37,057 bases of DNA from Methylobrevis pamukkalensis (GTDB lineage: Bacteria > Pseudomonadota > Alphaproteobacteria > Rhizobiales > Pleomorphomonadaceae), in contig NZ_MCRJ01000026.1 of assembly GCF_001720135.1 (NCBI RefSeq), positions 1 to 37,057 of the forward strand. Direction: 5' to 3'. Position 1 is the first letter of the stretch. Each line of letters opens with the position of its first letter. The position numbers and the translations under genes are program-made. The notes beneath the pieces were generated by a model. That model searched no databases. It was not told the origin of the DNA and worked only from the letters and a program-made list of their open reading frames with translations. Of the stretch, positions 1 through 37,057 are shown piece after piece.

Positions 1-9
1 ATTCGTTTT

Positions 10-39
10 GGAGGCGCCTTCGGGCGCCTCCTTTCGTTT
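10..39 (+). terminator. Intrinsic terminator of an upstream off-window gene
   Basis: A perfect 9-bp stem (GGAGGCGCC at 10-18 and GGCGCCTCC at 23-31) closes a TTCG tetraloop and is followed by TTTCGTTT. The T-rich tail lies on the + side, so it most likely ends a gene entering from the left edge. Confidence 0.8.
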
Positions 40-51
40 CAAGATCACCGC

Positions 52-80
52 TTGCTGTTCCGTCCATCTGAGACTAATGT
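52..80 (+). promoter_or_regulatory. Putative sigma70-type promoter of the Xre/RES operon
   Basis: TTGCTG (52-57) and TAATGT (75-80) are separated by exactly 17 bp. They lie 30 bp upstream of the antitoxin start, which has a GGAGG ribosome site at 99-103. An imperfect dyad GAGAC-TAAT-GTTCTC overlaps the -10 box and could be an autoregulatory operator, as expected for this toxin-antitoxin family. This is inferred from sequence only. Confidence 0.45.
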
Positions 81-109
81 TCTCCTCACATGAGACCCGG
101 AGGCCTCCC

Positions 110-541
110 ATGCATGCGCTGACCACCGTCGCCGACGTGCTCGGCATTCCCGCGCGAAAGCAGGAAACCGCCTCTCCCTTCGCGCTGATGACCCGGATCG
201 AGGAGGGGCTGTCGATCGATGCGCTGGACCGCGTGTCGGCGCTGCTGGCGCCGGGCGACAGCCGGTTCAGGTTCGACATCGTGCCGCGGGCAACCCTGGC
301 GCGGCGCAAGGCGGGCGGGGTGCTGTCTGCGGACGAGGGCACCCGTGTCGCACGCCTCGCGCGGGTGTGGAGCCTCGCGCTCGACGTATGGGAGACGCCC
401 GAGGCAGCGCGCGGCTTCCTGTTCCGGCCGCATGCGATGCTGGAGGACGCCCGGCCGGTCGACGTGGTCATCCGCAGCGAGATCGGCGCCGAACTGGTGC
501 TCGGGATTCTCGGTCGCCTGAAATACGGCACCGCCGCTTGA
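110..541 (+). CDS. Xre/MbcA/ParS-type antitoxin (DUF2384 domain)
   Basis: This 143-residue protein has the layout of the antitoxin that pairs with RES-domain toxins. A helical N-terminal part resembles a divergent Xre DNA-binding region. The C-terminal toxin-binding DUF2384-like region holds WETPEAARGFLFRPHAMLED at about 94-113 and ILGRLKYG near residue 135. I chose the ATG at 110 because GGAGG sits 6 nt upstream; the open frame extends further 5' but without similarity. The stop overlaps the TTG start of the next gene, so the two are translationally coupled. In this family the antitoxin blocks the toxin active site and represses its own promoter. The family call rests on the C-terminal motif and the RES neighbour. 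Confidence 0.8.
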   Translation: MHALTTVADVLGIPARKQETASPFALMTRIEEGLSIDALDRVSALLAPGDSRFRFDIVPRATLARRKAGGVLSADEGTRVARLARVWSLALDVWETPEAARGFLFRPHAMLEDARPVDVVIRSEIGAELVLGILGRLKYGTAA

Positions 542-1020
542 TCGCGCAGGTTCTGGACCGGACGCTGACCGCCTGGCGCATCGGCGACCCGCGCGGCGCC
601 TGGCCGATCTTCGACGCGACGGGCTCCACGATCGCGCCCGGCCGCTGGAACACCCCCGGCAGCCCGCTGATCTACGCCAGCCTGCAGTATTCGACCGCGC
701 TCCTGGAAAAGCTCGTCCACGGCAGCGGGCAACTGCCGCCGCACCAGCATTACGTGACGATCACGCTGCCGGTCGGGCTCTCCTACGAGGTGTTTTCCGA
801 GCCCGCGCTTCCGGGATGGGATGCAATGCCGGCGACGGTCAGCAAGGACTTCGGCGAGGCCTGGGCGAAGCAGGCGCGCAGCGCGATCCTGCTCGTGCCG
901 AGCGTCGTCACCCGCGTCGAGCAGAATGTGCTGATCAACCCGCGCCATCCGGAGTTCTCCCGGATCACGGCGGACCTGCACCGGCCGGTGTATTGGGATC
1001 GGCGGCTGTTTCCGGGGTGA
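538..1020 (+). CDS. RES-domain toxin (NAD+-targeting)
   Basis: This 160-residue protein has the RES-domain signature: AWRI near residue 12-15 (the family arginine), GRWNTPG at 35-41, IYASLQYSTALLEKLVH around 45-61 (conserved tyrosine and glutamate) and NVLINPRHPEF at about 130-140. Characterised members of the family deplete or modify NAD+ and stop growth when free of antitoxin. The best start is TTG at 538, which overlaps the antitoxin stop (TTGA); no ATG or GTG lies at the domain boundary. The open frame upstream of 538 is antitoxin sequence in another frame. No lesion is visible, so the pair looks intact. Confidence 0.83.
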   Translation: MIAQVLDRTLTAWRIGDPRGAWPIFDATGSTIAPGRWNTPGSPLIYASLQYSTALLEKLVHGSGQLPPHQHYVTITLPVGLSYEVFSEPALPGWDAMPATVSKDFGEAWAKQARSAILLVPSVVTRVEQNVLINPRHPEFSRITADLHRPVYWDRRLFPG

Positions 1021-1417
1021 GGGCGGGGGTGGAGGCAGATGAGGACGCGCGTTCTTTCTCGCAGCCTCTCTTTTCGTCTTTGCCGGGCTTGACCCGGCAA
1101 CCCAATGGCCTCTCCTCAGCCCGTGCCCCAAGTGGTTGATCTGCGGAAGTTTTCCATCCGGCCACGCCGGATGTCGCGCGGCTATTGGGTCGCCGGGTCA
1201 AGCCCGGCGAAGACGGTAGAGGGGCTGAATCCTGTCCGGTCTGTCCTTGCCTCGTCGCGCTGTCTCGCCCCATCCCAACGCGCTCTCCGAGATCCACCAG
1301 CCCGCAATCGCTCGTCCCCGTTCCGTCCGAAGACAATCCCGTTCGTCCCCCCACGCAAAGCGGCGCCGGATCGCTCCGGCGCCCCTCTCGTTGCGGTCCG
1401 TCCAAAACACCCCGGCC
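1021..1417. other. Intergenic region, no gene supported
   Basis: This is the 397-bp gap between the toxin gene and the oppositely oriented formate dehydrogenase gene. It contains the long inverted repeat annotated at 1075-1215. The open frames crossing it show no protein similarity I recognise and look like GC-rich shadows. I see no convincing terminator for either flanking gene other than the repeat itself. Confidence 0.6.
1075..1215. repeat. Long inverted repeat (rhizobial-type intergenic palindromic element)
   Basis: The left arm 1075-1109 and right arm 1181-1215 are inverted copies over 35 bp with about four mismatches. The core TTGCCGGGCTTGACCCGGCA of the left arm is itself near-palindromic. 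Sequences with this CCGGGCTTGACCCGG core are common multicopy intergenic repeats in alphaproteobacteria. The element may act as a bidirectional terminator or an mRNA-stabilising fold between convergent genes. Confidence 0.75.
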
Positions 1418-2621
1418 TCAGCCGGCCTTCCTGAACTTCGCGGCCTCTTCCGAGCCCCCGGTCGCATTGCCCGCGCTGTAGGAGTGGGCGCCGGTGCCGG
1501 CGAGTTTGCCGCCGTCGACGATCAGGTATTCGTCGCGGATCGGGCGGCCCTCATAAAAGCATTCGAGGATCTCGCGGGTGCCGGCGGCGTAGCGGGACTG
1601 GGCCGAGAGCGAGGTGCCGGAGATGTGCGGGGTCATGCCGTGGTGGGGCATGCTGCGCCACGGATGGTCCTGCGGGGCCGGCTGCGGGAACCAGACGTCG
1701 CCGGCGTATCCGGCAAGCTGGCCGTCCTCGAGCGCTTTGGCGATGGCGTCGCGGTCGCAGAGCTTGCCGCGGGCGGTGTTGACGAGATAGGAGCCGCGCT
1801 TGAAGTTCTTCAGCATGGCCTCGTCGATCATGTGCTCGGTCTCCGGATGGAGCGGGCAGTTGAGCGTGACCACGTCGCAGGCCTTCACGAGGCTTTCCAC
1901 CGTCGGGTGCCAGGTGAGGTTCAGCTCCTTTTCCACATGCTCGGGCAGGGGATGCCGGTCGTAATAGTGGAGATGCATGTCGAAGGGCTTCAGCCGGCGC
2001 AGCACCGCAAGGCCGATGCGGCCGGCGGCGACGGTGCCCACATGCATGCCTTCCACATCATAGGAGCGGGCGACGCAGTCGGCGATGTTCCAGCCGCCCT
2101 TCATCACCCACTGGTAGGAGGGGATGTAGTTGCGCACGAGGCCGAGGATCATCATCACCACATGCTCGGCCACCGAGATCGAGTTGCAGTAGGTGACCTC
2201 GCGACGGTGACGCCCCGGTCCATCGCCGCCTGCAGGTCGACATGGTCGGAGCCGATGCCGGCCGTGAGCGCCAGCTTCAGCTTCGGCGCTTGGCGATGCG
2301 CTCCGCGGTGAGATAGGCCGGCCAGAACGGCTGGGAGATCACCACCTCGGCGTCGGCCAGGTGCTTTTCCAGTTCGCTGTCGGGGCCGTCCTTGGAGGAG
2401 GTCACCAGGAATTCATGACCGAGCGACTCGATGTACTTGCGCAGGCCGAGTTCGCCGGAGACGCTGCCGAGCAGGCTGCCGGGCTGGAAGTCGATCGCCT
2501 TCGGGGTCGGCAGGGTCTGGCCGCCGGGATAGGCGCCGATCTTCGGCAGATCGTCACGGGCGTAAGACGTCGGATAGCCGTCCACCGGATCGTCGTAGAG
2601 AACGCAGACAACCTTGGCCAT
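1418..2621 (-). CDS. fdh: NAD-dependent formate dehydrogenase (two apparent frameshifts)
   Basis: The protein oxidises formate to CO2 with NAD+ in the cytoplasm and belongs to the D-2-hydroxyacid dehydrogenase family. It opens with MAKVVCVLYDDPVDGYP and aligns from memory along its whole length with Pseudomonas-type FDH. It shows HVGTVAAGRIG (Rossmann loop), DRH after the second beta strand (NAD preference), SQPFWPAYLT, and the catalytic histidine in PHISGT near residue 333. Two single-base losses break the frame: one G near 2289 (after ERIAK) and one C near 2200 (between VTVA and EVTYCN). Restored, it is 401 residues, the family length. GGAGG precedes the ATG at 2621. The lesions look like sequencing errors, though a real pseudogene cannot be excluded. 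Confidence 0.9.
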
Positions 2622-2802
2622 GATGTTTCCTCCGTTGATGCGGCAAGCAGGTACCGTCCGCGAACGGGGATGCCGCGCGCGCCGGGTGGTCTTGCCGTCT
2701 GTTGCCGTTGATCTGCCGGCATCCGTGACGATGGGGCCGGATATTATCCTGTCGGTGCGTTGATCTCGTCACCGGACGGTCAGACCTTAGGCGGCTGGAG
2801 TG

Positions 2803-2858
2803 GCCTCTTTCAAATGAAAGTCCTTGAAGGCGCGATAGCCGCGATCGATCGCGGCGGG
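2803..2858 (-). repeat. Copy A of a duplicated LysR C-terminal tail
   Basis: This 56-bp stretch matches 4721-4776 with eight mismatches. On the minus strand it encodes PPRSIAAIAPSRTFI and a stop, against PPRSIAAIASSKTFI and a stop at the end of the LysR gene. It contains an 18-bp perfect palindrome (GCCGCGATCGATCGCGGC, 2838-2855) shared with copy B. No start or upstream LysR sequence accompanies it. The rest of the gap 2622-2907 holds no recognisable gene; it must contain the fdh promoter. Confidence 0.65.
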
Positions 2859-2907
2859 ACGCAGGGGGCGGCCGGACCGATGCCGAGCCCGGCCGCCGCC
2901 CTCCGGG

Positions 2908-3663
2908 TCAGATCGTCTGTCCGCCGGACACCTCGATGCGCTGACCGGTGACCCAGCGATTGTCGGGACCGAGCAGGCTCGCGACCATCGGGCCGATGTC
3001 GTCGGGCAGGCCGACGCGGCCGAGCGCCGTCATGCCGGCAAAGGCCTGGTTGTAGTCGGGGATGTCGCGCACCGCGCCGCCGAGGAAGTCGGTCTCGATC
3101 GCGCCGGGGGCGACGACATTGGCGGTGATGCCGCGGCTGCCCAGTTCCCTCGCCATGTAGACCGTCAGGATCTCCACCGCGCCCTTGGCGGCCGAATAGG
3201 CCGAGAATCCCGGAAACGACACCCGGGTCAGGCCCGACGAGAAGTTGATGATGCGCCCGCCATCGGCCAGCACCGGCAGCAGCGCCTGCGTCAGGAAGAA
3301 CACGCCCTTCACGTGGACGTCGAACAGCCTGTCGAACTGCTCTTCGGTGGTGGCGGCAAAGTCGGCCATCTCGCCATGGCCGGCATTGTTGACGAGGTGG
3401 TCGAGCGTGGTGCGGCCCCAGGTGGTCGTCAGCGCGCCGCGCAGGCACTCGACGAACGCCGGGAAGGTCGAAACGGTGCCGGTGTCGAGCTGCAGTGCCA
3501 CGGCCTTGCGGCCCATGGCCTCGATCGCGGCAACGACCGCGTCCGCATCATTCTTGCCGCTGCGATAGGTGAGGATCACGTCGCCGCCGTGGCGGGCAAT
3601 GCTGAGGGCGGTGTTGCGGCCAAGGCCGCGGCTGCCGCCGGTCACGAGAGAGATGGTGGTCAT
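2908..3663 (-). CDS. SDR-family NAD(P)-dependent oxidoreductase
   Basis: This 251-residue classical short-chain dehydrogenase has TGGSRGLG at 8-15, NNAG at 92-95 and the catalytic set Ser143, Tyr156, Lys160 (SAYSAAK). The PGAIETDF segment and the C-terminal TGQRIEVSGGQTI are usual for the family. I chose the ATG at 3663 because it sits directly before the Rossmann strand and follows GGAGG; the frame upstream has no similarity. The gene is divergent from an AraC-type regulator across 129 bp. Regulator plus SDR pairs of this kind are common, and the regulator probably controls this gene. The substrate cannot be told from sequence. Confidence 0.85.
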   Translation of the reverse strand: MTTISLVTGGSRGLGRNTALSIARHGGDVILTYRSGKNDADAVVAAIEAMGRKAVALQLDTGTVSTFPAFVECLRGALTTTWGRTTLDHLVNNAGHGEMADFAATTEEQFDRLFDVHVKGVFFLTQALLPVLADGGRIINFSSGLTRVSFPGFSAYSAAKGAVEILTVYMARELGSRGITANVVAPGAIETDFLGGAVRDIPDYNQAFAGMTALGRVGLPDDIGPMVASLLGPDNRWVTGQRIEVSGGQTI

Positions 3664-3792
3664 GGATGCCTCCGTTGTTGCGACATCCTTATGCGGCCAC
3701 CCGACCTGTACCTGTTGCGCGATCATCCGGAATTCTTGCCCGATTCTCCTGCCGTCTTGTCAGCCAGGTACGTTTCCCCGTATGAAATCCGC

Positions 3793-4687
3793 ATGACCGA
3801 TCCGCTGCTCGACCACGCCCGCCGCTACGCAGATGCCCACGCCGATCGGAATGGCGTTGCCGCCACCCCGATCGACGGGCTGGTGATCCTGCGCGAGACG
3901 GCGCCGACCATGCTGCAATATGCGATCTCGAAACCGCTGGTCGCCCTGGTCCTTCAAGGCGGCAAGCGGGTGACGATGGGAAGCCGCACCTTCGATTTCG
4001 GGGCCGGCGAGTCCCTCCTCATCACCACCGACGTGCCGACCGTCAGCCAGATCACGCGCGCCAGCAGGGTCTTGCCTTATTATTCGCTGGTGCTCGAACT
4101 CGATCCGGCGCTCATCGGCGACCTCGTCGTCAGATCGGCCCGGCACCGTTCGAGGCCGCCCAGCCGGTGCGGGTCGATCCGACCGAAGCGGAGATCGCGG
4201 ACACGGCGCTGCGCCTCCTGCGGATGTTCGATCGGCCGGAGACGCTGGCGGTGCTCGGCCGCAACTCAGCCGCGAACTGCACTACTGGCTGCTCGTCGGC
4301 CGTCATGGCGGCGCCATCCGGGCGCTGGGCGTGACCGACAGCCACGCCCAGCGGGTCGCGCGCGCGGTTGCGCTGCTGCGAACGCGTTTTGCCGAGCCGG
4401 TGCGGATCGAAGCCCTGGCGAAGGCCGCCGGCATGAGCCTTTCCGCCTTCCACGTCCACTTCCGCAGCATCACGTCGCTGACGCCCCTGCAGTTTCAAAA
4501 GCAGCTCCGCCTGATCGAGGCCCGGCGCCGGATGCTGTCCCTGGGCGAGGCGATCAGCGATGCCGCCTACGCCGTCGGTTATGAAAGCGTGCCGCAGTTC
4601 ACGCGCGAGTATGGGCGGATGTTCGGGCAACCGCCGGCGCGCGATGTGCGCGAGGCACGGGCGCGGATGAACGCCGCGGCGGCTTAG
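3793..4687 (+). CDS. AraC-family transcriptional regulator (two apparent frameshifts)
   Basis: The N-terminal ~165 residues resemble the AraC_N ligand-sensing cupin domain (LVILRETAPTMLQYAISKPL, then ALVLQGGKRVTMG and GESLLITTDVPTVS). The C-terminal ~100 residues carry the two AraC helix-turn-helix units (LAKAAGMSLSAFHVHF and ISDAAYAVGYESVPQFTREY). The two parts are in different frames. Adding one C near 4131 and one C near 4260 restores continuous protein (QIGPAPFEAAQPVRVD, then LGPQLSRELHYWLL) of 298 residues, the normal size. The ATG at 3793 is the first that fits the domain. It is divergent from the SDR gene and convergent with LysR, and is probably the activator of the SDR. Confidence 0.85.
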
Positions 4688-4720
4688 CCGCCGAAAGGCA
4701 TTTTCGGAAGGCCGGGAACG

Positions 4721-4776
4721 GCCTGCTTCAGATGAAAGTCTTCGAGGACGCGATCGCCGCGATCGATCGCGGCGGG
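4721..4776 (-). repeat. Copy B of the LysR tail repeat (inside the LysR gene end)
   Basis: This is the partner of 2803-2858 (56 bp, eight mismatches), covering the last codons and stop of the LysR gene and the same 18-bp palindrome at 4756-4773. In the LysR reading frame three of the five changed codons are synonymous, which suggests divergence under coding constraint before one copy was lost. Confidence 0.65.
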
Positions 4777-5671
4777 GCGGACGCGGGGCGCTTGTCGGAC
4801 CTCGTCATCAGCGTCAGCAGCGCCCGCGCCATCGGCGACAGCGGCTCGCGGTCGGAGACGACGAGGCCGATCTCCTGCGAATGGGTCGGCTCCACCAGCG
4901 GGATGAGGACGACGCCGGAGCTTCGCCGAAGGCATCAAGGAAGGTGTGCGGCACGATGCTGGACCAGCCGCCGCCGCGCAGGTGCGAGCAGATGCCGAGA
5001 TAAGAACTGCAGGTGACGGCCGGGCGGATGGTGAGGCCGATGCCGGCCGCCACCCGGTCGATGATCCGCCGGTTCTGCATGTCGGGACCGAGCAGGCACA
5101 GCCGGGTTTCGGCCGCCTCCGCCCAGGTGATCGACGACCGCGCCCCGAGCGGGCCGTCCGCCCCGGTCGCGAACACGTAGGTCTCGCGGTAGAGCGGCAC
5201 GCGGCGGACATGGTCGAGCGGCTCGTTGTCGAGATAGGTGACGCCGGCGTCGATCTCGAAGGCCTCCAGCCCGCGCTGGATCGCCCGCGAGGTCATGGTC
5301 TCGATGTCGACGGTGGCAGCCGGGTGGGCGAGGTGGAACCGGCCGGTCATCTCGGCAATCCGCGGCATCGCCGCCGGCACGACGCCGAGCCGCAGCCGGC
5401 CGGACAGGCCGCGCCGCAGGCCGGCGAGATCGTCGCGCAGGCCGTCGTAGTCGGTGAGGATCTGCTGCGCCCAGACCAGCAGCCGCTCGCCCTCGGAGGT
5501 GAGGCCGCGAAAGCGGTTGCCGCGCACGATCAGGCGGACGTCGAGTTCCTCTTCCAGCTTGTGGATCGCCGCCGACAGCGTCGGCTGCGCCACATGGCAG
5601 ATCTCGGCGGCGCGGGCGAAATGCTTCTCGCGGGCAAGGGCGACGAAATAGTGGAGATGGCGGACGAGCAT
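4728..5671 (-). CDS. LysR-family transcriptional regulator (one apparent frameshift)
   Basis: The N-terminal winged HTH is typical: LRHLHYFVALAREKHF-like opening, FARAAEICHVAQPTLSAAI as recognition helix, then LEEELDVRLIVR. The effector-binding domain follows (LRLGVVPAAMPRIAEM). The frame breaks after PHTFLDAFGEAP near 4917, where CCC appears reduced to CC. Adding one C gives GVVLIPLVEPTHSQEIGLVV and SDREPLSPMARALLTLM, normal for LysR C-termini, ending at the stop 4728-4730 for 314 residues. Its last 15 codons are duplicated near 2810. The target is unknown; the neighbouring fdh and aminotransferase genes are candidates. Confidence 0.87.
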
Positions 5672-5789
5672 GGGCGGCTTCCGACGTCGGCAGGGCAAGA
5701 CCGCGCGCTGCGGTCCTTGCTCCCGGTAGACGTTCGACGCGGCGGCGACTTGCACCGCCCTTGCCGCGACAGACCGCCCGCCGGGCCAG

Positions 5790-5818
5790 CCGAATGGTCT
5801 ATCGATATATCCGAATGG
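5790..5818. promoter_or_regulatory. Tandem 8-bp direct repeat, possible operator upstream of LysR
   Basis: CCGAATGG occurs at 5790-5797 and again at 5811-5818. The 21-bp period is two helical turns, so both copies face the same side of DNA. They flank TCTATCGATATAT, an unusually AT-rich island about 120 bp upstream of the LysR start and just downstream of the aminotransferase stop. The arrangement suits a dimeric regulator, possibly LysR autoregulation. Confidence 0.3.
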
Positions 5819-5846
5819 ACATAGCGATGCCAGCCGGACAGTCCGT

Positions 5847-7070
5847 TTACTCGGCGGCGGCCACCGCCTGGAGCCGGCCGCAGGCAGCGGCGATCCGCCG
5901 GCAGGCCTCGGCAAGCTGCGCGTCGTCGACCGCATAGGCGATGCGCAGGTTGGGGGAGGCGCCGAAGGCCGCGCCGTGGATCATGGCCACATGCGCCTCC
6001 TCGAGCAGATAGGTCGCAACGCCAAGATCGTCGGCGAGAATCCTCCCTGCGGGCGTGCGCCGGCCGATCAGTCCGCCGCAGCCGACGAAGGCATAGAAGG
6101 CGCCCTCCGGCGTGTCGCAGGTGAGGCCGTCCGTGGCGTCGACCATGTCCAGCACGATCTGCCGCCGGGTCTTCAGCCGGGCGAGCCAGTCGTTCATGAA
6201 GCCGCGCGAGCCTTCCAGCGCGGCGATGGTGGCCGCCTGCGAGACCGAGCTCGGGTTGGACGTGCTCTGGGACTGCAGCGTCGTCATCGCCGCGATCAGC
6301 CAGGCCGGGCCGCCGGCATAGCCGATCCGCCAACCGGTCATCGAATAGGCCTTGGAGACGCCGTTGACCGTGAGCGTGCGGTCCTTCAGGTCCGGCGCCA
6401 CGGCGGCGGGCGTGGCAAAGCCGGTGTCGTGGCGGACATGCTCGTAGATGTCGTCGGCCATCACCAGCACATGGGGATGGTCGCGGAGTACGGCGGTCAG
6501 CGCCGCGATCTCGTCTTCCGAATAGACCGCGCCGGTGGGGTTGTTCGGGGAGTTCAGGATCAGCCAGCGGGTGCGGGGCGTGATTGCGTCGGCAAGCGTT
6601 TCTGGCGTCAGCTTCCAGCCAGCCTCGGCGCGGCAGGGCACGATCACCGGGGTGCCGTCGCACAGCGCCACCATGTCCGGATAGGACACCCAGTAGGGCG
6701 CCGGCACGATCACCTCGTCGCCGTCCGACACGGTGGCGAGCAGGGCGTTGAAGATGAGCTGCTTGGCGCCGCTGCCGGCGATGATCTCGTCGGCGGCATA
6801 GGCGAGGCCGTTGTCGTCCCGGAACTTCGCGGCAATCGCAGCCTTGAGCGCCGCGGTGCCGGCGACGGCGGTGTATTTGGTCTCGCCGCGCTCGATGGCG
6901 GCGATGCCCGCCGCCTTGATCGGCGCCGGCGTATCGAAGTCGAGCTCGCCCTCGCCGAGGTTGATCACCGGAATGCCGCGCGCCGCCAGCGCCCGCACCG
7001 TGTCGGAAATCGCCGCCGTGGGCGAGGGGCGGACGCGGGCCATCCGCGGCGCGAGAGGGGATCGGGACAT
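5847..7070 (-). CDS. Class I/II PLP-dependent aminotransferase (aspartate aminotransferase-like)
   Basis: The protein has 407 residues and should transfer an amino group between an amino acid and a 2-oxo acid in the cytoplasm. Visible fold-type I features are NLGEGELDFDTP near 37-48, SPNNPTGA at 174-181, the PLP-contacting DDIY near 206-209, the Schiff-base lysine in SKAYSMTGWRIGYAGG (Lys240), and the carboxylate-binding arginine in ASPNLRIAY (about residue 376). It is intact. Start ATG 7070 directly precedes the homologous region. It is divergent from the amidotransferase-like gene, and its promoter shares an operator-like 8-mer with that of the mutase operon, which suggests the same pathway. 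The exact substrate is not evident. Confidence 0.9.
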   Translation of the reverse strand: MSRSPLAPRMARVRPSPTAAISDTVRALAARGIPVINLGEGELDFDTPAPIKAAGIAAIERGETKYTAVAGTAALKAAIAAKFRDDNGLAYAADEIIAGSGAKQLIFNALLATVSDGDEVIVPAPYWVSYPDMVALCDGTPVIVPCRAEAGWKLTPETLADAITPRTRWLILNSPNNPTGAVYSEDEIAALTAVLRDHPHVLVMADDIYEHVRHDTGFATPAAVAPDLKDRTLTVNGVSKAYSMTGWRIGYAGGPAWLIAAMTTLQSQSTSNPSSVSQAATIAALEGSRGFMNDWLARLKTRRQIVLDMVDATDGLTCDTPEGAFYAFVGCGGLIGRRTPAGRILADDLGVATYLLEEAHVAMIHGAAFGASPNLRIAYAVDDAQLAEACRRIAAACGRLQAVAAAE

Positions 7071-7105
7071 GGCACAGGTCTCCGCGTTGCGAGCAGTTTT
7101 GTACT

Positions 7106-7134
7106 TATACATACACAAAGTGCAATTCTGGCAA
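7106..7134 (-). promoter_or_regulatory. Putative promoter of the aminotransferase gene with operator-like overlap
   Basis: On the minus strand TTGCCA (7134-7129) and TGTATA (7111-7106) are 17 bp apart, 36 bp upstream of the start codon. The + strand 8-mer CATACACA at 7110-7117 overlaps the spacer/-10 junction and recurs in the mutase-operon promoter at 8588-8595. I infer a shared GntR-type operator. Confidence 0.4.
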
Positions 7135-7264
7135 CAGGACGAAGCCTGCGGAAATTTCGGGCAACACAAGCCAATCTTTGTGCGCAGCGCCGCTTGAGAG
7201 GGGCGGGCGACTGCGTTAGCCATTGTACGGATTGAAGCGAAAAATGTGATCGGAGCCGCGCGCC

Positions 7265-8482
7265 ATGTCCCTGCTCGTCGTCCACCACGCAACCGGTGAA
7301 CCGGCCCTTCACGGCGCTGCCGCCGCCGCGCTGTGCAAGGCCATCGGCGCCCGCCTCGTCCACGGCCCGGTCGGCTTCGATCTCGCCCGCCACGCCGACG
7401 CCTTCCAGCACGTGACCCGCTGCGGCCAGCTCGTGGCGAGCGGCCTTCTGTGGGCGGAGCGGCTGGGGCTGGATCTCTCCGCCCGGTCGACGGCGGACGA
7501 GACGGTTGCCGCGGCGCTGGCCGGCGACGTGGTCCTGGCGCACCGGCCGGGCGATCCGCAGAGCGAGGATCATCTTTCCGAGGTGACTGGTCTGGCAGGG
7601 CGGGCCGGCGTGGACATGCGCCATTTCGCGGTGCGCGTGCCAGGCGAGGGTGCGGATCTCGCCGTCGTCGGCGAGGCATCCGGGGCGGTCCTCGCCACGG
7701 TCACCCGCGATCGCTATGGCCGTGTGGATATGCCGCTAGCCGATGTCTCGCCGAAGACGGGTGCCGTGCGGATCGCACTGGTAGGGAGTGAGCACGACCA
7801 GCGCGAGGCCTATCCGGCCAACATCGCCGCGCTCGCCGACGCCGCCGATGCGCTCGGCCTCGATCTGACGCTGGTGTTCCTCGATCCGAAGCTGCAGTCC
7901 GCGGACGACTTTGCGCAGGCGGCGCGCGAGGTCGGCGGCGTCCTGCTGCCCGGCGGCTCGGACATGGGCAACGTGACCGGGCAGATCCTTGCGGCGGGCG
8001 CGGGCCTCGATGCCGGCCTGCCGACCCTCGGCCTCTGCCTCGGCATGCAGTCGATGTCGACGGCGGTGGCGCGGCGCACGCCGGGTTTCGAGGCGGCAAA
8101 TCTCGAGGAGGCCGATCCGGACGCGCCGATCAAGACCTTCGTGCCGATGGCCGGAACGCCGGGTCTGCCGGTCTATCGTCTGGGCGAGGCCACGATCCGC
8201 GCGCAGCCGGGCACACGGATCGCGGCGCTGCTGGGCGCGGCGCCGACCGTGCTCTGCAACCACCGCTACCGGCTGGCGCCCGGTCTCGTCGGCCCGCTCG
8301 ACGGCAGCGGGCTGGCCGTCGGCGCCACCGATGCCACCGGCGGCATCGTCGATGCGGTCGAGCATCGCGATCATCCCTTCTACACGGGCATGCAGGGCCA
8401 TCCGGAACTCTCCTCTCGCCGCGACGCCCCGCATCCGCTGATCACGGCCTTCGTCGCCGCCGCGGCCGGACGCGCCAGCTGA
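7265..8482 (+). CDS. CTP-synthase-type class I glutamine amidotransferase homologue with a novel N-terminal region
   Basis: The protein has 405 residues. From about residue 168 it resembles the glutaminase domain of CTP synthase: VRIALVGSEHDQREAY, GGVLLPGGSDMGN, the nucleophile elbow LGLCLGMQSM (Cys258), NHRYRLAPGL, and MQGHPELSSRRDAPHPL (His379, Glu381 of the triad). The ATP-dependent synthetase half of CTP synthase is absent. Residues 1-165 resemble no family I know. It is therefore not PyrG; a stand-alone amidase or gamma-glutamyl hydrolase acting in the neighbouring pathway is more likely. Start ATG 7265 follows GGAG. It is divergent from the aminotransferase and upstream of the mutase operon. 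Confidence 0.72.
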   Translation: MSLLVVHHATGEPALHGAAAAALCKAIGARLVHGPVGFDLARHADAFQHVTRCGQLVASGLLWAERLGLDLSARSTADETVAAALAGDVVLAHRPGDPQSEDHLSEVTGLAGRAGVDMRHFAVRVPGEGADLAVVGEASGAVLATVTRDRYGRVDMPLADVSPKTGAVRIALVGSEHDQREAYPANIAALADAADALGLDLTLVFLDPKLQSADDFAQAAREVGGVLLPGGSDMGNVTGQILAAGAGLDAGLPTLGLCLGMQSMSTAVARRTPGFEAANLEEADPDAPIKTFVPMAGTPGLPVYRLGEATIRAQPGTRIAALLGAAPTVLCNHRYRLAPGLVGPLDGSGLAVGATDATGGIVDAVEHRDHPFYTGMQGHPELSSRRDAPHPLITAFVAAAAGRAS

Positions 8483-8571
8483 GGCTTGCCCTTCCGGGAT
8501 TGCAGCGCATTCGCCCCCGAAACAAGCCCTGCGCGGCAGCGTCCGGAACGCCGCCGCGACGGGCGCATGCC

Positions 8572-8600
8572 TTGACGAAAAATAGTGCATACACATTAGT
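8572..8600 (+). promoter_or_regulatory. Putative promoter of the mutase operon with embedded operator-like site
   Basis: TTGACG (8572-8577) and ATTAGT (8595-8600) are 17 bp apart, 74 bp before the flavoprotein start. The spacer holds AGTGCATACACA (8584-8595), an imperfect inverted repeat of AGTG and CAC(A/T). The importer promoter has the same -35 hexamer and a similar AGTG-N4-CACT site in its spacer. A repressor bound there would block RNA polymerase; the GntR protein encoded at 19238 is the obvious candidate. Confidence 0.45.
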
Positions 8601-8674
8601 AGACACATTGATCGATCTTCGGCAGACTGCCCGCCGGACTGTTGCGACACACTGCAAACAGGGAGTGCGGATCG

Positions 8675-10332
8675 ATGCTCGATCAGGAACCGGCAGAGGC
8701 GGACGCAGCGTCCGCCGTCCGCTTCGACGAGCACTATGACGTCGTCGTGGTCGGCTCGGGCAGTGCCGGCGCCAGCGCGGCGCTGAAGGCCGCGACCGGC
8801 GGCCTCAAGGTCCTGATCCTCGAGAAGACCGACAAGCTCGGCGGCACCAGTGCCATGTCCGGCGCGGGCGCTGGATTCCGGCCAATCACCATGCCGCCGC
8901 CGCCGGCCTTGCCGACAGCCCCGCCGAGGCGCTCGAATACCTGCGCTCGGCCTCGCCGGAAAGCTGGCGCGAGGCCGAGGACAAGCGCTGGCAGGCCTTT
9001 GCCGAGACCGCGCCGCGCATGCTGGCCTTCGTCGAAAGCGCCACACCGCTGAAATTCCGCCTCACCGACGAGCCGGACCCGATGGCCGAGCGCCCCGGCG
9101 GCAAGGCGAAGGGGCGGATGGTGTCACCCGAACCGATCTCGCGCCGCCTGCTCGGTCCGCTGGCAAGGAAGCTGCGCCGCTCCACGCTGCCGCACATCTT
9201 CAGCTATCAGGAGATGCTGTCCGCCGACCCCTATCACACGCCGATCCGCGCCGGCCTGAAGCTGTGGCCGAAGCTCGCCTGGCGTCTGCTGACGGGCATC
9301 CGCGGGCAGGGCAACGCGCTGATGACCGGCCTGCTCAAGGGCTGCCTCGACGCCGGCTGTCGCATCGAGACCGGCGCGCGCGGCCTCGAACTCGTCGCCG
9401 ACGAGGCCGGCGGCGTCACCGGCGTCGTCTTCCAGCAGGGCGCCCGGCGCCGCCGCGTGGCGGCGTCAAGGGGCGTGGTGCTCGCGGCCGGCGGCTTCGA
9501 CTGGAACGAGGCGATGCGCGCCGCGCATTTTCCCGGCCCCTTCGACCGGATCGGCGGCCCGGCCGGCAACGAGGGCGATGCCCATGTGATGGCCGAGGCG
9601 GCCGGCGCGGCGCTGACCCGCATGGACCAGGCCAACGTCTTCCCCTGCCTGCCGACCCGCTACGAGGGCCGGCGCCACGGCCTGCCGATGGTCTTCCAGG
9701 GCGAGCCGCATTCGATCCTCGTCGGCCGCCACGGCCGGCGCTTCGTGTCCGAATGCGACTACAACGTCGGCGAGGAACTCGACCGCCGTGATCCGGAGAC
9801 CGGGGAGGGCATCCACCTGCCGGCCTGGGTGATCGCCGACAGCCGCTTCCCGAAGACCTCGCTGATGTTCCGCTGGTATGCGCGCTACGAGCCGGACTGG
9901 ATCGTCCGGGGCCACACGATCGCCGACCTTGCCGGCCGGATCGGGCTGCCGGCGGCCGAGCTGGAGGCAAGCGTCGCCCGCTTCAACGGCTTCTGCGCGA
10001 AAGGCCACGACGCGGACTTCCAGCGCGGCGAGAGCAAGTGGGAGGCCAAGAAATTCGGCGGCACCGCCGTTCAGCTGAAACCGATCGAGGTCGGCCCCTT
10101 CCTCGCGCTCACCTTCAACCGCTCGATCATAGGCACCAAGGGCGGGGTCGCCACCAACGAGAAGGGCCAGGCCCTGCGCCCCGACGGCAGCGTCGTCGCC
10201 GGGCTCTACGCCGCCGGCCTGACCATGGCCAATCCGATCGGCACCCGGGCGCTTGGCGCGGGAACCACCATCGGCCCCAACCTGACCTGGGGCTTCATCG
10301 CGGCCGAGACCCTGCTCAAGGACAACCGCTGA
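8675..10332 (+). CDS. FAD-dependent oxidoreductase, fumarate reductase/ketosteroid dehydrogenase-like (one apparent frameshift)
   Basis: The N-terminus has an FAD Rossmann fingerprint (DVVVVGSGSAGASAAL, residues ~22-37, then ILEKTDKLGGTSAMSGAG). The C-terminus has the family's second FAD segment (GLYAAGLTMANPIGTRALGAG followed by TTIGPNLTWGF). This places it with flavoproteins that insert or reduce C=C bonds next to a carbonyl. The frame breaks near 8870, where GCC TGG ATT reads GCTGGATT; adding one C restores AWIPANHHAAAAGL and 552 residues. ATG 8675 follows GGGAG. It is the first gene of the operon with E1/E2 and the mutase-like gene, so it may desaturate or reduce a pathway acyl intermediate. 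Substrate unknown. Confidence 0.85.
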
Positions 10333-10361
10333 CCGCCGCCACCGCCTTGCGAAAGACGCCC

Positions 10362-11351
10362 ATGCCGGACCCAAGCCTCGCCAACGCGCCCTCGATCGAG
10401 GAGCATCTGGAAATCTTCCGCAAGATGGTGGTCGTGCGCCGCCTCGAGGAGGCCCTGCGCGAGATGCACCGCCAGGGCAAGACCCGCGGGCCGATCCACT
10501 GCTGCGACGGGCAGGAGGCGGTGGGCGTTGCCGCCACCGCCATGCTGCGGCCGACCGATCTTCTGACCAGCACCCACCGCGGCCACGCCAACTATGTCGG
10601 CAAGGGGCTCTCCACCCGCGCCATCGTCGCCGAGATCTTCGGCCGCGCCACCGGCTGCTGCGGCGGCCGAGCCGGGCACATGCTGGTCGCCGACATCGAC
10701 CACGGCCTGATCGGCGGCAACGCCATCGTCGGCGCCGGCATTCCCGCCGCCACCGGCATGGCGGCGGCGATCCAGCTGAAGAAGCTCGACGACGTTGCCA
10801 TGTGCATCTTCGGCGACGGCGCGGCCCAGACCGGCATCTGCCACGAGGCGATGAACATCGCCGCCCTGTGGGCGCTGCCGGTCGTGTTCGTGCTGGAGCA
10901 CAACGCCTATGGCCTCACCGTTGCGGCCGAGAAGCAGTCGTCGATCGAGACCCTGTCGGTGCGCGCCGCCGGCTACGGCATGCCGGGCGTCACCATCGAC
11001 GGCAACGACGCCGTGGTCGTCTACCGCACGATCGCCGATGCGGTCGCCCGGGCGCGGCGCGGCGAGGGGCCGAGCCTCGTCGAATGCCGCACCTACCGGA
11101 TGACCGGCTTTTCCACGAGCGACATGGGCGGCTACCAGAGCGCCGACGAGATGGCGGCCTGGGCGGACAAGGATCCGATCCGCCGCACCTGGGACGTGCT
11201 CGCCGCCGAAGTCGGCGCCGCCCGGCTCGACGCGCTGACCGCCGAGGCCGAGGCCGAGGTGCGCGACGCCTTCGAGACCGCGTTGTCCGATCCCTTCCCG
11301 GTCTTCGAGCCCCATCCCGCCAGCAATCCGCATTCGGTGGCCCTGTCATGA
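10362..11351 (+). CDS. Thiamine-diphosphate dehydrogenase E1 component, alpha subunit (acetoin/2-oxoacid dehydrogenase type)
   Basis: This 329-residue E1 alpha subunit has the TPP motif, with GDG at 151-153 and Asn181 in VLEHNAYGL, and the HRGH loop near 72-75. With E1 beta it would decarboxylate or cleave its substrate and pass the acyl group to the lipoyl E2. The following E2 is fused to an alpha/beta hydrolase as in acetoin dehydrogenase, so an acetoin- or diketone-like substrate is as possible as a branched-chain 2-oxo acid. The gene is intact, 29 bp after the flavoprotein, and its stop overlaps the E1 beta start (ATGA). No E3 gene lies in the window. Confidence 0.9.
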   Translation: MPDPSLANAPSIEEHLEIFRKMVVVRRLEEALREMHRQGKTRGPIHCCDGQEAVGVAATAMLRPTDLLTSTHRGHANYVGKGLSTRAIVAEIFGRATGCCGGRAGHMLVADIDHGLIGGNAIVGAGIPAATGMAAAIQLKKLDDVAMCIFGDGAAQTGICHEAMNIAALWALPVVFVLEHNAYGLTVAAEKQSSIETLSVRAAGYGMPGVTIDGNDAVVVYRTIADAVARARRGEGPSLVECRTYRMTGFSTSDMGGYQSADEMAAWADKDPIRRTWDVLAAEVGAARLDALTAEAEAEVRDAFETALSDPFPVFEPHPASNPHSVALS

Positions 11352-12322
11352 CCAGCCTGCGCTACGCCGAAGCCCTCAACCGGGCGCTCCGCGAGGAAAT
11401 GACCCGCGATCCGATGGTCTGGCTGTTCGGCGAGGACATCGCCACCTATGGCGGCGTCTTCAAGGTGACCAAGGATCTTCTGGGCGAATTCGGCCCAGGC
11501 CGCGTCCGCGACACGCCGATCAGCGAGCAGACGCTCACCGCCATGGCCGTGACCGCCGCCATGGCCGGCACCCGGCCGGTGCTGGAGATCATGTATGCCG
11601 ATTTCCTGCCGCTCTCGATCGACGCCCTCGTCAACCAGGCCGGCGTCTTCGACTACATCTGGGGCGGGCAGGTCTCGATCCCGATGGTGCTCCGCACGCA
11701 GGGCGGTGGCGGCGCCGGGGCCGGCGCGCAGCATTCCAAGAGCCTCGACGCCTTCGTCGCCCACATTCCCGGCCTGAAGGTGGTGGCACCGGCCACGCCC
11801 GCCGACGCCTACGGCCTGCTGAAGGCGGCGATCCGCGACCCGAACCCGGTGATCGTCCTCGAACACAAGCTGCTCTACAACCTGCGCGGCGAGGTGCCGG
11901 AGGACGGCGGCCTCATCGAGATCGGCCGGGCCCGCACCGCCCGCGAAGGGCGCGACGTCTCGATCTTCGCCACCTCGCGCATGGTGCACCTGTCCCTGGA
12001 GGCGGCCGAGAAGCTGGCGGCCGAAGGCATCGAGGCCGAGGTCATCGACCTGCGCTCGCTGCGCCCGCTCGACGTCGGGGCCATCGTCGCCTCGGTGGCG
12101 AAGACCCACCACGCGGTGGTGGTCAACGAAGGCTGGCGCTTCTGCGGCTATGGCGCGGAACTCTCGGCAACGATCATGGAGCAGGCCTTCGACGATCTCG
12201 ACGCGCCTGTGGAGCGCGTCGGCGCGATGGACGTCGCCATCCCCTACAGCGAGCCGCTGGAAAAGACCGTGCTGCCCGACGTCGAGGCGATCATGGCGGC
12301 CGTGCGCCGGGCGAGGCGGTGA
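11348..12322 (+). CDS. Thiamine-diphosphate dehydrogenase E1 component, beta subunit
   Basis: This 324-residue transketolase-type beta subunit has FGEDIATYGGVFKVT near 27-41, the TPP-activating glutamate in TPISEQTL (Glu60), and QGGGGAGAGAQHSKSLDAF, where the family has the conserved GG-QHS loop. The C-terminal transketolase domain contains EVIDLRSLRPLD. It completes the alpha2beta2 E1 with the preceding gene, which it overlaps by 4 nt. The lipoyl-E2 gene starts 4 bp downstream. The reading frame is intact. The substrate class (acetoin, branched-chain 2-oxo acid or a novel one) cannot be decided from the sequence. Confidence 0.92.
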   Translation: MTSLRYAEALNRALREEMTRDPMVWLFGEDIATYGGVFKVTKDLLGEFGPGRVRDTPISEQTLTAMAVTAAMAGTRPVLEIMYADFLPLSIDALVNQAGVFDYIWGGQVSIPMVLRTQGGGGAGAGAQHSKSLDAFVAHIPGLKVVAPATPADAYGLLKAAIRDPNPVIVLEHKLLYNLRGEVPEDGGLIEIGRARTAREGRDVSIFATSRMVHLSLEAAEKLAAEGIEAEVIDLRSLRPLDVGAIVASVAKTHHAVVVNEGWRFCGYGAELSATIMEQAFDDLDAPVERVGAMDVAIPYSEPLEKTVLPDVEAIMAAVRRARR

Positions 12323-12326
12323 GGCC

Positions 12327-13588
12327 ATGGCGATCGACATCACGCTGAACGGCGCCGGCGGCGAATACATGGAATCGGCGACCGTGGTCGCCTGGGAGGT
12401 TGCACCCGGCGCGTCGGTGAAGCGCGGCGACCTGCTCGTCACCGTCGAGACCGCCAAGGCCGCGACCGAGGTGGAGGCACCCGACGACGGCGTGTTCGCC
12501 GAGATTCTGGCGCCGGTCGGCACGGAAGTCGCCATCGGCACCGTGCTCGGCCGGCTGGCGACGGCCGGGGAGGCGGTGGCCGCGCCGGTTGCCGCCGCGC
12601 CGGCGACGGCAGCACATCTGCCGGTGCAGCTTTCCGAACCCGAGGCCAGCCCCAAGCCCTTCGCCGCCACGGACCGCATCGTCGCCTCGCCGCTCGCCCG
12701 GCGCATCGCGAAGGAAAAGGGCATCGATCTCGCCGCCGTCGCCGGCAGCGGCCCGCGCGGCCGCATCAAGCTGCGCGACCTGCCGGCCGAAGGTGCTTCG
12801 GCCAGCGCCGTGCCGGCCGCATCGGCGCGCCCTGCATCCACGGCAGCGCCTTCCGCCCGGCCCGTGGTCGTCCTCGTTCACGGCTTCGGCGCCGACCGCT
12901 TCGCCTGGCGCTCGGTCAAGCGCCTGCTCGAGGACCGCTTCGACGTCCACACCCCCGAACTTCTCGCCCACGGCGACCGGGGCGGCACGGCAACCGACCT
13001 CGACGAGCTTGCCGCCGCGCTGGAAGCCGACCTTCTCGCCGCAGGCACGATACGGTCCATCTCGTCGGCCATTCGCTCGGCGGCGCCGTCTGCCTCGCCC
13101 TTGCCGAAAGCGGCCGGCTCGACGTGCGCTCGCTCACGCTGATTGCCCCCGCCGGCCTCGGCCCGGAGATCGACGGCGGCTTCCTGCAGGGCTTTCTCGC
13201 CGCAACCACGGCGGACGACCTCGAACCGGTGCTCACCCGGCTGGTCGCCGACCCGGCGGCGCTGCCGCGCGGCTATGTCGCCGCCGTGCTGCGCGAGCGG
13301 CAGACCAAGGATCTCGTCACCGGACAGGCCGCGATGGCCGCCGCCCTGTTCCCCTGGGGCCGTCAGACCGTCGATCTGAGGTCCGCGCTCGGCCACCACG
13401 CCGGGCCGATCCGCCTCGTCTGGGGCGCGGACGACCGGATCATCCCCAGCAGCCATGCCGCCGGCATCCCCGGCCATGTCGGCGTCCATCTTCTTCCCGG
13501 CGTGGGTCACATGCCCAACACCGAGGCGCCGGAGATCCTCGTCCGCATCATCGCCGAGACCGTGCGCTCGGCAGGCGGCGCCGGATGA
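12327..13588 (+). CDS. Lipoyl E2 fused to alpha/beta hydrolase, AcoC-like (one apparent frameshift)
   Basis: Three parts are visible. A lipoyl domain at 1-80 has the lipoylated lysine in VETAKAATEVEAP (Lys44). A peripheral-subunit-binding domain at about 116-150 reads ASPLARRIAKEKGIDLAAV then SGPRGRIKLRDL. After a Pro/Ala linker, an alpha/beta hydrolase has LVHGFGADRFAW, nucleophile VGHSLGG (Ser near 250), WGADDRI and GVGHMPN. Acetoin dehydrogenase E2 (AcoC) has this order instead of the usual CAT domain. The frame breaks near 13047, where one C of a CC pair seems lost before DTVHLVGHSLGG; restored length is 420. It overlaps the next gene by ATGA. The substrate need not be acetoin. Confidence 0.85.
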
Positions 13589-15376
13589 CCGCCGCCGTGC
13601 GCCTGGGCTCTGTGCTCGATCCGATCCGGCGCGATCCTGTGCTCGGCGGCGTACAGCTTGGCGGGCGCGAGCTTCTGGCCCGTGGCCGGGCGCTGGCCCG
13701 GTCGGTGACGGTCGGCCCGAACCCGTTCCTCGATCTTCACGGCGTCGCCTCGGAGCTTGCCTTCAAGCGCCGGACCATGGCGGAAGGCCGGATCGCCTTC
13801 CACGCCCAGATCGGCTACCGCAGCCTCGACGACAGTCGCCGCGCCTATGCCGAGGTCCACGACCGGCTGGCGGCGACGGGGGCGGCGCCGGACCGCTACG
13901 GCATCTGCCTCGACTGGAGCATGGGCTTTGCCCGCGCCGACCGGCCCGGCCGGCCGCGCGGCACGGGCCTGATCCTCGACCGGCCGGAGGATTTTGCCGC
14001 GCTCACCGCCATGGCGCCGGTCGCGCCGCATTTCGGCGACTTCGTGCTCGGCATGCCGGCGGCGGTGGAGAACACGTCCGCCGCGATCGCCGCCGGGTCC
14101 ACCACCATCGGCAATCTCGCCCAGTATTTCACCTTCCGCCTGCCGGGCTTTTCCGACGATGTCGCCACTACGGCGGCGACCGTGGAGGCGCTGGGGCTGA
14201 TCGCCGGGCAGGACCGGGAGATGCTGGTCCATTCCAACCTCGACGACGGCTATGCCGCCTGGTTCGAGGACATGGCCTCCGCGCTCGGCTTTGCCATGGT
14301 CGAGCGCTGGATCGTCGAGGACCTGATCGGCGTGCCGCTCGGCCACTGTTTCGGCCACACCTATTCCGACCCGGTCAAGCGCTTCGCCTTCCATGTGGCG
14401 CTCGCCGAGGTCTGCCCGACGCCCGGCACCATGCTCTACGGCAACACCACGATCTACGGCGCCGATCCGGCCCGCAACTTCGGGGCGATGGCCAGCTACG
14501 GCCTCGTCGATCTGGCCGCCTGATGCGGCGCCACACCGGCCATGCGGTCACGCCGATCCCGGTCGCCGAGGCCACCCGCATTCCGCGCCCGGCGAGATCG
14601 TCGAGGCGCATCTGGCGATGCGCGGCCTGCTCGACCGGATGCCCGATCTTGCTCCGCTGATGTCCGCCGCTCCGGCCGAGACGATGGCGGCCGGGCTCGT
14701 CGCCCGTGGCCGGCGCTTTGCCGAACGGCTGCGGGACGGCCTCGCCGAAGCCGGCTACGACATGGGTGATCCGGCCGAACTGCTGCTTGCGCTGCGGCGG
14801 ATCGGCCCGGCCGCGCTGGAGGCGATCTTCGCCGAACCGGCGGACACAAGGGACATCGTCGCCAGCCCCTTCGTCGACGAGATCGAGGATCTTGCCCGCC
14901 GCGCGCTTGCCGCCAGCGATCCGGCGGCGGTGACGGCGGTGGGCCGCAAGCGCCCCCGCGTGGTCGTTGCCACCACCGACGTGCATTTCTACGGCAAGCG
15001 GCTGATCGACACCGTGCTCGGCCGCATCGGCGCCGAGGTGATCGACGGAGGCGTCAGCGCCGACCCGGAAACGCTGGCGGAGATCGCCGCCCGCAGCGGC
15101 GCGGCGGCGCTGGCACTCTCCACCTACAACGGCATCGCCCTCGATTTCGCCCGCAGCCTGCGCGCGGCGCTCGCCCGCCGCGGGGTGGCGCCGCGGCTCT
15201 TCATCGGCGGGCGGCTCAACCAGATCATGGACGACACCGGCGGCTCGATGCCGGTCGATGTGACCGCCGAACTCGCCCAGTTCGGCGTCACGCCCTGCGC
15301 CGACGTCGAGACCTTCGTCCGCCTGCTCGCCGACCTCGATCCAGCTAACCGGGACCCACAGGAGATGCCGTCATGA
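13585..15376 (+). CDS. Cobalamin-binding, glutamate-mutase-like protein (barrel + B12 domain; frameshifts)
   Basis: The C-terminal ~130 residues form a B12-binding domain. RKRPRVVVATTDVHFYGKRL contains DxHxxG (DVHFYG, histidine near residue 467), the base-off/His-on cobalamin signature, followed by GAEVIDGGVSADPETLAE and ALSTYNGIALDF. The ~450 residues before it look like a TIM-barrel catalytic part of glutamate-mutase size (FDLHGV-like start, STTIGNLAQYFTFRLPGF, YGNTTIYGADPARNFG). The frame shifts near 14520 (loss of C would join DLAA to LMRRHTGHAVTPIPVAEATR) and near 14590 (CCC to CC before GEIVEAHL). Restored, it is 597 residues. Alternatively TGATG at 14521-14525 is a true boundary and barrel and B12 parts are separate genes. 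The B12 domain is firm; the mutase reaction is inferred. Confidence 0.7.
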
Positions 15377-15693
15377 TCTTCGACCACCGCACCTACACCG
15401 CCGTGCCGAACAAGCTCCAGACTTTCCTCGATCTTTACGAGAAGGAGGGCCTGCCGATGCAGCGCCACTATCTCGGCGAGCCCTTCGGCTTCTTCCAGAG
15501 CCACATCGGCGACCTGTTCCGCACCGTCCACCTGTGGAAGTTCGACAGCCTTGCCGACCGCGAGGCCCGCCGCGGCGCCATGGAGGCCGATCCGAACTGG
15601 ACCGCCTACCGCCAGCGCGTGGTCGAGGCCAGCGTGCTGACCGACATGCGCAACCAGATCCTGAAGCCGGTGTCCTTCTTCGAGGTGAAATGA
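15373..15693 (+). CDS. NIPSNAP-family protein
   Basis: This 106-residue alpha/beta ferredoxin-like protein has the NIPSNAP pattern: MIFDHRTYTAVPNKLQTFL at the start, GFFQSHIGDLFRTVHLW in the middle, and FDSLADREARRGAM with WTAYRQRV toward the end. Family members are small dimeric proteins, often in catabolic operons, with no agreed reaction; some related dimeric barrels are enzymes or carry unstable intermediates. It overlaps the mutase-like gene by ATGA and the next gene by ATGA, so it is made with them. A helper or isomerase-like role in the pathway is a guess. Confidence 0.82.
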   Translation: MIFDHRTYTAVPNKLQTFLDLYEKEGLPMQRHYLGEPFGFFQSHIGDLFRTVHLWKFDSLADREARRGAMEADPNWTAYRQRVVEASVLTDMRNQILKPVSFFEVK

Positions 15694-16607
15694 CCGCGTC
15701 GTCCGCCACCCCGCAGACCCTGCGGCTCGATTTCGTCTGCGGCGACCTCCGGCTGGAGGTCGCCTGCGAGCCGGCCCGCGCGCCCCGCACCTTCGCGGCG
15801 CTCGGCGCAACGCTGCCGCTCGACGTCGACCTCCACTGCCCGAAGATCGCCGGCAGCCACATCTACTGGCACGCCCCGTTTCTCGCCGACGTGGAGGGGG
15901 CGATCGACGTGATGGATGCGGCGCCCGGCGCCTTCATCTACTGGCCGGAACGCCAGTTCCTCGAACTCGTCTACGCCCCGCTCCAGGCCGAGACCGCCGC
16001 CGTCACCTGGCTCGGCCATGCGGTCGGCGACATCGCCGGGCTGAAGGCGCTGGGCGAGGGCCTGCGTCGCAGCCATGGCCGCCGCCGCACGACGGCCCGG
16101 TTGTCCGCGCCCGAATTTGCCCCGACGACGCCCGCCGAGAAGCCCGGCGTGCCGACGGAGATCGTGGCCACGCGCAAGGCGCTTTGGGCGCGGCGGCCGG
16201 CCGACATCGCCGGCCTGCTCGCCTCCCGCGCGCTGATGCATCCGGCCGGGCCGCTGTTCATGGCCGAGTCCGAGGCGCGCATCCTTCACGAATTCCTCTG
16301 GCGCCTGCGGGGCCGGGAGCAGGGGGCGGGCCGGTTTGCGGCGAACATCGCCGCGCTGAAGGCCGCCGACCGGCTGGAGGGCTTCTGCCATCTCGGTCTC
16401 TGCGGCGGTGCGGTGCGCCGGCTGGCCGCCGCCTTCCTCGACACGTCGATCCCGTTTGCGCCGCTGCTCGAGGAGGCGGTGCTCACCGCCGGGCGGATCG
16501 CCGCCAGCCTCGACCTCGAAATTCCCTGGCACGACGTCAACGTGGCGACGCGCAACGCGCTCGACGCCCGCGACGGGCAGGATGCCGCCGTGGAGATCGT
16601 GACATGA
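15690..16607 (+). CDS. DUF3830-like N-terminal domain fused to an unrecognised C-terminal domain
   Basis: The 305-residue protein begins with a region of about 120 residues that resembles DUF3830, a cyclophilin-like fold (LRLDFVCGDLRLEVACE, APRTFAALGATLPLDVDLHC, PGAFIYWPERQFLELVY). After a linker near residue 140-155, the remaining ~150 residues (GVPTEIVATRKALWARRPAD onward) match nothing I recognise. That part has a Gly-Cys-rich turn HLGLCGGAVRRLAAAF and ends with DVNVATRNALDARDGQDAA. Stand-alone DUF3830 proteins are much shorter. It sits between the NIPSNAP and dehydrogenase genes with 4-nt overlaps on both sides, so it belongs to the pathway. I assign no function. Confidence 0.55.
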   Translation: MTASSATPQTLRLDFVCGDLRLEVACEPARAPRTFAALGATLPLDVDLHCPKIAGSHIYWHAPFLADVEGAIDVMDAAPGAFIYWPERQFLELVYAPLQAETAAVTWLGHAVGDIAGLKALGEGLRRSHGRRRTTARLSAPEFAPTTPAEKPGVPTEIVATRKALWARRPADIAGLLASRALMHPAGPLFMAESEARILHEFLWRLRGREQGAGRFAANIAALKAADRLEGFCHLGLCGGAVRRLAAAFLDTSIPFAPLLEEAVLTAGRIAASLDLEIPWHDVNVATRNALDARDGQDAAVEIVT

Positions 16608-17550
16608 CCGAGACGCCCGCGAATTCCCGTCCGATCCGCACCGTCGGCGTCGTCGCCTTGGCACCATCGGCGCGCGCTGGGCGGTGTATTTCGCCGCCGC
16701 CGGCCTCGACGTGGTGGTCCACGACCCGCATCCCGCGCGCTGGGACGCCTTCCTTGCCGAGCGGGCGGGGCTGGAGGCGGAGGTCGCGGCGCTGCGGGCC
16801 GGCGGGGCGGCAACGCTGGCCGGATCGATCACCTGCGCACCGGACATCGAGGACCTTGCCCCCGCCGACTTCGTGCAGGAATGCGCGCCGGAACGGATCG
16901 AGCTGAAGCGGGACCTGCTGCCGCGGATCGAGGCGGCGGTCGGCGACGACGTGGTGATCGCCTCGTCCTCCTCGGCGCTGCTGGTCACGGAGATGCAGGC
17001 CGCATGCACCCGTCCGGAGCGGATCGTGCTCGGCCATCCGTTCAATCCGGCGCATCTGATGCCGCTGGTCGAGGTGGTTGGCGGCGAGGGCACGGCGCCC
17101 TGGGCCGTCACCGCCGCCCGCGACTTCTATGACGTGATCGGCAAGAAGCCGGTGGTGCTGTCGCGCGAGATCACCGGCCATCTCGCCCTGCGGCTGATGG
17201 GGGCGATGTGGCGCGAGGCGATCGCGCTGGTCGCCTCGGGCGTGGCCACGGCGGAAGATGTCGACCGCGCCTTCCAGTATGGTCCCGGCCCGAAGTGGCT
17301 GCTGCAGGGCGCCTTCATTTCCAATGCGCTGAATGCTGCCGGCATGGCCGAGTTCCTCGATCGCTACGGCCCGACCTACGAGGCGATCTGGGACGACCTG
17401 ATGACTGCCTCGCTCGACGCACCGACCAGGGCCGCGGTGGTGGCGGGCACGGAGGCGGCGATGGCCGGGCGCAGCGTCGAGACGCTGAAGGCCGAGCGCG
17501 AGGCGGGCCTCGTCCCACTTCTGGCGCTGATGGACAGACAGGGCGCCTGA
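16604..17550 (+). CDS. 3-hydroxyacyl-CoA/carnitine/L-gulonate-type 3-dehydrogenase (one apparent frameshift)
   Basis: The protein oxidises a 3-hydroxy acid or its CoA ester with NAD+. It has a Rossmann loop GLGTIGARW (18-26), DFVQECAPERIELKRDL, the catalytic region SSSSALLVTEM with GHPFNPAHLMPLVEVVGG (His near 145, Glu near 155), and a dehydrogenase C-terminal domain (GVATAEDVDRAFQYGPGPKW). The latter resembles carnitine and L-gulonate 3-dehydrogenases more than FadB. The frame breaks near 16655, where GTCGGCCTT reads GTCGCCTT; adding one G restores VGVVGLGTIG and 315 residues. It starts in the ATGA overlap with the DUF3830-like gene. It may act on the product of the mutase-like step. Confidence 0.85.
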
Positions 17551-17588
17551 ATCGCGCCCGAGCGGCACGATGAACGGCATCGGAGAGC

Positions 17589-18344
17589 ATGAGCATGGCG
17601 ATCGGACCCTATCGCACGGCGCTGGTCACCGGCGCCTCGCGCGGCATCGGCGCCGCGATCTGCCGCCGGCTGGCTGCCCGCGGCATGGCCGTCATCGGCC
17701 TTGCGCGTGACGCGGCGGCGCTGGAGGCGCTGGCCGTGGAGATCGGCATCACCCCGCTGGTTGCCGATGTCACGGACACGGCGGCGGTGACGGCGGGCCT
17801 CGGCGCGGCGGAGATCGACGTGCTGATCTCCAACGCCGGCTATGTCGCCGCCGTCCGGCCGCTGCACGAGCAGACGTCCGAGGAGATCGACCGCACAATC
17901 GACGTCAACCTGCGCGCGCCGCTGCATCTGGCGCGGGCGCTGCTGCCGGGGATGATCGCGCGGCGGCGCGGCCATGTGATCCACGTCACCACCACGGCCG
18001 CCCACGCGGTGTTCGGCGGCACCGCGCCCTATGGCGCGGCCAAGGCGGGCCTGTCCCATGCCGGCGCGGTGATGCGCTACGACCTCGTCGGCACCGGCGT
18101 GCGGCTCACCGAGATCGTGCCGGGCCGGGTCGAGACCGATGTCTATCTGACAGCCTTCGGCGGCGACCGCGAGCGCCTGCGCGGCACCATGTATGCGGAT
18201 GTGCGCGCGCTCCAGCCGGACGATGTCGCGGCCGCCGTCGTTGCCGCGCTGGACATGCCCGAGCATGTGGACATTGCCCGGCTCGACGTCGTACCGACCG
18301 ACCAGGCGCCGGGCGGGCATCGCTACGCCGACCGGCCGGAGTGA
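17589..18344 (+). CDS. SDR-family oxidoreductase, last gene of the mutase operon
   Basis: This 251-residue classical SDR has TGASRGIG at 14-21, SNAG at 81-84, and YGAAK with Tyr148 and Lys152. The residue 13 before the tyrosine, normally the catalytic serine, is Thr135 in HVTTTAAHAVFGG. Threonine can substitute in some SDRs, so activity is likely but not certain. PGRVETDVYLTAFGG supplies the usual active-site lid. Start ATG 17589 follows GGAGAG; ATG 17595 is an alternative. It is 38 bp after the dehydrogenase gene and ends 3 bp from the convergent ProC-like gene. The product is probably an alcohol or hydroxy-acid dehydrogenase. Confidence 0.85.
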   Translation: MSMAIGPYRTALVTGASRGIGAAICRRLAARGMAVIGLARDAAALEALAVEIGITPLVADVTDTAAVTAGLGAAEIDVLISNAGYVAAVRPLHEQTSEEIDRTIDVNLRAPLHLARALLPGMIARRRGHVIHVTTTAAHAVFGGTAPYGAAKAGLSHAGAVMRYDLVGTGVRLTEIVPGRVETDVYLTAFGGDRERLRGTMYADVRALQPDDVAAAVVAALDMPEHVDIARLDVVPTDQAPGGHRYADRPE

Positions 18345-18347
18345 AAG

Positions 18348-19118
18348 CTAGTCTGGTGACTTGCCGCGCAGCTTCGCGTCCACCGCGTCCAGCGCGGCGG
18401 CAAGGCTCTTCGGCACGCCGCGGTCGGCGAGGATGCCGAGGCCGAGGGCGGTGATGCCGCCGGGGGTGGTGAGGCGGGCGACGAGATCGCCGACCGGCGT
18501 CTCCGGCTCGTCCTCCACCATGCCGGCGGCGGCGGCAAAGGTGCGGGCGGCCAGCATGCGCGCGGTCGCGGGGTCGAGCCCGCGCTCGGTCAGCCAGCCG
18601 GCGGTGACGGCGATCAAGTCGTGCACCCAGCCGTAGAGCGCGGCGGTCGCGGTCGCGGTCTCGAAGTCGGTCTCGGAGGCAAGGCCGAGCACCGGGCCAA
18701 GCCGGGCGAGCAGCGCACGGGCTCGCGGCTCGTCCGGATAGAGGGGCAGGGCGCCGGTGCCGATCGCCACCGCGCTGACCGGCATCGCCCGCACCACGGT
18801 GGCCGGTCCTGCGGCGGCGGCAAGCCGTCCGAGCGGCACGCCGGCACAGACGGAGACGACGATCTGGTCGGATCGAAGCCTGACATCCTCCAGAGCGGCA
18901 ACCGCCTGGGCGGGCCGGACGGCGAGGAAAAGGACATCGCAGCCGTCTGCAAGGCGCTGGTTGTCGGCGGCGAGGTTCACACCGTGGCGGGCGGCCAGCT
19001 CCGGCCCCATGCCCCGGCGCGACACCGTCATGTCACCCGCCGGAACGCCCGCGCGCAGGAACCCGCGCAGCAGATAGCCGGCGAGATGGCCGGCGCCGAG
19101 AAAACCGATTGCGGGCAC
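18348..19118 (-). CDS. Pyrroline-5-carboxylate reductase-like imine/oxidoreductase
   Basis: This 256-residue protein has the ProC architecture. An N-terminal Rossmann domain (IGFLGAGHLAGYLLRGFL, residues 4-21) is followed by the VSVCAGVPL and VRAMPVSAVAIGTGALPLY segments, where P5CR has its V-R-x-M-P-N-x-P motif. The all-helical dimerisation domain contains LTTPGGITALGL, corresponding to the P5CR Thr-Pro-Gly-Gly-Thr loop. The VRAMPVS variant (Val for Asn) suggests a paralogue rather than housekeeping ProC. The start is GTG at 19118, preceded by AAAGGA. It is convergent with the SDR gene and divergent from the GntR gene, and may reduce a cyclic imine or 2-oxo intermediate of the pathway. Confidence 0.75.
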   Translation of the reverse strand: MPAIGFLGAGHLAGYLLRGFLRAGVPAGDMTVSRRGMGPELAARHGVNLAADNQRLADGCDVLFLAVRPAQAVAALEDVRLRSDQIVVSVCAGVPLGRLAAAAGPATVVRAMPVSAVAIGTGALPLYPDEPRARALLARLGPVLGLASETDFETATATAALYGWVHDLIAVTAGWLTERGLDPATARMLAARTFAAAAGMVEDEPETPVGDLVARLTTPGGITALGLGILADRGVPKSLAAALDAVDAKLRGKSPD

Positions 19119-19237
19119 TGGGCAAATCCTTTTGAAACGGACAGGGAAGTGTGCGCACCACGCATGATCCGCCGCGCCGGCCGGCAGTCCGGACCCCTTC
19201 GCTGCCTTGCGAGGGAGAGAGGAAGCGGGAAGAGACG

Positions 19238-19971
19238 ATGCCGAAATCCGAGGATGCAGGGGCGAAGCCGCGCGCGGCCCGCGCCGCAGCGCCGACAGTG
19301 CCAGCCGTGCCTATCAGGCGATCCGCCGCCTCGTCGTCGAATTCCGGCTGAAGCCGGAGGAGCGGATCAACGAGGTGCAGCTTGCACAGTCGCTCGGCCT
19401 GTCGCGCACGCCGGTGCGCGAGGCGTTGAACCGGCTGGCAAGCGAGGGCTTCCTCGTGTTCACGCCCAACCGCGGCTTCGTGTTCAAGGCGCTGGAGATC
19501 GAGGACCTGGTGCGCGTCTTCGAACTGCGCTCGATCGTCGAGACCGGCAGCATCGCGCTCGCCTGCAAGCGGGCGAGCGACGCCGGCATCGCCGAGCTTG
19601 CCGCCTTCTGGGACGAGGCGCTGGAGCGCTATCGCCGCGAGGATCCCGACGAGATCCTCGAACTCGACGAGGCGTTCCACGTCCGGATCGCGGCGCTGTC
19701 GGGCAACGCCGAGGTGGTGAAGGCGCTGCAGAGCATCAACGCCCGCATCCGCTTCGTCCGCCGCATCCAGATCGAGCGCGGCGCCTGGCATCCCCGGCTC
19801 GTCACCGAACACACCGAACTGGTGGAGAGCCTGATTGCCCGCGACGCGGTCCGCGCCACCGAGATCCTGCGCCGCCACATCTCGATGACGATCGAGGATG
19901 CCGCGCTGGTGCTGAAAGAGGCCCTGTTCAAACTCTACGTTGCCGATTCCGCCAGCGTGTCGCAATCGTAG
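19238..19971 (+). CDS. GntR-family (FadR/VanR-like) transcriptional regulator (one apparent frameshift)
   Basis: A winged HTH (EERINEVQLAQSLGLSRTPV with REALNRLASEGFLVFTPNRG) is followed by a helical FCD effector domain (FELRSIVETGSIALACKRAS, DEAFHVRIAALSGNAEVVKAL, HTELVESLIARDAVRA). The family uses the FCD pocket, often with a metal, to sense organic acids or amino acids. The ATG at 19238 (after GGAAG) is in another frame; one base appears lost between about 19268 and 19295, ahead of SASRAYQAIRRLVVEF. Restored length is about 244. A TTG at 19207 in the downstream frame is a weaker alternative start. It lies between the mutase operon and importer operon, whose promoters share operator-like sites, so it probably controls both. 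Confidence 0.87.
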
Positions 19972-20017
19972 ATCCTCCTGCTGCCGCTTGTGGCGCCATG
20001 CCCTGAAAAAGATCACA

Positions 20018-20075
20018 TGTTGAACACACAATTGTCGACACTTTCCTTGACGTAGTGTCGACACTCTGGTGTCAT
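20018..20075 (+). promoter_or_regulatory. Putative importer-operon promoter with operator repeats
   Basis: TTGACG (20047-20052) and TGTCAT (20070-20075) are 17 bp apart. The spacer contains the perfect 12-bp palindrome AGTGTCGACACT (20054-20065). Its right 10 bp, TGTCGACACT, also occurs at 20033-20042, 23 bp upstream, and TGTTGAACA at 20018-20026 is a third short dyad. Multiple phased dyads overlapping -35/-10 suggest repression, most simply by the adjacent GntR regulator. The 5' leader to the start at 20215 is about 135 nt and holds no gene. Confidence 0.55.
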
Positions 20076-20214
20076 CCGCTGGTAAGCAGCTCCTGAAACG
20101 ACCCGGACGACAACAAGGGCGAGGGAGCAGCAGCGGCGATGCGGGTCCGGATGCCCATCGATCGGATCGGGTACCGGCGACTGTCGGCAAAGCCAGACAA
20201 GAGGGGATATCCGG

Positions 20215-21339
20215 ATGAAACGGTCACTGCTTTCGCTGGTCGGGCTCGCGGCACTCGTCTCCACCTCGCTCACGCCCGTCATGGCCGAGGAGGTCACCAT
20301 CGGCGCCGAGGCGCCGCTGTCGGGACCGCAGGCGCTGTTCGGCGTCACCTGGCACAACGGCATCAAGATGTATTTCGACGAGGTCAACGCCAAGGGCGGC
20401 GTCAACGGCAAGACCTTCGTGCTCGAGCAGCTCGACGACAAGGCCGACCCGCGCGAGGGCACGCTCGTCGCCCAGAAGCTCTGCGACGACGACAACGTGA
20501 AGGCGGCGATCGGCCCCTTCAACAGCGGCGTCGCCCAAGCCTCGCTGTCGATCTACGGCGAGTGCGGCATGCCGCAGCTGGTGTTCGGCTCCAATCCGGC
20601 GCTGACCACCCAGGGCTTCACCCATCTGTTCCGTCCGGTGGCCAACGACTTCGCGCAGGGCGGCCTGCCGGCGAAATACGCCTTCGAGACGCTGAAGGCG
20701 ACCAAGGCCGCCGTCATCCACGACAAGCAGGTGTTCGGCCAGGGCGTCGCGACGATCTTCACCAGGGATTTCGAGGGCTTCGGCGGCACGGTCGTCTCGT
20801 CCTCGGCCGTCAATCCGACCGACGTCGACTTCACCGCCCTGATCACTCAGCTGAAGTCGCAGTCGCCGGAGGTGATCTACCTCGGCGCCGTGATGCCGCA
20901 GTTGGCGCTGTTCGCCAAGCAGATGAAGGAGCAGGGCCTCGAGGCCAAGCTGATCGTGCCGGACGGCGGCTACACGCCCGATCTGGCCGCCCAGGCCGGC
21001 AAGGACGCCGCCCAGGGCGTGGTCGTCTCCTTCCAGGTGCCGCCGATGGACGCCTCCGAGCCGCTCAAGGCCTTTGCGGCCGCCTACAAGGCGAAGTTCG
21101 GCGAGGACGTCGGTCCCTACTCGGTCTACGGCTACGTGATCGGCCAGATCGCGGTCGAGGCCGTCGCCAAGGCGGCGTCCACCGAGCGTGAGGACATCAT
21201 CGAGGCGCTGCGCACGATCAAGATCGACACCGCCGTCGGTCCGATCGAGTTCACCGAGACCGGCGACCTGAAGGTCGCGCCGGTGTTCCTCTATGCCGTC
21301 GATGGCGACGGCTTCAAGCTGGTCGCCTCCAGCGAGTGA
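20215..21339 (+). CDS. Branched-chain amino acid-type ABC transporter, periplasmic substrate-binding protein
   Basis: This 374-residue periplasmic-binding protein is of the LivK/Leu-Ile-Val type I fold. A Sec signal peptide covers about residues 1-24 (positive MKRS, hydrophobic LLSLVGLAALVSTSL, cleavage near VMA-EE). The mature part begins EVTIGAEAPLSGPQALFG, has the NAKGGVNGK segment, and later VIHDKQVFGQGVATIF and SVYGYVIGQIAVEAV. These features define the HAAT family, whose members also bind amides, aromatic acids and other compounds, so the ligand is open. GAGGGGATATCCGG precedes the ATG. First gene of a four-component importer; the GntR-like operators lie upstream. Confidence 0.93.
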   Translation: MKRSLLSLVGLAALVSTSLTPVMAEEVTIGAEAPLSGPQALFGVTWHNGIKMYFDEVNAKGGVNGKTFVLEQLDDKADPREGTLVAQKLCDDDNVKAAIGPFNSGVAQASLSIYGECGMPQLVFGSNPALTTQGFTHLFRPVANDFAQGGLPAKYAFETLKATKAAVIHDKQVFGQGVATIFTRDFEGFGGTVVSSSAVNPTDVDFTALITQLKSQSPEVIYLGAVMPQLALFAKQMKEQGLEAKLIVPDGGYTPDLAAQAGKDAAQGVVVSFQVPPMDASEPLKAFAAAYKAKFGEDVGPYSVYGYVIGQIAVEAVAKAASTEREDIIEALRTIKIDTAVGPIEFTETGDLKVAPVFLYAVDGDGFKLVASSE

Positions 21340-21435
21340 CCGCCCGGCGGAAACGCCGATCGCCGGGTGCATGCCGTTCCGTCTCTCCCGCGGACGGCGT
21401 GCACCCGGCCTTCTTCCTCCGTTGTGGGCCAGGGC

Positions 21436-22386
21436 ATGACAGGGATCATCATCCAGCAGATCTTCAACGCGCTGACCATCGGCGCGATCTATGCGATGAT
21501 CGCGCTGGGCTATACGATGGTCTACGGCGTGCTGAGGCTGATCAATTTCGTGCATGGCGACCTGTTCATGCTCGGCGCCTACGTCGCGCTCGCCGGCTTC
21601 GTGCTGCTCGCCCCCGGCGGCGGCCTCGTCTGGGCGCTCGCCGCGGCCCTGATCGCGATCGCGGTGTTCATGGTCGTCGGCGGGGTCGGCGTCGCCATCG
21701 AGCGCACCGCCTACAAGCCGCTGCGCAATTCCAACCGTCTGGCGCCGATGCTGAGCTCGCTCGGCCTGTCGCTCGCGCTGCAGACCGCCGTGCAGATCAC
21801 GATGGGCCCGCAGCCGATCGCCTTCCAGAGCCTGTTTCCGGCCATCCCCCTCGATTTCCTCGGCGCGCGCATCACCACGGTGCAGATCGGCATCGTCGTC
21901 GCCGCGTTGCTGCTGATGGTCGGGCTGAAGCTGTTCATCGCCCGCAGCCGGCTCGGCGTCGTCGTCCGGGCGGTGTCGGAGAACCGGCGCACCGCCCAGC
22001 TTCTCGGCGTCGACGTCGACAAGGCGATCAGCACGATCTTCTTCATCGGCCCCGGCCTCGGCGCGCTCGGCGGCGTGCTGTTTGCCAGTTACTACGGGGT
22101 GATGATGCCGACCATGGGCATCATCATCGGCCTCAAGGCCTTCACCGCGGCGATCCTCGGCGGCATCGGCTCGATCACCGGCGCGGTCGTCGGCGGCTTT
22201 CTGCTCGCCTTCTTCGAGGTGTTCGGCACCGCCATGCTGCCGATCCTCACCAACGGATGGCTCGGCACCGAATACCGGGACATCTTCGCCTTCCTGATGC
22301 TGATCCTCGTCCTGCTGTTCCGCCCCGCCGGCCTGTTCGGCGAGCAGACCTCCGAGGAATCGATGGTGATGAAGAGGGACTTCTGA
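21436..22386 (+). CDS. Branched-chain amino acid-type ABC transporter permease, LivH family
   Basis: This 316-residue inner-membrane permease has about eight hydrophobic segments. Family signatures are FNALTIGAIYAMIALGYTMV near the N-terminus, RLINFVHGDLFMLGAY (the conserved NFAHG-like motif), and VRAVSENRRTAQLLGVDVDK, the cytoplasmic loop that contacts the ATPases. I chose ATG 21436 because it is followed at once by the first transmembrane segment; the upstream ATG at 21367 would add 23 residues without membrane character. It is 96 bp after the binding-protein gene and overlaps the LivM-type gene as TGATG. It pairs with LivM to form the channel. Confidence 0.93.
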   Translation: MTGIIIQQIFNALTIGAIYAMIALGYTMVYGVLRLINFVHGDLFMLGAYVALAGFVLLAPGGGLVWALAAALIAIAVFMVVGGVGVAIERTAYKPLRNSNRLAPMLSSLGLSLALQTAVQITMGPQPIAFQSLFPAIPLDFLGARITTVQIGIVVAALLLMVGLKLFIARSRLGVVVRAVSENRRTAQLLGVDVDKAISTIFFIGPGLGALGGVLFASYYGVMMPTMGIIIGLKAFTAAILGGIGSITGAVVGGFLLAFFEVFGTAMLPILTNGWLGTEYRDIFAFLMLILVLLFRPAGLFGEQTSEESMVMKRDF

Positions 22387-23411
22387 TGGCCGGACCTTCC
22401 ACAGACGGCGCCCGCGCTCCGGGAAGCACCGCAGAGAGCGCCCCCGAAAATGCCATGGTGCGCAATGCCCTGCGGGCCGGGCTCCTGCTCGTCGTCATCA
22501 CGCTCGTCCTCGTGCCGTTCCAGTCGACCTATGCGGTCCGCGTCGCCGACAGCATCCTGATCTACGTGCTGCTCGGCATCGGCCTCAACATCGTCGTCGG
22601 CTACACCGGCCTGCTCGACCTCGGCTTCGTCGCCTTCTACGCGGTCGGCGCCTACACCTATGCGCTGCTGGCAAGCCCCCAGCTCGGCCTGCACCTGCCG
22701 TTCCTGGTGATCCTGCCGATCGCGGTGATCCTCGGCGGCCTTGCCGGCATCCTGCTCGGCTTTCCGGTGCTGCGCCTGCGCGGCGACTATCTTGCCATCG
22801 TCACCCTCGGCTTCGGCGAGATCATCCGCGTCCTCATCAACAACGCCGACACCGTCACCAACGGTCCGCGCGGCGTGATGCGGATCGACCGGATCGATGT
22901 GGCCGGCTTCACCATCTCGCGGCCGATCGACTTCTACTGGCTGCTGCTGGTGACGGTCGCGATCGTCGCCGTGATCGCCTTCCGGCTGGAAAAGTCGATC
23001 CTCGGCAAGGGCTGGGCGGCGATCCGCGAAGACCAGGACGCGGCGCGCGGCATCGGCATCGACACCACGAAGGCCAAGCTTGCCGCCTTTGCCATCAGCG
23101 CGATGATCGGCTCGCTCGCCGGCGTCATCTTCGCCGCGTTCCAGCGCTTCGTGAGCCCCGAGAGCTTCTCGCTGCAGGAATCGATCCTGATCGTGCTGAT
23201 CATCGTCATCGGCGGCGTCGGCAACATCCTCGGTGTCTTCGTCGGCGCCACGGTGCTGCTGCTGCTGCCGGAAATCCTGCGCGACTATGCCGAACTGCGC
23301 ATGCTGCTGCTCGGCCTGCTGATGGCGGTGCTGATCGTGCTGCGTCCGCAGGGGCTCGTGCCGCGCAGCTTCGGACCCGACCGCCTGCTTGCCGCCCTGA
23401 GGCGCCGATGA
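22386..23411 (+). CDS. Branched-chain amino acid-type ABC transporter permease, LivM family
   Basis: This 341-residue permease starts with a ~30-residue hydrophilic Ala/Pro-rich leader, then multiple membrane segments. LivM markers are YVLLGIGLNIVVGYTGLLDL, GFVAFYAVGAYTYALL, LRLRGDYLAIVTLGFGEI, and the coupling loop GKGWAAIREDQDAARGIGID. The C-terminus ends VLRPQGLVPRSFG, usual for the family. The gene overlaps LivH-type (TGATG) and the ATPase gene (ATGA), so all importer subunits are made from one transcript. The frame is intact. Confidence 0.94.
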   Translation: MAGPSTDGARAPGSTAESAPENAMVRNALRAGLLLVVITLVLVPFQSTYAVRVADSILIYVLLGIGLNIVVGYTGLLDLGFVAFYAVGAYTYALLASPQLGLHLPFLVILPIAVILGGLAGILLGFPVLRLRGDYLAIVTLGFGEIIRVLINNADTVTNGPRGVMRIDRIDVAGFTISRPIDFYWLLLVTVAIVAVIAFRLEKSILGKGWAAIREDQDAARGIGIDTTKAKLAAFAISAMIGSLAGVIFAAFQRFVSPESFSLQESILIVLIIVIGGVGNILGVFVGATVLLLLPEILRDYAELRMLLLGLLMAVLIVLRPQGLVPRSFGPDRLLAALRRR

Positions 23412-24246
23412 CCCTCGAACTCAGCCATCTCTTCAAGCGCTACGGCCAGCTCGTCACCATCGACGACCTCACCGCCACCTTCGAGCCCGGCCTCGTCTAC
23501 GGCCTGATCGGCCCGAACGGCGCCGGCAAGTCGACGATCGTCAACCTCATCGCCGGCTCCTATGCGCTCTCCGGCGGCGAGATCCGCCTCGACGGCCGGC
23601 GGCTCGACGGCATGGCCAAGCATGCGATCGCCAATGCCGGCATCGCCCGCACCTACCAGAACATCCGCCTCTTCGACCAGATGTCGGTGATCGGCAACCT
23701 CGAGGTCTGCTTCTATCCGCAGGCGTGGGCGGCACCTGGCGCGAGGTGTTCTGGCCGCCGGCAGCACGGGCAAGGGCCGAGGCGCGCCGGGCGCACTGCA
23801 TGGCGCTGCTGGAGGAATTCGGCCTCGCCCATCTGGCCGATGCCGACGCCGAAAGCCTGTCCTACGGCCGCCAGCGCATGCTGGAGATCGCCCGCGCGCT
23901 GGTGACCAGTCCGCGCGTGCTGCTGCTCGACGAGCCGGCCGCCGGCCTCAACCACGGCGAGACCGCCGAACTGATGCGGCGCCTTGAAAAGCTGCGCTCG
24001 CCCGACCGGATCATGATCGTCGTCGAGCACGACATGGACCTGGTGATGTCGCTCTGCGACCGCATCGTCGTCCTTCACCACGGCCAGCTTCTCGGCATGG
24101 GCACGCCCGCCGAGATCCAGGCCGATCCCGCCGTCCAGGCCGCCTACCTCGGAACCGCCGATGACCTCGACGCCATCCGCACCCTTGCTCAGCATCGCCG
24201 GTCTGGCAGCGGGCTACGGTCGCAAGCAGATCCTGTCTGGCATTGA
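23408..24246 (+). CDS. Branched-chain amino acid-type ABC transporter ATPase, LivG family (one apparent frameshift)
   Basis: The protein energises the importer. Walker A is GPNGAGKS near residue 37, a GIARTYQNIRLFDQMSVIGN Q-loop follows, the signature is LSYGRQRMLEIARAL, Walker B is VLLLDEPAAGLN, and the switch histidine is in VVEHDMDLVMSLCD. The frame breaks near 23724 (GCC to GC before GTGGGCGGC); adding one C joins CFYPQA to VGGTWREVFWPP. As read, the gene runs 86 bp into the next ATPase gene and ends in RRSGSGLRSQADPVWH, which is not LivG-like. A further base loss just before 24161 would give the usual ATGA overlap, so the true end may be 24164. Confidence 0.88.
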
Positions 24247-24910
24247 CCTCGAGGTCAGGGCCGGCGAAATCGTGGTCGTGCTCGGCGCCAACGGGGCCGG
24301 CAAGACGACGCTGCTGAACGCGGTCTCCGGCATGTGCCGGATCAACGCCGGCCGCATCACCTTCAAGGGCACCGACATCACCGCCATGCGGCCCGACCGC
24401 ATCGCCGCCGCCGGCCTCAGCCACTGTCCGGAAGGCCGGCAGATCTTCCAGCGCCTGACGGTCGAGGAGAATCTGGTCGTTGCCCACGTCGGTCGCGGCG
24501 GCAAGAGCTTCGAGACATTGCGGGAAGAGGCCTTCGCGCTGTTTCCGATCCTCAGGGAACGGCGCAACAGCGCAGCCAGCCGGCTGTCCGGCGGCCAGCA
24601 GCAGATGCTGGCGATCGGCCGCGCGCTGATGGCCGAGCCCGATCTCGTCATGCTGGACGAGCCGTCGCTGGGCCTCGCGCCCAAGCTCATCACCCAGATC
24701 TTCCAGATCGTGCTCGACCTTGCCGCCGCCGGCATCTCGATCCTGCTCGTCGAGCAGAATGTCCGCCTCGCGCTCGAACTCGGCGACTACGGCTACGCGC
24801 TGGAATCGGGACGGTTGCGGGTGGAGGGGGGCGCCCAGAAGCTTGCCGCCGATCCGCGCCTTGCCGAGGTCTATCTGGCCGGCGGCGACAAGGGGGCGGT
24901 GCATGCGTAA
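24161..24910 (+). CDS. Branched-chain amino acid-type ABC transporter ATPase, LivF family
   Basis: This 249-residue ATPase has Walker A GANGAGKTT near 41-49, LSHCPEGRQIFQRLTVEENL (Q-loop and LivF-typical sequence), the signature SRLSGGQQQMLAIGRALMA, Walker B LVMLDEPSLGLAPK and switch region ILLVEQNVRLALEL. It is intact and forms the ATPase pair with the LivG-type subunit. Its start overlaps the preceding gene, and its stop overlaps the ATG of the flavoprotein gene (ATGCGTAA), linking transport to the catabolic enzymes downstream. Confidence 0.94.
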   Translation: MTSTPSAPLLSIAGLAAGYGRKQILSGIDLEVRAGEIVVVLGANGAGKTTLLNAVSGMCRINAGRITFKGTDITAMRPDRIAAAGLSHCPEGRQIFQRLTVEENLVVAHVGRGGKSFETLREEAFALFPILRERRNSAASRLSGGQQQMLAIGRALMAEPDLVMLDEPSLGLAPKLITQIFQIVLDLAAAGISILLVEQNVRLALELGDYGYALESGRLRVEGGAQKLAADPRLAEVYLAGGDKGAVHA

Positions 24911-26195
24911 CGTCGACATCGACACGCCGCACCTCTGGCGCCAGACCGCGCGGGCGATCCCGGCAACCCGCCCGGCGCTGGCCGGCGAGGTGACGGCGGA
25001 TGTGGCGATCGTCGGTGGCGGCTTCAGCGCCCTCTCCTCTGCGATCGCCGCCTCCGAGGCAGGGCTGAAGGTCGCCGTTCTGGAGCGCGACTACATCGGC
25101 TCCGGCGCCTCGGGGCGCAACAACGGCCTGGTGCTCTCCCATCACTCCAAGGCGACGACCGGCGAGGTCGAGGGCGTGCTCGGCCAGACGCGCGGGGCCG
25201 CCTACAATGGCCTCGTCGCCGGGGCGCCGGGCGTCGTCTTCGACCTCGTCGACCGCTACGGCATCGACTGCGACCTCGTCCGCGAGGGCTGGATCCAGCC
25301 GGCGCATTCGGAGAAGACCACGGCGCGCGCCCGCGCCTTCCACGACGGCTGGAAGGCGTTCGGCGCCGAGGTCGAGTGGCTGGACCGCGCGGCCGTCACC
25401 GCGCGCCTTGGCGCGCCGGGCTACGTTGCCGGCTGGTGGACGAAGAACGCCGGCCACATCAATCCCTTCGCCCTCGTGCAGGGCTATGCCCGCGCCGCCG
25501 AAAGCCTCGGCGCCGTGGTGTTCGAAGGCTCCGGTGTCACCGCGATCCGCCCCGAGGGCACGCGCTGGCGGGTGGACACGGCCGGCGGGTCTGTCGTGGC
25601 CCGCGAGGTCGTGGTGGCCACCAACGCGCTGACGGGCGCCTTCTGGCCGAAGCTTCAGGAGGCGATGATCCCGGTCAAGGTGTTCCAGGCCGCGACCGCG
25701 CCCGTGCCGCCGGATCTGCGCGAGACGATCCTCGTCGGCAATCCGGCCGTCTCCGACATGCGCCGCGACATCCGCGCCTTCCACTATGACGCCGCCGGCC
25801 GGATCGTCACCGGCGGCACCCACACGCTGTGGCACGACGCGGCCCGCCGCGGCATGGCCAGGACCGCGCCGATGGTCGCCGAGACCTTCCCGGCCCTCAG
25901 GGGCATCGGCATGGAGCACTACTGGGAGGGCATCCTCGCCGTGGTGCCGGACCGTCTGCCGCGCCTGATGCGGCTGGCGCCGGGCGTCACCTTCCTCGGC
26001 GTCTATTCGGGACGCGGCGTCGCGCTGTCCACCGCCCTCGGCCGCACCTTCGGCGCCTTCCTTGCCGGCAACCGCGACGAGGCCGGCCTGCCGGTGCCGC
26101 TGACCGACCTGCGCGTCGTGCCGAGCCACGGCATCGCGGTCCGGGTCGCCAGCTACATCCACCCGCTGCACCGCCTGCAGGATCGCCTGCCGTAG
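24903..26195 (+). CDS. FAD-dependent amine/D-amino acid oxidase-family oxidoreductase
   Basis: This 430-residue DAO-family flavoprotein has DVAIVGGGFSALSSAIAASE at 33-52 and the second FAD contact YIGSGASGRNNGLVLS near 64-79, the SGRNGG-type motif of gamma-glutamylputrescine oxidase (PuuB) and sarcosine/glycine oxidase relatives. The C-terminal half has GIGMEHYWEGILAVVPDRLP and TFLGVYSGRGVALSTALG, as in PuuB-like enzymes. It would oxidise a C-N bond with FAD, producing an aldehyde or oxo acid plus amine or ammonia. It is translationally coupled to the importer, so the imported compound or an early derivative is its likely substrate. The gene is intact. Confidence 0.87.
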   Translation: MRNVDIDTPHLWRQTARAIPATRPALAGEVTADVAIVGGGFSALSSAIAASEAGLKVAVLERDYIGSGASGRNNGLVLSHHSKATTGEVEGVLGQTRGAAYNGLVAGAPGVVFDLVDRYGIDCDLVREGWIQPAHSEKTTARARAFHDGWKAFGAEVEWLDRAAVTARLGAPGYVAGWWTKNAGHINPFALVQGYARAAESLGAVVFEGSGVTAIRPEGTRWRVDTAGGSVVAREVVVATNALTGAFWPKLQEAMIPVKVFQAATAPVPPDLRETILVGNPAVSDMRRDIRAFHYDAAGRIVTGGTHTLWHDAARRGMARTAPMVAETFPALRGIGMEHYWEGILAVVPDRLPRLMRLAPGVTFLGVYSGRGVALSTALGRTFGAFLAGNRDEAGLPVPLTDLRVVPSHGIAVRVASYIHPLHRLQDRLP

Positions 26196-26217
26196 CAGCC
26201 TTCCGGAGGACACGACG

Positions 26218-26759
26218 ATGACCGACGCCGCCCCAGAGACGCCCGCCCCAGCAACCCATGCAGTCGGGGACTTCCTGATCCTCGGCCCGGACGAGGGCGA
26301 GAACCACTGGCAGCCGGTGCCGGCCAACGGTCACATCTCGGTCCGCGTCGCGCCGAAGCTCGTCAACATGGAGCATCCCGTCGGCCTCGGCACCCAGACG
26401 GTGCGCCCGGCTGCTACGTCCGCGAACATGCCCATGACCGCAACGAGGAGGTGATCCACGTCATCTCCGGAACCGGCAAGGCGGTGATCGACGGCACGGA
26501 GCACCGCATGGTGCCGGGCACGACGATCTTCCTCGGCAAGAACCGGGTGCACATGTTCATCAACGACGGCGAGGTGGACCTTCACTGGGTCTGGCTGATC
26601 GTGCCCAACGGGCTGGAAGACTTCTTCGAGGCGATCGGCCGGCCGAAGTCGCCTGGCGAGCCGGCGCCCGCGCCCTTCGCCCGCCCGGCCGACGTGCTGG
26701 AGATCGAGCGGCGCACCGTGTTCGCCGCCCCGCCGGCCGGAGGCGGGCGCAAGCCCTGA
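26218..26759 (+). CDS. Cupin-domain protein (one apparent frameshift)
   Basis: The single cupin barrel has motif 1 PGCYVREHAHDRNEEVIHVI (two His and a Glu, the usual metal ligands) and motif 2 PGTTIFLGKNRVHMFINDG. It is flanked by a ~45-residue N-terminal extension and a Pro/Ala-rich tail. The frame breaks in the C run at 26406-26408; one extra C joins GLGTQTVR to PGCYVREHAHD and gives 180 residues. GGAGG lies 9 nt before the ATG. It follows the oxidase by 22 bp. Cupins in catabolic operons serve as isomerases, dioxygenases or binding proteins; which one this is cannot be told. Confidence 0.8.
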
Positions 26760-26766
26760 CATCCAA

Positions 26767-27561
26767 ATGCGGATCGCGGTGCGCGACGGGATCGTCCTGC
26801 ATGTGGAGAGCGACGGCGACGGGCCGGCGCTGGTGCTCGCCGCCGGGCTTGGCGGATCGGCGGCCTTCTGGGATCCGCTGGTGCCGCGGCTGGCGTCGCG
26901 GTTCCGGCTGATCCGCTTCGACCATCGCGGCGTCGGCCGCAGCGACCGGCCCGCGACGGGCCATTCGATCGCCCGGCTGTCCGCCGACGTCACCGACATT
27001 CTCGACGCGCTGGGCATCGACCGGGCCGATTTCGTGGGTCACTCCACGGGCGGCGCGATCGGGCAGGAACTGGCGCTCACCGCGCCGGATCGCCTCCGCC
27101 GGCTCGTGCTGTCGGGAACCTGGGCGCGGGCCGACGCCCGCTTCCGCCTGCTGTTCGAAACCCGCATCGCGGTGCTGGAGGCGCTCGGCCCCCGCGCCCA
27201 TCAGGGCCTCGCCCTGCTGCTGGGCAGCGGCGCCGATTGGTCGCCCGCACGGGAGGCCGAGGTCGCCGGTGCGCTCGACATCGCCGACAGCATGGCGCCG
27301 CTTGATGCCGCAATCCTCGGCCAGCGGATGCGGATGCTGCTCGATTTCGACCGGCTGGACGACCTGCCGACGGTCTCCATGCCGACGCTGGTCGTCTCGG
27401 CCGAGGACGACATGATCGTCTCGGCCGTGCAGGGCAGGGCAATCGCCGACGCGATTCCCGGGGCGCGCTTCGCGCTGCAGGCCGGTGGCCATTTCTTCCC
27501 GCGCGTCGATCCGCATGGGTTTTGCTGGCTCGTGACGGCCTTTCTGGAGGAGCACCCGTGA
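26767..27561 (+). CDS. Alpha/beta hydrolase (enol-lactonase/RutD-like)
   Basis: This 264-residue alpha/beta hydrolase has the oxyanion-hole segment LVLAAGLGGSAAFWDP, FDHRGVGRSDRPATGHS, the nucleophile elbow GHSTGG (Ser93), an acid in LVVSAEDDMIV, and the final histidine in QAGGHFFPRVDP. The overall pattern is closest to 3-oxoadipate enol-lactonase and RutD-type carbamate hydrolases. It begins 7 bp after the cupin gene with a weak ribosome site, so coupling is likely. Its stop overlaps the GTG start of the dehydrogenase (GTGA). An amide, lactone or carbamate in the pathway is a plausible substrate. Confidence 0.85.
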   Translation: MRIAVRDGIVLHVESDGDGPALVLAAGLGGSAAFWDPLVPRLASRFRLIRFDHRGVGRSDRPATGHSIARLSADVTDILDALGIDRADFVGHSTGGAIGQELALTAPDRLRRLVLSGTWARADARFRLLFETRIAVLEALGPRAHQGLALLLGSGADWSPAREAEVAGALDIADSMAPLDAAILGQRMRMLLDFDRLDDLPTVSMPTLVVSAEDDMIVSAVQGRAIADAIPGARFALQAGGHFFPRVDPHGFCWLVTAFLEEHP

Positions 27562-28352
27562 GCGGCGTTGCGCTGATCGGCTTCGGCGCCATCGGCCGGG
27601 CGCTGGCCATTGCGCTCACTGGTGACACCGCCATCTCGATGGCCGGCGTGTTGCTCAGGACCGGATCGGACAGCCGCGATCAGGTGCCGGGCGGGCTGCC
27701 CGTCGTCGAGGACACGGCCGGCCTGATCGCGCTGGCGCCCTCGGTGGTGATCGAATGCGCGGGCCATGCGGCGGCGACGCTCCACGTGCCGGATGTGCTC
27801 CGGGCCGGCATCGACGTGATCCTTGCCTCGTCTGGCGTGCTCGCCGACCCGCAGGCCGCCGCCGAGTTCGAGGACGCAGCCCGGGCCGGCGGCGCCCGCC
27901 TCATCCTCACACCCGGCGCGGTCGGCGGTCTCGACGTTCTGGCCGCCGCCCGCCTCGGCGGACTCGACCGGGTCGTCTACACCGGCGTCAAACCGCCCGC
28001 CGCCTGGCGCGGCACGCCGGCGGAAAGCCTCGTCGATCTCGACCGACTCACGAATGCGCACGAGATCTTCCGCGGCTCGGCGCGGATGGCGGCCGCGACC
28101 TATCCGAAGAACGCCAACGTCGCAGCCTCGGTCGCGCTCGCCGGCCTCGGCTTCGAGGCGACCGAGGTTCGCCTCGTCGCCAATCCCGCCACCACCACCA
28201 ACCGCCACCGCATCGAGGCCTCCGGCCGCTTCGGCCGTTTCGCGATCGACCTCGACAACGCGCCACTGCCCGGCAACCCGAAGTCGTCGGCGCTGACGGC
28301 GCTGGCGATCGAACGCCTGGTGCGGACGCGCTTTGCGGCGGTGGTCGTCTGA
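27558..28352 (+). CDS. Aspartate dehydrogenase-like NAD(P)-dependent enzyme
   Basis: This 264-residue protein matches the L-aspartate dehydrogenase (NadX-like) layout. It has an N-terminal Rossmann fold with VALIGFGAIGRALAIAL, VVIECAGHAAATLHVPDVL, LILTPGAVGGLDVLAAARLG, and a C-terminal domain with AMAA-like ATYPKNANVAASVALAGLGF. Family members oxidatively deaminate L-aspartate or reductively aminate oxaloacetate; some paralogues use other amino acids. The start is GTG 27558 after GGAGG, overlapping the hydrolase stop. It ends the importer operon, just before a strong terminator. No nadA/nadC genes are nearby, so a catabolic role is more likely than NAD synthesis. Confidence 0.85.
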   Translation: MSGVALIGFGAIGRALAIALTGDTAISMAGVLLRTGSDSRDQVPGGLPVVEDTAGLIALAPSVVIECAGHAAATLHVPDVLRAGIDVILASSGVLADPQAAAEFEDAARAGGARLILTPGAVGGLDVLAAARLGGLDRVVYTGVKPPAAWRGTPAESLVDLDRLTNAHEIFRGSARMAAATYPKNANVAASVALAGLGFEATEVRLVANPATTTNRHRIEASGRFGRFAIDLDNAPLPGNPKSSALTALAIERLVRTRFAAVVV

Positions 28353-28375
28353 AGGCTCACCGCCCGGCGAATGGA

Positions 28376-28408
28376 AAAGGCCCGGCAGGTGCTTCCCGCC
28401 GGGCCTTT
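28376..28408 (+). terminator. Intrinsic terminator of the importer/catabolic operon
   Basis: An 11-bp perfect stem (AAAGGCCCGGC at 28376-28386, GCCGGGCCTTT at 28398-28408) with an 11-nt loop lies 23 bp after the aspartate dehydrogenase stop. The A-tract before and T-tract within the stem let it act in either direction. Confidence 0.85.
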
Positions 28409-28477
28409 CGTGTCTTGTGACCGTGATCCGGCACTGAGCGCCTCGACCCCCGCAATCGCCGAACTCACCTCTTCAGG

Positions 28478-28592
28478 TGTCATCCCCGGCGAGCGAAGCG
28501 AGGGAAGGGGATCCAGAAATCAAACATGAATTCAATAGGTTACCTCTGGATTCCCTTCCCCGCGGCGCTGCGCGCCACGGCCGGGAATGACA
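28478..28592. repeat. Inverted repeat element between convergent genes (second type)
   Basis: The arms 28478-28517 and 28545-28592 pair at both ends. TGTCATCCCCGGC matches GCCGGGAATGACA with one mismatch, and AGGGAAGGGGATCCAGA pairs with TCTGGATTCCCTTCCCC. The central part is GC-rich and gapped. Its TGTCATCCC termini and ATCCAG core differ from the element at 1075-1215 and recall another common rhizobial multicopy palindrome. Confidence 0.7.
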
Positions 28593-28614
28593 ACCAACCA
28601 GATGCCTGACCGGC

Positions 28615-29265
28615 TCAGCCGTTGGTCATGGCCAGCCGGCGGTCGACGTAGTCGCCGCAATAGTCGATCAGCTCCTCGATCCGGTCGTCGAAGAAGTGGT
28701 TGGCGCCGGCCATCGTCTTCTGTTCGATGACGATGCCCTTCTGCGTCTTCAGCTTGTCGACGAGGGTCTGCACGTCCTTCATCGGCGCGACCTTGTCGGC
28801 GTCCCCGTGGATGATCAGGCCCGAGGACGGGCAGGGGGCGAGGAACGAGAAGTCGTGGAGATTGGCCGGCGGGGCGACCGAGATGAAGCCCTCGATCTCC
28901 GGCCGGCGCATCAGCAGCTGCATGCCGATCCAGGCGCCGAAGGAGAAGCCCGCCACCCAGCAGGAGCGCGCATCCGGATGGATGGTCTGCACCCAGTCGA
29001 GCGCCGAGGCCGCATCGGACAGCTCGCCGGCGCCGTGGTCGAAGGCGCCCTGGCTGCGGCCGACGCCGCGGAAATTGAAGCGCAGCACGGCAAAGCCGCG
29101 TGCCTTGAACATGTAGAACAGCTGATAGGCGATCGCGTTGTTCATCGTGCCCCCGAACTGGGGATGCGGATGAAGGATCATGGCGATCGGGGCGTTGCGT
29201 TCCTTGGCCGACTGGAAACGGCCCTCGATCCGACCGGCGGGACCGTTGAAAATCACTTCGGGCAT
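28615..29265 (-). CDS. Alpha/beta hydrolase (dienelactone-hydrolase-like, upstream of suf)
   Basis: This 216-residue hydrolase begins MPEVIFNGPAGRIEGRF and has LHPHPQFGGTMNNAIAYQL, RFNFRGVGRSQGAFDHGAGE, the nucleophile elbow AGFSFGAWIG (Ser108), HGDADKVAP (acid) and AGANHFFDDR (histidine). The HPHPxxGGTMNN motif is typical of a conserved alphaproteobacterial family often found next to the suf operon; its substrate is not established. The ATG at 29265 is the only one near the domain start. It is divergent from the suf operon across 332 bp and convergent with the importer operon. The gene is intact. Confidence 0.85.
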   Translation of the reverse strand: MPEVIFNGPAGRIEGRFQSAKERNAPIAMILHPHPQFGGTMNNAIAYQLFYMFKARGFAVLRFNFRGVGRSQGAFDHGAGELSDAASALDWVQTIHPDARSCWVAGFSFGAWIGMQLLMRRPEIEGFISVAPPANLHDFSFLAPCPSSGLIIHGDADKVAPMKDVQTLVDKLKTQKGIVIEQKTMAGANHFFDDRIEELIDYCGDYVDRRLAMTNG

Positions 29266-29332
29266 GGGGCTGAGTCTACCTTGTCACTCGCTCTCGCGGC
29301 AGCCCTGCTCCCGGGAACTACGTAGTCTCACC

Positions 29333-29361
29333 TTGACTCGAAGCCCCGTGCTGCCTACAAG
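29333..29361 (+). promoter_or_regulatory. Putative suf operon promoter
   Basis: TTGACT (29333-29338) and TACAAG (29356-29361) are separated by 17 bp, close to the sigma70 consensus. Transcription would start near 29368, inside the iron control element, leaving a leader of roughly 230 nt. Confidence 0.6.
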
Positions 29362-29364
29362 ATT

Positions 29365-29381
29365 TTTAGAATAATTCGAAA
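29365..29381 (+). promoter_or_regulatory. Iron control element (putative Irr box) at the suf promoter
   Basis: TTTAGAATAATTCGAAA is a 7-3-7 inverted repeat with one mismatch. It agrees closely with the ICE motif bound by the Fur-family regulator Irr in Rhizobiales and Rhodobacterales. It begins 3 bp after the -10 box, over the likely start site, a position where Irr is known to repress iron-consuming genes during iron limitation. Binding here is inferred, not shown. Confidence 0.65.
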
Positions 29382-29597
29382 CTGGAAGCCTTCGCACCAA
29401 GGGGCGAGGGTCGTTCGGTTTCGCTCCGGCTCTCATCGCTGGTCCGCGACATGGCGTCTCCGGCGTGCCGGCGTCAAGAAAAATCCGACATCCGTTCGGG
29501 TGAATTCGAGCGCCGTTCATTCGTCGGGCGAAAGTAGCTTGATTTCGCCCGGTTCCGTTGCCGGACGCTCTCGGCGAACGATCGGAGGACTGGAAGG

Positions 29598-30809
29598 GTG
29601 ACGGTGGCCGAACGCATCTATCTCGATCACAACGCCGGCGCGCCGCTGCTCGATGCAGCCCGCGACGCGATGATCGATGCGCTCGCGCACCCGGGCAACG
29701 CCTCCTCCGTCCATGGCGAGGGCCGCGAATCGCGCCGCCGGATCGAAACCGCCCGCCGCGCCGTCGCCGACCTCGTGGGCGCTTCGCCGCGCGCCGTGAC
29801 CTTCACCTCCGGCGGCACCGAAGCCGCCGTGACGGTGCTCACCCCCCAGTGGTTCCTCAACGGTCGCCCGCTGCACCTCGACCGCCTGCTGGTCTCGGCC
29901 ATCGAGCATCCCTGCGTCCTGAAGGGCGGCCGGTTTCCCGCCGACCGCATCGAGATCCTGCCGGTGGATGCCGACGGTCTCGTCGATCTTGAGGCGCTGG
30001 ACCGGCGCCTTGCCGATCTCGCCGCCGCCGGCGAGCGGCCGCTGGTGTCGGTGATGCTCGCCAACAACGAGACCGGCGTGATCCAGCCGATCGCCCAGAT
30101 CGCGCGCCGCGTCCACGCCGTCTCGGGCCTTCTTCACAGCGACGCCGTGCAGGCCGCCGGCCGCATGGCGATCGATCTCGCCACCCTCGGCGCCGACGTG
30201 ATCACCCTGTCGGCCCACAAGATCGGCGGCCCGCAGCGCGGGTGCGGTCGTGCGGGCGAGCGACATGCTGTCCTTCACCCCGCTCGTCACCGGCGGCGGG
30301 CAGGAGGGGCATGGCCGCTCGGGGACGGAGAATGTCGCGGCGATCGCCGGCTTCGGCGCTGCAGCCCGGGTGGCGCTGGCTTGCATGGGCGACTGGCGCC
30401 GCGTCGAGCATCTGCGTGACCGGCTTCAGGCCGGCATGCTCGCGGCGGCGCCGGCCTCAAGGGTCGTCTCGGCCGGCGCCCCGCGCCTCGCCAACACCCT
30501 CTGCCTTGCCGTTCCCGGACTCGATGCCGAGATGACGGTGATCGCCCTTGATCTTGCGGGAATAGCTGTTTCGTCGGGGTCCGCCTGCTCGTCGGGCAAG
30601 GTGGGACCCTCCCATGTCCTTGCCGGGATGGGCCTCGATGCCGATATGGCAAGGAGAGTCTGCGCGTGAGCCTCGGGCTCCAGACGCGCGACGACGAGAT
30701 CGAGCGCCTGCTTTCCGAATGGCGGCGCCTGTCCGCCGATCTGCCTTCCCGAGTTTTGCCGGCCGTATGTCCGGCGGAGGAACCGACTGGCGGCGCCCGC
30801 GCCGCGTGA
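29598..30809 (+). CDS. Cysteine desulfurase, IscS/NifS class (two apparent frameshifts)
   Basis: This PLP enzyme takes sulfur from cysteine for Fe-S assembly. It has IYLDHNAGAPLLDAARDAM at the start, VMLANNETGVIQPIAQI, HSDAVQAAGRMAID, the PLP lysine in LSAHKIGGPQ, GGGQEGHGRSGTENVAAIAG, and the catalytic cysteine loop SSGSACSSGKVGPSHVL. The frame breaks twice. Near 30236, two bases (GG) seem lost, since HKIGGPQ should continue GAGAVVRASD. Near 30651, one G is lost, since DADMAR should continue ESLRVSLGLQT. Restored, it has 404 residues. The start is GTG 29598 after GGAGG. It is the first suf-operon gene and is distinct from the SufS encoded later. Confidence 0.88.
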
Positions 30810-30865
30810 CCACAGACCTGATCAAATCCCGCGGTCCTTGAAACCGCCCCGGATGGAGTAACAAG

Positions 30866-32376
<1,511 letters not shown>

Positions 32377-32377
<1 letters not shown>

Positions 32378-32598
32378 TGAACGAGAAGGTCGAGCACCTG
32401 ATCCTCGAACATCTGCGGGCGATGCGGGCCGACATGGCCCGCATGTCCGACCGGATGGACACGATGGCCGCCGAGATGACCGCCCTGCGGCATCATCTCG
32501 CGGGGGTCGTGTCGCTGCAGGATCACGACCACGTCGACATTGCGGCGATGAAGGTCAGGCTCGATCGCATCGAGACACGGCTGGACCTGGTCGACTGA
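32377..32598 (+). CDS. Small coiled-coil protein inside the suf operon
   Basis: This 73-residue protein is almost wholly alpha-helical with heptad-like spacing of Leu, Met and Ile ([54 protein letters not shown]). It lacks signal peptide, membrane segment and cysteines. Its ATG overlaps the SufB stop (TGATG), so it is co-translated with SufB. Similar short helical proteins occur singly in many alphaproteobacteria without known function. Presence between sufB and sufC is not part of the standard operon; it may be a later insertion, as a palindromic repeat follows it directly. Confidence 0.7.
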
Positions 32599-32635
32599 GA
32601 CGGATGCGGGGCGTGGGCGGCAGTGTCGTCCACCT

Positions 32636-32741
32636 CGTCATGGTCCGCAAAGGCGGAGCATCCACGAATTCCCTCTCTCGATCACCGGTTCGGCCACAGC
32701 AAGCAAACGTCGAGGATGGTCCGCCTGCGCGGACCATGACG
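32636..32741. repeat. Inverted repeat element between the small gene and sufC (third type)
   Basis: The arms 32636-32667 and 32708-32741 are inverted copies over about 32 bp with a few mismatches. The outer CGTCATGGTCCGC pairs perfectly with GCGGACCATGACG. The inner GGCGGAGCATCCACGA pairs with TCGAGGATGGTCCGCC with a few mismatches. This TCATGGTCCGC-type palindrome is typical of multicopy intergenic elements in rhizobia. It lies within the suf transcript and could affect expression ratios or mRNA stability. Confidence 0.75.
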
Positions 32742-32806
32742 ATGAAACGAAATGCACAAGCCCGTCTCCGCCGCGCGCGTCGAGACCACTGAACGGAAAG
32801 AAGACC

Positions 32807-33564
32807 ATGCTCGAGATCAAGAACCTGCATGCCCGCATCGCCGAAGACGGCACCGAGATCCTGAAGGGCGTCGACCTCGTCGTGAAGCCCGGCGAGGTCC
32901 ATGCCATCATGGGCCCGAACGGCTCCGGCAAGTCGACCCTGTCCTATGTCCTGTCGGGCAAGGACGACTATGAGGTCACCGAAGGCGACATCCTGTTCAA
33001 CGGCGAGTCGATCCTGGAGATGGGGCCGGACGAGCGCGCGGCGGCGGGCTTCTTCCTCGCCTTCCAGTATCCGATCGAGATCCCGGGCGTCGCCACCATG
33101 ACCTTCCTGAAGGCGGCCCTCAACGCCCAGCGCAAGGCGCGCGGCGAGGGCGAGATCTCGACGCCGGACTTCATGCGCCTCGTCAAGGAGACCTCGGGCC
33201 GGCTCAACATCTCGCCCGAGATGCTGAAGCGCCCGCTCAACGTCGGCTTTTCCGGCGGTGAGAAGAAGCGCAACGAGATCATGCAGATGGCGCTGCTCCA
33301 GCCCCAGCTCTGCATCCTCGACGAGACCGATTCCGGTCTCGACATCGACGCGCTGAAGGTGGTCTCGGACGGCGTGAACGCCCTGCGGTCGCCGGAGCGC
33401 TCCTTCATCGTCATCACCCACTACCAGCGCCTGCTCGATCACATCGTGCCGGACGTGGTGCATGTGCTGTCCAAGGGCCGCATCGTGAAGACCGGCGGGC
33501 CGGAACTCGCCCTCGAGCTCGAGAAGAACGGCTACGCGACTTCGTCGACGCCGAAGCCGCGTGA
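32807..33564 (+). CDS. sufC: Fe-S cluster assembly ATPase SufC (apparent frameshift at the 3' end)
   Basis: SufC is the ABC-type ATPase of the SufBCD scaffold. It shows Walker [11 protein letters not shown] (35-44), [19 protein letters not shown] (Q-loop), signature [19 protein letters not shown], Walker [18 protein letters not shown] and [10 protein letters not shown] with the switch histidine. As read, the frame runs into nonsense over sufD. One G seems lost near 33538: [12 protein letters not shown] should read [10 protein letters not shown] with a stop at 33562-33564. Restored length is 252, the family norm. An in-frame fusion or real truncation is unlikely because Suf is normally essential in rhizobia lacking a complete Isc system. 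Confidence 0.93.
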
Positions 33565-33572
33565 GGGATGTC

Positions 33573-34859
33573 ATGAACGCCGAACCGATCCGCATGCGCA
33601 CGGCCGCCGAGGAGGGCTTTTCCAGCCTCTTCGACGCCAGCCTCGATACGCTTCCCGGCACCGATGCCGTCAAGGACGCGCGCCGCCAGGCGATCGCCCT
33701 CGTCAAGGGCGACGGACTTCCGCACCGCCGCGTCGAGGCCTTCCACTACACCGACCTTCGGGCGCTGATCCGCTCGGTGCCGCCGCTCGCCCACATGGCG
33801 GAGAACGCGGTCGCCGCGCCGCTGGCCGGCCGCGGCATCCTCGCCGGCTTCACCAACGGCCGCCTGACACGCGTGCCGGAGACCGCCGAAGGCGTGTCCT
33901 TCGTCAGCCTCACCGAGACCATGGCGATGGCGACGGACTTCGCCGGGCCGGACGTCGCCGGGCTTGCGGATACGGTTGTCGCCCTCAACGCGGCCTTCGT
34001 GACCGACGGCGCCCGCTTCGTCATCTCGGCGACGGCGGCCGAGGACACGGTGATCGAACTTCAGTCCGTCACCGTCGACGCCAGCCAGACCCACCTTGCC
34101 CACCGGGTGATCGTGGAGCCGGGCGCCAGCGTGACGATCGTCGACCGCCAGAGCGGCCCGTCGCTCTGCGACTACCTGTCGACCGGATCGCTGGAGATCG
34201 ACGTCGGTGCCGGTGCGTCCGTCACCCTCGTGCGCCTTCAGGAAGAGGGCGACACGGCCACCCGCCTCGACCGCCTGGCGGTGACGATCGGCGAGGGCGC
34301 GAAATTCGCGCTCCATTCCGTCGCGGTCGGCGCAAAGCTGTGGCGCAGCGAGATCCGCGTCACCATCACCGGCGACGACGTGGAAGCGATGCTCCACGGC
34401 GCCAGCCTGCTCAAGGAGCGCCAGCACGGCGACGTCACGCTGTTCGTCGACCACGGGTCGCTGCGCAGCACCTCGAAGGAGACCTTCAAGGCGGTGGCGA
34501 CCGACGAGGCGCGGGCGGTGTTCCAGGGCAAGATCCTGGTGCGTCCCGGCGCGCAGAAGACCGACGGCAAGATGATGTCGAACGGGCTGCTGCTGTCGGA
34601 GAAGGCCGATTTCCTGACCAAGCCGGAACTGGAAATCTTCGCCGACGACGTCGCCTGCGGCCACGGCGCCACCTGCGGCGACATCGACGAGACGCACCTG
34701 TTCTACCTCATGGCCCGCGGCATCCCGCGCCTTCAGGCCGAGCAGCTGCTGGTCGCCGCCTTCGTGGAAGAGGTGTTCGACGATGTCGCTGACGAGACGC
34801 TGAAGGCCGCGCTGGAAGCGCGGGTCGATGCGTGGCTTCGGGCGCGCGCCAACGCGTAA
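33573..34859 (+). CDS. sufD: Fe-S cluster assembly scaffold subunit SufD
   Basis: This 428-residue SufD is the partner of SufB in SufBC2D. It contains the right-handed beta-helix typical of the family, with [59 protein letters not shown] and [19 protein letters not shown]; the His of CGHG corresponds to E. coli SufD His360. The C-terminus [19 protein letters not shown] is normal. I prefer ATG 33573, with GAGGG 5-9 nt upstream. A GTG at 33561 overlapping the corrected sufC stop is possible and would add four residues. The reading frame is intact. Confidence 0.93.
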
Positions 34860-34941
34860 GGGGTGCGTTCGGGGGGAAGGCTCTGCCGGGAGACCCTGGC
34901 GGCCTCCCGCCGGCAGACCGTGACTTGGAAAGACCGAAACC

Positions 34942-36177
34942 ATGGACGCTCTCGCAGCCGCCTATGACGTCGAGACAATCCGCAAGGATTTTCCGATCCT
35001 CTCGAAGACCGTCTACGGCAAGCCGCTGGTTTATCTGGACAACGGCGCCTCGGCCCAGAAGCCGAAGGCCGTGCTCGACCGGATCATGACCGCCTACACC
35101 GACGAATACGCCAACGTGCACCGCGGGCTGCACTTCCTGTCGAACGCGGCGACCGACGCCTACGAGGAGGCGCGCGAGATCGTGCGCGGCTTCCTCAACG
35201 CGGGCAGTGTCGACGAGATCATCTTCACGCGCTCCTCCACCGAGGCGATCAACCTCGTGGCGGCGTCCTATGGCGGGATGGTGCTGGGGGAGGGCGACGA
35301 GATCATCCTCTCCATCCTCGAGCATCACTCCAACATCGTGCCGTGGGACTTCCACAGGAAGCACAAGGGCGCGGTGATCAAGTGGGCGCCGATCGCCGAA
35401 GACGGGACCTTCCTGCTCGACGAGTTCGAGAAGCTGATCACGCCGAAGACCAAGATGGTCGCGATCACCCACATGTCCAACGTCACGGGCACGGTGGTGC
35501 CCGTGAAGGACGTGATCCGCATCGCCCATGCCCACGGCGTCAAGGTGCTGGTCGACGGCAGCCAGAGCGCGGTGCATCTGCCGGTGGACGTGCGCGCGCT
35601 CGATGCCGACTTCTACGTCTTCACCGGCCACAAGGTCTACGGACCGACCGGCATCGGTGTGCTCTACGCCAAGACCGCCCTGCTGGAGGCGATGCCGCCG
35701 TGGATGGGCGGCGGCGAGATGATTGCCGACGTCACCGAGGATTTCGTCACCTACAACGACCCGCCGCACCGCTTCGAGGCGGGCACGCCGCCGATCGTGC
35801 AGGCGATCGGCCTTGGCGCCGCGCTGCGCTACATGGAGGGGATCGGCCGCGAGGCGATCCTCGCCCACGAACTCTCGCTGCGCGACTATGCGCACGAACG
35901 GCTCGGCGCGCTGAACTCGCTGCGGATCTTCGGCACGACGAAGGACAAGGGCTCGATCGTCTCCTTCGAGATGAAGGGCGCCCATGCCCACGACGTCGCC
36001 ACCGTGATCGACCGGCAGGGCATCGCGGTGCGGGCCGGCACCCACTGCGCCCAGCCGCTGATGGCCCGCTTCGGCGTGACGTCCACCTGCCGGGCCTCCT
36101 TCGGGCTCTACAACACGACGGCCGAGATCGACGCGCTGGCCGAGGCGCTCGAAAAGGCACGGAGACTGTTCGAATGA
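34942..36177 (+). CDS. sufS: Cysteine desulfurase SufS
   Basis: This 411-residue class II cysteine desulfurase delivers sulfur to SufBCD. It has LVYLDNGASAQKPKAVLDR, EYANVHRGLHFLSNAATDAY, FTRSSTEAINLVAASYG, the PLP lysine in FTGHKVYGPTGIGVLY, and the active cysteine in RAGTHCAQPLM. The usual DGAQ is DGSQ here, a mild change. The gap of 82 bp after sufD holds a ribosome site but no separate promoter I trust. Its stop overlaps the DUF59 gene (ATGA). With the IscS-like gene at the operon start, this operon carries two desulfurases, a pattern seen in other Rhizobiales suf operons. Confidence 0.96.
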   Translation: MDALAAAYDVETIRKDFPILSKTVYGKPLVYLDNGASAQKPKAVLDRIMTAYTDEYANVHRGLHFLSNAATDAYEEAREIVRGFLNAGSVDEIIFTRSSTEAINLVAASYGGMVLGEGDEIILSILEHHSNIVPWDFHRKHKGAVIKWAPIAEDGTFLLDEFEKLITPKTKMVAITHMSNVTGTVVPVKDVIRIAHAHGVKVLVDGSQSAVHLPVDVRALDADFYVFTGHKVYGPTGIGVLYAKTALLEAMPPWMGGGEMIADVTEDFVTYNDPPHRFEAGTPPIVQAIGLGAALRYMEGIGREAILAHELSLRDYAHERLGALNSLRIFGTTKDKGSIVSFEMKGAHAHDVATVIDRQGIAVRAGTHCAQPLMARFGVTSTCRASFGLYNTTAEIDALAEALEKARRLFE

Positions 36178-36533
36178 CCAATCCCGACACCGAAACCGCC
36201 GCGCCGAGCGCGCTGCCGCCCGAGGAGGTCGACCGGCTGACGGACGACATCATCGCTGCGCTGAAGACCGTTTACGACCCGGAAATTCCGTCCGACATCT
36301 ACGAGCTCGGCCTGATCTACCGGATCGACATCGACGACAGCCGCAACGTCGCCATCGACATGACGCTGACGGCGCCGGGCTGCCCGGTGGCCGGCGAGAT
36401 GCCGGGCTGGGTGGAGAATGCGGTCGGCGCCGTTGCCGGCGTCGGCGACGTGAAGGTGCGGATGGTGTTCGATCCGCCGTGGTCGCAGGACATGATGTCC
36501 GAGGAAGCGCAGGTCGCGCTCAACATGTATTGA
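36174..36533 (+). CDS. SufT-like DUF59/MIP18-family Fe-S maturation protein
   Basis: This 119-residue protein is a MIP18/DUF59 domain. LKTVYDPEIPSDIYELGLIY (about 31-50) and MTLTAPGCPVAGEMP with the conserved cysteine are the key motifs, followed by VKVRMVFDPPWSQDMMS. Family members assist Fe-S transfer to target proteins; in suf operons the gene is often called sufT, although this copy lacks the longer N-terminal part of some SufT proteins. It overlaps sufS by 4 nt and precedes sufA by 100 bp. It is intact. Confidence 0.92.
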   Translation: MTNPDTETAAPSALPPEEVDRLTDDIIAALKTVYDPEIPSDIYELGLIYRIDIDDSRNVAIDMTLTAPGCPVAGEMPGWVENAVGAVAGVGDVKVRMVFDPPWSQDMMSEEAQVALNMY

Positions 36534-36633
36534 GTTGCGTTGTCCGGCGATGAACCCCATCTTCGGACGGTGACAAACGGCACGAACGGTCGTGCCCGGC
36601 CTTGAACCGGGCGGCGGACGGAAGGGTCAGGAC

Positions 36634-36999
36634 ATGACGGCAAGACGCAAACTGAGCGTGATGACGATCTCGGACCGGGCTGCAGAGCGGGTTCGGGAAA
36701 TCGTCGAGGATTCGGACGAGGGCGTGATCGGCATCCGTGTCGGCGTGCGCAACGGCGGCTGCGCCGGCATGTCCTACACCATGGACAAGGTCAGCGTGCC
36801 CGACCCCGCCGACGAGCGGGTCGAGGACAAGGGCGTGACCGTGTTCGTCGAGCCGAAGGCGGTGCTGTTCCTGCTCGGCACCGAAATGGATTTCGAGACC
36901 TCGCAACTGCGCTCGGGCTTCACCTTCCACAACCCCAACCAGGTCTCGGCCTGCGGCTGCGGCGAGTCGGTCAATCTCAAGGCCGCTGTGGCTGGGTAG
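36634..36999 (+). CDS. sufA: Fe-S cluster assembly accessory/carrier protein SufA (A-type carrier)
   Basis: This 121-residue A-type carrier holds the three cysteines that bind a cluster: one in RNGGCAGMSYTM (about residue 43) and two in VSACGCGESVNL near the C-terminus. VTVFVEPKAVLFLLGTEMDF is the expected core. The first ~10 residues (MTARRKLSVM) are basic; a start at the internal ATG near residue 10 is possible, but GAAGGGT upstream favours 36634. It is the last gene of the operon visible in the window. No terminator is seen before the right edge at 37057. Confidence 0.95.
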   Translation: MTARRKLSVMTISDRAAERVREIVEDSDEGVIGIRVGVRNGGCAGMSYTMDKVSVPDPADERVEDKGVTVFVEPKAVLFLLGTEMDFETSQLRSGFTFHNPNQVSACGCGESVNLKAAVAG

Positions 37000-37057
37000 G
37001 GCTGAAGCGGTTTGGTAGTTCGGCGGTATCCCCCTCATCCGCCCTTCGGGCACCTTC

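Follow-up and report, generated by a model that had tools for sequence, protein, structure and literature searches.

In the Methylobrevis pamukkalensis DNA analyzed here (37,057 nucleotides, contig NZ_MCRJ01000026.1, hereafter the window), a barrel-type catalytic part and a B12-binding domain are encoded next to each other at 13585-15376, with the reading frame broken between them, which raises the questions of whether they form one enzyme and, if so, what that enzyme acts on. Taking together the computed evidence for a fused chain, its predicted fold and B12 motifs, the conserved neighborhood and the missing signatures of glutamate mutases, aminomutases and CoA mutases, we infer that the product is likely a single-chain adenosylcobalamin (AdoCbl)-dependent carbon-skeleton mutase, its frame having been broken twice, most probably by sequence errors.

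Reading frame and frameshifts

The region 13585-15376 was confirmed to encode, on the plus strand, the barrel part and then the C-terminal B12 domain in three collinear frame pieces. The N-terminal TIM-barrel (catalytic) part occupies 13585-14520 in frame +1 (312 aa), from the ATG at 13585 to an apparent stop, TGA, at 14521-14523. This stop lies in the first disrupted junction (14521-14534), which contains the sequence TGATG and which intact relatives read through. A 17-residue linker segment with the conserved motif GHA..P.PV.EA.RIP follows in frame +3 (14535-14585), and beyond the second junction (14586-14593) the C-terminal helical linker and the B12-binding domain (PF02310) are read in frame +2 (14594-15376), ending with TGA at 15374-15376. 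Alignment with homologs placed a net -1 shift near 14520-14535 and another near 14585-14594, corresponding to the two base losses suspected in the initial annotation. One Neorhizobium protein aligns with all three pieces in the same order, at residues 17-302, 308-324 (65% identity to the linker segment) and 328-578; once joined, the pieces give a chain of about 597 residues, in agreement with the length first proposed. ATGA overlaps are found at both gene ends: at 13585-13588 the start codon overlaps the stop codon of E2, which lies upstream, and at 15373-15376 the stop codon overlaps the start of a NIPSNAP gene; the mutase gene therefore sits inside an operon.

In total, six frameshifts were found within about 20 kb, distributed over five genes of the surrounding cluster, namely those for a flavoprotein (8866-8872), E2 (12974-13049), the mutase (14520-14594), LivG (23725-23728) and a cupin (26403-26415). 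As all six are net -1 shifts, without any gains, and as the assembly is a draft of 348 contigs and 86% completeness, the broken mutase frame is most likely due to base-loss errors of this assembly, which seems to lose single bases systematically.

Fusion and distribution among relatives

Among 84,980 species genomes scanned, 21 related loci were found, 18 of which hold a complete copy as a single open frame from the barrel through the B12 domain. Two are cut by contig ends (L003, fused as far as it is present, and L021), and the remaining one (L022) is itself broken. Full-length, stop-free matches were also found in 11 other genomes out of 289 searched from the same class, at least one of these being the same record as a locus from the larger scan. 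The distribution counts were read by hand, since most "matches" are confined to the B12 domain and belong to other proteins of greater length. Furthermore, eight plasmid records carry the fused mutase, in one place each. Aligning the homologs thus bore out the proposed order of one chain with the barrel first and the B12 domain last, the two parts being fused in all intact relatives as one ORF of about 590 aa.

In the same taxonomic family, 19 other genomes were searched and all lack the gene; hence there is no near relative against which to check the frames. Over the barrel part, the homologs are 48-73% identical to the window, the closest being an Aureimonas protein (73% identity, E 3e-142, far beyond chance). 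Proteins from Rhizobiales plasmids, to which NCBI gives a name only, "cobalamin-dependent protein" (WP_100022278.1, WLS11059.1 and WP_241949860.1), belong to the same family, being 45-50% identical to the Aureimonas protein and having cluster partners in common. One genome with a 51%-identical copy also encodes a fused paralog of 34% identity (G280:C1:2668413-2670167), possibly standing for another substrate class within the family. Literature searches returned no paper describing the mutase family or its pathway, and no report of a substrate, cofactor or activity for any of its members.

Sequence family and predicted fold

The B12 part matches PF02310 (E 3.5e-8, above the curated cut-off) and NF002612 GlmS (E 4.3e-8), the former also being present in all 17 family members analyzed. 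For the barrel, no Pfam or NCBIfam match was found in the window or in the 17 members, including the CoA-mutase barrel models (PF01642 and those of NCBIfam), and no PDB match was obtained by phmmer; a profile search against PDB matched the B12 half only. Likewise, PF06368 (MutE, the E chain) had no match in the window genome and none at E<=0.1 in the 17 members. The initial annotation was accordingly right in describing a sequence unlike the known mutases, and its suggestion of a distinct subclass is upheld.

An AlphaFold2 model was built for the Aureimonas protein from an alignment of 17 intact homologs (mean pLDDT 88.7, pTM 0.90); barrel, helical linker and B12 domain together make up its entire chain. 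In VIA-align, the full-chain model scored highest against the E chain of glutamate mutase (1cb7_B, Z 28.2, 366 residues, 3.5 A), followed by lysine 5,6-aminomutase alpha (Z 26.1), ornithine 4,5-aminomutase (21.7) and methylmalonyl-CoA mutase (about 19-20). Foldseek alone ranked methylmalonyl-CoA mutase first, since this enzyme covers both domains; the two domains (67-597) indeed superpose jointly on it over about 470 aa at 4.2 A. The modeled B12 part matches GlmS (1i9c_A, Z 15.3). When the barrel of the window itself was folded separately (AlphaFold, pLDDT 82, pTM 0.84), its best PDB match was again GlmE (Z 20.4, 270 aa, 3.5 A), with aminomutases at about 17, methylmalonyl-CoA mutase at about 15 and unrelated barrels at about 13.

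B12 motifs and active site

The B12 motifs of the window are DVHxxG (axial His codon at 14984-14986), STYNG (15119-15133) and GG (15206-15211). Across the family the D, the axial His (27 of 27 sequences) and the GG are invariant, while the Gly of DxHxxG is kept in 24 of the 27 sequences and replaced by Ser in three. The pattern of a base-off/His-on B12 domain (DxHxxG...SxL...GG together with PF02310) is present with one substitution, the SxL motif being replaced by STY (S-T-Y-N-G). A PduO-type cobalamin adenosyltransferase is encoded in the same genome, and AdoCbl can therefore be made.

For the barrel, a profile-profile alignment with GlmE, using three GlmE homologs and the 1CB7 chain, stayed below significance (hhalign probability about 1%). 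Forced global alignments were not meaningful, and only the E330 motif aligned locally. In this profile alignment an invariant Glu, encoded at 14568-14570 of the window and numbered E335 in the Aureimonas protein, is aligned to E330 of clostridial GlmE (GlmE PHEA..IPT), a residue that contacts the adenosyl ribose. An invariant Arg, R338, lies after E335. As only this motif aligns locally, we infer the remaining residue map from the fold and the short motif. By this map, the strand-4 and strand-6 segments of the 27 sequences hold no conserved Arg or Lys as a counterpart of R149, and strand 8 has no conserved Lys corresponding to K326. Nor is there a counterpart of E171, the segment equivalent to its loop reading N-(L/I)-(G/S)-Q in 27/27 sequences. 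The invariant R85 and R126 might stand in place of GlmE R66 and R100. Because R149, E171 and K326 of glutamate mutase are all without a counterpart, the substrate is probably not glutamate. The label "glutamate mutase-like" given to the locus initially consequently holds for the fold, where GlmE is the best match, and fails for the active site.

Gene cluster and neighborhood

The mutase gene is part of a catabolic cluster of about 20 genes (window 8798-28310), the gene content of which is nearly the same as that of a stretch of the Neorhizobium plasmid pNCHU2750b, with long collinear runs. Upstream of the mutase, all on the plus strand, are a FAD_binding_2 flavoprotein of the 3-ketosteroid / 4-oxocyclohexanecarboxylate dehydrogenase type (8798-10332, one frameshift) and the genes for TPP E1 alpha, E1 beta and E2 (10377-13588, E2 frameshifted once), the E2 being of the acetoin-dehydrogenase type, i.e. 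with lipoyl, E3-binding and alpha/beta hydrolase parts. Downstream on the same strand follow a NIPSNAP-family protein (15373-15693, E 2.8e-27) and, at 15780-18344, a conserved cluster protein, a lambda-crystallin / carnitine-dehydrogenase-type 3HCDH and a short-chain dehydrogenase. The first of these three (15780-16565, 285 aa in Neorhizobium) had no Pfam or NCBIfam match. On the minus strand, 18348-19118 encodes a pyrroline-5-carboxylate-reductase-like (P5CR-like) protein, whose family is the commonest mutase neighbor: of the 21 species-genome loci, 14 have a member downstream of the mutase, and all four annotated plasmid regions have one in the mutase cluster. The plus strand continues with a GntR-FCD regulator, a LivKHMGF-type ABC importer (LivG frameshifted) and a DAO-family oxidase (19207-26195), the Neorhizobium counterpart of the latter being nearest to L-pipecolate oxidase AmaA. 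Lastly, a cupin (frameshifted), an alpha/beta hydrolase and an aspartate-dehydrogenase-like protein are encoded at 26278-28310. Beside the Aureimonas copy lie flavoprotein, aspartate-dehydrogenase-like, E2 and E1 genes.

Other mutase copies adjoin genes for PhyH or HalD-like dioxygenases, M20 peptidases, or CoA ligases, thiolases and CoA transferases. PhyH dioxygenases are located upstream of the mutase in four loci (L004, L007, L010 and L014), and in Ruegeria sp. HKCCD7303 (L020, 5825-7869) it is preceded by a gene resembling HalD/2OG-Fe(II) oxygenases and by one for an M24 peptidase. Taken together, the neighborhood suggests that the substrate derives from an amino or imino acid and belongs to a catabolic pathway. 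As AMP-ligase, thiolase and CoA-transferase genes are found near some gammaproteobacterial copies, a CoA-linked substrate was also considered, and is possible for the pathway but not for the mutase itself.

Comparison with known mutases and alternative explanations

The order of barrel and then B12 domain in a single chain is already known from methylmalonyl-CoA mutase and 2-methyleneglutarate mutase, and the novelty implied for it in the initial annotation has to be given up; the fusion is ordinary in itself, and the interest lies in the substrate. Among the acyl-CoA mutases (MCM, IcmF, HCM and ECM; 1REQ, 4R3U and 5CJU), methylmalonyl-CoA mutase (MCM) has this order and the same relative domain placement, but the window protein is shorter (about 590 aa), matches no curated barrel model of the group and gives a weaker barrel fold match. 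The 2-methyleneglutarate mutase of Eubacterium barkeri, compared by description only, is a single chain of similar length with a C-terminal B12 domain. Given this common layout and the same class of non-CoA substrates, the window protein could be a member or close relative of that enzyme, but this is unlikely, as its pathway partners, 3-methylitaconate isomerase and dimethylmaleate hydratase, were not found among the neighbors scanned.

The two breaks in the reading frame might instead mean that the gene is a real pseudogene and that the organism has lost the mutase. This, we think, is quite improbable: the frame is open in each half, both are conserved (identity to Aureimonas about 72% and 60%), and the shifts, all single-base losses in a 348-contig draft, are not confined to the mutase but spread over five cluster genes.

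A fused true glutamate mutase, interconverting glutamate and 3-methylaspartate and supplying the aspartate-dehydrogenase-like enzyme, with a 2-oxo-acid dehydrogenase as the next step, would fit the best fold match, the aspartate-dehydrogenase-like gene of the window, Neorhizobium and Aureimonas clusters, and the TPP E1/E2 genes. The likeness to glutamate mutase (GlmE/GlmS, 1CCW/1CB7/6H9E) extends to the barrel fold including its helical extensions, the B12-domain fold and the E330 motif. In clostridial glutamate mutase, however, B12 (S) and barrel (E) parts are on separate chains, whereas the relatives of the window protein are one chain; the barrels have no significant sequence similarity, PF06368 is unmatched, the three catalytic residues have no counterpart in the 27 sequences, and the cluster E2 is of the acetoin type. 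We regard this identity as decidedly unlikely, and the best reading is that the mutase resembles glutamate mutase in fold without being one, departing from it in sequence family, chain organization and catalytic residues.

Even less can be said for a PLP- and B12-dependent aminomutase. The lysine 5,6- and ornithine 4,5-aminomutases (1XRS, 8T0V and 3KOW) have a like barrel fold, second only to GlmE, and the neighboring genes are of amino-acid type, but these enzymes differ in domain layout, the window protein being wholly accounted for by barrel, linker and B12 domain, and in their PLP lysine. In OraE and KamE, this Schiff-base lysine is situated 11 residues after the axial His, a column that reads L/F/M/C/V, never Lys, in 27/27 sequences; an aminomutase is therefore very improbable. 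Two translationally coupled genes or a programmed frameshift, as could be read from TGATG at 14521-14525 (put forward initially as a possible true gene boundary) and from the ATG at 14523 that opens the middle frame, are scarcely credible and the two-gene reading is rejected, since every intact relative reads straight through this point, the ORF from that ATG ends after 45 codons and would take a further shift to continue, and similar -1 shifts occur in five genes within 20 kb.

Proposed reaction and implications

For the single-chain mutase favored here, the following mechanism is proposed. AdoCbl would bind base-off/His-on to the C-terminal Rossmann domain through the DVH motif and be pressed onto the mouth of the barrel, where the 5'-deoxyadenosyl radical would form by Co-C homolysis; the adenosyl ribose would be held with the help of the invariant Glu in the PVTE motif. 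The radical would then take a hydrogen from a small substrate inside the barrel, a group would migrate between neighboring carbons, and the hydrogen would return. The substrate would be an amino or oxo acid in its free form, not linked to CoA. Its catabolic pathway may also employ an imine-reductase-like enzyme, an oxidase and a dehydrogenase of amino-acid type, and a TPP complex of the acetoin type.

On balance, we lean towards an undescribed AdoCbl carbon-skeleton mutase acting on a free amino or oxo acid that is new as a substrate of such enzymes. It would perform the radical step in an aerobic catabolic pathway, likewise undescribed, of Alpha- and Gammaproteobacteria that is sometimes carried on rhizobial plasmids. 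To our knowledge, AdoCbl carbon-skeleton mutases catalyze a very small number of reaction types. Here the family is well defined, its pocket is altered, the model is confident and the cluster is conserved and mostly intact, which makes the search for a new reaction directly testable, and the mutase is found in cultivable bacteria, i.e. Shinella, Phyllobacterium, Neorhizobium, Aureimonas, Leisingera and Ruegeria.
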